Assembly: GCA_036268055.1 (NCBI GenBank)
Contig: DATAUW010000013.1
Location: 62,001-126,000, forward strand
Source of the DNA: Verrucomicrobiia bacterium
GTDB lineage: Bacteria; Verrucomicrobiota; Verrucomicrobiia; Limisphaerales; Pedosphaeraceae
DNA length: 64,000 nt
Direction: 5' to 3'
Shown: one piece after another, positions 1 through 64,000 of the stretch
Layout of the letters: every line of letters begins with the position of its first letter
Numbering within the stretch: position 1 is the first letter of the stretch
The notes under the pieces: generated by a model
What the model saw: only the letters and a program-made list of their open reading frames with translations
Database searches by the model: none
What the model was told of the DNA's origin: nothing
Translations under genes and position numbers: made by a program

Positions 1-2103
1 GACGGACAATGTGTAAGTGCGCGTTTGGGCGATTTGTGTCGCCAAGTTTGAGAACACAATAGTTGCCGTGTAATTGCCCGCCGCGAGATTACTGGTCGCG
101 GCATTCAAACTAACCGTCACGGTGGTTGTCGGCCCGCCGGGCGCAAGCGTGCCATTGGTTGAAGAAACATTCAGCCACGCAGAGGTGTTCACGAGCGTCC
201 AGTCGAGTGAACTGCTTCCGGAATTTGTGAGGAAAAGATTTTGAGTGGCAACGTCAAATGGACCGCCGATGGATCCACTCGCGACGAAGCCCATGCGGGG
301 CGTAATCATCATTGTGTCAGGACTCGCCGCGTCCAATGCGACGAACGCCATCACTATGCCATAACCTGAATCGCGATCCACGCCTGCCGCCATGATGTCG
401 AGCGCGGTGCCGGTCAGGATGGCGCGCACTTGTGCGGTTGTGATGTTCGTGGAGTAGGATTTCAACAGTGCGGCGATCGCGGCGGCGTGCGGTGTCGCGG
501 CGGAGGTTCCGAAAAAAGGCGTGAAATCAGCGAACGTCGTGGAGACTCCATCCGCGGCGGCGACGTCAGGCTTTTGCCGTATCGCACCGCCGGTTGAAGA
601 AACATTTCCGGGAGTGATGGGAACGCCGTCCGAATTATAAAATATGTGGCGCGGGCCATCGGAGCTAAAAAATTCCACCGGATCGTTTGTGCCAGCGGTG
701 AACGCTTTTGGAAATGAATTGGCCTCATCCACCGCCGCGACACAAAAAGCATTGGCCGCACACGCGTGGCCCAAAGTCGCGCCCGACGTGGCGATACTGA
801 GTTCACCATCGCCCGTATCCAAATGCAAAAAACGCGCCGCGCCGGAAAATTTTACGATCACGATGCGCTGGCCGGAACTAAGCGTGGGAATAGATTCGTA
901 AGGGTCTTGCGTGCCGTTCTGGCGCGTGGTGGAACTATGCTGCACGCGAGTTCCGGAGGAATTGAGCACAAAAACATCGTAGTCGTTGGTGGATGCGCCC
1001 AGCGGATCGGACCAGAAAAGGTCCAAGTGTGAATCACTGTCGGCGAAACTGATGGTGTCGAATGTCTGCGCCCCAAAACTCTGAACCCGTCCCGCTTCAG
1101 TAATCGGCGAGGCGGCCGCGCCTCCGTCAACGAAGTCACCTTCCCAAGTTCCCGATGTGCCGGAATCGAGATTGCCCGCATTACCCGCGGCGGAAAAATA
1201 TAGCGCGCCGTTGTCCGTGACCGTGTTCACCGCTTGCGCGATGATTCCATCCTCAAATGGTGATTCGTCAAAATATCCGGTGTCGTCCAGGATGATGTCG
1301 CAACCGGCGTTGCGAAGGTTGAGAATATTTTCCGCGAAGCCCGCCTCGCTTTCGTCGGAGGTGGCAAAATATAATTGCGCGCCCGGCGCGAGGTCGTGAA
1401 CGATTTCGAGCATTGCCGCGCCCTCACCGGTTCCATCGGCGATATCCTGCAGGACGGTGACGGGGCCAAGATCGCCGGTGGCCTGGGCATCGGTGAGAAA
1501 ATCATTCGTGCTGGTGGTCACACTGTCGGAAAGCACGCCGACTTTTACGCCCGCGCCAGTCACACCGAAAGTCGCGCGAGCTTCGATGGCCTGATGGGTG
1601 GTATCGCCTTCGGAATTCACCGCGCCAGTATGATGCCGCGCCTGAGTGGCGCGGCGGATCGTGCGAACGTCGGCAGAACTGACCAGTGTCTCCAATTCGT
1701 CGAGTGTAACGATGGCACGGATCGCATGGAAATTGGGAAATTGATTGATAACCGTGCCGCCGCCATTAGTAATCAGTTGGAGGAGCGTGGGAGTGACGGT
1801 TGCATTGATATCCACCAGCACCCGACCGTCGGTGCGTAGCTTAACGTCCATTTCCAAATCAGGCGCGCCGGGCGCATAAGTTTCTCCGCGGTGATTTTTC
1901 ATCGCGTGAATCAGTTGCGACTCGAGCTTGCATTGCGCCGGTGTCCAGGAAAGTTTCTCACGATAGATGGCGGCGATTTGGGCAATGGCGTTGGTATCGA
2001 GCGGTTCAGGCTGGGCAGCGAACGCGGGAACAAGAGCGAACAGTAAAAAGAAGCCAGCGACGAAAACACAGGAAGCGCGAACGAAGACAGATGGGGTTTT
2101 CAC
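1..2103 (-). CDS. Secreted subtilase-like serine peptidase (clan SB, S8/S53-like), 3' end beyond window
   Basis: Read on the minus strand from a GTG at 2103, the frame stays open to base 1, giving at least 701 residues. The N-terminus has a hydrophobic signal peptide ending near AFAAQ. Recognisable active-site segments are VGVLSDS (Asp193), GEGAAMLEIVHDLAPG (Glu227, Asp237), AAGNAGN (Asn308) and FFGTSAATPHAAA (Ser534). The Ser motif is subtilase-like, but the usual HGTHVAG histidine block is replaced by a Glu...Asp segment resembling sedolisin-type members of clan SB. After the catalytic domain, from about residue 600, comes a beta-rich BACON-like segment (SSSLDWTLVNTSAWLNVS), a type often found after secreted bacterial catalytic domains. 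It probably acts outside the cytoplasm on proteins; the substrate is unknown. The GTG start is chosen because no ATG in this frame precedes the signal peptide. Confidence 0.82.
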   Translation of the reverse strand, partial: MKTPSVFVRASCVFVAGFFLLFALVPAFAAQPEPLDTNAIAQIAAIYREKLSWTPAQCKLESQLIHAMKNHRGETYAPGAPDLEMDVKLRTDGRVLVDINATVTPTLLQLITNGGGTVINQFPNFHAIRAIVTLDELETLVSSADVRTIRRATQARHHTGAVNSEGDTTHQAIEARATFGVTGAGVKVGVLSDSVTTSTNDFLTDAQATGDLGPVTVLQDIADGTGEGAAMLEIVHDLAPGAQLYFATSDESEAGFAENILNLRNAGCDIILDDTGYFDESPFEDGIIAQAVNTVTDNGALYFSAAGNAGNLDSGTSGTWEGDFVDGGAAASPITEAGRVQSFGAQTFDTISFADSDSHLDLFWSDPLGASTNDYDVFVLNSSGTRVQHSSTTRQNGTQDPYESIPTLSSGQRIVIVKFSGAARFLHLDTGDGELSIATSGATLGHACAANAFCVAAVDEANSFPKAFTAGTNDPVEFFSSDGPRHIFYNSDGVPITPGNVSSTGGAIRQKPDVAAADGVSTTFADFTPFFGTSAATPHAAAIAALLKSYSTNITTAQVRAILTGTALDIMAAGVDRDSGYGIVMAFVALDAASPDTMMITPRMGFVASGSIGGPFDVATQNLFLTNSGSSSLDWTLVNTSAWLNVSSTNGTLAPGGPTTTVTVSLNAATSNLAAGNYTATIVFSNLATQIAQTRTYTLSV

Positions 2104-2232
2104 TTCAATTCAGCGTGGGGCGGTCGTGATGATTTGGTTCGAGTGAATTGAGCTTAGCCCGTCGAAAGTCATTCGTCAAATTTGGCCGGGCGAGCCAGGT
2201 TTTTTGCAAACGAGAAATGAGACGGTTTCTCC

Positions 2233-2261
2233 TTGAAGCCCGGGATGAGGTGCGGCAAATT
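2233..2261 (+). promoter_or_regulatory. Possible sigma70-type promoter of the SRP RNA
   Basis: TTGAAG at 2233-2238 and CAAATT at 2256-2261 are separated by 17 bases, and the SRP RNA begins 6 bases after the second box. The -10 box is weak (three of six consensus positions), so position is the main support. Confidence 0.3.
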
Positions 2262-2267
2262 GACGAG

Positions 2268-2361
2268 TGCCAGGGCCCATGGAATGTGGACTTACGAACC
2301 CCGCCAGGGCAGGAATGCAGCAACGGCAGTTTGCTCTGCATCCGCCGTGGTCACCCTGGCA
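2268..2361 (+). ncRNA. ffs: Signal recognition particle RNA, small bacterial type (4.5S)
   Basis: The ends TGCCAGGG (2268-2275) and CCCTGGCA (2354-2361) are perfectly complementary and close a rod of 94 nt. The apical part contains the domain IV signature: CCGCCAGGGCAGGAATGCAG followed by CAACGG. This resembles the family's conserved CAGG...GGAA...AGCA asymmetric loop that binds Ffh. A run of five T follows the 3' end. The length fits small bacterial SRP RNAs (about 95-115 nt), and placement directly before dnaX is a known arrangement in other bacteria. The RNA forms the SRP with Ffh and targets nascent membrane proteins to the translocon. Confidence 0.85.
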
Positions 2362-2413
2362 TTTTTGATTTACTCGCGGCTCGTAGCCGCAGACAGAATC
2401 GCCAATTACCAGC

Positions 2414-4195
2414 ATGTCTTATCAGGTCATAGCCCGGAAGTATCGCCCGCAACGGTTTTCGGATGTCGTCGGACAGGAGCACGTCACGCAAACCCTCGGC
2501 AACGCCATCACGCAAAATCGCATCGCGCACGCTTATCTATTCGTCGGTCCGCGCGGCACGGGCAAGACGACCATCGCGCGCATTTTTGCGAAGTGCCTTA
2601 ATTGCACCGGCGGCCCCAAGGTGGATTTTCCCGAGGACGATCCGAAAGCCCGCGAGATCACTGAAGGCCGCTCGATGGACGTCCTTGAAATTGACGGCGC
2701 GAGCAACAACGGTGTGGAGCAAGTGCGCGAATTGCGCGAGACGGTGCAATACGTTCCCGCGTCGTCGAAATTCAAGATCTACATCATTGACGAAGTTCAC
2801 ATGCTTTCGACCGCGGCGTTCAATGCGCTGTTGAAGACGCTTGAGGAACCGCCCGCGCACGTGAAGTTCATGTTTGCAACGACCGAGCCGGAGAAAATCC
2901 TGCCGACAATTCTTTCGCGCTGCCAGCGTTTCGATTTGCGGCGCATTCCCTCAGCGCTGATCATCAAGCATCTGGCGCACATCGCAAAATTAGAGAATGT
3001 AGAGATCGAAACGGCCGCGCTGGAAGCCATCGCGCGCGGTGCCGAAGGCGGCATGCGCGATGCCGAGTCCACGCTCGACCAGTTGATCAGTTTTTGCGGC
3101 GCGAAAATCGAGGAGGCGGATGTGCTGTCCATGTTCGGCCTGACGGCGCAAAGCCAGATTCTGGAATTGGCGCGCGCGGTTCTCGCCGGCGAAGCAGAGA
3201 CTACTTTGCGCGAATTGAATGACCTGGCGAAAAATGGGAAAGATTTGGGACGGCTCGTTTCAGATTTGCTGGGGCATTTTAGAAATCTGTTAATCTACCA
3301 GGTTTCGCGCGGCGATTTGCGGATGCTCGAAGTTTCAGAATCGGAAGCGGCATCGTTGAAAGAACAGGCGACCAGCGTGGGCACAGATGCGTTGACGCGC
3401 ATGATGGAAGTGATGAGCGATTGCGAGATGCGCCTGCGCGATGCGGCTTCGAAAAAAATTCTGATTGAGGTCGCGTTGCTGAAAGCCATCGAAGCCCGGC
3501 GGGCGGTGAGCCTGGATGCGGTGTTGCAGCAATTACAAAATCTGCGAAGCGGCACTGGCACGCCAACTCCGGCGTCGCCATCCCCTGCCCCAGCGCGCTC
3601 AACTCCAGCGGCGAGCGCCGCGCCCGCTCCAAAGCCTAAAATCACGAGCGATTCAGCGCCGGTCGAGTCCGAACCGCCGCCTCGCACTGCGATGATGGGT
3701 TCACCCGTGAACGCGAATGGCAGCTTGCAGGAACTTTGGGCGCAGCTGGTGGAATCGGTTGGGCGCGCGAGCCCGTTTACGCGCACGTATTTGCTCGAAG
3801 CGCATCCGGTTTCGCTGGCGAAAAATTTATTCATCATTGGGTTCGACCCGGAATTCGAGGACCACATCGGACTGGTGGACAATTCCAAGAATCATGCGTT
3901 GCTGCAAACGAAGTTGAGCGAACTCGGGCATCCGAATACGCAGATCAAATTTATCAAGGCGGAACGGCCCACAAACATGGCGCAACCGGTGATCGAAACA
4001 AAACCGGAACCGCCGAAACCCGCCCCGGCGCCAGTCGCCACGCAAAAGCAAGCTGCCCCAGCCGCCGCAGCTCCGCCACCCGCGAAAGAAAAACCGGCGT
4101 CGGTGGCATTCAGCAAAGACGATTTTAAAAACGATCCGCTCATCCAAAAAGCCCTTGAGGTTTTTAAAGGCAAAATCGTGGACGTGCGGGCGTGA
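2414..4195 (+). CDS. dnaX: DNA polymerase III subunit gamma/tau
   Basis: 593 residues. This is the AAA+ clamp-loader subunit of the replicative polymerase. The N-terminal SYQVIARKYRPQRFSDVVGQ is typical of DnaX. Walker A is GPRGTGKTT (45-53), Walker B is DEVHM (126-130), sensor 1 lies near FATTEPEK (154-161), and the SRC arginine-finger motif is at 168-170. Residues about 370-430 and 510-560 are Ala/Pro-rich linkers, with a tau-like C-terminal part between and after them. Unusually, the zinc-binding cysteines found in E. coli DnaX after Walker A are mostly absent: only Cys64 remains, and the positions matching Cys73, 76 and 79 are Pro, Asp and Ala, with loop length preserved. It follows the SRP RNA and precedes ybaB and recR, the conserved dnaX-ybaB-recR order. 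No clear internal frameshift signal for a gamma form was seen. Confidence 0.96.
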   Translation: MSYQVIARKYRPQRFSDVVGQEHVTQTLGNAITQNRIAHAYLFVGPRGTGKTTIARIFAKCLNCTGGPKVDFPEDDPKAREITEGRSMDVLEIDGASNNGVEQVRELRETVQYVPASSKFKIYIIDEVHMLSTAAFNALLKTLEEPPAHVKFMFATTEPEKILPTILSRCQRFDLRRIPSALIIKHLAHIAKLENVEIETAALEAIARGAEGGMRDAESTLDQLISFCGAKIEEADVLSMFGLTAQSQILELARAVLAGEAETTLRELNDLAKNGKDLGRLVSDLLGHFRNLLIYQVSRGDLRMLEVSESEAASLKEQATSVGTDALTRMMEVMSDCEMRLRDAASKKILIEVALLKAIEARRAVSLDAVLQQLQNLRSGTGTPTPASPSPAPARSTPAASAAPAPKPKITSDSAPVESEPPPRTAMMGSPVNANGSLQELWAQLVESVGRASPFTRTYLLEAHPVSLAKNLFIIGFDPEFEDHIGLVDNSKNHALLQTKLSELGHPNTQIKFIKAERPTNMAQPVIETKPEPPKPAPAPVATQKQAAPAAAAPPPAKEKPASVAFSKDDFKNDPLIQKALEVFKGKIVDVRA

Positions 4196-4226
4196 CGAAC
4201 ACCCTCAACTCAAACTAAATTAAATT

Positions 4227-4538
4227 ATGTCGAGCATTGGCAAATTGATGAAACAGGCGGCGCGGATGCAGCAGCAAATGGAAGAAGTCCAAGCGCGGCT
4301 CGCGGCGCAAACGGTCGAAGCCACCAGCGGCGGCGGCGCGGTGAAGGTCGTGGCGAAGTGCGACGGAACCATCGCCTCGATCAAGATTGATCCGCAGGCA
4401 TTGAATCCATCGGATGCGCAAATTGTCGAAGACATGGTGCTGACCGCAACCAATCAGGCGCTGGCGCAGGCCCGCGACATCTCAAATACGGAAATGGGCA
4501 AAGTCACTTCCGGCCTCAGCATGCCGGGGTTGATGTAA
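4227..4538 (+). CDS. YbaB/EbfC-family nucleoid-associated protein
   Basis: 103 residues, the usual family length. The N-terminal half is an amphipathic helix rich in Met, Gln and Lys (SSIGKLMKQAARMQQQMEEV). The second half has the family pattern GGGAVKVVAKCDGTIASIKI and a C-terminal helix with NQALAQARDI. Members form tweezer-like dimers that bind DNA and are almost always encoded between dnaX and recR, as here. It starts 31 bases after the dnaX stop and is probably co-transcribed. Its role in recombination or nucleoid structure is known only generally from the family. Confidence 0.93.
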   Translation: MSSIGKLMKQAARMQQQMEEVQARLAAQTVEATSGGGAVKVVAKCDGTIASIKIDPQALNPSDAQIVEDMVLTATNQALAQARDISNTEMGKVTSGLSMPGLM

Positions 4539-4552
4539 TTATGCAGACTGAT

Positions 4553-4717
4553 TTAACCGCGGAGGCGCGGATGATAGGAATTTTTAGCCACGGATGGAAC
4601 ACGGATAAAACACCGATTGAAAAACTTTTTTTCGTGTTTAATCCGTGTTCCATCCGTGACTCTTTCTCCGATTCGCCGTCCGCAAGGACCTCCGCGTCTC
4701 CGCGTCTCCGCGGTTAA
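4553..4717. repeat. Nested inverted repeat between ybaB and recR
   Basis: Outer arms at 4553-4571 and 4699-4717 match over 18 of 19 bases when one is reverse-complemented (TTAACCGCGGAGRCGCGGA). Inner arms at 4589-4606 and 4641-4658 are perfect 18-bp complements (CACGGATGGAACACGGAT). The element fills almost the whole spacer between two genes of one operon. A related sequence lies at 53496-53532, so it looks like a dispersed intergenic repeat rather than a simple terminator; no T-run follows either stem. Confidence 0.8.
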
Positions 4718-4728
4718 AATTAGCGCCC

Positions 4729-5328
4729 ATGTCTTCCCTTCCCGAACCGATTACGTCCCTGATCAGCGCGCTGGGCAAACTGCCGGGTATCGGGCCGCGT
4801 TCGGCTGAACGGCTCGCGCTGCATCTCGTCCAAAGCGACGCCGGTGAAGTGAAGCAACTTGCCCAGGCGCTTTTGCAATCGCGTGAACGCATCCGCACTT
4901 GCGCGATTTGCGGCTCATTGACGGAGGTCGAACCGTGCGCGATTTGCAGCGATACTCGCCGCGATAGCAGCCTGATATGTCTCATTGAGCGCGCCGTGGA
5001 CATCATCACCATCGAGAAGTCGGGAACCTTTTGGGGGAAATATCATGTGCTGGGCGGAAAGATTTCGCCGTTGAACGGGGTTGGTCCCGAGGATTTACGG
5101 ATTGGGCAACTAGAATCGCGTCTGGAAAAAGAGCCGGTGCGGGAAATCGTCATCGCGCTCGGCACGGATGTCGAAGGCGATGCCACCAGTAATTATCTGG
5201 CGAAACGGCTCGCGCGACCGGGTCTAAAAATTACGCGCATCGCACACGGGTTGCCCGCCGGGGCCGGGCTTGAGTTCGCGGATGAATTAACTTTGACCCA
5301 CGCGCTCGCGGGCCGTCGCGAAATGTAG
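4729..5328 (+). CDS. recR: Recombination mediator protein RecR
   Basis: 199 residues, the standard length. The helix-hairpin-helix segment LGKLPGIGPRSAERLALHL lies at about 15-33. The C4 zinc finger has Cys58, Cys61, Cys70 and Cys73 (CAIC...CAIC). The Toprim domain follows, with SLICLIERAVDIITIEKSG and the conserved YHVLGGKISPLNGVGP stretch. RecR works with RecO and RecF to load RecA on gapped DNA. It lies downstream of dnaX and ybaB, with the inverted repeat in between, which may affect relative expression. The start fits known RecR N-termini. Confidence 0.96.
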   Translation: MSSLPEPITSLISALGKLPGIGPRSAERLALHLVQSDAGEVKQLAQALLQSRERIRTCAICGSLTEVEPCAICSDTRRDSSLICLIERAVDIITIEKSGTFWGKYHVLGGKISPLNGVGPEDLRIGQLESRLEKEPVREIVIALGTDVEGDATSNYLAKRLARPGLKITRIAHGLPAGAGLEFADELTLTHALAGRREM

Positions 5329-5346
5329 ATTGGACACGGAATTTTT

Positions 5347-5961
5347 ATGATTCGACCCGAGGCGGTGGTTTTTGATTTGGGCAAAGTGCTGTTGGATTTT
5401 GATTATGCCATCGCCGCGAAAAATTTGGCGTCGCACAGCGGCAGCAAGGCCGAAGTCATCCATAAATTCATCAACCAATCTCCCCTGCTCTTTCGCTACG
5501 AAACGGGGTTGATGACCACAGACGAATTCTTCGAGGAGTTTCGCGCGGAAACAAAATTCAGCGGTACGGCTGAACGCTTCGCTGAACTGTTCGGAAATAT
5601 TTTTACTCCGATGGAGCCGATGATCGCGCTGCACGCGAGGCTGAAGCAGAGCAAGATTCCCACGTTCATTTTTTCAAATACGAATGAACTGGGAATCCGC
5701 CATATCCGCGGGGCGCATCCATTTTTCGCCGGGTTCGATGGCTATATTTTTTCCTATGAACACGGCGCGATGAAGCCGCACACGAAACTTTACGAAGTGG
5801 TTGAACGCATCACCAACCGGCACGGCTCGCAGATTGTTTATATTGACGACCGGCCGGAGAATATCGAAGCCGGCGCGGGCCGGGGATGGCAGGTGGTTTT
5901 GCAGGAGTCGCCGGAGAAAACGATGGCGGCTTTAAGCGCGCTGGGCTTGCCCGCGAATTAG
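5347..5961 (+). CDS. HAD-superfamily phosphatase (subfamily IA, YihX-like)
   Basis: 204 residues. HAD motif I is VVFDLGKVLLDFD, with nucleophile Asp10 and Gly at the position where most phosphatases have the second Asp; this DLG form is typical of YihX-type sugar-phosphate phosphatases. Motif II is FIFSNTN, motif III the Lys in GAMKPHTKLYE, and motif IV YIDDRPENIEAG. The cap is helical, as in subfamily IA. It starts 18 bases after recR, so it may be read through from that operon. The substrate cannot be told from sequence; a small phosphorylated metabolite is likely. Confidence 0.88.
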   Translation: MIRPEAVVFDLGKVLLDFDYAIAAKNLASHSGSKAEVIHKFINQSPLLFRYETGLMTTDEFFEEFRAETKFSGTAERFAELFGNIFTPMEPMIALHARLKQSKIPTFIFSNTNELGIRHIRGAHPFFAGFDGYIFSYEHGAMKPHTKLYEVVERITNRHGSQIVYIDDRPENIEAGAGRGWQVVLQESPEKTMAALSALGLPAN

Positions 5962-5982
5962 TTTGCGACCGAAAATAAAAAA

Positions 5983-6008
5983 CGCGGCAACGATCGCTCG
6001 TTGCCGCG
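5983..6008 (-). terminator. Hairpin terminator between convergent genes
   Basis: An 11-bp perfect stem (CGCGGCAACGA with TCGTTGCCGCG) has a 4-base loop. An A-rich run at 5972-5982 becomes a T-run on the minus strand, so it best serves the minus-strand gene ending at 6029, although the stem could also stop plus-strand transcription from the HAD gene. Confidence 0.75.
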
Positions 6009-6028
6009 CTGATTAATCGAGAACTGTT

Positions 6029-6445
6029 TCAAGAAACTTTGCGCTCGGCCACGGAGATGCCATGCGACAGCAGAAAAGTCTTGGCGACTTCAAAGTAATC
6101 CTGCGAGATCCACACGGCGGAATAAATATCGCTCTCGTTGACATGCAACGTGAGCAATTTCCATTTGCGCTCGTGATTCACCCGGTCGAATTCCTCGAAC
6201 TTTTCGCGCGCGCGGCCCGAACGCACTTCGATGAGCGCGCCATGCGGCAATTTCCAAAATAGATAACGCGTGAGATGATCGGGCGAAGTTTCGGAATAAA
6301 CCGGAACCAAGCCAAGATTGCGGTTGAAGTCGCCGGCGGCCTGCATCAGGTCGCGCGACATCCAGCGGGTGAAGCTATGCTGGCGAAGAATTTCGGTGTC
6401 CCCGGTGAGCAATCGCGACGGCACGTAAGAAACTGGAGTATCCAT
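6029..6445 (-). CDS. Conserved-looking protein of unknown function
   Basis: 138 residues, not recognised. It has no signal peptide or membrane segment and a mixed charged composition. There is an N-terminal Ser/Thr-Arg-rich segment (PSRLLTGDTEILRQHSFTRWM), aromatic clusters (RYLFWKLPHGALIEV) and a C-terminal YFEVAKTFLLSHGI helix. It appears to be a soluble alpha/beta protein. It is monocistronic, with a good terminator immediately downstream, which supports it being a real gene. No function is proposed. Confidence 0.7.
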   Translation of the reverse strand: MDTPVSYVPSRLLTGDTEILRQHSFTRWMSRDLMQAAGDFNRNLGLVPVYSETSPDHLTRYLFWKLPHGALIEVRSGRAREKFEEFDRVNHERKWKLLTLHVNESDIYSAVWISQDYFEVAKTFLLSHGISVAERKVS

Positions 6446-6583
6446 AAGTCAAATCAGTGAACGGACATTGTCCAAGTGTATCAATCTGGAACGGTTCCAA
6501 GCCGCTCCGGGACAAACGATGCCGAAGTTGATGAAAAAAATCAAGATTTAACCGTGCGCGAAAATCCCGGAAAACGTGGTGGA

Positions 6584-6901
6584 TTATCTTCCAGGATTAT
6601 CCCGCCGGACTTTTCCAAAGTGAACGGAAAGCAAAATTCCCAACAAGATAAAGCCGATGAGAAAGGAACCTGTTTCCAGATTTATGCGCAGCACGATCGG
6701 GCGAAATGCCAGTAACGCTACTCCAATCACCGCATTAATCGTTCCCCAAAGAAAATTAACCAGGGGCGAGGAAAGCCCGCGCCCGGGCGGACTCGCGAAC
6801 GGCGTAGGAAACGCTTCTCCCCGCAAACCGGCGGCAAGGTGCGGAATGCAGTTGCAAATAAAAACACCGGCAAAAAAGTTCACGATGTAATGGACTAACA
6901 T
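6584..6901 (-). CDS. Small integral membrane protein of unknown function
   Basis: 105 residues. Three hydrophobic stretches are visible: residues about 4-26 (YIVNFFAGVFICNCIPHLAA), 46-66 (PLVNFLWGTINAVIGVALLAF) and 76-94 (TGSFLIGFILLGILLSVHFG). The middle loop carries a Pro/Gly/Ser-rich segment, FPTPFASPPGRGLSSP. The pattern FAGVFICNCIPHLAAGL...FPTPFA resembles a small conserved family seen in several phyla whose function I do not know. The gene lies 66 bases downstream of the next minus-strand gene (6968-7690) and could share its transcript. Confidence 0.7.
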   Translation of the reverse strand: MLVHYIVNFFAGVFICNCIPHLAAGLRGEAFPTPFASPPGRGLSSPLVNFLWGTINAVIGVALLAFRPIVLRINLETGSFLIGFILLGILLSVHFGKVRRDNPGR

Positions 6902-6967
6902 AATGGATTGGAAGACTGATTAACGCATCCTAGCACGGATTGGAGCGTCTGCCAAATGTGGAACCAG

Positions 6968-7690
6968 TTACTCCGGCTTGTTGGGATTGAAAAGCAGGTG
7001 CAGCGGATAATCGCCTTCGCCGATGGAGAAGAGCCGGTCAGCCATGTCATTGAGCGCGCGGCGGGCGGATTGAAAACGCTCGGAAAGCGTGCAGAGGACA
7101 TTGTCGAGCTGGTAACGCTGGGCCAACCGATGCTCGCCGGCAATGCGATAATGCGTGCGGCCAAGTTGTTCGTAATATCGCAAGCTCGGGAAACCACGGG
7201 TCTCAGCGCGCGCGCGAATGCGCTCGGGGAAAACGCCCGCGAGAAACAACGAATGGTTTCCGATGTGCAAACGAAGTTGAAAACTGGTGCGTTCGTCCGC
7301 CGTTTGCAACGCCGAAACCATTTCAAAGAAGTAGTCGAGTGGATTGATTTGACCAGGAAGGATACATTCGCTCTGCCGCGATTCGGAAAATGCGGTGAGG
7401 ACTTCGGCGACGTAATCTGCCAACGCGCGGTCGTTGAGGTCTGAGCGTTTGAAGACGTGCCGCACGAGCATGTAAAAATAAAATCGCGACGATACGCGAA
7501 GGCATCCGCGCTGTTCGATCAATGCGTGAAAAAGGGTTTCGTCGTCCAGAATCAGGTCGCGGGAGTCCTCATCGGCAAGAAGTTTGACCAGGCAATCGGC
7601 GGTGCCGATTTTGCGCCCGAGGACTTGCAAAATGAAGTCCACATCCTGGGCCGTGAACTGAACGCGGCAGTTGGGTTGAATCATTTTCAT
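6968..7690 (-). CDS. Soluble protein of unknown function
   Basis: 240 residues from the ATG at 7690, which has GGAAAG seven bases upstream on the minus strand; an upstream ATG at 7714 in the same frame has no such site. The protein is largely helical, with no signal peptide. Notable stretches are VQFTAQDVDFILQVLGRKIG near the start, FYFYMLVRHVFKRSDLNDRALADYVAEVL in the middle, and LGRTHYRIAGEHRLAQRYQL near the C-terminus, which ends SIGEGDYPLHLLFNPNKPE. I do not recognise the family. It is upstream of the small membrane protein on the same strand and divergent from the response-regulator operon. Confidence 0.72.
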   Translation of the reverse strand: MKMIQPNCRVQFTAQDVDFILQVLGRKIGTADCLVKLLADEDSRDLILDDETLFHALIEQRGCLRVSSRFYFYMLVRHVFKRSDLNDRALADYVAEVLTAFSESRQSECILPGQINPLDYFFEMVSALQTADERTSFQLRLHIGNHSLFLAGVFPERIRARAETRGFPSLRYYEQLGRTHYRIAGEHRLAQRYQLDNVLCTLSERFQSARRALNDMADRLFSIGEGDYPLHLLFNPNKPE

Positions 7691-7859
7691 GACTTTTCTT
7701 TCCAGACCGCGCATGATGGTTGCGCGCGATCAAGCACCCTGCCCGGCTCTGGCCGAGCCTCTACGCGCGTTATAGCATAAACAGTTCCAACTGTCGCGCG
7801 AAAATAGCGAAACAATGCGAGCAAGGTGAATTCAAGGAATTGCGATAAGATTACAAAAT

Positions 7860-7880
7860 TGTCATTTAGGATTTATGACA
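7860..7880. promoter_or_regulatory. Candidate operator upstream of the two-component/RND operon
   Basis: TGTCAT (7860-7865) and ATGACA (7875-7880) form a perfect inverted repeat with a 9-base spacer, 46 bases before the regulator start. CATTTAGG (7863) and CATTTGGC (7885) also repeat with a 22-base period, the two-turn spacing used by OmpR/PhoB-type dimers. It is a plausible autoregulatory site for the adjacent response regulator; not proven. Confidence 0.4.
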
Positions 7881-7925
7881 GATTCATTTGGCGCGGCTAG
7901 CTTCGCAGCTTAATTCATAAAACAA

Positions 7926-8603
7926 ATGCGCGTCCTTTTAGTAGAAGACGAAAAGAAAACCGCCTCCTTCATCCGCAAGGCCCTGCAGGAGGAAGGGTTC
8001 GCCGTGGACACGATCGCCAATGGCGACGATGTGCTTGCCACCGTTACGAGTACGCCGTTCGACATCCTGGTGATGGATATCATGCTACCCGGCCGCGACG
8101 GGTTGAGTGCCTTGCAAATTTTGCGGAAGAAAAATCACACCATGCCGGTGCTGCTGCTGTCCGCTCGCGGCGAAGTGAATGAGCGCGTGGAAGGCCTCAA
8201 TGCCGGCGCTGATGATTATTTGCCCAAGCCATTTGAATTGGTCGAACTCGTGGCGCGCATCCGTGCCTTGACTCGCCGGGGTGGCGAAAATAAATCCACC
8301 GTCCTGCGCGTCGCCGATTTGACGCTCGACCAGATGACCCGCCAGGCGCGCCGGGGCGGGCGCGACATCGAACTTACCACGCGCGAATTTCGCCTGCTCG
8401 AATTCCTCATGCTCTCGCACGATCGGCTCTGTGGCCGCATGATCCTGTTGGAAAAAGTTTGGGATTATGATTTCGATCCGGGGACGAACATCGTAGATGT
8501 TTACGTGAAACGTCTGCGCGAAAAAATAGATTCCAATTTCGACTGCAAATTGATCCACACGGTTCGCGGCGCGGGCTATGTCTTGCGGGAAAGCGCGCCA
8601 TGA
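7926..8603 (+). CDS. OmpR/PhoB-family response regulator (CusR/CopR-like)
   Basis: 225 residues. The receiver domain has the acidic pair in LLVEDEKK and phosphorylation site Asp51 (VMDIMLPGRDG), Thr/Ser in LLLSARG and Lys in DDYLPKPFE. The C-terminal winged helix (about 125-222) has the OmpR pattern LTTREFRLLEFLML, IVDVYVKRLREKID and IHTVRGAGYVL. The last sequence is typical of heavy-metal regulators such as CusR and CzcR. It is the first gene of a five-gene operon and overlaps the kinase gene by ATGA. It likely activates the downstream efflux genes, and probably itself, when phosphorylated. Confidence 0.93.
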   Translation: MRVLLVEDEKKTASFIRKALQEEGFAVDTIANGDDVLATVTSTPFDILVMDIMLPGRDGLSALQILRKKNHTMPVLLLSARGEVNERVEGLNAGADDYLPKPFELVELVARIRALTRRGGENKSTVLRVADLTLDQMTRQARRGGRDIELTTREFRLLEFLMLSHDRLCGRMILLEKVWDYDFDPGTNIVDVYVKRLREKIDSNFDCKLIHTVRGAGYVLRESAP

Positions 8604-9670
8604 AGATCCGCACGCGATTGGCCCTTTGGTATGCGGGTGTGCTGATGGTGTCGCTGCTGATCATCAGCGGCGGCACATTCCAGGAACTTATCGAGCAACT
8701 CCAGCACGACCACAGCCAAAAGCCAATCTGGCATGCACTGAAAGAAACCAGCGAACTCTTATTTCCCGTCGGCGTACCCGCGGTTTTGCTCGGGCTGGCC
8801 GGCGGATGGTTTCTCACCCGGCGCGCGTTGGCGCCGGTGGCCGAACTCACCGAGGCGGCCGAACGCATCAATGAACACACCTTAGGAACCGCGTTGCCGC
8901 GTTCCCAAAACGGGGATGAACTTGATCGTTTGGCTGAAGTCCTGAACGCGATGAACCGGCGGCTCAACGATTCTTTTGTGCGGGTGCGCGATTTCACTTT
9001 GCACGCTTCTCATGAACTGAAGACCCCGCTCACCATCATGTGCGGCGAGACAGAAATTTATTTGCGCGATGACATGCTGACGCCCGCGCAACGCGAGCAT
9101 GCCACGAGCCGATTGGAAGAGTTGCGGCGTCTCAGCAAAATTGTTGACGGCCTGACGCTGCTCGCCAAGGCCGATGCCGGGCTGGTTCCGCTGGCATTGA
9201 AGTCGTTGCAATTTGACGAGATCGTTCATGAAAATCTTGAGGACACGAGCGTGCTTGCCGCCAGCGCCGGCCTTGATGTCAAATTGTTGCAATGCGATCC
9301 GGTCAAAGTCGCTGGCAACAAGCATCGCCTTCGCCAGTTATTGCTGAATCTTTCCGACAACGCCGTCAAATACAACCAGGCCGAAGGCGGGATTCAGATC
9401 GCGCTTCGCCGCGTGGATGGTTTTGCCGAGTACACGATTTCCAATTCCGGCGCGGGCATTCCGGCGGAAGTCCTGCCGCGCGTGTTTGAAAGATTTTTTC
9501 GCGGCGATCCCTCTCATAACGCGGAAATCGAAGGCTCGGGACTTGGCCTGGCAATTTCGGAGTGGATCGTGTCCTCTCATAAGGGAACGATTAAAATCGA
9601 ATCCAGCAAATCGTCAACGATCGTTACCGTGCGGTTGCCGCTAGCTGCCAACAATGGGGAAGCGACGTGA
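8600..9670 (+). CDS. Sensor histidine kinase (HAMP-HisKA-HATPase)
   Basis: 356 residues. The first membrane helix is at about 8-25, followed by a very short exterior loop of about 28 residues containing HDH (36-38) and one further His, and the second helix at about 54-73. A HAMP segment follows. The H-box is DFTLHASHELKTPLTIM, with His138 as phosphoacceptor. ATP-binding motifs are LLNLSDNAVKY (N box) and GSGLGLAISEWI (G2), with FERFFRG (F box). The small sensor loop with three His residues is compatible with direct metal sensing, but that is inference. The gene overlaps both neighbours by four bases, which indicates translational coupling. Confidence 0.92.
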   Translation: MKIRTRLALWYAGVLMVSLLIISGGTFQELIEQLQHDHSQKPIWHALKETSELLFPVGVPAVLLGLAGGWFLTRRALAPVAELTEAAERINEHTLGTALPRSQNGDELDRLAEVLNAMNRRLNDSFVRVRDFTLHASHELKTPLTIMCGETEIYLRDDMLTPAQREHATSRLEELRRLSKIVDGLTLLAKADAGLVPLALKSLQFDEIVHENLEDTSVLAASAGLDVKLLQCDPVKVAGNKHRLRQLLLNLSDNAVKYNQAEGGIQIALRRVDGFAEYTISNSGAGIPAEVLPRVFERFFRGDPSHNAEIEGSGLGLAISEWIVSSHKGTIKIESSKSSTIVTVRLPLAANNGEAT

Positions 9671-11085
9671 AAATATTTTTTGTTTTCATGACCTTGCTGT
9701 TGGCCGGCTGCGTGCATTATCACCCGCGGCCAATCGCACCGATGGAGAGCGCTGATCGTTTTGATTCGCGCCGGTTGAATGATGCCGGACTGCAAAATTT
9801 TGCCGAGAAAGCTCTCAATCAGAAATTTCCCGAATGGCCGCCGAAAGTTTGGAATGAGGAATTGCTGACGGCAGCCGCATTTTATTTTCAACCGAGTCTT
9901 GAAGTGGCGCGCGCGCAATGGCTCGAAGCGAGTGCGGGCATCAAGACGGCGAACGAGCGGCCGAATCCCACGCTCAATGTCACGCCGGGTTATGACACGA
10001 GCGTGCCCGCCGGCATGACGCCGTGGTTTCCGCTGGAGTTTTTGGATGTTCCTTTGGAAACCGCCGGCAAACGTAAAATTCGCGTGGCACAAGCGACTAA
10101 TCTTTCGCTCTCAGGCCGCTCGGCCGTCATCACCGCCGCGTGGCAAGTGCGCGAACAAGTGCGAGCGAGTTTATTGGAAAGCGTCGCCGCGCAAAAACGC
10201 AGCGAGCTTTTAAAACAGCAGGCGAATGCGCAAGAGCAGGCTTACAAATTATTGGAGCAACGCGCGGATGCGGGCGAGATTTCGCGCAACGAACTCATCA
10301 CTCCACGGCTGTCGGCTGATCGCGCGCGCGTTGATTTGGACGATGCCCATTTGCGCGAGACGGATGCGCGAGCGAAACTTGCGCTGGCGATTGGCATTCC
10401 GATCGTGGCGTTGAATCAGGCCACGCTGGCATTTGATTTTTCGCGCCAAGGTGACGCCAATATTTTATCCGCCGACATTCGGCGCATTGCCTTGACGCAT
10501 CGGTCCGACATTCTCAGCGCGCTGGCGGATTACCAAGCCGCCGAACAAGGTTATCATCTCGAGATCGCCAAACAATACCCCGACGTTCACCTCGACCCGG
10601 GTTACCAATTCGATCTCGGCGATAATAAATGGTCGCTTGGGTTGATCGTGGAACTGCCGATTCTTAATCACAACGAAGGTCCGGTCGCTGAAACTGCCGC
10701 GCGCCGCAAAACGGCAGCGGCGAAATTCGAGGAACTTCAGGCGCAGGTGATCAATCAAATTGACGGCGCGACGACGGATTACCAAATCGCGCTCGAACAG
10801 TTGGAGACGGGGCGAAATTTATCGAACACTGCGAGGAAACAGGAGAACACCATTCAGGCGCAAGTCAAAGCCGGCGCAGCAGAACGGACTGAATTATTCA
10901 TGGCGCAAGCGGATGTCGCGGGTGCGGAATTGGTGAAGCTCGATGAGGAATTAAAATTGCAGCAGGCGCTCGGCGCTTTGGAAACCGCGTTGCAAACCAG
11001 TTTGGACGCCAATCTCAACTTCTCGCTTGTGCTTAAGGAATCGGAGCGTGTCAGAAATCTTTCCGCAAATAAAAGAACGCCATGA
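9667..11085 (+). CDS. Outer-membrane efflux factor (TolC/CzcC-like lipoprotein)
   Basis: 472 residues. It starts with GTG overlapping the kinase stop codon. The signal ends in a lipobox, FMTLLLAGC, with Cys15 as the lipidated residue. The remainder is long helical segments rich in Ala, Gln and Glu (for example LLEQRADAGEISRNELITPR), arranged as the two repeats of the outer-membrane efflux family; the pattern LGLIVELPILNHNEGPVAE is typical of these proteins (about 310-325). It would form the trimeric exit duct for the RND pump encoded downstream. Length and order (OMF, adaptor, pump) match CzcCBA-type systems. Confidence 0.9.
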   Translation: MKIFFVFMTLLLAGCVHYHPRPIAPMESADRFDSRRLNDAGLQNFAEKALNQKFPEWPPKVWNEELLTAAAFYFQPSLEVARAQWLEASAGIKTANERPNPTLNVTPGYDTSVPAGMTPWFPLEFLDVPLETAGKRKIRVAQATNLSLSGRSAVITAAWQVREQVRASLLESVAAQKRSELLKQQANAQEQAYKLLEQRADAGEISRNELITPRLSADRARVDLDDAHLRETDARAKLALAIGIPIVALNQATLAFDFSRQGDANILSADIRRIALTHRSDILSALADYQAAEQGYHLEIAKQYPDVHLDPGYQFDLGDNKWSLGLIVELPILNHNEGPVAETAARRKTAAAKFEELQAQVINQIDGATTDYQIALEQLETGRNLSNTARKQENTIQAQVKAGAAERTELFMAQADVAGAELVKLDEELKLQQALGALETALQTSLDANLNFSLVLKESERVRNLSANKRTP

Positions 11086-12047
11086 AATCTATTTTTCTCG
11101 TGATCATCACGAGCCTTCTCATTCTCGGATGCAAGAAACCCGACTCGGATGATAAACCTGCCGCGCCGGATAAAGCGGAAACCACGAACGATGTTTCGGG
11201 CAAAATCAGCCTCGATCTTGAGACACAAAAACGGATTGGTTTGGTGGTGGAAAGTGTGAAGGGCATTCAGATTGCGCCCGAGTTAAAATGCTATGGAAAG
11301 GTGGTTGATCCGTCTTCGCTGGTTTCAATGGCGGGCGATCTCATCGCAGCGAAAGCGATGAGCGACGCCTCACAGGCCGAACTGAAGCGATTGCAATCAC
11401 TGGCCGCGCAGGACAACGCCTCGGCCCGCGCCGTACAAACCGCCGAAGCCACTGCCGCGCATGACATGGCCCAACTTTCGGCCACGCGCTTGAAAATTCT
11501 TTCTGATTGGGGAACAGCGATTGCCAATCGGACCAACCTGACTGAATTGGCCGAGTCATTGGCGGCGTTGAACTCCGCAGTCGTGCGGGCCGAAGTTCCA
11601 ATCAATGAGCGTCTGGATGCCAAACCCACAACGGCGCGAGTCGTGACTTTGAACGATGAAAGTGTGGAAGCCGAAAATCTTGGCCCCGCGACCTCCACCG
11701 ATCCGCTGATCCAAAGTCGGAGCTATCTTTTTATCGTTCGCTCCAATTCCATCGCGCTTACTCCCGGGCAGGCGGTCACGGTTTATCTGGCGAAAGATTC
11801 CAGCGAACGGGATGGATGTGTCGTTCCGCGTTCGGCGGTGATTCGGCAGGAAGGCGAGCCGTGGGTTTATTTGCAAACCGGCGGCACCAATTTTTTCCGC
11901 CAACGTATAACCCTCGATACACCACTCGAAAACGGGTGGTTCGTGGCAGGCGATTTGAAGACAAATGATCAAATCGTGGTCACTGGCGCGCAGATTCTTT
12001 TTTCCGACGAGATGAACCAGAACAATCCCGCGCGAGGCGGCGATTAA
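11082..12047 (+). CDS. RND efflux adaptor (membrane-fusion) lipoprotein, short form
   Basis: 321 residues. It has a lipoprotein signal with lipobox TSLLILGC (Cys17). The helical hairpin region is about 85-150 (ALAAQDNASARAVQTAEATA), flanked by lipoyl-like and beta-barrel segments; the C-terminal pattern VVPRSAVIRQEGEPWVYLQT and LKTNDQIVVTGAQILFSDEM is characteristic of CzcB/HlyD-type adaptors. At 321 residues it is shorter than typical CzcB proteins (about 400-520) and lacks an obvious His-rich metal-binding N-terminus. It overlaps the OMF gene by ATGA and is followed by the pump after 2 bases. Confidence 0.88.
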   Translation: MKSIFLVIITSLLILGCKKPDSDDKPAAPDKAETTNDVSGKISLDLETQKRIGLVVESVKGIQIAPELKCYGKVVDPSSLVSMAGDLIAAKAMSDASQAELKRLQSLAAQDNASARAVQTAEATAAHDMAQLSATRLKILSDWGTAIANRTNLTELAESLAALNSAVVRAEVPINERLDAKPTTARVVTLNDESVEAENLGPATSTDPLIQSRSYLFIVRSNSIALTPGQAVTVYLAKDSSERDGCVVPRSAVIRQEGEPWVYLQTGGTNFFRQRITLDTPLENGWFVAGDLKTNDQIVVTGAQILFSDEMNQNNPARGGD

Positions 12048-12049
12048 GC

Positions 12050-15000
12050 ATGTTAAAGCGAATCGTCGAACTTTCCTTGCGGCATCGAGGCGTACTGTGC
12101 GCACTGGCGTTGCTGCTTACTGGTTACGGATGTTACGTGACGGCGAACGCGAAGTTCGACGTATTCCCTGAATTCGTCCAACCGCAAGTCACGGTCCAAG
12201 CGGAAGCACCCGGGCTCGCGCCCGAGCAAGTTGAAGCGCTGGTGACGAGCCCCATTGAAAATGTGTTGAGCGGCGTAGGCAATCTGCAATCCATTCGCTC
12301 GGAAAGCATCCAGGGATTGTCCGTTGTCACGGCGGTATTCAATGAAGGCACGGATGTTTACATTGCCCGCCAATCGCTTTCTGAAAATCTTTCGCAACTG
12401 GGCGGTCAACTTCCCGCGGGCGTTAAAGAACCGACGATGTCGCCGCTGACGTCCTCAACGATGGACCTGCTCAAGTTCGGTTTGCGTTCGGACAAATTAT
12501 CGCCGATGGAACTTCGGACTTTTTGCGATTGGGTCGTCAAACCGCGATTGCTCGCCGTTGCGGGAGTGGCGGGCGTCAAAGTATTTGGCGGCGAAGTGAA
12601 GCAAACCCAAATTCAAGTGAGACCCGAACGTCTGGTCGCGTTGAATCTGTCGCTTCAGGATGTGCTGGCGGCGGCTAATGGCGCGACGGGAATTCGCGGC
12701 GCAGGCTTCATCGAAACTCCCGCGCAACGCATTGTAATTCAGCCGGACGGCCAATCACTCACGCCCGTACAATTAGGCGAAACGGTGGTGACTCAACATG
12801 AGGACGCGACGGTGCGTCTGCGGGATGTTGCGGAGGTGGTGGAGGCGGGCGCGCCCAAATTTGGCGACGCATTGATTAATGGAAAACCGGGCATCCTCAT
12901 GACGACGGCATCCCAGTATGGCGCCAATACACTCGAAGTGACGCGGCGGGTCGAGCAAGCGCTGGACGGATTGAAGCCGGTGTTGGCGAGCCAGGGTATC
13001 GAATATATTCCCGCGCTGCATCGCCCCGCGACCTTCATCGAAACGGCGCTGCATAATCTAAAAGGCTCGCTGCTCACCGGAACGATTCTGATCGTCGTGG
13101 TCTTGTTTTTATTTTTGATGGATTTGCGAACGGCATTCATTTCGTTCACGGCAATTCCACTTTCACTGCTCACGGCGATCATGGTTCTGGACCATTTTGG
13201 GATGACGATCAACACCATGACACTCGGCGGATTGGTCGTGGCAATCGGCATGGTCGTGGACGACGCCATCATTGACGTGGAAAATATTTTGCGGCGCGCG
13301 CGGCAGAATTTGACGGCCGCCAATCCCCGTCCTTTGTTTGCCGTTGTGCTCGACGCGTCGCTCGAAGTGCGAAGCCCGGTGGTTTATGCGTCGCTGATTC
13401 TGGTGCTGGTATTTTTGCCGGTGATAACGATGTCCGGGTTGCAGGGAAAATTTTTTGCGCCAATGGGATTGGCTTTTATTTTGGCGATTCTCGCGTCGCT
13501 GGCCGTTGCGCTCACCGTTACCCCTGCCCTGTGCCTGCTAGTGCTTTCGCGAATCAAACAACATGAGGAACCGCGTTTCATTTTGCGAATGCGTGAGTTT
13601 CATGTGCGTGCATTGCGACTGGTGAACCGCCATCTGAAAATGACCATTGCCCTTGCCGCGCTCGCGTTTGCAGCGTCGGTTGCCGTGCTGCCATTTCTCG
13701 GCCGTGAATTGTTGCCGGATTTTCGCGAAGGCCATTTCGTGGCGCAGGTTTCCATGACGGCGGGCACGTCGTTGCCGGAAATGCGCCGCGTCGGAAGAAT
13801 CATCGCCAGCGAATTATTGAAAAATCCCACGATCCAATCCGTCTCCCAGCAAATTGGCCGCGCCGAACGGGGCGAAGATACCTGGCCGCCCAGCATTTGC
13901 GAATTCCACATCGAATTGAAACCGGGGGCAAGCAAAGATCAGGCGAAGGTGCAGGATGAAATTCGCGAGGTGCTGTCGTCGTTTCCCGGATTGCAATCGG
14001 AAGTGCTGACATTTTTGGGAGATCGCATCGGCGAAACCGTTTCTGGCGAGACGGCGCAAGTAGTCGTTAGCGTGTATGGCGATGATCTGGATGATCTGGA
14101 TGCAGCGGCAAAGGACATTGCCCGCACGTTGTCGGCGGTTCCTGGCGCGGCGGATGTGCAGTTGGGGGAATTCTCGACCGCCCCGCGACTGGCCATCCGG
14201 CTCAGGAAGGACCGCGTGACTCAGTTAGGATTTCGCCCGGGAGAAATCCTGGACACACTGGAAACCGCCTATCAGGGCCATGTGGTTGGGCAGACTTACG
14301 AGGGGAACCGGGTGTTCGATGTAAATTTAATTTTGCCGCCAGCGGAACGGCAGGACCCGGAAAAAGTCGGGGCGATGTTCATATCGAATTCACAAGGCAT
14401 GCGATTGCCGCTGAATCAGATCGCGGATGTTTACCTCACCGAAGGGCGCGAGTCCATTTTTCACGATGGCGCGCGCCGCCGGCAAACGGTGACGTGCAAC
14501 CCGCAAGGCCGGGACGTGGCTTCATTTGTTGCCGAAGCGAAAAGCAAAATCGCCGCGACGGTAAAATTGCCCGGCGGGACCTATCTGGAATTCACCGGGG
14601 CGGCGGAGCAGCAGGCAAAGGCCAATCACGAATTTCTGCTCCACGCGATCATCGCCGCCATCGGCATCGCCCTGCTGCTGATTTTGTTTTTTGGCAATGT
14701 GAGAAATTTAATTTTGGTAATCATCAACGTGCCGTTTGCGCTGGTGGGCGGAGTTTTTGCGCTCGTCATCAGCAAATGGTTTGGCGCGGAGGCGACGCTC
14801 TCGTTGGGAACACTGGTTGGCTTTGTAACTTTGTTTGGCATCACCATGCGCAATTCCATTCTGCTGATTTCGCATTATCAACATTTGATCGCCGAGGAAA
14901 ATATGACGTGGGGAGCCGAAGCGGCGGAACGCGGCGCGACGGAGCGATTGTTGCCGATTCTGATGACGGCATTGGTCACGGGGCTGGGCTTGCTGCCGCT

Positions 15001-15172
15001 GGCGATCACCGCTGGCGAGGCGGGACGTGAGATAGAAGGCCCGATGGCCGTCGTCATTCTGGGCGGGCTGGTGACTTCAACAATCCTCAGTTTACTTGTG
15101 CTGCCAATCGTCGCCTTGAGATGGGCGCCGTTTGAAAAAGCGCCCGCACAACGGAAAACTAAGCAACCTTGA
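12050..15172 (+). CDS. RND efflux pump, heavy-metal (CzcA/CusA) type
   Basis: 1040 residues, the usual length for the inner-membrane RND pump. The first helix is followed by the family signature VQAEAPGLAPEQVEALVTSPIE. Two groups of membrane helices are visible (about 335-545 and 870-1030). The fourth-helix motif GMVVDDAIIDVENILRRAR carries the acidic residues needed for proton relay. The second half has GNVRNLILVIINVPFALVGG and LGTLVGFVTLFGITMRNSI, typical of the HME branch. It exports a cation in exchange for protons through the adaptor and outer-membrane factor. Which metal is carried cannot be told. Its 3' end overlaps the stop of the convergent phosphatase by 14 bases. Confidence 0.92.
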   Translation: MLKRIVELSLRHRGVLCALALLLTGYGCYVTANAKFDVFPEFVQPQVTVQAEAPGLAPEQVEALVTSPIENVLSGVGNLQSIRSESIQGLSVVTAVFNEGTDVYIARQSLSENLSQLGGQLPAGVKEPTMSPLTSSTMDLLKFGLRSDKLSPMELRTFCDWVVKPRLLAVAGVAGVKVFGGEVKQTQIQVRPERLVALNLSLQDVLAAANGATGIRGAGFIETPAQRIVIQPDGQSLTPVQLGETVVTQHEDATVRLRDVAEVVEAGAPKFGDALINGKPGILMTTASQYGANTLEVTRRVEQALDGLKPVLASQGIEYIPALHRPATFIETALHNLKGSLLTGTILIVVVLFLFLMDLRTAFISFTAIPLSLLTAIMVLDHFGMTINTMTLGGLVVAIGMVVDDAIIDVENILRRARQNLTAANPRPLFAVVLDASLEVRSPVVYASLILVLVFLPVITMSGLQGKFFAPMGLAFILAILASLAVALTVTPALCLLVLSRIKQHEEPRFILRMREFHVRALRLVNRHLKMTIALAALAFAASVAVLPFLGRELLPDFREGHFVAQVSMTAGTSLPEMRRVGRIIASELLKNPTIQSVSQQIGRAERGEDTWPPSICEFHIELKPGASKDQAKVQDEIREVLSSFPGLQSEVLTFLGDRIGETVSGETAQVVVSVYGDDLDDLDAAAKDIARTLSAVPGAADVQLGEFSTAPRLAIRLRKDRVTQLGFRPGEILDTLETAYQGHVVGQTYEGNRVFDVNLILPPAERQDPEKVGAMFISNSQGMRLPLNQIADVYLTEGRESIFHDGARRRQTVTCNPQGRDVASFVAEAKSKIAATVKLPGGTYLEFTGAAEQQAKANHEFLLHAIIAAIGIALLLILFFGNVRNLILVIINVPFALVGGVFALVISKWFGAEATLSLGTLVGFVTLFGITMRNSILLISHYQHLIAEENMTWGAEAAERGATERLLPILMTALVTGLGLLPLAITAGEAGREIEGPMAVVILGGLVTSTILSLLVLPIVALRWAPFEKAPAQRKTKQP

Positions 15173-16121
15173 TCGGGACGGTCTTTGTGTAAACCAATTT
15201 GCCGTGATTATCCGTCATGTGAATGAACATGCGATCGGATTGCATCGAAACCGTGGTGAAACCTGAACGGGATTCGGCAAACTTCGTGTGAACAGTTTTT
15301 TCGGTCGGACGGACTTGCGAACCGGCGCCGGAGCAGAAAAGATTCAAGTCCCCGGCGATGAGATGTTGCAAGTCGTGGTCGTGACCGTTAAACCAGGCTT
15401 GGACTTTATATTTGTGAAGGAGTGGCAGAATATCGCGCACCAGATCCTTGCTGTCGCCATGTTCGCCGCCGGAATAAATCGGGTGATGGCCGATGGCGAT
15501 TTTCCATTGCGCTTTGGAAGCGGCCAATGCTTCCTTGAACCACGCGAGTTGTTTAGGCACGTCCTGTTCGGCAACGTGAACGCCGAGCTTGCTGTGCGAG
15601 ACGCGGTACGAGTGAATCATGGGCGACGTATCCAGATAAAAGAAATCGGCGGTCGTCTTCTCGTCAATCTGATGCGTCTGTAAATAGTAACGGGCGGGCA
15701 TGTTCCAGCGCGGATGCGAGTGGCCGTATTCCAACTGGGCGGCGCTATTGCCGTTATAATCGTGGTTACCAAGGATCACATGCCAGGGAATTTGGAGGGC
15801 GGGATCGCTATAAACATCTTCAAAGGAAACTTTCCAGAGCGGGTCGTTCACATCAGCAACGCCGTTTTCGTAAAAATTATCGCCCACGGATATGATGAAG
15901 CGCGGATTGGTGGCTTTGGCGGAAACGGCCATCTGCGCGGCGACTTCAGTTTGGTCGCGTTCGCCACGGCGTCCCCAATCACCGAAGATCTGGAAATTAA
16001 AATCATCGGGAGAAATCGGCGGCGTGGATTCGGCAAAAAGTTTGCCAGGCGCAAGCTGGCTGGCGGCGGTGGCAATAAAAAGGGTGCGGACAAATTCACG
16101 TCGGGTCTGTTTCATACTCAT
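15159..16121 (-). CDS. Tat-exported metallophosphoesterase (acid-phosphatase-like)
   Basis: 320 residues. The N-terminus has a twin-arginine signal, TRREFVRTLFIATAASQLA. Metallophosphoesterase motifs in order are FGDWGRRG (residues near 47), GDNFYENGV, GNHDYNGN, GHHPIYSGG and WFNGHDHDLQHL, which together supply the two-metal site. The order and spacing match purple/tartrate-resistant acid phosphatases, which also have the YLDTSPM-like strand. It probably removes phosphate from organic phosphates outside the inner membrane. It is transcribed toward the RND operon, its last 14 bases overlapping that operon's end. An ATG at 16115 is an alternative start. Confidence 0.9.
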   Translation of the reverse strand: MSMKQTRREFVRTLFIATAASQLAPGKLFAESTPPISPDDFNFQIFGDWGRRGERDQTEVAAQMAVSAKATNPRFIISVGDNFYENGVADVNDPLWKVSFEDVYSDPALQIPWHVILGNHDYNGNSAAQLEYGHSHPRWNMPARYYLQTHQIDEKTTADFFYLDTSPMIHSYRVSHSKLGVHVAEQDVPKQLAWFKEALAASKAQWKIAIGHHPIYSGGEHGDSKDLVRDILPLLHKYKVQAWFNGHDHDLQHLIAGDLNLFCSGAGSQVRPTEKTVHTKFAESRSGFTTVSMQSDRMFIHMTDNHGKLVYTKTVPIKVA

Positions 16122-16574
16122 ATTCTTTCAAACTGGGCCAAGATAATACTTGAAGTCAATAGTTCGAGCGCATCGTCACCAAAGTATCACACGGTCGTCA
16201 CGCTTTCGACGCATCGAAAAGATTTGGGATTCAATGACACAGCGCTGACATAGAACGTGTTAGTTTTTGCGCTGGAGCACTTTCTCGATTTCAGTGAAAT
16301 TGTCGCATAAAAATTGCTGATCCAGCCAAACTTGGATTGACATTTTTTAATGAGCATGTTCTCATTTGCCGTCGTTCCAAACTGAAACCGGACTCCCATT
16401 TCGTACAGCGGTCCTGGCAATCCTGGCTTCATTGAAATCCTGCGGCGGGGGCTGAATCATTCTTACAGATTTCGGCGGGGAAAATGTCCGAAAAAAAATT
16501 TACGGTGCGATGCATCCATGATCAATTCGTAAACGTATCGTTCGTATTGTTGCAAAACCAACCAACCACAAACC
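16122..16574. other. Intergenic region between divergent genes
   Basis: 453 bases without a convincing gene. It contains a 6-bp inverted repeat, AATGAG/CTCATT (16349-16366 region), next to a TTGACA-like hexamer, and AT-rich stretches that may hold the two divergent promoters. Nothing else is identifiable. Confidence 0.5.
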
Positions 16575-17828
16575 ATGAAAACTAGCAGACTTATTTCGGC
16601 TGCGTTTGCCGCCATCATCGCGGCGTGCGCGCCCGCTGCGTTCGCGCAACTGACCATCCCCAGCGACGGTTCGGATGGCGCGCTCGTTATCGCCTCCAAC
16701 ACCGTCATTGACCTGTCCCGCGCGGTGACGGGAAATTGGAATGACAATGATTCCGCCAATGCCGGCAAGGGTATTTACGATTCCAACATGTGGGCGGTCG
16801 TATTCAAATATTCGTCCGTCACGATTTCAAATGGCGCGGCGCTCACGTTCACCAATCATGGCAGCCACGCGCCTTTGGTGTGGCTCGTCACTGGTGATGT
16901 GACGATCAACGGGTCACTGGTGTTGGACGGCCAGCCGGGCCTGGCTGCGCCAGGACTCGCCGAGCCGGGGCCGGGCGGTTTTAGGGGCGGCACGGGATAC
17001 TATACGCCGGGTGTGGATCGCGGGCCGGGATTTGGACCGGGTGGTGGGCAACCTTATACCAGTGGCGACGAGGGTTCGGGCGGCAGCTACGGCACGGTGG
17101 GAAGCCTTGGTTCGCCCGCGTATGGAAATGCCTCGCTGATACCGTTGATAGGTGGTTCGGGCGGCGCGGGAAGATATTATAATTTTCCAAACGGCGGCGG
17201 CGCCGGCGGCGGCGCGGTCTTGGTGGCCTGCGGCGGCAATCTTACAGTCGCGGGAACAGTTTCAGCGAACGGCGGTTACGGACAACAAGGCGCCAGCGGC
17301 GGCAGCGGCGGCGGCATACGTTTGGTGGCGAATACATTTAGCGGCAGCGGAATCATTCAAGCTCTCGGTGGTGCTGGCGACCATCCTGGCGGGTTGGGTC
17401 GCATCAGAATTGAGCGCGTGACAAATAACAATAATAGCCAGGTCAATCCCGACCCGAGCATTCTTGCGCTGCAAGCTGGATCTACTCCGGTGATCTGGCC
17501 TCCGAGCACGGGTCCTTCCGCAAAAATTATTTCCATCGGCAATGTGACTGCGCCAGCCGATCCGCGCGCGTCATTTGGCACGTTCGGACCGGATGTTGCG
17601 CTGCCTGAAGTCACCAATACGCAGGTGCTTGTCGAGACGACCAATGTCGAAACCGCCGCGATCGTCAATGTGCGGGTTTCGCCGCGCGCAAACGCACAAT
17701 ATACGGAAGTCGTGGCCGGGTTGAATCAAATCATCAGCACGAACCCAATGGTTATCCGGTGGCTTGCCACCAATGTACCGGTGCAGGACGGATATTCGTC
17801 GGTCATCGTGCGCGTGGTGCGCCCGTAG
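16575..17828 (+). CDS. Secreted glycine-rich beta protein
   Basis: 417 residues with a clear signal peptide (LISAAFAAIIAACAPAAFAQ). Residues about 25-120 read like a beta-helix (VVFKYSSVTISNGAALTFTN, LVWLVTGDVTINGSLVLDG). From about 120 to 270 it is extremely rich in Gly with Pro, Ser and Tyr (GPGFGPGGGQPYTSGDEGSG), and then returns to beta-helix-like strands (GGGIRLVANTFSGSG). The C-terminal 100 residues form a separate domain ending in VIVRVVRP. This layout fits a surface-exposed structural or adhesive protein. The gene precedes the giant surface protein by 66 bases on the same strand, so the two are probably made together. No enzyme motif is seen. Confidence 0.8.
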   Translation: MKTSRLISAAFAAIIAACAPAAFAQLTIPSDGSDGALVIASNTVIDLSRAVTGNWNDNDSANAGKGIYDSNMWAVVFKYSSVTISNGAALTFTNHGSHAPLVWLVTGDVTINGSLVLDGQPGLAAPGLAEPGPGGFRGGTGYYTPGVDRGPGFGPGGGQPYTSGDEGSGGSYGTVGSLGSPAYGNASLIPLIGGSGGAGRYYNFPNGGGAGGGAVLVACGGNLTVAGTVSANGGYGQQGASGGSGGGIRLVANTFSGSGIIQALGGAGDHPGGLGRIRIERVTNNNNSQVNPDPSILALQAGSTPVIWPPSTGPSAKIISIGNVTAPADPRASFGTFGPDVALPEVTNTQVLVETTNVETAAIVNVRVSPRANAQYTEVVAGLNQIISTNPMVIRWLATNVPVQDGYSSVIVRVVRP

Positions 17829-17894
17829 GACGGCTGGTTTTTACCCGCGAGGGAAACATCAACGGCGCAAAATAACTTTCGTGGTCTTGCTACC

Positions 17895-20800
17895 ATGACC
17901 AAGCCTTCAGGCAAAGCGCAGACGCAATCACTCCGCCCTGGCGAGCGGTTCACCGGCTGTCTTTTTGACGCCGGGAAGATGCCGGGTCTGGTTGCACTGT
18001 TTTTGCTTCTCATGACGACACTTTCGTCGTTTGCCCAAACCCAGCTTTTGCTGAAAGAAACATTCACGCGCGAGTATGCGGTTTTTGTGGGCGATGATTT
18101 GACGACGCCGGACAAACAAATCACATCGCGTGATACTTCGCTATTTATTGGCACTGACCCTGTCGGTGTTTATCCCCAGGCGATTTCTCGGGAGACAAGT
18201 TTGGTCGTCACCACTCCGGCAACTCCCGCCACGATTTCGCAACTGCTCGTCACGGTCAGTCCGACAGGCGATTCCGCCACGCTAAATTGGAGCAGTTACA
18301 ATGAAGTTTCGCAAAACGACGTTGTCACCTATTTGATTTATCTATCCAACGGGCCGTTCACCAATGTGACCGGGATGACGCCTTATCTGCGAGTGCCCGC
18401 GGGAACGCAGCTATTGACGATCACAAACCTGCCGGTGTTTCAGGACCATTATTTCGCCGTGGTGGCGGAGGACGAGTTGGGGAATTACAACCCGGTGGTG
18501 AGCTACGCGGCTGCATATATATTAACCGCGCAGGCGTTCTCGCGCGAATATTGCGTGTTCGTGGGAGGCAACCAGAGCAATCTTTATCCACAAACTGTTT
18601 CTCGTGAAGTCAGCGCCGTCATATCTACTCCTGCTCCCCCGGCGGTCGTGCCGATCACCGTCACAGCCACACCGACTGGCGACGGCGCTTCCTTGAATTG
18701 GAGCACTTACGACGAAGACCTGCAGGAAGATGTGGTACGCTATAACATTTATATTTCTTCGCAGCCGTTCACCAACGTATCCGGGCTGACGCCTTATACC
18801 ACTGTGTCGGCGGGCACGTTTGCGGTGATGGTCAGCAATCTCACGGCGTTTCAAGATCATTATTTTGCAGTGGTCGCGGTGGATGCGCAGGGCGGACTGA
18901 TTTCAGCGGTTAATTATTCTGCGGCTTACGTGCTGACAGCGCAGACTTTTTCGCGAGAGTATAATGTCTTCGTCGGTGGCAATGGGGCCGATCCATATCC
19001 GCAAGCCATTTCAAGGGAAACCTCAATAGTCGTGCCGGATAATTCCGTGCCGGACCCGGTGACGGGCATCAGCAGTGGTTTCATGGCGAATACTTCCGTG
19101 TCAGCTTTCAGCGCGATTGATCTGGACTGGTCGAGTTACGATGAAGCGATTGAAAACGATGTCGTGCGTTATCGCGTGTATGTGGCTGATTCCTTTTTTA
19201 CCAATGTGTCGGACATGACGCCGTATGAATTCGCGCCAGCGGGAAATCCTCACTTCACGGTGACGGGTTTACACGGCGGCGATATTTATTATGTGGCGGT
19301 CGTGGCGGAGAGCGCCGTGGGGAATTTTAATCCTACGGTTCGAGCGGTTTCGGCTCAGGCATCGGTTGGCGCACTGGGTGATGTGCAAAATGTCAGCGCG
19401 ACTTCGTTTTCGAATTCATTGCACTTCACCTGGATTGTGCCGGTGCAAGTGGATGCGTTTCTCGCCCATTACAATATTTATTTCAACAGTGCAACAAACC
19501 CATTGTCGCTGCCCGCGACCACCACTTCTTACGATGCGACGAATCTGCAATTTGCCACCGGCTATCCTTTCCGCATCACGACCGTGGATACTTTCGGCAC
19601 GGAGAGCGCAGGCGTCTCGGTGCTCGGTGCGACCCTGCTCAACAATCCTTCGCCCGTTGTGACCGAATCATTGGGCAATCTCGTGCGAGTGACGTGGCTG
19701 CAAGTTGAACCGAACAATCTCGTGCAGGCCTACAATGTCTATGAATCCCCGACCGCCTTCACGAACGTCACGGGTCTATCGCCCGTCGTCACGACTCGCG
19801 GCACACGCGGTGATGTCAGCGGTCTGGTGAATGGCACTTCTTATTTCTTCGCGGTGACGGCGGTGAACATTGATGGCGGAGAAAATAAAGTGGTTCAATC
19901 CGTGTCCGCCGCGCCAAATGCTGTTGCAGGCACGTTTGCCGATCTCGCGATTACCAATGTCATCGTGCCCGCGACAGCTTACAGCGGCCAGGTCATCACG
20001 ATTAGTTGGGCGGTGACGAACATCGGCGCGGGCTCGACTTCGACACAGAATGGCTCACCGGTAAGCGCCTGGAATGATCGCGTAGTGCTCTCCTCAGATA
20101 ATACTTTTGGCGATGCGGATGATGTGATCTTAACGAACGTCACGCATTCCGGCGCGTTAAGCTTTGCCCATGGTTATATTGGAATCACAGCGGTTCAAAT
20201 ACCGGCAAACCTGACGGGAGATTTTAATGTCTTCGTGATGACCGATGCCGGTGACGCCGTTTTTGAAAATCTGGATCAGGGCACGAACATCGCCGAGGCG
20301 TTGCATCAGATTGAAGTGAGCGCGCCCGTGCCGCCTTCGATCACTCAGCAACCGCTGAACGAAACCGTCTTTGAAGGCGCGACGACTTCATTCAGCGTGA
20401 CCGCTCAAGGTTCGCAGCCGCTGGCCTTCCAATGGTTCCACGGAACGATGAGTTTGCCGTTTACCACGAACTCATCCCTCATCCTGACGAATGTGCAATT
20501 TTCCGATGCGGGAAATTATTTCGTGCAGGTCAGCAATATCGCCGGGTTGAACAACAGCATGCCGGCCTCGCTCACCGTCAACGTGCCGCCGCCGGATTTG
20601 TTCGTGACCGGTATCCAATCGCCCTCAACCATTCTCGCGGGCCAACCGGTCGCAGTTTCGTGGATGATTACCAATGGCGGTTTCTCTATGGCGAATGCGC
20701 CGTGGCAGGAGGAATTATTGGTCGCCAATAATCCTGCGGGCACGAATGCAACCGTAGTGCTCACGATCACTTCCTCAAACTCCCTGGCTGCGAATAATGC

Positions 20801-23800
20801 CGTCACGCGCTCACCAACGGTGATTCTTCCTGCGGGGCTATCGGGAAATTATTGGCTGGCCGTGCTGGTGGATAGCGCGAACCAGGTGACGGAAGGAAAT
20901 GAAGGCAACAACTACTTTGTCGCTCCAACACCAGTGTTGATTCAATCACCGGATTTGAGCGTGGCGAAATTCACCACGCCCGGCACCGCATTGCTTGGTC
21001 AGACCTTCAACGTATCGTACGTGATCACGAATAAAGGCAACGGAACGGCGCTCTCGGGCTGGAATGACCGTATCTTCCTTTCGCCCAGCAGCAGTCTGGT
21101 ACCGGGGGCGGTGGCGTTGCAAACCGTGGCTTCGCCGGTAAACACTTTGGCGGCGGGCGGCAGTTACACCAATTCAGCCAGTGTGACGGTTCCGTTCACG
21201 CCGCAATCGCAGGCGGGCAGTTATTGGCTGATCGTGCAAGCGGACGCGGACAACTCCATCACGGAATCGGTGGAGGCAAATAACATTCTCGCCTCGGCCC
21301 TTACGCTGACCGTTCCGCCGCTGCCGGATCTGGTTGTGGGACAAGTGACCGCGCCGTCGCAGGCTTCAATCGGCGCGACGATTCCGATTTCGTGGTCCGT
21401 TACGAATATCGGCGTGGCCACGTTGAGCAATTCGTGGCGCGAAAGTGTTTATTTGGTTCCGTCGAGTCTCACGCTCGGACAATTCTCGACGAATCTCTCG
21501 GCATACCCCTTGCTGGGTTCGTTTACCTACACGAATGACCTTGCTGCGAACGGAAGCGTCACGAGAAATGAGCAAGCGGCGATTCCGCAGGCTGGACCGG
21601 CGGGAGGTTTGCGCGTTGCCGTATTTGTGGATAGCGAAAATGTGATTCCCGAACAGAACGAATCCAACAACATCGCGCTCGCGCAAAATATCATCACCGT
21701 GCCGGCAGCGTTGTCGCTGATGTTGCCCGTCACGAACGTAGCTGAAAATACTTCCTCACCCAATCTGACATCGCTGGTGGAACGCAACGGCTCGACGGCG
21801 TCCGCCCTGGTCGTTTCACTTTCGAGCAGCGCGCCCGGCCATCTTAGCGTGCCTGCGATTGTGACGATTGCGGCGGGCGCAACCTCGGTTTCATTCAATA
21901 CGACGGTGCTCGACAATGGCATCGCTGATCCCGATGCATTGGTGACGATTTCCGCGCAAGCTTCCGGTTTCGTCCAAGCCAATTCGCAAGTGCTCGTGAT
22001 GAATACCGATGCGCCGCATTTGTCTCTCTCACCGGTCTCACAAATCACCGAAGGCCAAACCATCAATGTCACGATTTCAAGTGATACCACCATGACACAA
22101 CCGGTGGTCGTGGCTATTTCGAGTTCCAATCCGAGCCGCCTGAGCACACCGGCTTCAGCGACGATTCCTGCGGGTTCAAATTCAGTCAGCTTCACGTTGC
22201 TTGCAGTGGATAATACGACGATTGATCCGCCAACCTCGGCGACGTTGTCCGCAGCGGCTCCGGGATTCATAAGTGCCGTGGCCAATTTGAGCGTGGTGGA
22301 TAACGACGCGCCGATGCTCATGCTGGCTTTGGATCGCACGAACATCAGCGAAGGTGACGGGCCGTTCGCTGCGGTTGGAACCATCACGCGCATACCCGTG
22401 ACCGATCAGCCAGTCACCGTAGCGCTGGCAAGCAGCAATACTGCGGCTGCGACAGTGCCCGCCACCGTGACCATTCCTGCATTGCAAAGCCAGGGGACAT
22501 TTTATGTGGTGGCAGTCGCGGATAATATTGTGACCGGGCCGAAGTTGACTTTGCTTTCGGCACAATCACTGGACGTTGCGAGCAATCCCACTGGTTTTAT
22601 CGCCACGGAGGAACTCGTGGTGCAGGATACCAATGGTCCCGCACTCGGATTGACCATCGCCAATCGAGTCGTGAGCAAAGGCCTTAACCCGGCGACGACG
22701 GCAACCGTCTCACGCAATACTCCAGCGACGAGCAATCTGGTTGTTCACTTGTCTTTGAGTGTGAGCAACGAAGTGTCTCTTCCCGCCACGGTTGTTATTT
22801 CAAATGGCCAATCGAGCGCCACCTTCCCCATCGCTTCACTTGACGACGGCCTCTCGAACACGAACCAATCCGTTGCCATCAACGCCAGCGCGACCAATGT
22901 CGCGAGCGCGACGGCCGTGATGATGGTCACTGACCTCGGCTTGCCAGATCTGGTTATCAACAGCGTCACCGCGCCCGCCACGGCGTTCACGGGCGAACCA
23001 CTTACCGTAAGTTTCCGCCTGTTGAACCAGGGGCTTGGGACATTGACGAATTCAGTCGCGCAAAATGTTTATCTCACTCCCGCCGTGAATTCTGGAACCA
23101 ACCTGCTCGTGGGCGCGGCGACTTACGGCAGCCAATTGCAATCGGGACAATTTGTGGATCAATTTGTCGTCGTTCCTGGAACTGCCGTTCCGCCGCCGGG
23201 AACTTACTACGTGGTCGTAGCTGCTGACGCCGGCAATAACGCCACGGAGTTAAACGAGTTGAATAATCAAACAATCAGTTCCACGCCGGTGGTGATCACA
23301 AGCGAATATACCGCGACCGTGAAAGCGGGTGTCACCAACGTGGCTGCGGGCACGCCGGTTCCGTTGTCCGGTTCGGCCACGCTGGTCGCGGGCGGTCCGG
23401 CGGCGAACAAACCGGTAAATATTCTCCTCACCGTCCGCGGCTTTGAACGCACCATCAGCGTCACCACCGATGCCAATGGCGATTTCAGCACGATCTTCAC
23501 GCCGCTCCAGACTGAGGCGGGCATGTACACCATCGCGGCAGTCGCGCCAGGAATCACCAGCGCGCCCGCGCAAGATTCGTTCACAATTCTTGGTGTGTCG
23601 CTCACCCCGAATCCGGTGACGCTATCAGTGACGGAAGGCGGCGGCGCAAGCAGCGCGGTCACGGTGCAGAATTTGAGTGAGGTGCCGTTGACCGGTTTGA
23701 CGGCGAGCATTTCGGGCACGGCGCAGAATATCACGGCTAGCACCATGTTCACTCCGAATTTCCTGACAGGTCAAGGATCGGCGACGCTTATCATTCACGT

Positions 23801-26800
23801 CTCAGCCAGCGATTCGACTATTCGGCAAAGCTCATTCAATGTGCATATCACCTCGACGGAAGGCGTGGCGCTGGACTTGCCGGTGAATGTGACGGTGGTG
23901 CCGCTGGTGGCACAACTTTCCGTCGTCCCTTCGCAACTCAATTCGGCCATGCTTCGCGGCGCGCAAACTTCGGTTCAATTTGAAATCCTCAATCTTGGCG
24001 GCGCGGCTTCGGGGCCGTTGACCGTCAGCGCGCCCGCCGCGCCCTGGCTGACTATTGCGACGACCAATCCCCTGCCCTCGCTGCCGCCCGGCGGCTCCAA
24101 CATGGTCACGGTACTCTTGACGCCCACGACCGATCTCGCGCTCGGACCTTATACCGGTGCGCTCACAGTCAGCGGGAGCGGCATTGGCGTCACGGTGCCA
24201 TTCACCTTTAATTGCGTGTCCGACGGCCACGGAAATTTGCGCGTGCATTCGGTGGATGAATTGACTTTCTTCGCCACGAATTCGCCGCCGCTAACCAACG
24301 CGAGCGTCACGCTCATTGATCCGTTGAGCCGAAGCGTCGTTGCCACGGGCGTCACGGATGCTACCGGCCAATTCATCGCGTCGAATGTTATGGAAGGCGT
24401 TTATGAACTCGATGTCACGGCCACGCAGCATGCTTCATTCAAAGGCTCGGCGACGGTGACGGCGGGAACGACCACGGACGTTGAAACTTTCCTCTCGATG
24501 CAAACGGTGACTTACACGTGGACCGTTGTGCCGACCCAGATTCAGGACGTGACTCATATCACCGTGCAGGCAGAATTCGAGGCGAATGTTCCCGCGCCAG
24601 TGGTCGTGCCCACACCGGCATCGCTCGATCTCGCTTCATTGCAACAGCCGGGACAATTCATGGACGTGCCGCTGACGTTGGCCAACTATGGCTTGATCGC
24701 GGTCCACAGCGTCACAATCAACATCTCGGACAATCCGAATTACCAATTCGATTTACTGACGAAGAATATCGGCGACTTGCCCGCGCACGGCACGGTGACG
24801 GTTCCCATGCGCATCACGCGCGTCGCCAATACCGGCCTTCGTCCCACGGACGATGATTGCGAAGTGTCCATCAGCATCGGCTACCTTTTCCTTTGCGGCC
24901 AATATGATATCAGCACGGGCATTCCGATTCCAGTGTTCAATGTGACTGGCGATTGCGGCACGCCGACCGGCGGCGCTGGTGGCACCATTGTCTTCGTAGG
25001 ATGCGACGGCTGCACTGGCGGCCCAATCAATATTCCACCAGGACAATCGTCGCCTTCGACGTGCGATCAATGCCTGGCCAAGGCCATTGTCGAATGCGGC
25101 ATCGGCTATACCCCGGCTGGTTGCGCTTACGGTGGCTGGAGTTGCTTTGCGGGATTGGCCACGCAAGGTTTTAATGCAACCACGGGTGAGAATTGTGTCG
25201 TGCAAGGCGTCGGTTGCCTGGGACCAATCGGCAATACCGTCGCTTGTTTGTGGAGCATTCTCCGTTGCAAATGTGGCGGCGCGCTGTCCACCGTCCCGTC
25301 ATGTGTTTCGCATGCGTTGGGCGGCGGTTCGCGCCCGCTGGATCTGACGACGGGCGAAGGATTGTCGCCGGTGGATCCGATGGATGTTTATATTGCACGA
25401 AGTTATTCGAGCATTCAGATGATCCAGATGATCATCAATGACACGGATGGGCATTGGTTCGCGCCCGGTTCCGGTGGCGCGTTCGGCGCGTTTTTCAGTG
25501 CCTTCAATCAGGCCATACAATCTGACAGTCCCTCCGGCATCTTCATTTCGCCGGACGAGTTCAACAGCCTTATGGCGATGCAGGTTCCCAGCACGGTCAG
25601 CGGCGCGGACGTCGTGAACATGCTCAACCGCTGGAATCTCAGCATCAGTAACTGGGTGGCGGGCGTCTATTCACCGACGAATGTGGCTCCCGGTGGAAAC
25701 ACCAATTTTATTTCACTCTACGACATGTCCGCGCTGGCCTTGGACATCGGTCAGCAATATCAGGCGTCGCAAGCGGCGGGCTATGCCGATCCGGTGGCGG
25801 GATTTTTTGGCGCGCTGCAAAGCGCCGAATCCATGCTCGGCGGCGAAGGCACTTGCGCGAAAGTCGTGCTGCAACTTGACCAGGACGCCGTGCTGACGCG
25901 CGATGCTTTCAGCGCCACGCTGCAACTGAACAACAGCGGCGGCACGCCGTTGGAAAATGTGAAGGTCAATCTTGTCGTCCAAAACGCCGCCGGGCAGGAT
26001 GTGTCCAGCCTGTTCGGCATTGAAGCGCCTACGCTGACTGGCGAGTTGAATGCCGTGAACGGCACGGGCGAACTTCTGCCCAACAGCGCAGGCACGGCCC
26101 AGTGGACATTGATCCCAACGATTGACGCGGCGCCGCAAGCACCGACAAATTATTTCGTCAGCGGCTCGTTAAATTATACGCTCAATGGTGTCGCGGTCAG
26201 TTTGCCGCTTTCGCCCGCCTCCATTTCTGTGCAGCCGAATCCGCAGCTTTATGTGAAATATTTCCATCAACGTGATGTCTATGCGGATGATCCGACGACT
26301 CCGCAGATCGAGCCTTCGATCCCCTACTCGCTCGCAGTGATGGTTCAAAACCGCGGTTACGGCACGGCGTATGATTTCCATATCACCTCCGCGCAGCCGC
26401 AGATCGTGGATAACGAAAAAGGGTTGTTGGTGAACTTCCAGATCATCGGGGCGCAAGTTGGCAACCAGCCGGTATCGCCTTCGCTCACGGTGGATTTTGG
26501 CGACATTCTTCCGAACGACACCGTGGTTGGACGCTGGCTGTTGACTTCGACCTTGCAAGGTTTGTTCATCAATTACAGCGCGACGTTCGAGCATGTGGAC
26601 CCGCTGGGAAATCCTCGTCTCTCACTGATTGACGGTGTCGAGATTCACGAGATGAATCATCTTGTGCAGGCGGAAGGCGCGTTCGACGATGGCCTCCCGG
26701 ATTTTCTCGTCAACGACATTGCCGACTTCAATTATTTGCCCGACACACTTTATCTGAGCGATGGTCGCATCGAACCGGTGAGCGTCGTGGAGACAGCCAC

Positions 26801-28865
26801 GCCTGACGCGCCCGCGGGCAACAACCATTTGCAGGTGCAACTCAACGCGACGTTTCCGTCAGGTTTCACCTATGTGCAAGTGCCTGACCCCGCGAATGGA
26901 CAATTCCCGCTCGTCGGTGTCATTCACTCAAATGGCACCAACATGAACACGAATAATTTCTGGACGACCGACCGTACCTTCATCGGTTTGGGTCAACCGC
27001 CGATTCACGAAAATCTATTGCACCTGATGGATTATCACACCAACGCCGGCCCGTACACTTACATTCTCGTCTATGCGTTGCCATCAAGCATCCCGCAGAC
27101 GAATGCCCCGATCAGCGCCGTGTTTGCGCTGCCACCGTTCAGTCCAAGCACTTTCGGCGTGGTTTGGAGCGGCGCTAATCTGGAAGGCCAAGCTCCCCTC
27201 GCCTTCTATGATATTTACGCGTCCGATAATAATTCACCGTTCACCGTCTGGCAGCCGCACACGACGCAGACTGGCGCGCTTTACTCGGGCCAGCCGGGCC
27301 ATACGTATTCATTCTACAGCATCGCCACCGACACTGCTGGCAATGTCGAAGCGCCGCCGGCAACACCTGATGCCACCACCACCGTCTCGCTCTCGAACAC
27401 GCCGCCTACCATTTCGTTCGCCAGCAACCGCGTGACGATCAATGAAGGCGATACACTTTCGCTGACGCCGCGCGTAAGCGATTCCGACGTGCCGCAACAA
27501 ACCTTTACATTCAAGCTTGGTTCCGGGGCGCCGGCGAATGTGACGATCAACTCCTCCACCGGCATCCTCATGTGGCCGACGACGGAACTTGATGGGCCAA
27601 GCACGAACACCATCAATGTGATTGTCACTGACAATGGTTTTCCACCACTAAGTTCGACGGGCAGCGTCACGGTGATCGTAAATGAAGTGAACCAGTCGCC
27701 GATACTTTCGCCGATTGGCAATTACACCATTGCTGAAGGTTTTCTCCTGCGAATAACAAATAGCGCGGTGGATTATGACATTCCCACCAACGCGCTCACC
27801 TTCAGTCTCGGAAATCCAGTGCCCACTGGCGCGAGTATTGATTCACACACTGGCATTTTCTCGTGGCGTCCGACGGACACGCAAGGCCCCAGCACCAACC
27901 TCATCAAAGTGGTTGTGACCGACAACGGGGTTCCGTCATTGAGCGCCACGCAGACATTCTCCGTAATCGTGCTGGATACGCTAAGCGACATTACGCTTTC
28001 GATCGGTTCGACGAATGTGTTCGCCGGCGAGAGTAACAACGTGCCCGTCGTGCTGGCGGACAGTTTGCAACTGACCAACGTGAATCTGCAACTGACCGCG
28101 CCGGGATCGCAGTTGACGAATCTCGCGCTGCGGGGAATCAGCGCGGAAGTCAGCGGCATCAGCCTCATCCCGAATGGAACCAATACTTATACGGTGGGTT
28201 TCAATCTTAATCCCGCCTTGCAAACGGCGAGCACGCGTTCGCTCGCCACGCTTAATTTTCAGACGATAACGAATTATCATTCTTCCGTCGCCAAACTGGG
28301 CGCTAATCAGGTCATGGGAGAAGATACGACGGGAAAATTAATCACGAACACAACCGGCATCAACGGCCAAGTCATCATTGTGGGCCGTGAACCTGTCCTC
28401 GGCATCAAAGCAGGAACGCCGCCGAAACTTTCATTGCTCGATCTTAACAGCAATGCGCCGCCGCCATCACTGACACTTTACGGACGTCCCGGCGCGATTT
28501 ACGGATTGCTCATGAGTACGAATCTGGCGACGAACCATTGGACAGAAATTCAACAATTCGTGCAATCGGGCCGTGCGATGACGTTGTCACTGTCCAACTC
28601 GAGTTTGCCGGAAGCCTTCTTCAACATACTGGAAGTGAAAGCGCCGCCGCCGATGCTGTCCATCAATCGCACCAGCAATACGCTGCTGAGTTTGCAACTG
28701 AGCGGTTTCCCCGGAACACTTTATGGTCTTGAAACTTCATCCGCTCTGGGAACCAACGCCGTGTGGTCTCCACTTAGTCAAATCACGCTCACGAATAGTT
28801 CACAGACAATTATTCTGACCAATAAAGGTGAGCCGGGACGATTCTTCCGCGGCACCGTTCCGTGA
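17895..28865 (+). CDS. Giant multi-domain surface protein (FN3, CARDB, Ig, Calx-beta, cadherin-like, cohesin-like)
   Basis: 3656 residues. The signal helix is PGLVALFLLLMTTLSSFA (30-47); the ATG at 17979 just before it may be the true start. Approximate order: three FN3-like repeats each marked by (S/T)REYxVFVG (58, 216, 353), further FN3 to 671, CARDB (678-809), Ig-like (814-897), three CARDB (901-1269), four Calx-beta-like repeats (1273-1681), CARDB (1684-1802), more Ig-like folds, a carboxypeptidase-regulatory-like domain (2111-2202), a Cys-rich stretch (2317-2479), two cadherin/He_PIG-like domains (3167-3366), a cohesin-like domain (3366-3501) and a C-terminal tail with two STNL...W-type repeats. 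It has no catalytic motif, so it is probably an adhesin or scaffold. Domain names are by eye; boundaries are rough. Confidence 0.88.
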   Translation: MTKPSGKAQTQSLRPGERFTGCLFDAGKMPGLVALFLLLMTTLSSFAQTQLLLKETFTREYAVFVGDDLTTPDKQITSRDTSLFIGTDPVGVYPQAISRETSLVVTTPATPATISQLLVTVSPTGDSATLNWSSYNEVSQNDVVTYLIYLSNGPFTNVTGMTPYLRVPAGTQLLTITNLPVFQDHYFAVVAEDELGNYNPVVSYAAAYILTAQAFSREYCVFVGGNQSNLYPQTVSREVSAVISTPAPPAVVPITVTATPTGDGASLNWSTYDEDLQEDVVRYNIYISSQPFTNVSGLTPYTTVSAGTFAVMVSNLTAFQDHYFAVVAVDAQGGLISAVNYSAAYVLTAQTFSREYNVFVGGNGADPYPQAISRETSIVVPDNSVPDPVTGISSGFMANTSVSAFSAIDLDWSSYDEAIENDVVRYRVYVADSFFTNVSDMTPYEFAPAGNPHFTVTGLHGGDIYYVAVVAESAVGNFNPTVRAVSAQASVGALGDVQNVSATSFSNSLHFTWIVPVQVDAFLAHYNIYFNSATNPLSLPATTTSYDATNLQFATGYPFRITTVDTFGTESAGVSVLGATLLNNPSPVVTESLGNLVRVTWLQVEPNNLVQAYNVYESPTAFTNVTGLSPVVTTRGTRGDVSGLVNGTSYFFAVTAVNIDGGENKVVQSVSAAPNAVAGTFADLAITNVIVPATAYSGQVITISWAVTNIGAGSTSTQNGSPVSAWNDRVVLSSDNTFGDADDVILTNVTHSGALSFAHGYIGITAVQIPANLTGDFNVFVMTDAGDAVFENLDQGTNIAEALHQIEVSAPVPPSITQQPLNETVFEGATTSFSVTAQGSQPLAFQWFHGTMSLPFTTNSSLILTNVQFSDAGNYFVQVSNIAGLNNSMPASLTVNVPPPDLFVTGIQSPSTILAGQPVAVSWMITNGGFSMANAPWQEELLVANNPAGTNATVVLTITSSNSLAANNAVTRSPTVILPAGLSGNYWLAVLVDSANQVTEGNEGNNYFVAPTPVLIQSPDLSVAKFTTPGTALLGQTFNVSYVITNKGNGTALSGWNDRIFLSPSSSLVPGAVALQTVASPVNTLAAGGSYTNSASVTVPFTPQSQAGSYWLIVQADADNSITESVEANNILASALTLTVPPLPDLVVGQVTAPSQASIGATIPISWSVTNIGVATLSNSWRESVYLVPSSLTLGQFSTNLSAYPLLGSFTYTNDLAANGSVTRNEQAAIPQAGPAGGLRVAVFVDSENVIPEQNESNNIALAQNIITVPAALSLMLPVTNVAENTSSPNLTSLVERNGSTASALVVSLSSSAPGHLSVPAIVTIAAGATSVSFNTTVLDNGIADPDALVTISAQASGFVQANSQVLVMNTDAPHLSLSPVSQITEGQTINVTISSDTTMTQPVVVAISSSNPSRLSTPASATIPAGSNSVSFTLLAVDNTTIDPPTSATLSAAAPGFISAVANLSVVDNDAPMLMLALDRTNISEGDGPFAAVGTITRIPVTDQPVTVALASSNTAAATVPATVTIPALQSQGTFYVVAVADNIVTGPKLTLLSAQSLDVASNPTGFIATEELVVQDTNGPALGLTIANRVVSKGLNPATTATVSRNTPATSNLVVHLSLSVSNEVSLPATVVISNGQSSATFPIASLDDGLSNTNQSVAINASATNVASATAVMMVTDLGLPDLVINSVTAPATAFTGEPLTVSFRLLNQGLGTLTNSVAQNVYLTPAVNSGTNLLVGAATYGSQLQSGQFVDQFVVVPGTAVPPPGTYYVVVAADAGNNATELNELNNQTISSTPVVITSEYTATVKAGVTNVAAGTPVPLSGSATLVAGGPAANKPVNILLTVRGFERTISVTTDANGDFSTIFTPLQTEAGMYTIAAVAPGITSAPAQDSFTILGVSLTPNPVTLSVTEGGGASSAVTVQNLSEVPLTGLTASISGTAQNITASTMFTPNFLTGQGSATLIIHVSASDSTIRQSSFNVHITSTEGVALDLPVNVTVVPLVAQLSVVPSQLNSAMLRGAQTSVQFEILNLGGAASGPLTVSAPAAPWLTIATTNPLPSLPPGGSNMVTVLLTPTTDLALGPYTGALTVSGSGIGVTVPFTFNCVSDGHGNLRVHSVDELTFFATNSPPLTNASVTLIDPLSRSVVATGVTDATGQFIASNVMEGVYELDVTATQHASFKGSATVTAGTTTDVETFLSMQTVTYTWTVVPTQIQDVTHITVQAEFEANVPAPVVVPTPASLDLASLQQPGQFMDVPLTLANYGLIAVHSVTINISDNPNYQFDLLTKNIGDLPAHGTVTVPMRITRVANTGLRPTDDDCEVSISIGYLFLCGQYDISTGIPIPVFNVTGDCGTPTGGAGGTIVFVGCDGCTGGPINIPPGQSSPSTCDQCLAKAIVECGIGYTPAGCAYGGWSCFAGLATQGFNATTGENCVVQGVGCLGPIGNTVACLWSILRCKCGGALSTVPSCVSHALGGGSRPLDLTTGEGLSPVDPMDVYIARSYSSIQMIQMIINDTDGHWFAPGSGGAFGAFFSAFNQAIQSDSPSGIFISPDEFNSLMAMQVPSTVSGADVVNMLNRWNLSISNWVAGVYSPTNVAPGGNTNFISLYDMSALALDIGQQYQASQAAGYADPVAGFFGALQSAESMLGGEGTCAKVVLQLDQDAVLTRDAFSATLQLNNSGGTPLENVKVNLVVQNAAGQDVSSLFGIEAPTLTGELNAVNGTGELLPNSAGTAQWTLIPTIDAAPQAPTNYFVSGSLNYTLNGVAVSLPLSPASISVQPNPQLYVKYFHQRDVYADDPTTPQIEPSIPYSLAVMVQNRGYGTAYDFHITSAQPQIVDNEKGLLVNFQIIGAQVGNQPVSPSLTVDFGDILPNDTVVGRWLLTSTLQGLFINYSATFEHVDPLGNPRLSLIDGVEIHEMNHLVQAEGAFDDGLPDFLVNDIADFNYLPDTLYLSDGRIEPVSVVETATPDAPAGNNHLQVQLNATFPSGFTYVQVPDPANGQFPLVGVIHSNGTNMNTNNFWTTDRTFIGLGQPPIHENLLHLMDYHTNAGPYTYILVYALPSSIPQTNAPISAVFALPPFSPSTFGVVWSGANLEGQAPLAFYDIYASDNNSPFTVWQPHTTQTGALYSGQPGHTYSFYSIATDTAGNVEAPPATPDATTTVSLSNTPPTISFASNRVTINEGDTLSLTPRVSDSDVPQQTFTFKLGSGAPANVTINSSTGILMWPTTELDGPSTNTINVIVTDNGFPPLSSTGSVTVIVNEVNQSPILSPIGNYTIAEGFLLRITNSAVDYDIPTNALTFSLGNPVPTGASIDSHTGIFSWRPTDTQGPSTNLIKVVVTDNGVPSLSATQTFSVIVLDTLSDITLSIGSTNVFAGESNNVPVVLADSLQLTNVNLQLTAPGSQLTNLALRGISAEVSGISLIPNGTNTYTVGFNLNPALQTASTRSLATLNFQTITNYHSSVAKLGANQVMGEDTTGKLITNTTGINGQVIIVGREPVLGIKAGTPPKLSLLDLNSNAPPPSLTLYGRPGAIYGLLMSTNLATNHWTEIQQFVQSGRAMTLSLSNSSLPEAFFNILEVKAPPPMLSINRTSNTLLSLQLSGFPGTLYGLETSSALGTNAVWSPLSQITLTNSSQTIILTNKGEPGRFFRGTVP

Positions 28866-28950
28866 GTTAGAAAAATGAACAGGCGGCCGACGTAGCGCAA
28901 GCCGAATCAGTTTCCAATCACGTCGCTATAACACCAGCAGTAAAGACCTT

Positions 28951-31900
28951 TTAAAAACCCTCGGCACGCAAAGTGACGGTGTCCCAACCGGCAATTTTCA
29001 CAGCGCCATTTACCGGTCGCAGGGATTGTTCGCTGGCGTTGCTCAAAAAGATGGACTTCGGCTGCTCGCCCCAAATCAGCTTTGCCTGCTCAGGCTTGGC
29101 GGAGACATTGAAGAGGCGGATGATAAGAGCTTTGCCGTCGTCGCTTGGCTTCAGAACCGTGGCCAAAACACTGTCCGGTTCGATGCGCAATCGGGAAGGC
29201 TGGGGCTTATTGCCGGCGGCGGGAATTACGATCAAAGGCTCGGTGCTTTCGATGCCGAATCTCATGGCGGCGGCTGGATTATACCTCGCGTGCACGAAAA
29301 AAGCATAATTGAAACGGACCGGCCCTTCCTGCTCGGCCCGATAATTCGTATGCCAATGATTGTTCATCACCCAGGAATAGATTTTGGACGAGGGTTGGAT
29401 CGTTTTGAGATAGGCGTTGGGATTTCCCTGGCCGCGCGGCAGGTTGGCCGTCAATCCGCCGACTTCCACGAGTGGCGCATCCGCCGTGGCCCAGGTCACG
29501 CCATAGTCATCGTTGGAAATATCCACCCAGCGCTCGACCGAAAACCAGTTTTTGCACGCGCCGGGAAGCTGGTCTTTTTCAGTTTGCTCGATGGCGCCCG
29601 GGCTATTGATGCGCACAACTGGATTGGGCACGTTAAACTCAAATCCCAAATGCACGCCCTCCACCGCCCGTACCGCTTCCTTGTCCACCACGTCACTGAT
29701 TTCAACCCGGTCCAGGCCATCAACCAATCGCACTTCACGGGCGAGCCCGCGGCAGCCGGGAGCGGTGGATTCGACGAGCAATGACGCCACCAAGGGGCCG
29801 GATTCTTTGACGGTGATTTTTGAAGGGCCGTTGGGTTGGGCATCATTCACATTGCGGCCAGGCAAATAGAGGTAACGATTGATCTGGCCGCCGGCCAATT
29901 CAACATCCAGATCCGCCTGGCGCACACTGCTGATCGCGCCGGTTGCGGTGTCCAACTTCACCGTCAATGATGGCGTGGATAAAGTCGCACCTTCCGCGCG
30001 CGCCATCCCGGCCGGAGCTGTATCGGCGCCGATGACAAAACGCTTGGAACCAAATGGTGGCACGTCGCGGGCCAAAAAAACCAATTCACCGGTTGAAAGC
30101 CGTTGCGCCGGGACGGCTTGACCGTTCTCCTCTTTTACGCCGTCACCCTTTGTTTCCTTCGGCAGCGTCACCAAATCCGTGCGGAGCCACGAAGCGGTGT
30201 TGAAAACATCCACAGCGTCTTTCACCGCCGCGCCGCGCCGGGAGGATGCTTCCGCCAATAGTTTCAGCGATTCCTCGCTGGCATCCAAGGCATAACCTTG
30301 TTTGTAGCGCCATTCGTCCTTCACGCTTTGTTTATCGGGTTCGGAAATGCTATTGTAAGCGCCCCACGTATGCTCGCTCCACAGGACGACATTTTTCCAC
30401 GCGGCGCCAAAAGTAGTGGCGGGAAAAGGAGTAGGATCCAACAAAGCCCAAAGCGTTTCGGCCTGCACCAGGCGATCCGCGGAATGACGGTTCAGCGCGG
30501 TTTCGCTGGCGCTCGAAGGCGCGCCATCCTCCCAATATGGCGTGAGATCGCCCTGGTAGGTCGGCAGCGTGGCGCCATAACGCCGCTCGAAAGCGTGGAA
30601 CGCCTCGCTGGTAGTGGCAATGACAAGCTTAGGCCAGGCATGATCCGCGTTCCATTGGCGCACTTCGTCCATCGCAGCTTCGTCAGGACCGCCGTTGTCG
30701 CCGCGGGTCCAGCGCAATTGCACAAATTCGTAAGGGTAATGTTTTGTTTCAAGGTTTCGCAACAAGACCGGAAGCGCCTTCAGCAGCGAGGAGTAATGGT
30801 GGCCCATGGAATATCCCCCCTGGGAACCCCAATAAAGCACTTTCTCCTGCCCTGACTGGGAAAGCCAATAGAATGGCCGATTTTCCCACTGTTCGCGGAT
30901 GTAACCAATCCGGTCGCCTTCATTGGGCCCGGCTGAAAGATATTTTATTCCATTTTGCGCCATCGCCGGGACAACGCCCCAGGTCAAACCCGGGACATCG
31001 CTTAACATCATCGAGTCCATGGTCACGTCGCAGCGGCGGTTTAGTTCGGCGGCAAAGGTGAACTGTTCCAACAATTCTTCCGGGCGGCATAACCCGGTCA
31101 GCAGGTTGCCATACATGCCGTCAACGCCGATGTCACCATCATGAACCGCTTCCTCAAATTCCTTTTTTTGTTCGGGGGTGGCGGTCGCATAAAAATCGTC
31201 CGCGGGCAAAAAAACTTCCAGATTCCATTTAAAGCGGGAACCGGCCGGATAATCTTTTGTCTGGCGGATGAGTTCCAGTGCGCGTTTCACATTGCCGGCC
31301 TGTTTTTTGGCGATGTTGGGTTGCACGTCGGTGTAACCATTGTCATTGTGCGAGTGCATCAATAGATAAATTGTGAAATGCCCCACTGGCTCAAAGGTCA
31401 CCGACTGGCTGGCCAAAGTTTCCTCACCGGCAACGAGCGAGAAAACTGTTTTGGTTTCGCTAGTGACTTCGGGAGATAAAACCTTGATTTCCTGAAGCCC
31501 CTTGACCAGCGGTTGCCGGCTGATTTCCGTCCCACCCAAGCGCACTGACACTTCATGCTCCGGCCCGGCGTAAACCAGCGATGCTGTCATCGGTCGAAAA
31601 AGTTTTCCGTCCTGCTCAACCAACGCGTTTTCGATATCAAACGAAGCCAGCGATGCAAACCTGGTCACTGGGACGGACTCAACTTCCGCCGGTACTGTGA
31701 GCGACAAAGAATCGTAAAGCATCCAGCTTCCCGAAACGCTGGCGATGCTGATGATGTTGGTGGAGTTAAGCAGCGCGGCCGGAAATTCCACCTTGAATTG
31801 ATACGGCTTGCCGCTCGCAAAATCGCCCTCGATCGAGGCATCTCCTCCTCCCGGGGGCATCTGCCGCTCGAATGCGTGGCCATTAATTTCAATATGCAAT

Positions 31901-32250
31901 TTCGGCGGCGTCTGCGATTGCGTATCCAGCAAGTCCACGGTCAATTCGCAGTTGCCCGTTTGAACCGGCTGCCGGACGCCGAAAATCACTTTGAAACGAT
32001 GCCTGGAACTGCCGGCCCAGGCATCGTCAGGTCCCGGCTGCACGTATGGCCAATCACGTTTGGCGTCAGATGCGCCGACGATGAACAAGCCGTCCGCCTT
32101 GAATTGCCCATAGCCTTTTGGCGCCAGCGCGAATTCGGAGCCGTCGCGGTCCGGCTTGCCAATTTGCCAGAGTAAATGTGCGTCTGCGGCTGAAGTGCAC
32201 AACACCGGGAACGCCATGATTGCCAGAAAGTATTGAATCCATTTTTTCAT
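28951..32250 (-). CDS. Secreted GH38-family alpha-mannosidase
   Basis: 1099 residues. The signal peptide is about 1-24 (FLAIMAFPVLCTSAADA). An N-terminal beta-rich region (25-290) resembles a carbohydrate-binding sandwich. The GH38 catalytic domain starts at YLLMHSHNDNGYTDVQPNIA; His301 and Asp303 match the zinc ligands of the family's HxDxG motif, and Asp418 in MLSDVPGLTW is the likely nucleophile. The C-terminal third (about 690-1090) is the beta-sandwich typical of GH38 (EVRLVDGLDRVEISDVVDK). The enzyme would release mannose from alpha-mannosides outside the inner membrane. It lies 37 bases downstream of the CotH gene and probably shares its transcript. The divergent ROK kinase and mannose-6-phosphate isomerase fit use of the released mannose. 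Confidence 0.88.
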   Translation of the reverse strand: MKKWIQYFLAIMAFPVLCTSAADAHLLWQIGKPDRDGSEFALAPKGYGQFKADGLFIVGASDAKRDWPYVQPGPDDAWAGSSRHRFKVIFGVRQPVQTGNCELTVDLLDTQSQTPPKLHIEINGHAFERQMPPGGGDASIEGDFASGKPYQFKVEFPAALLNSTNIISIASVSGSWMLYDSLSLTVPAEVESVPVTRFASLASFDIENALVEQDGKLFRPMTASLVYAGPEHEVSVRLGGTEISRQPLVKGLQEIKVLSPEVTSETKTVFSLVAGEETLASQSVTFEPVGHFTIYLLMHSHNDNGYTDVQPNIAKKQAGNVKRALELIRQTKDYPAGSRFKWNLEVFLPADDFYATATPEQKKEFEEAVHDGDIGVDGMYGNLLTGLCRPEELLEQFTFAAELNRRCDVTMDSMMLSDVPGLTWGVVPAMAQNGIKYLSAGPNEGDRIGYIREQWENRPFYWLSQSGQEKVLYWGSQGGYSMGHHYSSLLKALPVLLRNLETKHYPYEFVQLRWTRGDNGGPDEAAMDEVRQWNADHAWPKLVIATTSEAFHAFERRYGATLPTYQGDLTPYWEDGAPSSASETALNRHSADRLVQAETLWALLDPTPFPATTFGAAWKNVVLWSEHTWGAYNSISEPDKQSVKDEWRYKQGYALDASEESLKLLAEASSRRGAAVKDAVDVFNTASWLRTDLVTLPKETKGDGVKEENGQAVPAQRLSTGELVFLARDVPPFGSKRFVIGADTAPAGMARAEGATLSTPSLTVKLDTATGAISSVRQADLDVELAGGQINRYLYLPGRNVNDAQPNGPSKITVKESGPLVASLLVESTAPGCRGLAREVRLVDGLDRVEISDVVDKEAVRAVEGVHLGFEFNVPNPVVRINSPGAIEQTEKDQLPGACKNWFSVERWVDISNDDYGVTWATADAPLVEVGGLTANLPRGQGNPNAYLKTIQPSSKIYSWVMNNHWHTNYRAEQEGPVRFNYAFFVHARYNPAAAMRFGIESTEPLIVIPAAGNKPQPSRLRIEPDSVLATVLKPSDDGKALIIRLFNVSAKPEQAKLIWGEQPKSIFLSNASEQSLRPVNGAVKIAGWDTVTLRAEGF

Positions 32251-32287
32251 ATAATATTTTGTGATCGAGTTGCGCAGCTTGAGTTCG

Positions 32288-35200
32288 TCAGGGATTTGTT
32301 TCCAAACGATAATAGCGGGAGGAATTGGTGGCCGGGTCGCGAAGGGTGACGGAGTTTGAAATCGCGGTAATGTTAGTCGCGGTTAACCAGACCGGATCGG
32401 CCAGATTGGTTTTGTATTGCAGAGTATAGCTGCGTTCCGGCTGGGCGGAGAAACTCAACCTAAGGCCACTGGCCAAGTTGAAACTTAATTGGGTGAACTG
32501 GGGCGAGTTGATGAAGTAACCGGGCGACCCGATGTCGCCATTCACCGCCGCCGGAAAAGCGCCACGGGTTCCAACGGTGCTTAGTTGGCCAAACATTTGC
32601 GTGTCGGGATTATAGCCAAAGGACACACCGCGAACTGCGGCTGGAAAGGCAGCCATGGCCACGGTATCCGTCACCGACGTGGCGGCGGCATTCCATAAAT
32701 AAATATTATCGCCGCTGGCACTGAAACCAATGGAGGGATAGGTGATGATTTGCAGATGGGCGGGAAGTTGGGCCAAGCCCCACCAGAGTTGGAATTGCGC
32801 CGCCGTCATGTCTTCAGCCAGCACAATGGATTCGCTCGGAGCGATACTGACCGCATTCGTGATGACATCTCCGTTAGTCAGGGAATCATGGCTGTCATCA
32901 AAGCGATATCCCTGCAAGTTTACCGCGAAGGCGCCGAGGTTGCTTAACTCCCACCAATCTTCGTGATCAAGAGTGGAATTATTTGTCCCCTTGGACTCGC
33001 TGGACATCGCCTCGGTTATAACCAGGTTTGGCTTGATCGTCACATTGAGCGTGAATGATGCGGTCGCGCTTCCATAGTTATTGCTGGCCACAATCGAATA
33101 AACTCCCGTTTGATTTGTTTGTACGTTTGGCAGCGTCAATAGCGAATTGGTTTGACCGGCCAAACTAACATTGTTGAATTCCCAATGGTAACCGGGAGCC
33201 GGGCTGCCGGCTGCTTGAATGGTGAAGGTTGGGCTTTGGCCGATGTAGGCATCCAAACTCGCCGGACTTTGAGTTATCGTTGGCGCGGTTGCGGGAACAA
33301 AAACGGCCTGAACAAGTCCCGACCACGGACTGTTTAAAGGCGGATTATTCGTGCCGGTCAGATTTTGATGCGCCGGATTGAAAGCGCGTGCCATGACCGT
33401 GGTATTTGTAGCGAGCGGAATCGGCCCGGTATAAGCCAGTGCTCCGGGCCGGATCGTTCCGCCAGAAATGCGGGGATCAAGTCCATTAGTCGTGTAATAA
33501 ATGCTGCCGCCACCCGGTGAAGTCATGACCAGGGAAAATCCCGGCGCGAAACCGCCGCCGCTGCGGTTGAGCAGCGGGCGCGCCAGAAAATTGGTATCCA
33601 TGAAATTCAAACGGTCGGCGTACCATTTCTTCAAAAAGCTCACTTCGCCTTGATAGGTTCCGGGAAAATTATAGGTATAGTTGTAGATCGTCACCGTTCC
33701 TGACCGGGGCGTGGTCAAGGATGGCCAGCGCGCTACTTCGCGGGGTTGTTCGTGTTGTATCTGGACCACCAGCGAATCAATGACCGAATAGATATGATTG
33801 GTCGAGAGCGGCCCAGTCCTTAAATCCTGGTAGCGATCTATCCAGGCTTGCCAAAAATCAATGTCGGTGAACATCCGCCCCCACCAACTGTAATTAAAAA
33901 AATCTGTCCCGAAATCCGGCGGCGGCGACAGCGAACTCCAATAGAGCGGGCTGAAATCGCGTCCATCGGTCGAACCTTGGGAACGGTCAAAATCCCAAAT
34001 CGGCCCAAAGAAAATTTTGTCATTCCGGTCTTTATAAAAAAACGCGCTCAATCGCAACGCATCCACATTGAATGCCATCACATTGAGGATGTGATGATCA
34101 AGAGCCGACGGCACATCCACATAGGCCGGATAACCGGTGAGCAAATTAGTATAGGAAGAACTGATCAAGGCGTCGCCGAAGGAATCCATGTAAGTCTGGA
34201 GATATTGCTGCTGCGGAATGCGCTCCGGCATCGTGATATTATCCTCGCTCGGTTTGTCATAAACAATCAACTGGCCGGCGGAATTAAATCCCGATTCGCC
34301 TTGGTCCAGGCGGTCAATCTTCATGAGGTAACCGCCGGTCACATTTGTGCCGGTATTATCGTTGGGATGCAGTTGATCCACGTTATGAATTTTGTTGATG
34401 TTCACCCGATTTTGGTCCCAGGTGATTTTCTCCTCCAAAACATAGATACCGTTATAATTTGCGGCGCTCAGGCTGCCGCCCGTGGTATTCAGATATACTT
34501 CGCACATGCGGGTGCGGGGCGCATATCGGCCGATATCAGTGCTCAACTGGTAGATGAGCGGATTGTGAATCAAAACCGGTTCGAAAGGATCAGGGGCATA
34601 CAAAATAAAATCGGATTGTGCCGGCAATCCCAGCGGCGTGTAATTCGCGTCATTGTTCAAATCGTCAACAAAATCAACGGAAAATGCCTGTTTGGGAAAA
34701 GCCGCCGTGGATGAGCCGTGCACCTCGATCAACGCGCGCGTGTTGAAAGTCGGCGGATTGGTCAGTGACGTGACCCCATTACTCGGCTCATAGACAGCAA
34801 TGTTGGCAAATTGATTTCCGCCCTGCGGGACGCTGCCGGCGGCAAAATTATAAATGACAATCGCGGGCAAATCCGAATTGGTGTTCACCAGATCGCCCGC
34901 CAGCAAAAGATAGGTTTCACTGTGCGGAGCGCCGGGCATCAATCCTGTCGCAAACGCGCGCGCACGAACCTGCACTGAATTGTTTATCGTGATGGGCTGG
35001 GTGTAAAGCTGTGAAGCGACTGTCGGCGGTGTGCCATCGAGCGTGTAATAAATCGCCGCGTTTGTAACGGAATCGGTGATCTGTAATTGAAACGAATTCG
35101 TGAACGTGCCGCCGGCTTGGGAGAACACCACTGCGGGCGCGGCATTGGAGCCCGTGGTTGAGTTCGCATTCGCCGGAGTGGGATTGGCGAAGTAACCGGT

Positions 35201-36187
35201 GGCATTTACGCTGATCGCATCGCGGCCGTAAGAAACATCGGCAGTTTGCGCGGGATAATGGTCGAACGCCGAAACGAGGTTGGTGTTTGCATCCACCAGT
35301 GCCAGATAACCGCCGCCCACGAGGAGTTCAAAATTCGTGTGCAGTTCCGCTGTAATATTGGTTCGATTTTTGCCGGAAGCAAAAATGACGATGTAATCGT
35401 TGGCCGGCACGGTGACATTGGGAATCTGCCATTGGGTGAGATTATTGGAGCTGCTGGTTAGAAACCAGTTGCCGAGGCTTAAATCATTTGGGGTGGGGTT
35501 AAAAATTTCCACCCAACCAGAGTAATCGCCATCCACATCGGTCACCGTGTGCTCATTGTCGGCCATGAATTCCGAAATGCCCAGCGTGGTCCAGAGTTCC
35601 GCCGCCGGAGGGACGGTGTTTGTGTTGGGAGTTGTGGAACCCAGGCGCAATTCGCGCCCACCCGGATTGCCATCGTCAACGGCCTGATCCAATTTCAATA
35701 GAAAGTATCGGCCCGCGATAAGATTGGTCATCAAATATTCGTTCCAAATGGCGCTTTGCGCGTTGGTAATGGTCACGACGGTATTGGGGGGAGTGCCGGG
35801 ATCCATCGCGGCGAAGGGAGTGCTGCCGGTCCAAACACTGATCTGGGAAACTTTATCCGCCGAGGCAATGCCGCCGCTGCGCTGGGCGTAAAAAAGCGAG
35901 CCGACGTTGGTGTATACCTGATCAAGCGAAAACGCAACGTAACTCGTGCCACCGCCATTTTTTGCAAATTCCGCGCTATCATTCAACTGGGAGTTGAGCG
36001 GGAGCCCAGTGACGTTGAAATTAAAAAGGTTGGCCGCAGTATAGGTTGAATCGTAATGGCTGCTATCGCTCACCGCGGAATAGAGTCCAGGCGCCGGGCC
36101 AATCACATACAACGCATCCGCCGGCCGGGCACAAAAAAGCATGGCGCCGAAGAAGATGACGGCAATGCGCACCCCCTTGCGTTCCAT
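32288..36187 (-). CDS. Secreted CotH-kinase-like protein with lamin-tail and chitobiase-like domains
   Basis: 1299 residues from ATG 36187, chosen because a signal peptide follows directly (VIFFGAMLFCARPADA); the frame is open to an ATG at 36289, but that lies on the operator. Approximate order: unrecognised N-terminal domain shared with the 38688-41216 protein (26-184), lamin-tail domain (206-312), chitobiase-like C-terminal domain (352-392), CotH domain (476-742) with NYNGIYVLEEKI, YLMKIDRLDQGESG and FGPIWDFDRSQG, a second chitobiase-like domain (882-936), Ig-like domain (966-1053), a second lamin-tail domain (1056-1183) and a YTLQYKTNL...YYRLE tail. CotH domains are atypical kinases in spore coats; in secreted bacterial proteins their role is unclear. 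It probably forms a transcript with the GH38 gene. Confidence 0.85.
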   Translation of the reverse strand: MERKGVRIAVIFFGAMLFCARPADALYVIGPAPGLYSAVSDSSHYDSTYTAANLFNFNVTGLPLNSQLNDSAEFAKNGGGTSYVAFSLDQVYTNVGSLFYAQRSGGIASADKVSQISVWTGSTPFAAMDPGTPPNTVVTITNAQSAIWNEYLMTNLIAGRYFLLKLDQAVDDGNPGGRELRLGSTTPNTNTVPPAAELWTTLGISEFMADNEHTVTDVDGDYSGWVEIFNPTPNDLSLGNWFLTSSSNNLTQWQIPNVTVPANDYIVIFASGKNRTNITAELHTNFELLVGGGYLALVDANTNLVSAFDHYPAQTADVSYGRDAISVNATGYFANPTPANANSTTGSNAAPAVVFSQAGGTFTNSFQLQITDSVTNAAIYYTLDGTPPTVASQLYTQPITINNSVQVRARAFATGLMPGAPHSETYLLLAGDLVNTNSDLPAIVIYNFAAGSVPQGGNQFANIAVYEPSNGVTSLTNPPTFNTRALIEVHGSSTAAFPKQAFSVDFVDDLNNDANYTPLGLPAQSDFILYAPDPFEPVLIHNPLIYQLSTDIGRYAPRTRMCEVYLNTTGGSLSAANYNGIYVLEEKITWDQNRVNINKIHNVDQLHPNDNTGTNVTGGYLMKIDRLDQGESGFNSAGQLIVYDKPSEDNITMPERIPQQQYLQTYMDSFGDALISSSYTNLLTGYPAYVDVPSALDHHILNVMAFNVDALRLSAFFYKDRNDKIFFGPIWDFDRSQGSTDGRDFSPLYWSSLSPPPDFGTDFFNYSWWGRMFTDIDFWQAWIDRYQDLRTGPLSTNHIYSVIDSLVVQIQHEQPREVARWPSLTTPRSGTVTIYNYTYNFPGTYQGEVSFLKKWYADRLNFMDTNFLARPLLNRSGGGFAPGFSLVMTSPGGGSIYYTTNGLDPRISGGTIRPGALAYTGPIPLATNTTVMARAFNPAHQNLTGTNNPPLNSPWSGLVQAVFVPATAPTITQSPASLDAYIGQSPTFTIQAAGSPAPGYHWEFNNVSLAGQTNSLLTLPNVQTNQTGVYSIVASNNYGSATASFTLNVTIKPNLVITEAMSSESKGTNNSTLDHEDWWELSNLGAFAVNLQGYRFDDSHDSLTNGDVITNAVSIAPSESIVLAEDMTAAQFQLWWGLAQLPAHLQIITYPSIGFSASGDNIYLWNAAATSVTDTVAMAAFPAAVRGVSFGYNPDTQMFGQLSTVGTRGAFPAAVNGDIGSPGYFINSPQFTQLSFNLASGLRLSFSAQPERSYTLQYKTNLADPVWLTATNITAISNSVTLRDPATNSSRYYRLETNP

Positions 36188-36271
36188 TGGATCGAGGATG
36201 GTTACGAAGTAAAAAAATGAACTGCCGAGACACGTGGTGGCGAGATGGAGCCGCCGCGAGCGGATCATTAC

Positions 36272-36288
36272 TTGTATAAACATATACA
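36272..36288 (-). promoter_or_regulatory. Candidate GntR operator upstream of the CotH-GH38 unit
   Basis: TTGTATAAACATATACA contains the HutC-type core GTnTAnAC. On the minus strand it reads TATATGTTTATACAA, nearly the same as the site at 41464-41478 and related to the operator in the gntR promoter. It lies 85 bases before the chosen CotH start; TATATG could be the -10 box. Confidence 0.5.
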
Positions 36289-36348
36289 TATTACTCGCGA
36301 CGATAAATCCATTTTAATCAGCCATCTCAAAATCGTCCGTTCACAAGG

Positions 36349-37731
36349 TTAAACGGTAGAAACCGCCGCGCGTTTCCATTCGCTTTCGATTTCTTCTAGG
36401 CTTTTGCCCTTGGTTTCCTTGATCATTGTCAGCACGAAAAAAAAGGAAAACAGGCTCACCGCGCCGTAAATCCAGAAGGTCGCCGCCGGGCCAATCATCG
36501 GGTCATCATTAAGCATCGGAAACGTCTGGGCCACGAGGTAGCACGAACTCCAAATCGCCAGTGTCGCGACCGACATGGCTCGCGCCCGTAATTTGCCGGG
36601 AAATATTTCCGAGCAGATGATCCAGGGAATCGGTCCCATGGCCATGGCAAACGCCGCAATGAATACCAGTACCCACAGCAACAGCGCCAGCTCGTGATGT
36701 CCGGAATGGAACATCCAGCCGACCATCCCCAGCGCAACGGCCTGCACGGCGGTGCCAATCAGCAACAAAGGCCGGCGACCGGCTCGATCTATAAAAAAAA
36801 TCGCCAGGAATGTGAACAGCAAATTGATGAGTCCAATCCAGATGGAAGAAGCAAAAGCCGAATTCCTAGCCAACCCGGCGGATTCGAAAATTCGTGAGGA
36901 GTAATACATGATGGCGTTGATCCCGCAGAATTGGGAGCAAGCCATCAATAGGACGGCAATGGCCAGCGGCCGGGAATAAGTTCGCGAAAACAATTCGGAA
37001 AGTTTTCCCGTCTCGCTCGAAATCGCGGATTTGATCGCAGTCAACTCGGTTTCGGCATAGGCGGCGTCACCCACGTGTGACAGCACCTGGCGAGCTTCTT
37101 GTTCGCGGCCTTTTTGCGCCAGCCAGCGCGGGCTTTCCGGAACTAGAAAAAGCAGGCCGAAGAAAATAATGGCGGGAACGGCTTCCATTCCGAGCATCCA
37201 ACGCCAGCCCGAGGCGATGTTCCAGGCTTCGTTCCCCATCCCCTGGACGACCTTGTTGATAAACAAAGTCAGGAAAATACCGGAGACGATTCCCAACTGA
37301 AATAGTGAGCCAAGCCGCCCACGCCATTTTTCCGGGGCGATCTCGGCGATATATACCGGGCATATCATGGACGACGAGCCGATGCCGAGCCCACTGATGA
37401 AGCGGGCGGTCAGAAATTGTTCAAAAGTGCGCGGCACAGCGGACAACAAACCGCTGATGGCAAAGAGCGCGGCGCAGGCCAGCAGCAGTTTTTTTCGCCC
37501 GAACCGGTCGCTGAGGAAACCGGCGCACATGGCTCCCGGGATGCAGCCAAGAATCGCGCTGGCCCCGGCAAAACCTTCCTGGCTGGGCGAAAGATGCATG
37601 TTTGCCTTGAGATAGGAGTTGGCCCCGTTGATGACGGCCGTATCGTATCCAAAGAGGAAACCACCGATGGCCGTGACGGCCGTGACGAACGCCACAAACC
37701 AAATCGAATTGGTCGTCGTCGTGGTGTTCAT
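36349..37731 (-). CDS. Sugar-porter family MFS transporter
   Basis: 460 residues with 12 predicted membrane helices. Sugar-porter signatures are visible: GYDTAVINGA in helix 1, SDRFGRKKLLL after helix 2, PESPRWLAQKGREQEA after helix 6, DRAGRRPLLLIG in the second half and a C-terminal PETKG-like sequence, MIKETKGKSLEEIE. Members import monosaccharides by proton symport. In this cluster, between secreted mannoside-degrading genes and a kinase/isomerase pair, mannose is the obvious candidate substrate, though sequence alone cannot decide. It is on the minus strand between the prepilin-like gene and the CotH gene. Confidence 0.9.
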   Translation of the reverse strand: MNTTTTTNSIWFVAFVTAVTAIGGFLFGYDTAVINGANSYLKANMHLSPSQEGFAGASAILGCIPGAMCAGFLSDRFGRKKLLLACAALFAISGLLSAVPRTFEQFLTARFISGLGIGSSSMICPVYIAEIAPEKWRGRLGSLFQLGIVSGIFLTLFINKVVQGMGNEAWNIASGWRWMLGMEAVPAIIFFGLLFLVPESPRWLAQKGREQEARQVLSHVGDAAYAETELTAIKSAISSETGKLSELFSRTYSRPLAIAVLLMACSQFCGINAIMYYSSRIFESAGLARNSAFASSIWIGLINLLFTFLAIFFIDRAGRRPLLLIGTAVQAVALGMVGWMFHSGHHELALLLWVLVFIAAFAMAMGPIPWIICSEIFPGKLRARAMSVATLAIWSSCYLVAQTFPMLNDDPMIGPAATFWIYGAVSLFSFFFVLTMIKETKGKSLEEIESEWKRAAVSTV

Positions 37732-37857
37732 TTTACGGTCGGCATTCTAAAACGATATTCAACACAAGGACAGCCAAAGTCACCATGCCACTGCAGAGCG
37801 GTTGGACACTCGAAAATCGCCACAGCCATTTTTTGTTGAGTTAAGATTTTCAGATTT

Positions 37858-38613
37858 TCACCAGAAGAGATAATTTTGATCGGGGACCGTGTTCATGTTG
37901 GCCGCCAGGTCGGCGGGAAATTTATAGAACTCGACGTGCGCGTCTCCGAACAAAACGGCTTCGTTTCGCTGGCCGCTGTTGTTATGCCAGATTGCGCCCT
38001 GGTTATAAGGATCACGATTGCCCTGCCAGCACCAATCGCCAAGAATAAGTTTCGTCGAAGGCCTCTGCGCCACGGTCGTAGCCTTGATCGGGGCGGAAGC
38101 GGCGAAATACTTGCCATCACAGCCCGTCACTTTTGCGACTCGGAAAAGGTCCCCTGACCATTCAACCAAATAACTGTTCCCCCACCCGTCCCAGCAGGTT
38201 TTTGGACCACCAGACGAGACAGGATTGATCGGATCTCCCTTGTCGGCCGGACAGTGAAACACATTTACACTGCCGAGATACTTATTGAGGGGCCGACTGG
38301 CTTCCGAGTCCTGCCCCCGATAGTAACTCGCGGGTCCTGCTATGTAAGGATTAGTGGGGCACTGGCCCCCGAGCGTCGCCCAACCGGAATGCACCGGAAA
38401 GGATTCACTGTTATCGGTGGCGTACATATTGCAAGCCAGACCAATTTGATGTTGGTTGTTGATACATTGAGTGCGCAGGCCGGCGGCTTTGGCCCGCGCC
38501 AACGCCGGCAGCAATAACCCGGCCAAAATGGCAATGATGGCGATGACGACCAGTAGTTCGATCAGGGTAAAACCATTCCCCGCTTCGCTATGTTTAATCG
38601 TTGTGCTTTTCAT
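37858..38613 (-). CDS. Prepilin-like protein with N-terminal methylation helix
   Basis: 251 residues from ATG 38613, which has GAAAGG upstream on the minus strand and leads straight into the prepilin signal; the frame is open further upstream, but those residues do not resemble a signal. The type IV pilin/pseudopilin motif is [20 protein letters not shown], with cleavage expected after the Gly. The C-terminal domain contains the pattern [12 protein letters not shown] typical of the abundant DUF1559-like prepilins of Planctomycetes and Verrucomicrobia (DGHV motif). It probably sits in the inner membrane or in a pseudopilus. Its cluster mates suggest a link to secretion or capture of carbohydrate-active proteins, but that is inference. 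Confidence 0.9.
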
Positions 38614-38636
38614 AATAAAATGCCTTTCAAAGGATT

Positions 38637-38664
38637 GTCGCCGGGAGTTCCTGCTCCCGGCGAC
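38637..38664 (-). terminator. GC-rich hairpin between two secreted-protein genes
   Basis: A perfect 10-bp stem, GTCGCCGGGA/TCCCGGCGAC, has an 8-base loop, 23 bases after the stop of the LamG/Ig gene on the minus strand. There is no strong T-run, so it may stabilise or attenuate the mRNA instead of ending it; the prepilin-like gene begins 24 bases further on. Confidence 0.5.
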
Positions 38665-38687
38665 ATTAGGCTGAGATGGCTCGGCAA

Positions 38688-41216
38688 TTAGTGGATGCGA
38701 TAAAACATTTGCGAATTGGTCGGAGTAAACGGCACGCCGCTGGTAATGCCGCTGGACGGCGCGAAAGGTCCGGAAACATTTGTTGATTGCTGCAATATCC
38801 CGGATGGCCACGTCAGCGTCAGTTTGCCGCCAGATTGAGAGATGCCCAACTGCACCGGAGGGGTGGTCGGGACGCCCAAACGGAATTCCTTGCCGCCGAT
38901 ATTGTTGTTGGGGGCGGCGGTATCCACTGGATTTTGCTTCAGTTCCAGCAGAAAATATTGCCCGGTGATGGTCGCGGGCAATAAGTAGCGATCCAGCGTG
39001 GCTCCGGAGGGATCCGGGACGGCAACTTCTGCATCGGGAGGAGTTCCCGGAGGGTTTAACGGGTCAAATGGAGTCGTCGCACTGGCCCACAAGCTGATGA
39101 AGTCAATTTTATCGGCGTTGGGATCACTGCCGCTGCGTTGAGCGTAATAGACCGCATTCACCGCATAGGATTTATCAACCTGAAAGCTCAGATAAGCCGG
39201 CCCGGGGCCGGAGATAGCCCAATCATTCCCGCCAAGGATTGTACCCAGCGGAACGCCGGTCAGATCGCTGTCAAACAAGTTGGTAGAGGTGTAGCTAAAG
39301 TTGGAATCGGGATACTCGCCGCTTTCAACCAGATTCGTATAGAGCGATCCCGTGGGGCTCAGCGGGCGGATCGAATAATTTGCCACGGCCACGTTGATGG
39401 CGGCGCTGGTAACGGAATTGACCTGGTTGGAGGCGAGCACGTAATAATTCCCCGCGTCGCTCAACACGGCATTGGTGGTAACGGTAAATGAGGCGTTCGT
39501 GGCGCCGGAAACGACCGCATTGTTCTTGTACCACTGGAATACCGGGTTCAATCCGCTCACCGTCACGGAGAGAGTTATGGCGTCGCCCAAAACCGCGGAA
39601 TCATTTGTCGTTTGGCTTAGAATTTGCACGGTGGGATTGATTCCCACGGCGGTCGCATAGAGCGCATTGATGTCAGACGAGGAGAGAGCGCGATTAAAAA
39701 ACGCCACGTCATCAATGCGTCCGTTGAACGTCCGGGCGGATTCGCCCACATCAGTATCCAGCCCAATCGAAGTCGGCCCCGCGAAGGTCTGACCGGCTTG
39801 TTTAAAATTATCCACTGCCGAAAGCACCACACCATTGCTCGACCCCATATAGAGAGTGGTGAAGTTAGTCGTATAGACCAGGGCCACCAGCGTCCATTGG
39901 TTGGCGGGCAGAACCAAACCGGAATTAAAGGCATAACGGTTGCCATTCCATTGATAGCCCAGTTGGGTGCCGTCGCCGGAGCAAATCATTCCGGCAGCAG
40001 TCCCCGACCCGCGGCAAAAAACGATGCCAGTGTAAGGCTGTTGCGCGCCGGCTGAATCATCGGGATAAATCCAGGCCACGATGGACACGGCGTTCGTAGT
40101 GCTGGCGTTCGTTAGATTGAGCGGCGGCAAGGTCACCGCCGAGTTGATATCAAAGCCGGTGGTTTGCACCGCGGTATTGCTTGACGAAAAACCGGGGAAC
40201 GATGTGGGTTGCGGCCCGGCCACTCCCAGAAGGGAATCCCCGCCATAGACGCCATTGTAACTTCCTTCCAGGTCAAGAGCGGCCGGCCCGAAGGACTCAT
40301 TGAGCTGGTAGTAGGCCACCGGTTTTTTGGAAACCATCAATGCTTCCACGGCTTCAGTCGGCGCGGCGAGGACGCTTAGATTGGCCGAGGCAGTAATGGA
40401 GCCGAAGTTATTTGAAACTGTAAGCGTGTAAGCGCCGGCGTCACTTAGCGCCGCATTGGAAATGACGAGGTTGCCCGTGTTCGCCCCTGAAATGGAACCG
40501 CCATTCGTCAAAACCGTACTTCCATGAGTCCACGAATAAAACAATGGGGCAGTTCCGATCGAGACAACCCCGCTAAAAAACGCGGAGCCGCCGACGTACA
40601 CGCTTTTATCCGCAAGCGGAGTTATCAGAGCGCCCGGTGGCTGCGAAAGGTTTGCGCCAAAACGGAACTCCCGTCCACCGGGATTGCCGTTCAAGGTGCT
40701 TTGATGAAACTTCACTAAAAAATATTGGCCAGAAATAATATTGGTCAGGGGATATTCCGACCAAATGGCGCCAGAACTGTTCGTGACCGTCACCACGGCA
40801 TTAGGCGCGGTGCCCGGATCCGCAGCCGTAAATGGCGTGCTCACGCTGCTCCAAACGTCAATCTCCTGGATCTTATCCGCATTGGGATCGTTACCTCCCC
40901 GCTGGGCATAAAAGACTGAGGCAATATTAGTGTAATTTTGATCCAGTTGAAACGCGACAAAACCATCAGCCACGCTCGCCGTGGCATATTCATTGCCATC
41001 GCCCAGGGTGGCTCCCACACTGACCCCGGTCAAATTCTCATTGAACAGATTAGCGCTGGAATATGAATCGTTATAATGGGTGTTATCAGAAATGCCGGAA
41101 TAAATAGTGCCATCCGGGCCGATGAGATCGAGGGCTTTTGCCCGCGCGACAATGAACAGGGAAAACAGTGCCAGCAAGGCGGCCTGGCGCATCCAGCGTG
41201 GAAAAGATAGTTTCAT
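38688..41216 (-). CDS. Secreted LamG/Ig-like protein with two copies of an unrecognised domain
   Basis: 842 residues from ATG 41216, chosen because the signal peptide starts there ([20 protein letters not shown]). Order: unrecognised domain copy 1 (29-188), Ig-like domain (193-283), LamG/concanavalin-like domain (298-525, with [12 protein letters not shown] and [19 protein letters not shown]), Ig-like domain (528-612), domain copy 2 (616-782) and a short tail with LQQSTNV...MFYRIH (790-842). The repeated domain carries YAQRxGxDPNADKI and GQYFL; it looks like a galactose-binding jelly roll. LamG domains bind glycans or proteins. The gene is the first of the minus-strand series and has an operator-like site about 250 bases upstream. 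Confidence 0.85.
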
Positions 41217-41848
41217 AGGTTTCGTTTTTTGGGTTGATATCGCTAACAATTGGCTTCCTTAAAGGATTTAGCGCGCGCATTCGCGCACATTCGCGCGAGC
41301 GCCAAATCTATAACCGAACCGCCGCCATCCGACGCCAAGGCCCGTGCCTGCTCCCGCCTGTTTTATTTCAGCGGGGTTCGCATGATCAGGTTGCGCAAAT
41401 TTCATATCGGAATACTTGCCGGGACCGCGGCCCACCCAAGGCGAACAACATTTAACGAGTGAATTGTTTAAACATATATATATTGATACTTACAAAATCA
41501 AGCTTTTTCTAAAAATTTATTGGCACCGCTTTTCCGGCCCCGGAATCCGGCGGGTTTTTTGCGAGACCATTTGCCTCCCTGGACAGTGGCGGACCGCGCC
41601 TCGGGAAAGATCAGGATTCAACGCCTGCCCTGCCCGTCACGAAATGAAATGCGCGATATTCTCAAGCGGGCCGCGCGCTTCTTCATCCCGCCAAGAGCTT
41701 GAAAATGGCGCAAAGATCCATCCTCCCCCGGTATTTTTATTTTTACCGGAGGGTCTCGGACGCGTTTTTGCCGCGTGGCCCAGGTTGCCTTTCCATCTCA
41801 ATTTTTTTCGGATTGACAATTTTTATTTAATTGTCTATACAATTAAAT
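41217..41848. other. Divergent intergenic region of the mannoside island
   Basis: 632 bases between the divergent transcription units. Apart from the two operator/promoter sites listed separately, it contains an inverted repeat CCGGTA/TACCGG around an AT-rich loop near 41730-41755. No convincing gene is visible. Confidence 0.55.
41464..41501 (-). promoter_or_regulatory. Promoter with overlapping GntR-type operator for the minus-strand series
   Basis: On the minus strand TTGATT (41496-41501) and TATATG (41473-41478) are 17 bases apart. The second box runs into GTTTAAAC, a HutC-type GTnTAnAC core (TTGTTTAAACAT on the plus strand, 41464-41475). The arrangement puts the operator over the start site, as expected for repression. 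It would drive the LamG/Ig gene at 41216. Confidence 0.5.
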
Positions 41849-41849
41849 A
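41813..41849 (+). promoter_or_regulatory. gntR promoter with 26-bp palindromic operator
   Basis: TTGACA (41813-41818), a 17-base spacer and TATACA (41836-41841) form a near-consensus promoter. Positions 41824-41849 are a palindrome with a single mismatched pair, centred on TTGTCTATACAA, a GntR/HutC GTnTAnAC core. The operator covers the -10 box, and the start codon ATG begins at 41849, so transcription would start almost at the start codon. Confidence 0.7.
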
Positions 41850-42583
41850 TGCTTTCGATTGACCACAAAAGTGCCTTGCCTCTGCGCGCGCAGGTTGAAG
41901 CTTTGCTGCGCGACCTGGTTCGCCAAGCCAATTATCAAAGAGGCGATTTGCTGCCGGATGAAATTACTCTCGCGGCGCAATTAGGCGTCAGCCGCGGCAC
42001 GGTCCGGTCCGGCATCAGCAAGTTGGTTTTTGAGGGCATCCTCGAACGGAAGGCCGGCGTCGGCACGCGCGCTTCCGGCCAGCAGCCTGAATCGGGAATA
42101 AAAGAGTGGCGCAGCTTTACACGCGAAATGGCCTCCAAAGGGATCACCGTGCAGAATTTCAGCATCAAATATCAGCAAGCGAAAGCGACCGAAGCCGCCG
42201 CCCAAGCCCTGCAACTGGACGAGGGCACGCCGATCTTGCGCCTGGAGCGGGTGCGCGGATGGAACGATCAGCCCGTTCTCCATTCGACCTCGTGGTTCCA
42301 TCCCCGGCTTAAATTATCCGGTGATGAGCAGATCAACCTGCCCCTTTACGAAATGCTGGAAAAGCACACAGGAGTGCGCCCGCACCATGCCAGGGAGGAA
42401 TTTCTGGCAGTCAGCGCCGAAACGCGGATCGCCCGGTTGCTTCGGGTGAACCGCGGCACACCGCTTTTGCTTCGCCGCCACACCGTTTATGATCCGGGAA
42501 ACCGGCCGTTTGAATTTGCGGAAGTCTGCTACGTCAGTTCTCGCTTCACGCTTTCGCTGGATATGCGCCGCAGCGAACCATGA
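41849..42583 (+). CDS. GntR-family (HutC subgroup) transcriptional regulator
   Basis: 244 residues from ATG 41849; an upstream TTG at 41831 in frame lies within the operator and is rejected. The winged-helix domain is at about 10-75, with LPDEITLAAQLGVSRGTVRS as the recognition region and GILERKAGVGTRA as the wing. The UTRA ligand domain fills the rest (RLERVRGWNDQPVLHSTSWF, YEMLEKHTGVRPHHA, LLRRHTVYDPGNRPFEFAEV), typical of sugar-phosphate-sensing HutC members. It is coupled by ATGA to a ROK kinase and an isomerase. The effector is probably a mannose-related sugar phosphate, and the targets probably the genes next to the three operator-like sites. Confidence 0.9.
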   Translation: MLSIDHKSALPLRAQVEALLRDLVRQANYQRGDLLPDEITLAAQLGVSRGTVRSGISKLVFEGILERKAGVGTRASGQQPESGIKEWRSFTREMASKGITVQNFSIKYQQAKATEAAAQALQLDEGTPILRLERVRGWNDQPVLHSTSWFHPRLKLSGDEQINLPLYEMLEKHTGVRPHHAREEFLAVSAETRIARLLRVNRGTPLLLRRHTVYDPGNRPFEFAEVCYVSSRFTLSLDMRRSEP

Positions 42584-43521
42584 AAACGATGGCCGTTGAT
42601 TTCGGCGGGCGGCGCATCAAACTTGGCTTGATTTGCAATGGAACAGTTTTGGCGCAAAAAATCATTGCCGCCCAGGCTGAGAAACCTTTGCGAGACCGCC
42701 TTGATTCATTGGCCGACGCGCTTCACCAACTCTGCGCCGATGCGGGAACAACGGCTCGCGAGTGCGATGGGCTGGCGATCGCGTATCCCAGCATTATTGA
42801 CACGGCCAACGCGCGTATCCTGGATCACTTTGGCAAATTCAGCGACGGCAGTTCGTTTAATTTTCGCGAATGGGCTGAACGCACTTTTGGATTGCCCCTG
42901 GCAATGGACAATGATGCCCGCATGGCACTCATCGGCGAATGGCGTTATGGAGAATGGAACGACTGCAATGATATCGTGATGATCACCCTTGGCACCGGGA
43001 TCGGCGTTTCGGCGGTGCTGGGAGGCCAAGTGATGCGCGGGGCGCATGGCCAGGCCGGAATTCTCGGCGGACATATTACCGTCAATCACCTTGGCCGCGC
43101 TTGCATTTGCGGAAATATCGGCTGTGCGGAAGCGGAGGCCTCCACTTCCGTGCTGGAAAAAAAGTTCCGGGAAAAGGCAACGCACGCGAACATAATTCCC
43201 GAAGAATCACTGGTGGATTATGCGGCGGTTTTTCGTCTCGCGTCCGAGGGTGATCCGCGGGCCAAGGCCCTGGCCGACCATAGCGTCCAGGTTTGGTCCG
43301 CATTGGCGGTGAGTTTGATCCATGTATTCGATCCGGAATTATTGATTATGGGCGGCGGAGTCATGGGCAGCGCGGACCTCATTTTGCCGCAGATCCAGGA
43401 TTACGTAAATCGCCACGCCCACACGCCGTGGGGCAAAGTGACCGTGGCCGCTTCGTCTCTGGGCGAAAAGGCCGCCCTGCTGGCCGGTGAATGGTTGTTG
43501 GAGGATTACCTGGCGGCATGA
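42580..43521 (+). CDS. ROK-family sugar kinase
   Basis: 313 residues. The N-terminal phosphate-binding segment is AVDFGGRRIKLGL. The ROK zinc site is visible: GGHITV, followed by CICGNIGCAE, the family's CxCGxxGCxE pattern. The active-site region is AMDNDARMALIGEW, with the catalytic Asp expected in NDA, and the second phosphate motif is VMITLGTGIGVSAVLGG. ROK kinases phosphorylate glucose, fructose, mannose or amino sugars. Coupling to a mannose-6-phosphate isomerase suggests mannose (or fructose) kinase activity. The gene overlaps gntR and the next gene by ATGA. Confidence 0.9.
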   Translation: MKTMAVDFGGRRIKLGLICNGTVLAQKIIAAQAEKPLRDRLDSLADALHQLCADAGTTARECDGLAIAYPSIIDTANARILDHFGKFSDGSSFNFREWAERTFGLPLAMDNDARMALIGEWRYGEWNDCNDIVMITLGTGIGVSAVLGGQVMRGAHGQAGILGGHITVNHLGRACICGNIGCAEAEASTSVLEKKFREKATHANIIPEESLVDYAAVFRLASEGDPRAKALADHSVQVWSALAVSLIHVFDPELLIMGGGVMGSADLILPQIQDYVNRHAHTPWGKVTVAASSLGEKAALLAGEWLLEDYLAA

Positions 43522-45269
43522 AATCCAATTACGATAAATTCCCGGTGGTGGCGGTACCGGGCGCCGCAGGCGAATGCGTCGCCGGATGGGACGGCTGCAC
43601 CGAACGATTGCGGCAAGCGATTACCCAAAGATCCGCGCGCCGGACGGTTTTGTTGATTGATTGTTACCCCGGCGTGAATGAAACGGAGTTGCTGGAGCGC
43701 TTGGCAATTTCTTTGTCCGCCAAATTGGTTTTGCGCGCCAGCGAGGCCATGTTGTCTCACTCTACGATAGAATCGCTGGTTGCCCCGTTTCTTCGCGAAA
43801 ATGAACCGGTTTTCGGTTTTCTAGCCGACCTGACTCTCGAAAAATTTTTCGACAGTGAAAAAATTCAAGCGTTGAAACGGCAAGTGGCGCAAACGACCGA
43901 GGGGTTGATATTAATCGTTGGCTGCGGCGCCCGCCTGCTCGCCGACGGTGACATCTTGGTTTACGCAGATTTGGCGCGCTGGGAGATCCAACAGCGTTTT
44001 CGCCGGAATGAAATCGGCAATTTAGGTGTTCCAAACCGGCTTGAGCCAGCCAGCATAAAGTATCGCCGCGCGTTTTTTGTGGATTGGCGCGTGGCGGATC
44101 GTTGGAAGCGCGACCTGATCGGCGCGTGCGACTTCATGCTGGATACCAACCAACCGTCCCAGCCGAAACTTGCCAGCGGGAAAGCCGTGCGGAGCGGATT
44201 GCGACACGCTGTGACGAGGCCATTTCGCGTGGTGCCTTTTTTTGACCCGGCACCGTGGGGCGGCCAATGGATGAAACAAAAATTTGACCTCGATCCAAGC
44301 AATCCAAACTATGGCTGGTGCTTCGACTGCGTGCCGGAGGAGAACAGCCTTTTGCTTGGCTTTGACAACATCCATTTTGAAACTCCCGCGCTTAATTTGG
44401 TTTTTGATCAGCCACTGGGTTTATTGGGCGCGGCGGTTTACGCGCGATTCGGCGCAGAATTTCCCATTCGCTTTGATTTGCTGGATACTATGGGCGGCGG
44501 AAATCTTTCGTTTCAGGTGCATCCGCTGGCTGAATATATCCAAAAACATTTTGGCATGCCCTACACGCAGGACGAAAGCTACTACCTCCTCGACGCCGGT
44601 TCGAATGCAAAAGTCTATCTCGGCCTTGGCAGCGGGATTGATTCGCCATCCATGTTGCGCGATCTAAAGGCGGCCCAAAATGGCCAATGCCCCTTCCCAG
44701 TCGAGAAATATGCACAATCGTGGCCCGCCAAAAAGCATGATCATTATTTGATTCCGGCGGGGACCGTGCATTGTTCCGGCGCGAATTCCATGGTGTTGGA
44801 GATCAGCGCCACGCCCTATATTTTCACGTTTAAAATGTGGGACTGGGGCCGCATGGGCCTGGATGGCCACCCCCGTCCGATTCACTTGCAGCATGGTATT
44901 GACAACATTAATTGGGAGCGCACCCCACTTTGGGTGAAGCGCAATTTGATTAATCACATCCGGCCTTTGGCGTCGGGCGAAGGCTGGCGTGAGGAAGCCA
45001 CCGGACTGCAGGAAGGACACTTCATTGAAACGCGGCGGCATTGGTTTGACCGAAAGGTAACCCACGATACGAAAGGCACTGTAAATGTTCTCAACCTGGT
45101 GCAGGGAGACGAAGCAGTGGTGGAAAGTCCCGATAACGCTTTTGCTCCTTTCACAGTTCACTATGCTGAAACTTTCATTGTGCCCGCCCAGGTGGGACCC
45201 TATTCCATCCGGCCGCAGCATGAATCGGCTACCTCAAATTATGCGACTATGAAGGCATTTGTGCGGTGA
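43518..45269 (+). CDS. Class I mannose-6-phosphate isomerase with degenerate P-loop N-terminal domain
   Basis: 583 residues from ATG 43518, which overlaps the ROK stop codon (ATGA). Residues about 1-235 look like a nucleoside-kinase-like fold: TVLLIDCYPGVNETELLERL sits where a Walker A would be but lacks GKT. Residues about 240-583 are a class I phosphomannose isomerase: RVVPFFDPAPWGG, then the metal site Gln333 and His335 (NLSFQVHPLAE), Glu353 (QDESYYLL) and His418 (AGTVHCSGANSMVLEIS). The enzyme converts mannose-6-phosphate to fructose-6-phosphate. This long two-domain form is a known variant; the role of the N-terminal part is unknown to me. Confidence 0.88.
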   Translation: MKSNYDKFPVVAVPGAAGECVAGWDGCTERLRQAITQRSARRTVLLIDCYPGVNETELLERLAISLSAKLVLRASEAMLSHSTIESLVAPFLRENEPVFGFLADLTLEKFFDSEKIQALKRQVAQTTEGLILIVGCGARLLADGDILVYADLARWEIQQRFRRNEIGNLGVPNRLEPASIKYRRAFFVDWRVADRWKRDLIGACDFMLDTNQPSQPKLASGKAVRSGLRHAVTRPFRVVPFFDPAPWGGQWMKQKFDLDPSNPNYGWCFDCVPEENSLLLGFDNIHFETPALNLVFDQPLGLLGAAVYARFGAEFPIRFDLLDTMGGGNLSFQVHPLAEYIQKHFGMPYTQDESYYLLDAGSNAKVYLGLGSGIDSPSMLRDLKAAQNGQCPFPVEKYAQSWPAKKHDHYLIPAGTVHCSGANSMVLEISATPYIFTFKMWDWGRMGLDGHPRPIHLQHGIDNINWERTPLWVKRNLINHIRPLASGEGWREEATGLQEGHFIETRRHWFDRKVTHDTKGTVNVLNLVQGDEAVVESPDNAFAPFTVHYAETFIVPAQVGPYSIRPQHESATSNYATMKAFVR

Positions 45270-45690
45270 CGCATTCGCTTCATCAGGGTACTATGATTAG
45301 TCTTTGCGTAGACACTCATCCGCGCCTTGCCACTTGGCCGTACCAACCGGAACGCCCAAATCAATTCCAGTGCGTCAACAACCGCTTTGAGAAATTCAAA
45401 TTCGCCCCATCCCGCTGACGAATCCAACGAGCGCATCGCAGCGCGTAATGCCAGGCCTCAAAGTGCATTTCCGGGCAGGAAATTCAGGTGGCTGATTTGA
45501 ACACCTTGGTGCGGGACGTGGCTCAGCAGATGAATAAGTTTATGCAACCTTGATCTGAGGTCTTTTCAATTCGCATGTCACGGGCGAGCATCGCATTTTG
45601 GAAGACTGGAATCCGCATTATGAAAACATCTTACGACACGCAGTGGAATTTCATTAGGAAAACCAAGACGGGTTTCATCAGCGCGCAATC
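45270..45690. other. Gene-poor spacer with possible gene remnants
   Basis: 421 bases between two operon ends. One short plus-strand frame (about 45480-45553) ends in LNTLVRDVAQQMNKFMQP and a stop; this looks like the coiled-coil tail of a larger protein but has no body upstream because of stops. Another short frame starts at ATG 45620. Neither is supported as a gene. Confidence 0.45.
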
Positions 45691-47121
45691 TTACTTCATC
45701 GCTTCGCGTTCGACTTCTTCCCAGCCGCCGCCCAGGGCTTTGTAGAGGGCGATCAAATCTACGCTGACGGTGCGGTCGCTTTGGACCAGGGCATCCTGGG
45801 CTTCGTAAAGTGAGCGTTGCGAGTCGAGCACCCGGAGAAAATCCGCCAATCCATTTTTGTAAAGCTGGTTGGCGATGTCCACTGCGTTTTGATTGGCGGT
45901 CACGGCTTCGATCAATGATTGGCGGCGGATTTGTTCCTTCGCGTAAGCGACCAAGGCGCCTTCGACATCCTGGAACGCGCCGAGGACGGCTTGTTCATAG
46001 GTGGCGAGCGCTTGTTCTTCGCGTGCGTTTTGAACTTTCACATTGGAACGGATGCGGCCGCCATCGAATATTCGCCATTGCGCCGTCGGACCGATGGACC
46101 AGAAACGGCTGCCGCCAGTGAACCAATCGCTGGCGCTGACGCTTTGCAATCCAGCGTCGCCGGTGAGCGAGAATTTTGGAAAATAATCTGCGACGGCCAC
46201 GCCGATGCGCGCATTTGAGGCCGCGAGTTGCCGTTCCGCGCGGCGAATGTCGGGACGGCGGCGCAGCAAATCAGCGGGCAAACCGATCGGCACTTGCGGC
46301 GGCACGGAGGGTATGGGTTGTTCGGCGGATAATTCTTCGAGCAAGGTCCCGGGCCGCTGGCCGATGAGAACGTCGAGACGGTAAGTTGACTGGCGAAATC
46401 CGGTTTCGAGCGTCGGGACTTGTGCCTGAGTCGTCGAAAGCAACGCCGCGGCTTGCTGGACGTCGAGATCACTCGTCAGGCCGGACTTAAAACGGTCGCG
46501 GGTAAGTTCAAGGACGTCCTGTTGCGCTTTAATATTTTGTTGGACGATGGCGATTTCCTTTTGAAATCCGCGGGCCTCGACGTAGCTGCGCGCGACGTCG
46601 CCGAGCAATGACACAAGCACATCCCGCCGGCCAAATTCCGCCGCGCCAATTTCGGCCGTCGCCGCTTCCACCGCGCGGCGCGTGCCGCCGAATACATCTA
46701 TTTCCCACCTCGCGTCAAAGCCCGCCTGATAAACATTTGCTTCGAGCGGTTCACCCGGCGGGAATTCAGGAAAACCATTTCCACTCAAGCGCTCGCGTGT
46801 ATAGGAGCCGCTGGCATTGGCCGTGGGCCAAAAATCCGCCGCGACTACGCCGCGCGCCGCCCGCTCTTCGTGGACGCGCGCCGTGGCGACGCGCAAGTTC
46901 AGGTTTGAATGCACCGCGCGGGCGATGAGCGAATCAATTTCCGGATCGTGAAAGGTTTTCCACCAGTTGGTATCGGTCATCGGCGCATTCGTGGTTCCTC
47001 CGGCCAAGGGCGATGCCCATTCCGCGTGCGTGTCCGTTTTGGGCGGATGATAATCGGGCCCCACGCTGCAACCTGCGGCGAAAATCAATGATGCTGCGAC
47101 GATGAATAAAATCGCTTTCAT
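45691..47121 (-). CDS. Outer-membrane efflux lipoprotein (NodT/TolC family)
   Basis: 476 residues from ATG 47121, which overlaps the preceding stop (ATGA) and leads into a lipoprotein signal, IVAASLIFAAGCSVGPDYHPP, with lipidated Cys18; the upstream open frame is not used. The GCSVGPDYxPP start is the hallmark of NodT-type outer-membrane factors. Two helical repeats follow, with RWEIDVFGGTRRAVEAATAE and QWRIFDGGRIRSNVKVQNAR at equivalent positions and ADYFPKFSLTGDAG in the beta-barrel region. It is the exit duct for the EmrA/EmrB-like pair encoded upstream. It is the last gene of the operon. Confidence 0.92.
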   Translation of the reverse strand: MKAILFIVAASLIFAAGCSVGPDYHPPKTDTHAEWASPLAGGTTNAPMTDTNWWKTFHDPEIDSLIARAVHSNLNLRVATARVHEERAARGVVAADFWPTANASGSYTRERLSGNGFPEFPPGEPLEANVYQAGFDARWEIDVFGGTRRAVEAATAEIGAAEFGRRDVLVSLLGDVARSYVEARGFQKEIAIVQQNIKAQQDVLELTRDRFKSGLTSDLDVQQAAALLSTTQAQVPTLETGFRQSTYRLDVLIGQRPGTLLEELSAEQPIPSVPPQVPIGLPADLLRRRPDIRRAERQLAASNARIGVAVADYFPKFSLTGDAGLQSVSASDWFTGGSRFWSIGPTAQWRIFDGGRIRSNVKVQNAREEQALATYEQAVLGAFQDVEGALVAYAKEQIRRQSLIEAVTANQNAVDIANQLYKNGLADFLRVLDSQRSLYEAQDALVQSDRTVSVDLIALYKALGGGWEEVEREAMK

Positions 47122-47756
47122 GATTTGATAGCGGCTTCGCGCTGGTTGGCTTGATCCATCAAATGCAGGATCGTCTCCACGGTGGCATCGTCTCCAATGG
47201 AAGTGTTGAGCATGCAATCGTAGAGCGGGCGCGACGGCCACTGCACTCCAAAATAATGTTTGATGAATTCCGCGCGCTCCGCATCCACGTTGTCCACGAG
47301 GTCCACGGCTTTGGCTTCATCTTTTACGTCTCCCATCACCCGATGAAACCGGTAATCGCGTGGCGCGTAAAGGAACACACAGTATTTGTCGTGCCGTTTG
47401 CGCAAATAATAAGGCGCGGCCCGGCCGACGATCACGCAGTTGCCCGCCTCTGCCGCTTCTTCGAGAACTTTTTTTGTAAAATGAATCAGGCAATCCGAAT
47501 CGAGCACATCGGCATCCACAAATTCCACGCTGCGCTCGTGGCTGCCGCGCCAGAAAACTTTACTCAAACGGTACAGCCACGGGTCCATGCGTTCCTGGCG
47601 TTTCGCGCAATCTTCAGGCGAAACCTTGGCGAGCCGGGCAATGGACTCGGTCAGTTGCTGGTCGAGCAATTTCCAGCCGAGCCGTTGCGCGGCTTTTTCC
47701 GCGATAACGCTGCCGCCGGCTCCGTATTCCCGTTCGATGACCAAAATGCGTTTCAT
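47118..47756 (-). CDS. Cytidylate-kinase-like protein
   Basis: 212 residues. The N-terminus ILVIEREYGAGGSVIAEKAA has a P-loop-like GAGG sequence, followed by LGWKLLDQQLTESIARLAKV; this is the pattern of the cytidylate-kinase-like family (AAA-type NMP-kinase fold). A second conserved stretch is NCVIVGRAAPYYLRKRHDKY and then VFLYAPRDYRFHRVM, close to the DADVF-like and RxxR motifs of CMP kinases. The C-terminus contains YDCMLNTSIGDDATVETILH, also typical. Substrate is unknown, and standard housekeeping Cmk differs. It is placed between the EmrB-like transporter and the outer-membrane factor and is coupled to the latter by ATGA. Confidence 0.85.
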   Translation of the reverse strand: MKRILVIEREYGAGGSVIAEKAAQRLGWKLLDQQLTESIARLAKVSPEDCAKRQERMDPWLYRLSKVFWRGSHERSVEFVDADVLDSDCLIHFTKKVLEEAAEAGNCVIVGRAAPYYLRKRHDKYCVFLYAPRDYRFHRVMGDVKDEAKAVDLVDNVDAERAEFIKHYFGVQWPSRPLYDCMLNTSIGDDATVETILHLMDQANQREAAIKS

Positions 47757-47788
47757 GGTTTATCGTTAAAATGATTTTAGCTCACAAT

Positions 47789-49381
47789 TTAATGCACCGC
47801 CACTGGGCGTCCGCCTTTCACGTTTTTTAACAGCAACACGCCAACGATCGAAATGCCGCACACCCACGCGATGACATAGAATAATTGCATGAAGGCCCAG
47901 TAGTCGGCTTGTTGCAGCACCAAATTATAAATCGAGGCTTGCGCCCGCTGAAGCGCGTCGGGCACACCGTAACTGGCGCTGTAAACGTGCTGTGCCGCCA
48001 GCAGGCGTTGTTGATACAGCGGATTGAGCGGGGTCACCTGTCCCACCATGAAAACTTGGTGCGCCTGCGCAAATCGTTCGAGCATGGTCGAGACGAAGGA
48101 TATGCCGATGCCGCCACCGATGTTGCGCGCGAGGTTTTGAATGCCGGTGCCGCTGCCGATTTGTTCGTTGGTGAGCGTTCCCAAAGCCAGTCCGGTGAGC
48201 GGCACGAAAATAAAACCGGTGCCGAACCCATTCAGCACATTCGCCGGCACGATATTTCGCATTGAAACATCCAGCGTGAATCGGCTGAACAAAAAGCTCG
48301 CGATCCCGAAAATCAGAAAACCGAACGCCACCAAAAAACGTGGATTGACCTTTTGCACCAGCGCACCCACCAGGAACAAAGCCACGACCGCGCCCAGCCC
48401 GCGCGGGCTTACAGTGAGCCCGGAGTCCAGCGCTGTATATCCCAAGAGTGTTTGAAGAAACAAAGGTTGCAGTGTGATCAATGCGTACAAGCATGCGCCG
48501 AACATTCCAAACAGTAGACAACCGATCGCGAAATTTCGATTTTTTAGCACATGCAAATCCACAATCGGAGAGGACGTGCTCAGCGATCTCCATACGAACG
48601 TAAACATCGAGATCACCGAGATCGCCGCAAACCAGCGTATCCACAGTGCTCCAAACCAATCGTCCTGCTGCCCCTTGTCGAGAATGATTTGCAACGTCGC
48701 CAGCCAAATGCTGAGCAACCCGAAGCCAATGGCATCAAAGCGTGTTCGCTTCGCATTGCGGATGTAAGGCGGATCTTCCACAAACATGGAGATGAGAAAT
48801 ACCGCCAGCGCGCCCACCGGAATATTAATATAAAAGGACCAGCGCCACGAATAGCTGTCCGTAAGCCAGCCACCCAGCGTCGGGCCGATGATCGGCGCGC
48901 AAATCACACCGAGGCCATACACAGCCATCGCCACACCGCGTTTTGCCGGTGGAAAACTCTCGAGCAAAATAGCCTGCGCAAGCGGTTGCAACGCGCCGCC
49001 GCCCGCCCCTTGGATCACGCGCGCGAGAATCAGCATTCCGAGGTTCGTCGCCGCGCCGCACGCAAACGAGGACAGCGTAAAAATGATGATGCAGCCGATA
49101 AGAAATCGTTTACGCCCGAAATAATTTGAGAACCACGCACTCACTGGCAGCACGATCGCGTTTGAGACAAGGTAACTCGTCAGCACCCATGTTGCCTCGT
49201 CGCGGCTCGCGCCAAGGTTGCCCGCGATGTAGGGCAGCGCGACAGAGGCGATGGAAGTGTCCAGTACTTCCATGAACGTCGCGAGCATGACCGCGGCGGC
49301 GATCCACCACGGATTGACGCGTGGACGCCATTCCGCAACCGGTACGTGAATTTCCCCGGCAGTGGCGGCAGCCGCGCTCAT
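47789..49381 (-). CDS. MFS multidrug exporter, DHA2 (EmrB/QacA) family
   Basis: 530 residues with 14 predicted membrane helices. DHA2 motifs are LDTSIASVALPYIAGNLG in helix 1, WVLTSYLVSNAIVLPVSAWF, the motif A-like FGRKRFLIGC, and the motif C-like GLGVICAPIIGPTLGGWLTD. With the EmrA-like adaptor encoded before it (4-base overlap, ATGA) and the TolC-like factor encoded after it, it forms a tripartite drug exporter. Substrates are probably hydrophobic compounds; nothing in the sequence narrows this. Confidence 0.92.
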   Translation of the reverse strand: MSAAAATAGEIHVPVAEWRPRVNPWWIAAAVMLATFMEVLDTSIASVALPYIAGNLGASRDEATWVLTSYLVSNAIVLPVSAWFSNYFGRKRFLIGCIIIFTLSSFACGAATNLGMLILARVIQGAGGGALQPLAQAILLESFPPAKRGVAMAVYGLGVICAPIIGPTLGGWLTDSYSWRWSFYINIPVGALAVFLISMFVEDPPYIRNAKRTRFDAIGFGLLSIWLATLQIILDKGQQDDWFGALWIRWFAAISVISMFTFVWRSLSTSSPIVDLHVLKNRNFAIGCLLFGMFGACLYALITLQPLFLQTLLGYTALDSGLTVSPRGLGAVVALFLVGALVQKVNPRFLVAFGFLIFGIASFLFSRFTLDVSMRNIVPANVLNGFGTGFIFVPLTGLALGTLTNEQIGSGTGIQNLARNIGGGIGISFVSTMLERFAQAHQVFMVGQVTPLNPLYQQRLLAAQHVYSASYGVPDALQRAQASIYNLVLQQADYWAFMQLFYVIAWVCGISIVGVLLLKNVKGGRPVAVH

Positions 49382-50481
49382 TTCACTTTCACCTCGGGCA
49401 CGACCGACATGCCGGGCGCAATATCTAATTGCGCGTCGAGCGGTTCATCGAAAACAATTTTGACGGGAATGCGTTGAACCACTTTCACATAATTACCTAC
49501 GGCATTTTCCGCCGGCAAAAGGCTGAAGCGCGCGCCGGTTCCTGCCTGCAAACTCTGGACCTTGCCTTTGAATTTCCGCTTGGGATAGGCATCAATCGTC
49601 ATCGTGACCGGCTGGCCGGGACGCATGTTGGCTAATTGCGTTTCCTTGAAATTCGCCACGACCCAGACTTCTTTCGGCACCAGGGCGAGCAGCGATTGGC
49701 TCACTTGCAGGTAAGCCCCCTGCTCCACCGTGCGGCGGGTGACGCGCCCACTCACGGGTGCAGTGATTTTCGTGTAAGAAAGGTCGAGTTCGGCCTGGTG
49801 AAGTTTCGCCTCGGCTTGCTTGACGACGGCTTCAGCGGTCTCGGCGTTCACGCGGCTGAGCGCGACTTGCGCGTCGGCGGCTTTGGTTAGATTGGTGGCG
49901 ACATTCACGTTCGCAATCGTCACCTTGGCCTGGGCTTGCGCGAGGTCGAGTTGTGTGCCGGAAATCGCCCGCGCTTCCACGGTTGAATAGCGTTGTAAAT
50001 CCGCCTTGGCGCGGATCGCGTCGGCCTCGGACGCCGCTTCCTGCGCGCGATCCTGATCCGCCTTGGCTTGATCCACCGTGATCTGCGCTTTGGCTTGTTC
50101 GAGCTGGCCCTGCGCGGTCTTCAGGTCGGCCTGCGCCTGCGTGACTTTCGTTTCGTAATCGCTCGGATCAATTTCCACCAGCAAGTCTCCCTGCTGGACA
50201 ATTTGATTATCGTCCACCAATAGTTTCACGACCGGTCCCGAAACGCGCGGACTCACAATCGTGACGTGGTTCTCGATGAACGCATCGTCGGTGGATTCAT
50301 ACGGGGCGACGCATTGAATGTAATAAATGACGACGGCCACGATCACGATCAAGCCGACGGCGCCAAGAATAAATGGCATCTTTTTCTTTTTTATGCGTGG
50401 CGGCGGCGCGGGCGGCAAAGTGCCTGGCTCGGCTCCAGCCAAAGTAGTTTTTATTCCTGTCGCCGCTGGTTTTTCGTCCAT
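49378..50481 (-). CDS. HlyD/EmrA-family efflux adaptor
   Basis: 367 residues from ATG 50481, which has AAAGGA six bases upstream on the minus strand; an ATG at 50505 in the same frame is less well placed. A single membrane helix lies at about 30-50 (PFILGAVGLIVIVAVVIYYI). The lipoyl-like half-motif is FIENHVTIVSPRVSGPVVKL and the matching C-terminal half is LDLSYTKITAPVSGRVTRRT. A long Ala/Gln/Lys coiled coil (about 95-215) lies between them. The C-terminal barrel has WVVANFKETQLANMRPGQP, typical of EmrA. It links the inner-membrane pump to the outer-membrane factor. It is the first gene of the operon. Confidence 0.92.
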   Translation of the reverse strand: MDEKPAATGIKTTLAGAEPGTLPPAPPPRIKKKKMPFILGAVGLIVIVAVVIYYIQCVAPYESTDDAFIENHVTIVSPRVSGPVVKLLVDDNQIVQQGDLLVEIDPSDYETKVTQAQADLKTAQGQLEQAKAQITVDQAKADQDRAQEAASEADAIRAKADLQRYSTVEARAISGTQLDLAQAQAKVTIANVNVATNLTKAADAQVALSRVNAETAEAVVKQAEAKLHQAELDLSYTKITAPVSGRVTRRTVEQGAYLQVSQSLLALVPKEVWVVANFKETQLANMRPGQPVTMTIDAYPKRKFKGKVQSLQAGTGARFSLLPAENAVGNYVKVVQRIPVKIVFDEPLDAQLDIAPGMSVVPEVKVK

Positions 50482-50746
50482 CGCAGTTCCTTTCGATAAT
50501 TGCAACTACCTTAACGCATTTTATGAAAAATGAGCGGGCAAATAACGAACGGCAATAATATATGCGTCCATTTTTGTTGTATTGCGTGCCGCGACGGTCG
50601 GATGGCCGAGGCATTAGCCGGGCGCGCTTGTGCAACCCGACTCGCTGCCGATGAATACGTCCAACCCCGCGCAATGTCACGCCGAAAACATTAATCGAAT
50701 CAACTTGACGAATCTCCATGCTTCGACACGAATAACCCGGTCATCT

Positions 50747-51373
50747 ATGAAATTTCCAAAAGCTATTCTTCTCACGACCGTTGTGGCGATGGCGTTGTTC
50801 GCTCACAAGTCTTTTTCCGTTCCGCTCGATGCCGCCGCGATTGCCAGCGAACCGTCGCCCGGACTAAAGGACACCGTCGTATTGATTATTCGCCACGCTG
50901 AAAAGCCCGAAGAAGGAGCCGAGTTATCGCCCACCGGTCAGCAACGCGCCATCGCCTACGTGAACTATTTCAAGAACTTCACCGTGAATTCAAAGCCACT
51001 GCGGCCGGATTATTTGGTTGCCACAGCAGACTCGGAGAAAAGCCGCCGCCCACGTTTGACACTCTTACCGCTCGCGCAGGATCTCGGTTTGACCATTGAT
51101 AACCACGTTAAGAATAAAAATTTTGCGAACGAAGTCGAAGACCTTCGCACAACACATCACGGAAAATGCGTTCTCATCGCTTGGCATCATGAAAAAATTC
51201 CGGACCTCATTGAAGGTCTCGGCGCAGATCCAAACAAACTTTTTCCCGGTGGCAAATGGCCTTCGGGAATTTTTAACTGGGTGATCGAATTGCACTACGA
51301 TCACGAGGGACGCTTGATTCCCAGTGAGTGCAAACGCATCAACGAAAAACTTCTGCCGGGCGATTCCGATTAA
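50747..51373 (+). CDS. Exported histidine-phosphatase-family protein
   Basis: 208 residues from ATG 50747, chosen because a signal peptide follows (AILLTTVVAMALFAHKSFS); the frame is open upstream without signal features. The phosphohistidine motif is VVLIIRHAEKPEEGAELSPT, with His50 as nucleophile. The second His is expected in LIAWHHEKIPDLIE. The region between them is short, as in SixA-like or small phosphatases. The substrate is unknown; export suggests action on extracellular or periplasmic phosphoesters. It is divergent from the emr-type operon. Confidence 0.82.
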   Translation: MKFPKAILLTTVVAMALFAHKSFSVPLDAAAIASEPSPGLKDTVVLIIRHAEKPEEGAELSPTGQQRAIAYVNYFKNFTVNSKPLRPDYLVATADSEKSRRPRLTLLPLAQDLGLTIDNHVKNKNFANEVEDLRTTHHGKCVLIAWHHEKIPDLIEGLGADPNKLFPGGKWPSGIFNWVIELHYDHEGRLIPSECKRINEKLLPGDSD

Positions 51374-51388
51374 GGAACACGCCGTCCG

Positions 51389-51943
51389 TCAGTTTTTCTT
51401 CGGGCCGCTCTCCACCATCTTCTTGAAATCGTCGGTGGACGCCTTGACCAGCGCCTTTGGGCCGGTCATACGCACGAATACCGCGCCATCATCGGAATCA
51501 ATGATCGCGCCTTGCAAAGCATAATCCGGCATCGGCGTGAGCGTGCTGCCGGGCATGCCGCTTTTATAAGTCCCCTCGGCGGACGCATAAGTAATCTTGG
51601 TCTTGCCGACCGTGACCTCCTCTTTCGCCGCGTGGATTTGATCACGTGGCTCAGCGAATTGCCGCATCCAACGATCCACATTCGCCTGCACGCCGCCCGC
51701 CGCGCCCGGGCCGAATTGGAAGAACACGATTTCCGCGACCGCCTTGGTATCAGGATCGGAAACTTTTAGTTGCGCCTTGCGCATTTCCGAAGTGACCTCG
51801 ACCCATTCAAATTTTGCCGGGCGCGTGAAAGTGAATTCACCAACCGTGAACGTCGCCGGCGCATCCGCGCGCACCGCCGTCAACGAAGCCAGCAAAATAA
51901 TCAAACCGAGGAACCGCCGGGAGGCAACTGTGGCAAATTTCAT
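51389..51943 (-). CDS. Exported protein of unknown function
   Basis: 184 residues from ATG 51943, the start that gives a signal peptide (RRFLGLIILLASLTAVRADA); the frame is open further upstream. The mature part begins with TFTVGEFTFTRPAKFEWVEV and contains the acidic, beta-type segment AVAEIVFFQFGPGAAGGVQANVDRW; similar proteins of unknown function occur in Planctomycetes and Verrucomicrobia as far as I recall. It has no recognised catalytic motif. Its 3' end faces the phosphatase gene, 15 bases away. Confidence 0.75.
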   Translation of the reverse strand: MKFATVASRRFLGLIILLASLTAVRADAPATFTVGEFTFTRPAKFEWVEVTSEMRKAQLKVSDPDTKAVAEIVFFQFGPGAAGGVQANVDRWMRQFAEPRDQIHAAKEEVTVGKTKITYASAEGTYKSGMPGSTLTPMPDYALQGAIIDSDDGAVFVRMTGPKALVKASTDDFKKMVESGPKKN

Positions 51944-52155
51944 AGTGGCCAAACAATAAGAAAACGCATTGCAAAAGTGAAGCGGATAAAATGTTCGGGC
52001 AATAGCAGTTTTGAAACTCTCACCCAAAAAAAGGAGGGGAGCCTCCAGGCTCCCCACTGCCTCGTAGGATTACATCACTCTTGCGAATGAAGTTTGAGGC
52101 AAAGCTAGATTCGCCCCATGCGCGTTTTTGTCAAACGAAAATGCAAGGCCGGTAT

Positions 52156-52305
52156 TCAGAGAACGTCTTTGCCCGCCGCGCGACCTTGCCGCTCCTGAAT
52201 TTTGCGCGCGAGTTCCTTTCGCCGCCGATGCGCCTGATGATACGGCAAAACGAAATACACACCCGCGAGCAAAACGGTCACCCCAATGGCTGCACCTGTC
52301 ATCAT
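52156..52305 (-). CDS. Small single-pass membrane protein
   Basis: 49 residues from ATG 52305 (a second ATG follows at 52302). One membrane helix (TGAAIGVTVLLAGVYFVLPY) is followed by a strongly basic cytoplasmic tail (HQAHRRRKELARKIQERQGR). This topology resembles small accessory proteins of membrane complexes such as CcmD-like proteins, but no family can be assigned. It lies between two gene-poor stretches. Coding support is the clean helix-plus-basic-tail pattern only. Confidence 0.55.
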   Translation of the reverse strand: MMTGAAIGVTVLLAGVYFVLPYHQAHRRRKELARKIQERQGRAAGKDVL

Positions 52306-52787
52306 AACCAAGATTGTTGCGTGTTTTAACCGGCAAAACCGTCAAGGGTGGGTTGAACCAAACCAACACACACGCGAAATAAAAAGAAGCTTTCTTGGGT
52401 AAACCTTAATGGGAAGGTCTAAAACCTTTACCCCAACTATAAAAAAATGTCAAATCCGATATTCTGGTATTTGTATGGATCACCTAAAAGGACGTGGGAC
52501 GCAGCGAAAACGATTGGCGACCCTAATGAGAATCAAACCCCATTTCGATGCCTCCACCAAACCCGCTAAACGCCATATCAAGCCTGATTTATAGCCTTTT
52601 TGTGAGCTTTTACAAAACTCTCCATTCACTTGCGACATTTTGATGGGACTCTTAAAGGCGAAAGCCAGTAGCCAATTTCCGCACCCCCTCATACTTAATT
52701 CATGCCACTTCCCCTCGCGCTGCATCTCGGCAAGCAAGCCGAACAAAATATTTTTTGGCGCTTCACCGAAAGCGGTCATAATGCCAC
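52306..52787. other. Gene-poor stretch left of the tRNA-Glu region
   Basis: 482 bases. An inverted repeat GGGTAAA/TTTACCC lies at 52397-52433, and the degenerate tRNA-Glu end at 52515-52540 is listed separately. A 99-residue minus-strand frame runs through the tRNA-like piece and is not regarded as a gene. Confidence 0.5.
52515..52540 (-). repeat. Degenerate direct copy of the tRNA-Glu 3' end (possible att scar)
   Basis: These 26 bases match the tRNA-Glu 3' end at 53344-53369 in the same orientation at 23 of 26 positions, including the CCA and acceptor strand (TGGCGACCCTAA on the plus strand). Sequences outside the match differ. The copy lies on the 3' side of the tRNA, where integrases duplicate tRNA ends. 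Confidence 0.6.
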
Positions 52788-52943
52788 ATGGACATTTTGC
52801 TAATCCTAATCATTCTACTGCTCTTGTTCGGCGGCGGCGGTTTTTATTTCGGTGGCCCGGTGGTTGGCGGAAGCGGCGCCGGACTGATTCTCCTGATCAT
52901 CCTGATCATTTTTCTTACTGGCGGATTTCGCGGTCGCAAGTAA
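52788..52943 (+). CDS. Small hydrophobic protein (DUF3309-like)
   Basis: 51 residues. Two membrane segments, ILLILIILLLLFGGGG and AGLILLIILIIFLTGGF, are joined by a Gly-rich turn (FYFGGPVVGGSG). Size and the two-helix Gly-linked layout match the DUF3309 family, whose function is unknown. It is convergent with the 84-residue membrane protein 16 bases away. The pair sits within the segment bounded by the tRNA-Glu gene and its degenerate copy. Confidence 0.65.
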   Translation: MDILLILIILLLLFGGGGFYFGGPVVGGSGAGLILLIILIIFLTGGFRGRK

Positions 52944-52959
52944 CCCTCCGCTCTCGATC

Positions 52960-53214
52960 TTACCCGACCTTTGTTTGCGGACTCACAGCAGCAGCGGTCA
53001 CGGCGGTGTTGCTCACGATGCTGTTGAGATTATTTATCACATCGTACTGACGGGCGGACTGGCCTTCATTTAATTTCTGCATTTCCTTCAAAATCTTATC
53101 CATCTTCGCCAGCAGCAGCAGCGGAAGCAGAATCCAAAATATGGCGAGGATAAATGCTAAGGCGGCGAGAACTAGCCCGACGATTCCGGTTAATGTGCCA
53201 GCGGCGGTTTCCAT
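52960..53214 (-). CDS. Small membrane protein with coiled-coil tail
   Basis: 84 residues. AAAGGA lies six bases before the ATG on the minus strand, a clear ribosome site that supports the start. The N-terminal helix runs from about 8 to 36 (GIVGLVLAALAFILAIFWIL). After it comes a charged amphipathic stretch, LLAKMDKILKEMQKLNEGQS, and then a polar tail, VINNLNSIVSNTAVT. The family is not recognised. It may be a membrane-anchored oligomeric protein. Confidence 0.65.
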   Translation of the reverse strand: METAAGTLTGIVGLVLAALAFILAIFWILLPLLLLAKMDKILKEMQKLNEGQSARQYDVINNLNSIVSNTAVTAAAVSPQTKVG

Positions 53215-53343
53215 GTGTATTCCTTTGGTTGGTTTGAATCACCATGACGCCAGTACACGTCACCGTCAACTATCGCTCTCAGGGGTATACGCGGTCAGGA
53301 AAAACAGGCTTTTTTGAGGACTTGCTAAAAGCTTAAGCAAAGA

Positions 53344-53418
53344 TGGCGACCCTAACGGGAATCGAACCCGTGCCGCTGCCGTGAAAGGGCAGTGTCCTAA
53401 CCGCTAGACGATAGGGTC
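53344..53418 (-). tRNA. tRNA-Glu (anticodon TTC), CCA encoded
   Basis: Read on the minus strand, the acceptor strands GACCCTA and TAGGGTC pair over 7 bp, followed by discriminator G and an encoded CCA. The anticodon loop CTTTCAC gives anticodon TTC. The D-arm TCGTCTAGCGGTTAGGA and T-loop GGTTCGATTCC are standard. It lies next to glnS on the opposite strand, and its 3' end is partly duplicated at 52515-52540. Confidence 0.95.
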
Positions 53419-53495
53419 GTTATCGGGGGGTGAACTATAATCACCTTTTCCACATTGTCACGAAAAATTAATTAATCAATCGCAAGCTCATCTTC

Positions 53496-53532
53496 CGTGT
53501 TTAATTCGTGTTCCACCCGCGGCTTCTTCTCC
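53496..53532 (+). repeat. Second copy of a dispersed intergenic repeat
   Basis: 37 bases match 4633-4669 at 31 of 37 positions (CGTGTTTAATYCGTGTTCCA and on). It lies between the tRNA-Glu gene and glnS. The partner arm present at 4589-4606 is not obvious here, so this is a single-arm or decayed copy. Confidence 0.6.
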
Positions 53533-53612
53533 CAGTGGTCATTGCAAGGACATTTGGTTTTGATTGTGCTATCTGTCCCATCTTTGTTACGCTTCAATAA
53601 AATTAAATTTTC

Positions 53613-55322
53613 ATGACGACGCCACCTAACGACCCAGCCATTCCCGCACCAGCGCCCGCAGATTTCGTCCGCGACATCGTCGCCGCCGACAACCAAAGCG
53701 GCAAGCACGGTGGCCGCGTTGTGACCCGCTTTCCCCCAGAGCCCAACGGCTACCTCCACATCGGCCACGCGAAATCCATTTGCCTGAACTTCGGCATCGC
53801 CGGCGAAAATTCCGGCGGCATCTGCCACCTGCGCTTTGACGATACCAATCCTGCGCGCGAAGACGTGGAATACGTGGACTCCATCCAGGAAGATGTCAAC
53901 TGGCTCGGCTTCGATTGGGGCAAAAATAAATTCTACGCCTCGGATTATTTCGGCAAACTTTATGACTTCGCCGTCGAGTTGATCAAAATGGGCAAGGCCT
54001 ACGTGTGCGACCTTACCGCCGACGAAATGATCCACTATCGCGGCGCGCCGACCGTTCCCGGGCGTGAAAGTCCTTTCCGGAATCGCACGATCGAGGAGAA
54101 TTTGGATTTGTTCGCACGGATGCGTGCCGGCGAATTTCCCGACGGCGCAAAAACCTTGCGCGCGAAGATTGACATGGCGTCGCCGAACATTCACCTGCGC
54201 GACCCCGCCATCTACCGCATCCGCAAAGTCGAGCATCACCGCACCGGAAATGCCTGGTGCATTTACCCGATGTACGATTATGCGCATAGCCTTTCGGATT
54301 CCATTGAAGGCATCACGCACTCGATCTGCACGCTGGAATTTGAAGTTCACCGCCCGCTCTACGATTGGATTTTGAATGAACTCAAGACGCCTTGCCATCC
54401 GCAGCAAATCGAATTCGCGCGTCTTAATTTGAGTTACACTGTCATGAGCAAACGCAAGCTCCTGCAGCTCGTGGAGGAAAATCTCGTCACCGGTTGGGAC
54501 GACCCGCGCATGCCGACCGTCGCCGGTCTTCGCCGCCGCGGCGTGACGCCTGAAGCCATCCGCCACTTTTGCGCGCGCATCGGCGTGACGAAATACAATG
54601 GCCTCACCGATATCGCGCTCCTTGAACACAGTGTCCGCGAAGATTTGAACAAACGCGCCCTTCGCGTCATGGCCGTGTTGCGCCCGGTCAAAGTCGTCCT
54701 GACGAATTATCCCGACCACATGATTGAGGAATTGGACGCGGTGAATAATCCCGAAGACCCGAGCGCCGGTTCGCGCAAAGTCCCATTCAGCCGCGTCCTC
54801 TATATCGAGCGCGATGATTTCATGGAAGTGCCCGCCAAGAAATTTTTCCGCCTTTCGCCCGGCAACGAAGTGCGGCTTCGCTACGCCTATATTATTAAGT
54901 GCGTTGAAGTCGTGAAAGATGCCAACGGCGAGATCACTGAGTTGCAATGCACCATTGACCCCGATTCCAAAAGCGGCGGCGCGACCGCGAGCCGCAAAAT
55001 CAAGGGAACGATTCATTGGGTCTCCGCCGCGCACGCCGTCTCCGCCGAAGTCCGCATGTTCGACCGCCTCTTCACCGTCGAACAACCCGACGCCGACGAA
55101 GAAGGCCGCGATTTCAAAACCTTTCTCAATCCCAATTCGCTCGAAACTTTGACCAGCGCCAAACTCGAACCGAGCCTCGCCGACGCCAAAGCCGAAGCGC
55201 GCTACCAATTCGAGCGACTCGGTTACTTCCGCGCCGACCCCAAAGATTCGCAACCGGGAAAACTCGTGTTCAATCGTATCGTGTCCCTGCGCGATTCCTG
55301 GGCCAAGGAAGCCGCCAAATAA
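53613..55322 (+). CDS. glnS: Glutaminyl-tRNA synthetase
   Basis: 569 residues, the usual bacterial length. The class I HIGH motif is [20 protein letters not shown] (about 40-58), and the KMSKS-equivalent is [14 protein letters not shown] (near 280). GlnRS-specific segments are [40 protein letters not shown] and [11 protein letters not shown]. The C-terminal anticodon-binding beta-barrels follow (about 340-560). The enzyme charges tRNA-Gln, so this organism should not need the indirect Gln pathway for that tRNA, although other routes are not visible in this window. A long antisense frame over this gene is an artefact of codon usage. Confidence 0.97.
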
Positions 55323-55668
55323 ATCCGCGCCGCTCTCAATCGCCACCGCAAGTCCCAAATAATTTGGTGGGCTCGGCTGCGCGCCGAGATGCCAAGGACG
55401 AAAGAACTTCAAATCCAACGTATTGCGCGCCCGTTTGCAAAAGCCGCGCGCGCGTGCTAAACTTTCTGCATTACTGGAAGGAGCGGTCGTAGTGGGGAAT
55501 CAGGTTGTACCACATCAATTATCGAGTCTCTTGCTCTCTGCACCGCTTGATGTACTGAGCACGGATGATAGCCCGTACGTGGTGAAATCCCGCGTGGTGC
55601 AGAGAGCAGGAGACAAAACATTGCATTTTTTCATGCAGCTCCGCCGTAATACGCGGTTGGTTTGAATT
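55323..55668. other. Intergenic region with strong hairpin
   Basis: 346 bases between glnS and the frameshifted gene. An 80-residue plus-strand frame crosses the hairpin listed at 55526-55614 and is not considered coding. The A/T-rich hairpin TGCAT...ATGCA near 55622-55638 is followed by no useful T-run. Confidence 0.5.
55526..55614 (+). ncRNA. Candidate structured RNA or hairpin element
   Basis: Arms 55526-55546 and 55594-55614 pair over 21 bp with two G-T pairs and no bulges, enclosing a 47-base loop. The loop has a smaller hairpin, ACGG/CCGT, at 55561-55576. It has no coding support and no known Rfam-type signature that I can name. It could be an sRNA, a mRNA leader or trailer element, or a non-autonomous mobile element. 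Direction is unknown; plus is given arbitrarily. Confidence 0.4.
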
Positions 55669-56008
55669 TCAATTAACATCCTCCAAATGTAAAATAATCC
55701 GAATTATATCGTATCTGTAGAACATTAGAAATAACACCAGCAAGAGAAGTGAAGGACATAAAACATAAAGCACACTGATTTCTTCTCCTCTTTGCTTAGC
55801 CGAATAAAACCCCCAAAGGCAAATTAATGCGGCGACTGTCATCACACCCCAAGTGCAAAAAAAAATCCGGCCACGGCATGCCAAGACTGCTTCCGAGTCT
55901 TGGAGTTAGAGCGATTGCAATAAGAAAAAAAAGACCGGCCACTAGCACTGAAATTCTTAAAACGCGCTTTCCTTTTCTTGTATTTGATTTCGTTTCTGGA
56001 TTTTGCAT
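55669..56008 (-). pseudogene. Frameshifted small membrane-protein gene
   Basis: Two overlapping minus-strand frames together form one protein-like whole. The first, from ATG 56008, reads RISVLVAGLFFLIAIALTPR and then WPDFF. The second continues at the same point with FCTWGVMTVAALICLWGFYS and ends ILHLEDVN at 55669. The switch lies in a run of nine T on the minus strand (55857-55865); removing one T joins them. Joined, it would be about 112 residues with an N-terminal helix, a middle helix and a third hydrophobic stretch (VLCPSLLLLVLFLMFYRYDI). Whether this is decay, transcriptional slippage or a sequencing error cannot be decided. The protein family is unknown. Confidence 0.55.
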
Positions 56009-56115
56009 CGCCTCACCTCACATTATTTATCACTCAGGCCAACTACGCGGCATGCGCCAACCGCTAATAAAATCTTCTATCACCGAATCTCCGCGTTTAA
56101 AAAATGTTCCCTAAC

Positions 56116-58938
56116 TCAATGCGCCTCCAGCCAACTCACCCCCGACCCAATTTCCACCTCAATCGGCGCCGCCAGCGGAATCGCCGTTTTCATTTTCTCC
56201 TCGATCAATGGCCGAACTTCCGCCTCCTCATCGCGATACACGTCGAAAACCAATTCATCATGTACTTGTAATAACATCCGCGTTTTCAAATTTCTTTCCA
56301 ACAACGCGCGGTGGATATTCACCATCGCGATTTTGATCATGTCGGCGGCTGTTCCCTGGATGGGTGCGTTGATGGCGTTGCGCTCAGCCGCGCCGCGCAC
56401 GGTTGCATTCGCTGAACGAATGTCGCGCAAGTAGCGCCGCCGTCCTGTGACCGTTTCCACGTAGCCATGTTTCTGCGCAAACTCAATCGTCACCCGCATA
56501 TAATTTGCGATGCCTGGATATTGCGCAAAATATTGCTCGATGATCGCCGCCGCTTCCTTGCGCGGAATGCCCAGGCGTTGCGCCAATCCAAATGCGGAAA
56601 TGCCGTACGCGATTCCGAAATTCACCATCTTCGCCTTGCGCCGCATCTCGGGCGTCACCAGCGGAAGCATCACGTCATACACTTTCGCCGCCGTCGCGGT
56701 ATGGATGTCCACATTCTGCCGGAACGCCTCGAGCATTCCCTGTTCATTGCTGAGCGCGGCGATAATGCGCAATTCGATCTGCGAATAATCCGCTGAGAGG
56801 AGAACGTGTTCAACATTGCGCGGGACGAACGCCTTGCGGATTTCCTTCCCCTGCTCCGTGCGAATCGGGATATTTTGCAAATTGGGATTTTGCGAATTGA
56901 GCCGCCCCGTCGCCGTGACCATTTGGTTGTAAGTCGTGTGGACGCGTCCGGTCTTTTCCCAGATCGAAGTGGGCAGCGCATCGGCATAAGTGGATTTCAG
57001 TTTGGTCGCGCCGCGATAATCGAGCAACCGCTTCACCACTTCATGCTCCGACGCCAGCGAGAGCAGCGTCTGTTCGTTCGTGGCGTACTGGCCGGTCTTG
57101 GTTTTCTTTGGCGCGGGAAGTTTGAGAACGTCAAAAAGAATTTGCCCCAACTGCTTCGGCGAATTCAGGTTAAACTTCGTGCCGGCCAGAACATAAATCG
57201 TCGCTTCGTGGTCCGACATTTCTTTGGCAAGCTGCGTCGCAAATTCGGCGAGAGCGATGGCATCCACGCGCACGCCTTCGAATTCCATATCCACCAACAC
57301 CGGAATCAGCGGCGCCTCGATCTCATAAAAAACTTTCTCCTGCCCCTTTTCCTTCAACAACGGCTCGAGCTTCTCACGCAACTGCCAGGTCACATCCGCA
57401 TCTTCCGCCGCGTATTCGGCGACCAATTCAGGCGCGACGTCCGCCATATTGATCTGCTCGCCTTTCTCATCGCCAATCAACTGCGTGATCGGAACCGGCG
57501 TGTAATTCAAATAAACCTCGGACAAATAGTCCATGCCGTGCCGCAAATCCGGCTCAATGAGGCTGTGCGCGATCATCGTATCAAACAACTTCCCGCGCAC
57601 CGTGACGCCGTGCCATTTCAACACGCTCACATCGTACTTCAAATTGTGCCCCACCTTTTCAATGCGCTCGTCTTCGAGCACCGCGCGAAATTCTTCCAAC
57701 ACCGTCTCCACGCCTTCAGCATCTCGCGGCATCGCAACATAATATCCCGCATGCGCAGTAAACGAAAACGCGATGCCCACCAGCCGCGCTTTTTTTACAT
57801 CGAGATCAGTCGTTTCGGTATCGAAACAAAACGATTTTAGTGCGTTTAATTTGCCGATCAATTTCGCACGTTCCGTTTTGGTCGTGAGCAAATGATATTC
57901 ATGCGACGTGTCCTTGATGGTCGGATAATTTGCAGCCGCAGGCGGCGGTGATTGCGCGGCATCCGTAGTTTCTTCGACCTCATCCGAGTCTGACGTAAGC
58001 GCGAATTCCGCCGTTTCCTCAGTCGCATTGACACTGGGTTTCTCAAAACCTCGCCCGGCCTTAAACTCCTCGCCGTACAAACGCCGCCCCAGCGAATTAA
58101 ATTCAAATTCGACAAAGAGTTGCTTAATCGTTTCGTCATCCCGCTCGCGAAGTTGCAATTCCTCCAGCCCAATCGGACACGGCACGTCGCAAATGATCGT
58201 GGCGAGGCGTTTCGACAACAGCGCCATCTCGCGATGCGCTTCGAGATTTTCCTTCAGCTTGCCTTTAAGTTCACTCGTGCGCGCGAGCAAATTTTCCACC
58301 GAACCAAATTGTGTAACCAATTTCGCCGCCGTCTTCTCCCCGATGCCTGGCACACCGGGAATGTTGTCGGAAGTATCGCCCCACAGCGCGAGCACATCAA
58401 TCACTTGCTCTACCCGTTCGATTCCCCATTTCGCCAAAACTTCCGGCACGCCCAACACTTCAATCCCCTCGCCCATGCGCGAAGGCTTGTAGATAAAAAT
58501 TTTGTCGGATACGAGCTGCCCGAAATCCTTGTCCGGCGTCACCATGTACGAAATAAAATCTCCCTTTTCCGCGCGGCGCACCAGCGTGCCGATGATGTCA
58601 TCCGCCTCGAAGCCATCGCAAATGATCACCGGAATGTTGAACGCCTCAAGCATCCGCCGAACATGCGGCAGCGCGGCGCTCAAATCCTCCGGCATATCCT
58701 CGCGCTGCGCCTTGTACTCGGGGAAATCCACGTGGCGCTGCGTCGGCGCATCGGTGTCAAACGCCACGGCGATATGCGTCGGCTGCTGGCTCTTGATGAT
58801 GTCGAGCAAGGTCTGGGTAAAACCGTAAAGCGCGGAAGTATTCACGCCTTTGGACGTCATGATGGGCCGGTTGCCGAAAGCGAAATGCGCGCGATACACC
58901 AGCGCCATTCCATCCAGCAAAAATAATTTCTTAGCCAT
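56116..58938 (-). CDS. polA: DNA polymerase I
   Basis: 940 residues, with all three domains present. The 5' nuclease domain is about 1-290 (LFLLDGMALVYRAHFAF, CDGFEADDIIGTL, LWGDTSDNIPGVPGIGEKTA). The 3'-5' exonuclease domain, about 345-535, keeps its acidic motif FCFDTETTDLD, so proofreading is likely active. The polymerase domain, about 560-940, has motif A HVLLSADYSQIELRIIAAL, motif B RKAKMVNFGIAYGISAFG and motif C QVHDELVFDVY. The protein fills gaps in repair and removes RNA primers. It is divergent from rpsT. Confidence 0.97.
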   Translation of the reverse strand: MAKKLFLLDGMALVYRAHFAFGNRPIMTSKGVNTSALYGFTQTLLDIIKSQQPTHIAVAFDTDAPTQRHVDFPEYKAQREDMPEDLSAALPHVRRMLEAFNIPVIICDGFEADDIIGTLVRRAEKGDFISYMVTPDKDFGQLVSDKIFIYKPSRMGEGIEVLGVPEVLAKWGIERVEQVIDVLALWGDTSDNIPGVPGIGEKTAAKLVTQFGSVENLLARTSELKGKLKENLEAHREMALLSKRLATIICDVPCPIGLEELQLRERDDETIKQLFVEFEFNSLGRRLYGEEFKAGRGFEKPSVNATEETAEFALTSDSDEVEETTDAAQSPPPAAANYPTIKDTSHEYHLLTTKTERAKLIGKLNALKSFCFDTETTDLDVKKARLVGIAFSFTAHAGYYVAMPRDAEGVETVLEEFRAVLEDERIEKVGHNLKYDVSVLKWHGVTVRGKLFDTMIAHSLIEPDLRHGMDYLSEVYLNYTPVPITQLIGDEKGEQINMADVAPELVAEYAAEDADVTWQLREKLEPLLKEKGQEKVFYEIEAPLIPVLVDMEFEGVRVDAIALAEFATQLAKEMSDHEATIYVLAGTKFNLNSPKQLGQILFDVLKLPAPKKTKTGQYATNEQTLLSLASEHEVVKRLLDYRGATKLKSTYADALPTSIWEKTGRVHTTYNQMVTATGRLNSQNPNLQNIPIRTEQGKEIRKAFVPRNVEHVLLSADYSQIELRIIAALSNEQGMLEAFRQNVDIHTATAAKVYDVMLPLVTPEMRRKAKMVNFGIAYGISAFGLAQRLGIPRKEAAAIIEQYFAQYPGIANYMRVTIEFAQKHGYVETVTGRRRYLRDIRSANATVRGAAERNAINAPIQGTAADMIKIAMVNIHRALLERNLKTRMLLQVHDELVFDVYRDEEAEVRPLIEEKMKTAIPLAAPIEVEIGSGVSWLEAH

Positions 58939-59089
58939 GCCAAAAAAATAAACCGAACCCGCCGAACTACCAATGCAAATTTACGCACGCGGTTTTTCGC
59001 GAGCGCATCTGGACACAAAACGAGCGCAGGCGTGTTTTTTACCATGCCGCCAGCGTTACTCGACCGTCAGAAAATCCACCAACAAGCGG

Positions 59090-59117
59090 TTGACATTGTC
59101 TGTCGTTCAGCTAGGGT
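59090..59117 (+). promoter_or_regulatory. Likely promoter of rpsT
   Basis: TTGACA at 59090-59095 is a perfect -35 hexamer, followed after 16 bases by TAGGGT at 59112-59117, a weaker -10. It lies 33 bases before the rpsT start, in the polA-rpsT divergent spacer. Confidence 0.5.
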
Positions 59118-59149
59118 TGTCGGCTCTTAATTGTTAATTGAACTAATTT

Positions 59150-59413
59150 ATGCCGAATAATAAGTCTGCCCAACGCCGCATGCGGAACAGTGCCCGCAAG
59201 CAAGTCAATAACCGCAGCACGACCTCGCGCCTGCATTCTTTGGAAAAGAAGTATCACGCCGCCCTCGATGCCGGCAAAAAAGAAGACGCCACCAAGGCTT
59301 TCCAAACGGTCATCTCCGCGCTCGATAAAGCCGCGAAGACCGGCACGGTTCCCAAGTCCCGCGCCAGCCGCAAGAAATCCCGCCTCGCATTGCGGTTGAA
59401 CAAACTGAAGTAA
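59150..59413 (+). CDS. rpsT: Small-subunit ribosomal protein S20
   Basis: 87 residues, normal for S20. It is Lys/Arg/Ser-rich with the conserved start MPNNKSAQRRMRNSARKQ and the internal helix HSLEKKYHAALDAGKK...AFQTVISALDKAAKTG, ending in KSRASRKKSRLALRLNKLK. It binds 16S rRNA early in 30S assembly. It has its own promoter and a strong terminator just downstream, so it is monocistronic, as is common for rpsT. Confidence 0.96.
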   Translation: MPNNKSAQRRMRNSARKQVNNRSTTSRLHSLEKKYHAALDAGKKEDATKAFQTVISALDKAAKTGTVPKSRASRKKSRLALRLNKLK

Positions 59414-59431
59414 TTCGCTTTTGGTTTCGCC

Positions 59432-59462
59432 AGGCGTCTGCCAGCGCGGCAGACGCCTTTTT
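59432..59462 (+). terminator. Rho-independent terminator of rpsT
   Basis: An 11-bp perfect stem, AGGCGTCTGCC (59432-59442) with GGCAGACGCCT (59448-59458), has loop AGCGC and a T-run at 59458-59462. It lies 19 bases after the rpsT stop and may also end the convergent glycosyltransferase message. Confidence 0.92.
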
Positions 59463-59485
59463 CTATGTACGCATAAGAATCGCTT

Positions 59486-60235
59486 TTAGCGGCGGGGAAA
59501 CAACGGCGAGTTAATCACACCCATTTTCGCGAGCCGAAATTTGCCCGCGGTGCTTAGGCAGCCGAAGCCGTATTGAATGCTTCGGCGCAAATTAATGGAC
59601 GACGCCTCTTCAAAATATTTCGTCGGGCAACTCACTTCGCCGATGGTGTGGCCTTGCCAGATGATTTGCGCGAGCATTTGGTTGTCGAACACGAAGTCAT
59701 CGGAATTATTTTCGAGCGAAAGGCTTTCCAGCAGCGGACGCGAGAAGGCGCGATAGCCGGTGTGATATTCGGACAACTTCGCGCCGAGCAAAATATTTTC
59801 GGCTGCGGTGAGAAAACGGTTCGAGATATATTTCCAGATCGGCATGCCTCCCTTGAGCGCGTATCCGCCGAGAATGCGGCTGCCAAGGACGCACGGATGC
59901 AGGTCATTGGCGATGATGGAGACCATCGCGGGAATCAGCTTGGGCGTATATTGATAATCCGGATGGATCATGATGACGACGTCGCCGCCCTCCTCCAGCG
60001 CGAGCCGGTAACAGGTTTTTTGATTGCCGCCGTAACCGCGGTTCTTCGGATGGACGTGAACTTTCACGCCCGGCAGCGTGCGCGCGATGGCGGCGGTTTC
60101 ATCCTTGCTGCCATCGTCCACAAGAATGACGAGATCAACAATCTGTTGCTCCATCACCTCCGTGTAAGTTTGCCGAAGCGTCTTCGCCGCATTGTAAGCG
60201 GGCATGACGACGACGACTTTTTTGTTCTGAAACAT
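59486..60235 (-). CDS. Family 2 glycosyltransferase
   Basis: 249 residues. The GT2 start [20 protein letters not shown] is followed by [18 protein letters not shown] (nucleotide binding) and [20 protein letters not shown]. The metal-binding region is [20 protein letters not shown], in which HPD replaces the more usual DxD. Later conserved residues include [20 protein letters not shown] and [12 protein letters not shown]. It has no membrane helix, as in polyprenyl-phosphate mannosyl/glucosyltransferase-like GT2 proteins of the DPM type. The acceptor is probably a lipid phosphate or an envelope polysaccharide. It is transcribed toward rpsT. Confidence 0.9.
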
Positions 60236-60455
60236 TGTTAAGCTGAAGGAGCTTAGTTTTTTTGGAGTGTGGATTAAAGTTCAAAAGTGGGCGGCGATAT
60301 GAAGAATAAAAAACGCATTCCACAAATCGTCGAGATTTCAAAACCGCCACGTGAATTTCTTTGCTTCACTTTTTAATGGCATTGAACCGCGGGCAAAAGC
60401 GCGATACATAATATGAACCAAAGCAACCACTCATTACGCCTCTGGCGTTTTTAGA

Positions 60456-61721
60456 ATGAAATCTCTTCTGATCTTATCTCTCCTGTTGCTGGCTTTGCGC
60501 CCGGCGCAAGCCGATCTGCGTGTTCCAGCTTTCACCGCTTACGTGCTGCCGAATCCAGGCGGCGTGAGTGTTTCCGAACGCGATGGCGTCACTCATTGGA
60601 CCAATCCCCAACTCAGCTTGAACTGGTATGGGCACTTCAGTCAGACTGGCCAGGTCACGGCGAAAATTGCAGTGCGCTTGCCAAAAAACACCGTGTCAAA
60701 ACTTCAGCTTTCCGTCGCGGGCCAATCGCATCAAACGCAGGTGATCGGCGCAGGCGACGCTACGCCGGTTACGGCGGATTTTGGTGGATTCGATCTAACT
60801 CACGCTGGTTATCAGCAATTCGCGCTCTTTTCGCTCAATGAAAATGGCCAGTCAGCGGGTGATCTGGACATGCTCATTCTCGACGGGCCGGCAGCGAAAG
60901 ACGCGCAGTTCAACCTGGAAACGCGCCGCAACGCCGCGTCGGTGCATCTGATTTATTCGCCGTCCGATCCGGTCAAAGTCGCCGCGTTCTACTGCGAGGT
61001 GACCAGCTTGGAAGACCCGCCCGCGACCTACTACATGGCCTGCGGCTGGCATCGCGGTTATTTGGGGATGCAGGTCAACAGCAAAACCGAACGGCGCATT
61101 ATTTTCAGCGTCTGGGACAGCGGCGATGAAGCCATGGCGCGAGCCAAGGTCGCGGGGGCCGATCGCGTGCAACTGATCGCCAAGGGTGAAGGTGTCGAGG
61201 CTGGGGATTTTGGCCACGAAGGCACCGGCGGCCACAGTCATTTCATCTATCTTTGGAAAACCGGCGAGAAACAAAAATTTCTGGTCACCGCCAAACCCGT
61301 GGATGCGACGCACACGATTTACTCCGGTTACTATTTTCATCCCGAGAAAAAAGCGTGGATGCTCCTCTCCAGTTGGAAGGCGCCGAAGGACGGAGGATAT
61401 TTGCGGCATCTTTACAGTTTCAGTGAAGACTTCAACGGCGACAACGGCAACCTGCGGCGCAAAGCGCTTTATGGCAATCAATGGATTCGGGACGATGCCG
61501 GAAAATGGCTTGAGTTGACAACGGCCAGTTTCAGCCACGACGCAAATGGTAAAAGCAACCGTCTCGATCGTTTCATGGGAGTGGGAGACGGCCAGTTTTT
61601 TCTGAGCCAGGGGGGCTTTGTGGACGGCTTTACCCGTTATGGTGAAAAATTCTCCCGCCCCGCCGTCGGCGTTGTCCCAACGGCGCTGACGGGCTTGCCG
61701 CGAAATATTTTGGAAAACTGA
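60456..61721 (+). CDS. Secreted DUF3472-family protein
   Basis: 421 residues. The signal peptide is LLILSLLLLALRPAQA. Residues about 20-145 look like the DUF5077-type N-terminal beta domain (LSLNWYGHFSQTGQVTAKIA). The DUF3472 core, about 155-400, is recognisable by TYYMACGWHRGYLGMQVNSK, FSVWDSGDE and YSGYYFHPEKKAWMLLSSWK. Function of the family is not established; related domains occur in secreted proteins of Bacteroidetes and Verrucomicrobia, often near carbohydrate-active genes. It stands alone between the glycosyltransferase and mreB. Confidence 0.82.
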   Translation: MKSLLILSLLLLALRPAQADLRVPAFTAYVLPNPGGVSVSERDGVTHWTNPQLSLNWYGHFSQTGQVTAKIAVRLPKNTVSKLQLSVAGQSHQTQVIGAGDATPVTADFGGFDLTHAGYQQFALFSLNENGQSAGDLDMLILDGPAAKDAQFNLETRRNAASVHLIYSPSDPVKVAAFYCEVTSLEDPPATYYMACGWHRGYLGMQVNSKTERRIIFSVWDSGDEAMARAKVAGADRVQLIAKGEGVEAGDFGHEGTGGHSHFIYLWKTGEKQKFLVTAKPVDATHTIYSGYYFHPEKKAWMLLSSWKAPKDGGYLRHLYSFSEDFNGDNGNLRRKALYGNQWIRDDAGKWLELTTASFSHDANGKSNRLDRFMGVGDGQFFLSQGGFVDGFTRYGEKFSRPAVGVVPTALTGLPRNILEN

Positions 61722-61888
61722 CCGTGCCATATCGAATACTCTTTCCATAGCCTGCCCGATGATCAACGCGTCTGCGATGGAGGCCAACGACGGGACAGAT
61801 TGGTTGACCAACTGGGGAAGCATTCTCGCTAATAATCTTGACCATTGGAGGGCGCGCTCTTATTTTTGCGGCTTGTTAAGCACTATTC

Positions 61889-62917
61889 ATGTTAGCGCAA
61901 TTTAAAAGCCTGTTTTCCAACGACATTGGAATAGATCTGGGGACGGCGAATTCCCTCGTTTACGTTCGTGATCGAGGAATCGTCCTGCGCGAACCTTCAG
62001 TGGTCGCAATCCAGGCGGGAACCACCAACGTCCTCGCTGTGGGCGATGAAGCCAAGCGGATGTTGGGCCGCACCCCCGGAAATATTGTGGCCATCCGGCC
62101 AATGAAAGACGGCGTCATCGCCGACTTCGAAATCACCGAAGCGATGCTCCGTCATTTCATCCAGAAAGTTCATCACCGCAAGCTGATTGCTCCGCGGGTG
62201 GTCGTGGCGGTTCCCTCGGGAATCACCGAAGTGGAAAAACGGGCCGTAAAAGACTCGGCTACCCATGCCGGCGCTCGTGAAGTTTATCTCATCGAACAAC
62301 CGATGGCTTCGGCCATTGGGGTGGGACTGCCGGTGCATGAACCGGCAGGCAATATGATCGTGGATATCGGCGGCGGGACTTGCGAAATCGCAATTATTTC
62401 CCTGGCCGGAATTGTCTTTAGCCGCAGCCTGAGGGTCGGCGGAGATGAATTTGATGAAACGATCGTTGCGCACATGAAGCGGGCTTACAACTTGATGATT
62501 GGCGAACGCACCGCGGAGGAAATTAAGATCCGGATTGGATCAGCCTTTCCGCTGGAGCAGGAATTAACAATGGAAGTAAAGGGCCGCGATTTGAGCGCGG
62601 GGTTGCCGAAAACCCTGACCATTCGCTCAGAAGAGATTCGCGAGGCCTTGCAGGAACCGCTTTCAAGTATTTTGGAGTCAGTACGCATCACGCTCGAACG
62701 CTGCCCGCCCGAATTGTCCGCCGACCTGGTGGACCGCGGCTTGGTCATGGCCGGGGGTGGCGCATTGTTGCGCGGGATAGATCGCCTGGTGGCGGAGGAG
62801 ACCGGCTTGCCGGTCCACATTGCCGACGATCCCCTGAGCGCCGTGGCCGAAGGCACCGGACGCGTCTTGCAGGAACTCCAATTTCTGAAACAGGTCACTT
62901 CCAATTCGAAGATTTAA
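61889..62917 (+). CDS. mreB: Rod shape-determining protein MreB
   Basis: 342 residues, the usual length. Actin-fold motifs: phosphate-1 [20 protein letters not shown], connect region [15 protein letters not shown], phosphate-2 [16 protein letters not shown] and adenosine-binding [18 protein letters not shown]. It polymerises under the membrane and directs lateral cell-wall synthesis. It is the first gene of the mreBCD operon; mreC follows after 30 bases. Presence of mreBCD indicates a rod-like cell. Confidence 0.97.
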
Positions 62918-62947
62918 TTCCCGCGCGCTCGCCCGCAACTTTGCCGG

Positions 62948-63769
62948 GTGAACATGTTAAAAAGGCCGCATTTAATTGCCTTGGGTCTGGTAGTATTGCT
63001 GACACTGATAGTTTTGAATTTGCCGCATCACGCGACAAATCAAATCAAACTCGCTATCGGAAGCCTTTTTCTGCCCCTTTTCGGCCTGTCCAAATCTTCC
63101 CAGCAGATCATTGGCCACGCCAGCGATACTCTCCTGCCCCGCTCCGAGTTGCTCCGCCAAAATGAACAGCTTCGCCGCGCGAACCAGGAACTCCAATTCC
63201 GCGCCACCCAAGCCGAAGCTGTGCAACGCGAGAACGATCAATTCCGCGCACTCTTCGGCTGGCAAAAGCAATCTCTTTGGAAAGTTCGCCTCGCCAGTGT
63301 CATCGCCCGCGACCCCGCGAACTGGTGGCACATCATCCGGATTGATTTGGGCACGCGCGACGGCATGCGACCCGACCTCCCCGTTATCACGTCAGCCGGA
63401 TTGGTCGGAAAAATTTCCACGGTCGGACTCACTGATTCCCAGGTGGTGCTCATCGGCAATCCCGATTGCAAAGTCGCGGCCATCGTCGAGAAACCCGGCG
63501 AAAGAAATGGTGAGAGCGGTGTTATCACGGGCGTTTCCAGTCCGCTCGACAACACACTCGTGACGCTCAGCTTTCTTTCCAGCAACAGCAGCTTAAAACC
63601 CGGCGAATTTGTCCGCACGTGGGGCGAAGGAAAAATTTTTCCGCCAGGAATTCCCATCGGCCAGGTGGTCGAGGATTCGCATCTCTCGGAACTCGGCTAC
63701 ACCGAGGCGCGGGTGAAACTCGCGGCGGACCTGGGCGCATTGGAGGAAGTGTGGGTGATCATCCAATGA
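62948..63769 (+). CDS. mreC: Rod shape-determining protein MreC
   Basis: 273 residues. The N-terminal helix, about 8-27 (LIALGLVVLLTLIVLNLPHH), anchors the protein in the membrane, followed by a coiled coil (about 60-105, LRRANQELQFRATQAEAVQR). The C-terminal beta domains have ASVIARDPANWWHIIRIDLG, GLVGKISTVGLTDSQVVLI and GEFVRTWGEGKIFPPGIPIG, typical of MreC. GTG at 62948 and ATG at 62954 are both possible starts. It overlaps mreD by ATGA. Confidence 0.94.
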   Translation: MNMLKRPHLIALGLVVLLTLIVLNLPHHATNQIKLAIGSLFLPLFGLSKSSQQIIGHASDTLLPRSELLRQNEQLRRANQELQFRATQAEAVQRENDQFRALFGWQKQSLWKVRLASVIARDPANWWHIIRIDLGTRDGMRPDLPVITSAGLVGKISTVGLTDSQVVLIGNPDCKVAAIVEKPGERNGESGVITGVSSPLDNTLVTLSFLSSNSSLKPGEFVRTWGEGKIFPPGIPIGQVVEDSHLSELGYTEARVKLAADLGALEEVWVIIQ

Positions 63770-64000
63770 ACTGGTTGAACTCCATCTTGATTTTGCTCGT
63801 CGCGTTCCTCGCGGTTTTCATGGAGTCCGTCTTTGATGGCGCGCGCAATTTGCTCGGCGCACAAATTGACCTGCTGCCCGCGCTGATGGTCTATGCCAGT
63901 TTGAGTTCCGGCCTGCTCACCGTGACGGCCGTCGCCGTCGCTGGTGGATTGCTATTCGATACTCTCTCATCAAATCCGCTTGGTATCAGCATCCTGCCTT
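63766..64000 (+). CDS. mreD: Rod shape-determining protein MreD, partial
   Basis: The first 78 residues are visible before the window ends. ATG 63766 overlaps the mreC stop (ATGA). Hydrophobic helices are seen at about 5-20 (NSILILLVAFLAVFMESVF), 33-50 (IDLLPALMVYASLSSGLLT) and 52-67 (TAVAVAGGLLFDTLSSNPLG), the topology of MreD. The GLLFDTLSSNPLG segment matches the family's conserved GLxxDxxSxxPLG pattern. Confidence 0.88.
   Translation, partial: MNWLNSILILLVAFLAVFMESVFDGARNLLGAQIDLLPALMVYASLSSGLLTVTAVAVAGGLLFDTLSSNPLGISILP

Follow-up and report, generated by a model that had tools for sequence, protein, structure and literature searches.

The window (the whole 64-kb stretch of DNA that we analysed, from a Verrucomicrobiia bacterium) contains two minus-strand genes that together encode three copies of a domain of about 160 residues. 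The LamG/Ig protein has the layout signal peptide, domain, Ig, Laminin_G_3, Ig, domain and short C-terminal module; the CotH protein has the layout signal peptide, domain, LTD, CHB_HEX_C_1, CotH kinase and Ig. Copies 1 and 3 begin right behind N-termini that read as signal peptides and would thus form the N-termini of the mature proteins; the same signal-like N-termini suggest that both proteins are secreted.

38688..41216 (-): LamG/Ig gene, ATG at 41216
40647..41132 (-): domain copy 1, N-terminus of the mature LamG/Ig protein, residues 29-190
38865..39377 (-): domain copy 2, C-terminal part of the LamG/Ig protein, residues 614-784
32288..36187 (-): CotH gene, ATG at 36187
35630..36112 (-): domain copy 3, N-terminus of the mature CotH protein, residues 26-186

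A sequence-only reading of this DNA had already described three copies in two proteins, and its residue numbers lie within two of ours; the interval to which it assigned them, 38688-41216, covers the LamG/Ig gene with its two copies and leaves the third outside. Compared pairwise over the whole domain with BLAST, the copies are 52.5%, 43% and 39% identical (E 7e-62, 2e-43 and 1e-33), far beyond chance. The conserved columns of the domain are NLF, YAQR, ADK, W.S.TPF, DPGT.P, GQYFL and GG.E.RLG, and in our alignment the motifs quoted previously coincide with them. Genome searches returned these three copies and no others.

The final 57 residues of the LamG/Ig protein (38691-38861, minus strand), ending in FYRI, have counterparts at ten other genomic places (E < 0.01), most of them within large open frames. 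This C-terminal module has no Pfam name, and modelling the protein's last 59 residues from a single sequence gave a poor result (pLDDT 56); the module is perhaps a sorting or anchoring module.

Fold and family of the domain

Direct Pfam and NCBIfam scans gave no match over any of the three copies, and PF00754 (F5/8 type C), run against the whole genome at E<=10, left all three unmatched; by their own score the window copies fall below its curated cut-off. A three-sequence profile (A1) did not on its own reach F5/8C, and direct PDB sequence matches were weak (E 0.06-0.15), the best of them (E 0.06) being the CBM32 of CpGH84C/NagJ. The connection appears through intermediates. The family profile finds the copies of another genome, G556, at E 1e-27 to 1e-33, and the two G556 proteins score 43.1 and 42.0 bits against PF00754, for which the cut-off is 28.2. 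PF00754 is also touched independently by three of ten close members (best E 0.003), and profile-profile comparison of the family with nine ordinary F5/8C domains of its own genome gave a probability of 85.5 and E 5.8e-6. The N-terminal D motif, W and GRY motif of PF00754 align with the domain, which differs in having an insertion between the D motif and the W. The intermediates and the profile-profile comparison indicate homology to F5/8 type C; because the window copies miss the curated cut-off, we describe the domain as a divergent relative of PF00754 and do not file it as an ordinary member. The earlier description of the domain as unrecognised, to be given up on a clear match to an existing family, holds for the direct Pfam and NCBIfam scans but not beyond them, since a match to such a family was found, if only indirectly, through the G556 proteins.

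An AlphaFold2 model of copy 1, built from a 15-sequence alignment, reached pLDDT 94.2 and pTM 0.90. Its top 50 PDB matches (Foldseek, VIA-align) are mostly CBM32/discoidin-type domains, and protein binders (neuropilin and an APC/C subunit) occur among its structural matches. The best match is the galactose-binding CBM32 of Micromonospora viridifaciens sialidase (2bzd; Z 15.6, 2.6 Å, 138 of 162 residues); the N-terminal CBM32 of the GH92 alpha-1,2-mannosidase NnGH92 (7nsn; Z 14.8, identity 7%) and the CBM32 of C. perfringens CpGH84C/NagJ (2j1a, 2v5d; Z 13.3) have the same fold. The model predicts a discoidin beta-sandwich across the whole domain and with it membership of the galactose-binding-domain-like superfamily, so that the guess of a galactose-binding jelly roll, made from sequence, proved right on structure prediction and structural comparison. 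The fold assignment is well supported, and the domain is neither a new fold nor a new superfamily. The lack of a direct Pfam or NCBIfam match and an identity of only ~10% to the matched structures might be read as signs of a genuinely new domain family whose discoidin likeness is mere common jelly-roll shape. We consider this highly improbable, as it is already contradicted by the sequence link to PF00754 through G556, by the profile match and by a Z of 15 over the whole domain in a list that discoidin-type families dominate.

The three-copy profile found the domain in three of 146 relatives' genomes, its own included, and a ten-copy profile gave strong matches in four of the 320 genomes of the order, namely the window's genome, G066, G141 and G241 (the last on L010, a contig of a Verrucomicrobiia MAG). 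A scan of genome contigs yielded one relative, which was this L010 contig. A phylum-wide sample added G556, whose four copies are spread over two tandem proteins, and G444, with one copy (E 1e-14). Two candidate members, G158 and G598, matched weakly and were rejected, both being ordinary F5/8C proteins; the G329 match to the domain profile is weak. Viral contigs held no relative of the domain and a literature search on it found nothing. We conclude that it is a rare divergent branch with close copies in at least four of 320 genomes and a few distant relatives elsewhere in the phylum, these counts being lower bounds since not every first-look candidate was scored.

The putative ligand pocket

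Galactose is contacted in CpCBM32 by E641, F656, H658, R690, N695, W661 and F757, and CBM32 domains coordinate calcium through a Thr, by its backbone as well as its side chain, and in most cases through a Glu close to the C-terminus (PMC12926856). The arginine of YAQR, R78, is invariant and aligns with the YAPR arginine of CpCBM32 (2j1a), which, judged by its spacing to Asn, is probably R690. The positions of His658, Asn695 and Phe757 are not conserved as such in the sequence alignment, N150 sitting five residues before the Glu at the expected place of F757. We dropped an assignment of the position-49 aromatic to the stacking Trp661 of CpCBM32, as profile comparison places this first aromatic on the structural Trp of F5/8C domains, which it may represent instead. 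The canonical galactose site (R690, H658, N695, W661, F757) is not found in the aligned sequences: of its Arg, His, Asn and second aromatic, only the Arg is kept. E155 is invariant in 15/15 copies, and nine of the ten close copies have T or S at position 35; both resemble residues of CBM32 calcium sites, and the domain may bind calcium.

Set beside the 2bzd, 2j1a and 2v5d CBM32s, the domain has in common with them the arginine in the YAxR strand and the C-terminal Glu of a putative calcium site. It differs in identity (~12%), in the absence of the aligned galactose-site His, Asn and second aromatic, in a family-specific loop of its own (W.S.TPF..DPGT.P) and in being carried by non-enzymatic proteins. 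The pocket is likely to be in use, with something other than plain galactose as its probable ligand, because the canonical His, Asn and second aromatic are missing. A mannoside ligand is possible by analogy with the CBM32 of the NnGH92 alpha-mannosidase, whose pocket holds a mannose-type ligand (PMC10167667); that CBM32 is part of the enzyme, whereas the window domain lies in separate secreted proteins.

Gene neighbourhood and promoter box

The two domain genes lie among genes of sugar catabolism, and three places in the 64-kb window, upstream of CotH, LamG/Ig and gntR, carry a palindromic box, TTGTNTANACA.

28951..32250 (-): GH38-type alpha-mannosidase with an N-terminal CBM-like domain
36272..36282 (+): candidate GntR operator TTGTATAAACA, 85 bp upstream of the CotH ATG
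36349..37731 (-): MFS sugar porter
37858..38613 (-): pseudopilin-like gene (N_methyl and DUF1559), 75 bases after the LamG/Ig gene
41464..41474 (+): candidate GntR operator TTGTTTAAACA, 248 bp upstream of the LamG/Ig ATG
41831..41842 (+): candidate GntR operator TTGTCTATACAA, immediately ahead of gntR and within a perfect inverted repeat of 11 nt
41849..42583 (+): GntR/UTRA regulator, with the start placed at MLSIDHK
42580..43521 (+): ROK sugar kinase
43491..45269 (+): protein whose second half matches mannose-6-phosphate isomerase (PDB 1qwr, E 5e-9)

The last of these gave nothing over its full length in Pfam and NCBIfam; its N-terminal half of ~240 residues has no match, and its second half is named by the PDB search only. 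A 3656-residue open frame at 17895-28865 directly adjoins the cluster.

Domain proteins are clustered with GntR, ROK kinase, mannose-6-phosphate isomerase, sugar transporter and alpha-mannosidases in three genomes, G066 and G141 having the same neighbourhood as the window when genes are identified by reading translations. Both carry further GH38-like and GH92-like enzymes, with Pfam confirming GH92 in G066 and a sulfatase in G141. No CotH gene was seen in G141, where the domain protein has a different layout and also bears legume-lectin domains. In G241 the LamG/Ig and pseudopilin pair adjoins GH35 and GH36-type galactosidase genes, and the 20 kb read there contained neither the mannoside genes nor the promoter box.

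In each of the four genomes the gene after the domain-bearing Ig gene encodes a pseudopilin. A verrucomicrobial alginate study reported a PulG-like pseudopilin, with 67 homologues, that is induced together with degradation genes (PMC13274419), and because of that induction on alginate a role of the pseudopilin in substrate use is plausible by analogy. The window's genome has 22 DUF1559-type pseudopilin genes.

Shuffles of the window gave a mean of 0.18 matches to TTGTNTANACA, and 0/100 reached 4. The 5.1-Mb genome holds the box at seven places, three of them in the window; its nine strand-matches compare with 11 for a reversed control pattern, so the clustering is the striking part and not the genome total. 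The window count is partly circular, because the pattern was read off these same promoters before counting. Stronger evidence is that the box recurs at corresponding promoters in three genomes: in G066 it lies ahead of the MFS, gntR and LamG/Ig genes, and in G141 ahead of the domain gene and gntR. We infer that GntR controls the domain genes through the box.

Proposed role of the domain

The three copies, the predicted fold, the PF00754 homology through intermediates, the conserved gene cluster and the recurring promoter box form the firm part of this account. The fold, the mannoside cluster in three genomes and the shared promoter box also lend support to the glycan-binding role guessed from sequence; sugar binding and its specificity are predicted. 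The domain is probably a divergent discoidin/CBM32-like glycan-capture module of secreted or surface proteins, working in an alpha-mannoside system under GntR/UTRA control. As proposed, this galactose-binding-domain-like (discoidin/F5-8 type C, CBM32-like) module would capture glycans on the LamG/Ig protein, which has a copy at either end, and on the CotH protein, which has one. The GntR/UTRA regulator probably controls production of both, and would also govern the ROK kinase, the mannose-6-phosphate isomerase and, judging by position, sugar import and the alpha-mannosidases. With the module keeping mannoside-bearing glycans close to the cell, GH38/GH92 enzymes would free mannose, which the cell would then import. 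The substrate utilised would be an alpha-mannoside, in one genome perhaps a galactoside; the place of the domain beside galactosidases in one of four genomes (G241) counts against the mannoside reading. A more specific version, in which a rare verrucomicrobial CBM family with a non-canonical alpha-mannoside site occupies both termini of a surface protein linked to the pseudopilin and, as a glycan-capture device of this phylum, fills the role of Bacteroidetes surface glycan-binding proteins, is possible but doubtful.

Discoidin folds also bind protein, lipid or nothing. The fold might then serve as an adhesion or assembly module that binds a partner (the pseudopilin, an S-layer or envelope component, or another copy) and not free sugar. 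The bracketing of the LamG/Ig protein by copies, the adjoining pseudopilin gene in 4/4 genomes and the absent canonical galactose residues would fit such a module, as would the protein binders neuropilin and the APC/C subunit among discoidin relatives; a strict mannose binder, moreover, would not explain why the domain lies near both mannosidase and galactosidase genes. However, the arginine is invariant at the CBM32 ligand position, cluster or box ties the domain to sugar catabolism, and the G556 members are tandem-domain proteins with no evident pseudopilin alongside. We therefore regard an adhesion or assembly role as unlikely, and glycan capture as the preferred reading.

The superfamily itself is well known; the new elements are a divergent branch of it whose pocket is non-canonical, and the connection of that branch with a probable mannoside regulon. 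A domain missed by annotation thereby gains a name and a testable function, and through the shared promoter box two unannotated secreted proteins and a pseudopilin become linked with the use of mannosides in Verrucomicrobia. Glycan capture by such proteins would offer these bacteria a possible means of retaining glycans at their surface.

The same palindrome is also found at locus L066 (G000:C37:49000-65000), between another GntR-type regulator and a pseudopilin gene that adjoins the gene for a 1621-residue secreted repeat protein, forming a parallel unit of regulator, pseudopilin and secreted protein.

Follow-up and report, generated by a model that had tools for sequence, protein, structure and literature searches.

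Why should a gene resembling a cytidylate kinase lie inside an operon that is predicted, from its sequence, to encode a drug exporter? This question is raised by a stretch of 64,000 nucleotides from a Verrucomicrobiia bacterium (hereafter the window). EmrAB-TolC is usually regarded as a three-part pump, and the window operon resembles this DHA2 MFS system in holding an EmrB-type transporter, a probable EmrA-type adaptor and an outer-membrane factor, but differs from it in that a kinase-like gene is included.

A four-gene cluster on the minus strand

The cluster and the degenerate nucleotide-binding loop of the kinase-like protein are located in the window as follows.

45691-47121, minus strand: TolC/NodT-type outer-membrane factor (PF02321 and TIGR01845)
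47118-47756, minus strand: kinase-like gene with ATG start, 212 aa (ORF call and match to the profile PF13189)
47712-47732, minus strand: degenerate P-loop of the kinase-like protein, residues 9-15 (R-E-Y-G-A-G-G), set by hand against the Cmk of the same genome
47789-49381, minus strand: EmrB-type DHA2 inner-membrane transporter (TIGR00711)
49378-50481, minus strand: EmrA/HlyD-type periplasmic adaptor (HlyD-type Pfam domains)

Read along the minus strand, the genes follow each other in the order EmrA, EmrB, kinase-like gene, TolC. This order had been proposed in an earlier note on this DNA and is confirmed by the ORFs and their profile matches. The EmrB protein reaches 434 bits with TIGR00711 (cut-off 230) and the outer-membrane factor 421 bits with TIGR01845 (cut-off 210), PF02321 likewise scoring over its cut-off; the best model for the adaptor, TIGR00998 (EmrA/EmrK), stays at 277 bits under its cut-off of 390.8, and its HlyD-type Pfam domains score over theirs. 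ATGA overlaps are found at two junctions, between EmrA and EmrB and between the stop of the kinase-like gene and the start of TolC, and the gap between the kinase-like gene and the upstream EmrB gene measures 32 bp, which suggests that EmrA, EmrB, kinase and TolC share a single transcript. The overlap with TolC, also described in the earlier note, is borne out by a TolC ATG at 47121; this is most likely the true start of the ORF, for which the mechanical caller gave 45691-47241.

With a GC content of 55.2% the kinase-like gene matches the window (54.9%), and thus gives no sign for or against horizontal transfer into this genome. On the plus strand, positions 41831-45269 hold an overlapping set of a GntR-like regulator, a ROK-like sugar kinase (both named by eye) and a 592-aa ORF without a Pfam match at E 0.001. 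Upstream of EmrA lies a divergent gene (50630-51373, plus strand), which is phosphatase-like by eye and likewise lacks any Pfam match at this threshold. At L048 (identical with L039) a TetR/CecR-type regulator (L048:3638-4321) heads the EmrA-EmrB-kinase-TolC cluster; none is present at that place in the window.

Recurrence of the linkage and exchange of the pump

Relatives of the kinase-like protein at about 40-70% identity are found in Verrucomicrobia and Acidobacteria. The gene is sporadic, being present in one of eight genomes of the taxonomic family of the window and, as a close relative (E below 1e-60), in 3 of 188 genomes of its class (G000, G021, G055). A single-sequence scan of genome contigs, whose peptide patterns were too specific, gave no relative; a profile scan from a four-sequence alignment gave 19 loci, every one from a Verrucomicrobia or Acidobacteria MAG, and in most of these EmrB directly precedes the kinase. 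No relatives were found in the viral contigs scanned. Matches at E 1e-20 occur in 21 of 396 genomes of an Acidobacteria phylum sample, and a census of the Acidobacteria class of MAG G506 detected the kinase at E 1e-45 in 82 of 399 genomes.

By hand count, the census listing comprises 93 kinase places, 83 of them newly examined and 10 already among earlier loci. Efflux genes belong to the same same-strand cluster in 71 of the 83 new neighbourhoods, and EmrB lies within 1.5 kb in 62; no efflux gene at all was found in 12 (L223, L225, L248, L249, L253, L268, L269, L271, L273, L277, L286, L294), among which L273 and L294 have short sequence on one side. Eight of the 10 other places of the class have EmrB (L054, L055, L058, L059, L061, L134-L136) and two do not (L053, L060). 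Among 29 earlier loci, a number that leaves out L064 (58 aa, cut at the contig end and also omitted from trees), 25 lie in an efflux cluster, 24 have EmrB and four show no efflux gene in the chain. Kinases with at least approximately 38% identity to that of the window are mostly EmrB-linked, and those below this value are not linked. The same searches yielded 25 more distant PF13189 loci, all without EmrB nearby, although in four of them the flanking sequence extends to no more than about 1.4 kb; conversely, no kinase was found within about 1.5 kb of 12 EmrB loci located elsewhere in the same genomes. EmrB genes are several per genome (about three), from which rough arithmetic gives an expected chance linkage of about 0.3%. 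Because the association recurs in most relatives examined, it is not due to chance; it is present in further Verrucomicrobia and many Acidobacteria, and a linkage found in no other genome, which the earlier note had considered, can be dismissed. The kinase-like gene is thus a conserved fourth component of an EmrAB-TolC-type operon and a regular member of it in many soil bacteria.

The order of the genes changes considerably. With T for outer-membrane factor, A for adaptor, B for EmrB, K for kinase and R for RND, the 83 census loci read TABK (29 loci), BKTA (9), TAK (7), ABK (7), BK (4), TAKB (3), KB (3), AKB (2), BKA (2) and, once each, RTAK, TABKB, TABKA, BKT and KTA, the remaining 12 being those without any efflux gene. 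The Verrucomicrobia loci with enough sequence show A-B-K-T (the window, L039 and L047), so that the order described in the earlier note extends to other members of this phylum, with the exception of L041. The window has a NodT-type outer-membrane factor, whereas that of Acidobacteria comes from a different lineage and usually lies at the opposite end of the cluster. Some clusters keep the kinase without EmrB, as T-A-K. Short EmrB remnants are seen between EmrA and kinase at L237, as if EmrB were decaying and the kinase retained. At L041, which belongs to the same genome as L040, the kinase is located about 0.7 kb ahead of an RND operon in place of EmrB; at L061 RND genes follow the kinase, and at L141, one of the 25 distant loci, a PF13189 kinase lies 34 bp behind an RND pump.

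When the efflux label is mapped on a tree of 137 kinases, 13 changes are required, versus a mean of 35.1 after shuffling. The kinases of the window, L046 and L047 form one supported clade with those of L039, L040 and L041. Among the EmrB proteins, those of the window, L046 and L047 cluster with acidobacterial sequences lacking a kinase neighbour, and kinase-linked EmrBs fall into separate groups. The shuffled gene order, the several EmrB lineages and the RND partners together indicate that the kinase stayed with export systems while the pump was exchanged. In some clusters universal stress protein genes lie between EmrB and kinase or just before EmrB (L052:4908-5798, assigned by Pfam; L057, by eye; L241, L278 and L285, by similarity). 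These neighbours, though few, agree with a link to cell state.

A kinase fold with an unusual nucleotide site

The kinase ORF matches PF13189 (Cytidylate_kin2) with E 2.2e-36 and 126.1 bits (cut-off 28), its sole Pfam match at E 0.001; at this threshold neither PF02224 (Cmk) nor the chloramphenicol phosphotransferase family was matched. With the (d)CMP kinase model TIGR02173 it scores 28.8 bits, well short of the curated cut-off of 102.1, and the genome encodes a full Cmk of its own elsewhere. Both the kinase and EmrB are without a match at E 0.001 among the anti-phage defence proteins of PADLOC-DB, and a PHROGs search matched one family, of unknown function.

The predicted structure has a mean pLDDT of 82.7, residues 57-78 falling below 50; this range takes in the conserved loop 58-74. 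Its closest structures are 3hdt (Z 20.3, 162 residues, rmsd 1.9) and 3fdi (Z 19.4), two solved proteins of unknown function, named putative kinase and uncharacterized, which share with it the membership in PF13189; these are followed by CMP kinases (Z 16.3 and lower, approximately 13-16) and then by other small kinases. As judged from this model, the protein has a CMP-kinase-like fold. It resembles Cmk also in Gly111-Arg112 and in the DxxR of residues 158-161 (Asp158 and Arg161), all nearly invariant in the aligned sequences, and Arg9 is invariant in all 137 rows. In contrast to Cmk, it lacks the Walker A lysine: this residue (position 15) is absent from all 112 near and all 25 far rows, and in the window protein a glycine takes its place, so that the loop departs from the Walker A motif GxxxxGK[ST]. 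Because a MAFFT alignment that contained the Cmk of this genome placed gaps at the Cmk N terminus, the position was assigned manually against that protein.

The near, efflux-linked group differs from other PF13189 proteins by hallmarks that are scarce in the far group, namely Thr36, Arg70-Gly71-Ser72-x-Glu74, Trp-Pro at 173-174 and Arg176. Position 16, one past the missing lysine, is basic in a single one of 96 efflux-linked rows, whereas 18 of the 20 distant sequences of gut type, as read by eye, have a basic residue there. Kinase dN/dS ranges from 0.038 to 0.140 in 13 chosen close pairs (EmrB, 0.036-0.117 in 10 pairs), and by this sequence-based measure the kinase gene is under purifying selection. 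Arg112, Asp158 and Arg161, which handle phosphate in NMP kinases, are retained, so that catalysis may still occur. The protein is thus maintained, with a kinase fold and a nucleotide site that is unusual and perhaps non-catalytic.

PF13189 proteins beside transporters and their possible role

Twenty distant PF13189 loci were inspected. Thirteen come from 12 of 13 plasmid records, and the other seven are from among 18 records that carry a human faecal phage label but look to us like pieces of bacterial chromosomes; not included were Lachnospira eligens NZ_CP085937, which nearly duplicates E. eligens, and a second E. eligens place. A transporter gene on the same strand adjoins the PF13189 gene in 13 of the 20.

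E. eligens, Roseburia, Phocaeicola and Prevotella, same strand: MATE transporter
Ruminococcus albus, same strand: SLC13 transporter
Treponema, same strand: amino-acid ABC ATPase
Fusobacterium, same strand: RND pump, then a 137-aa ORF
Subdoligranulum, same strand: ECF thiamine component (ECF-S)
Three faecal records, same strand: ABC ATPases, Liv-like by eye
Fourth faecal record, same strand: pair of amino-acid ABC permeases, the second by eye
Fifth faecal record, same strand: amino-acid permease (APC), 3 bp downstream

The other seven (L298, L302, L304, L308, L309, L311, L315) have no adjacent transporter. Not every one of the 13 counts as an independent case, since two of the MATE cases are close relatives with 82% identity; moreover, the loci were sampled through their similarity to two query kinases, the second of which is itself MATE-linked. 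Two 50 kb plasmid pieces contain one named transporter among 81 listed genes, capsule and conjugation regions being a poor control. PF13189 is also found fused to a DUF6198 membrane domain (L004:730-2184 by Pfam; L005 and L012 by similarity), in genomes that we guess to be Akkermansia-like. Tentatively, and with somewhat less confidence than we attach to the window protein below, PF13189 may be a family of transporter partners, that is, lysine-less NMP-kinase folds which would act as sensors of a nucleotide in the cytosol and thereby control the adjacent transporter (EmrAB-TolC, RND, MATE, SLC13, APC, ECF or ABC, or DUF6198 in the fusions), with the window protein as the efflux-pump branch of Acidobacteria and Verrucomicrobia.

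For the window, the explanation that we favour, with a probability of about 0.5, is that the kinase-like protein works in the cytosol as a nucleotide-binding regulator or partner of the transporter and is not a drug modifier. It would bind a nucleotide or a phosphorylated ligand in the cytoplasm and contact the pump physically, and would in this way make exporter activity or assembly depend on the state of the cell; the exported drug itself would be left unmodified. This is favoured because the protein follows many kinds of transporters and lacks the Walker A lysine, whereas a drug kinase should track the drug and keep the lysine. Cytosolic transporter regulators are exemplified by GlnK, which acts on AmtB, and by RCK domains. 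The putative partner described here would resemble them as a small ligand-binding protein of the cytosol that is co-encoded with a transporter; in contrast to them, it has an unrelated fold, and one family is associated with many unrelated transporters. The stress sensor suggested in the earlier note comes nearer to this regulator or partner than its other proposal, drug modification, without being the same reading.

Drug modification followed by export would mean that the protein phosphorylates the substrate of the pump, a natural toxin or drug, and that EmrAB-TolC expels the product; chloramphenicol 3'-O-phosphotransferase is a model for such an enzyme. The NMP-kinase-like fold, the nearly invariant Arg9, Arg112, Asp158 and Arg161, and the RGSxE (residues approximately 70-74) and WP motifs, which are conserved in the efflux-linked subfamily and mostly absent from distant members, are all compatible with this. 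However, the Walker A lysine is present in 0 of 137 rows, kinases of a single clade are partnered by several EmrB lineages and by RND pumps, and some relatives are neighbours of probable importers (ECF thiamine, amino-acid ABC, amino-acid permease, SLC13), for which modifying a substrate ahead of export would make no sense. The changing pump partners thus argue against a drug kinase, which was demoted from first choice, and we consider it unlikely. Less likely still is a protein kinase or other modifying enzyme acting on the transporter itself or on a regulator: the genomic context would be the same as for a regulatory partner, and unrelated transporters could be accommodated, but the fold matches the NMP kinases that act on small molecules, and the lysine is again absent.

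That the protein is a nucleotide salvage or housekeeping enzyme merely co-transcribed with the pump is improbable. The name of PF13189, which derives from cytidylate kinase, and the weak hit with the (d)CMP kinase model point in this direction; against it stand a score far under the cut-off, the full Cmk of the same genome and the survival of the efflux linkage through changes in gene order. A linkage by chance or hitchhiking, without functional meaning, would fit the sporadic occurrence of the gene, but is highly improbable in view of EmrB linkage in 62 of 83 and 24 of 29 loci versus the roughly 0.3% expected, the low dN/dS, and the recurrence across genomes with different gene orders in the census.

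No description of the linkage between kinase and EmrAB-TolC was found in the literature searched, most subscription papers being outside its reach. The relevant passage of PMC8756737 is just an entry in a table of neighbouring genes, and the main text of PMC7806268 yielded no passage on PF13189; neither describes the linkage. The regular place of the kinase-like gene as a fourth member of EmrAB-TolC-type operons, with distant family members beside other transporters, suggests an apparently undescribed transporter partner or regulator. If true, a fourth, cytosolic member of kinase fold that is kept despite changes of order and loss of EmrB would provide a new handle on the control of the pump. 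If the pattern holds for the family, many proteins named after cytidylate kinase would really be transporter partners, a role that is directly testable in cultivated gut bacteria.

Further observations concern distant members of the family. The 137-aa ORF of Fusobacterium (L303:2071-2484), which has no Pfam match, sits between the RND pump and the PF13189 kinase. At L139, L144 and L149 a more distant acidobacterial PF13189 group is found near a gene that is MutS2-like by eye. At L141 a single 1472-aa ORF (L141:7667-12085) encodes, according to Pfam, an AcrB-type RND pump fused with an outer-membrane efflux domain.
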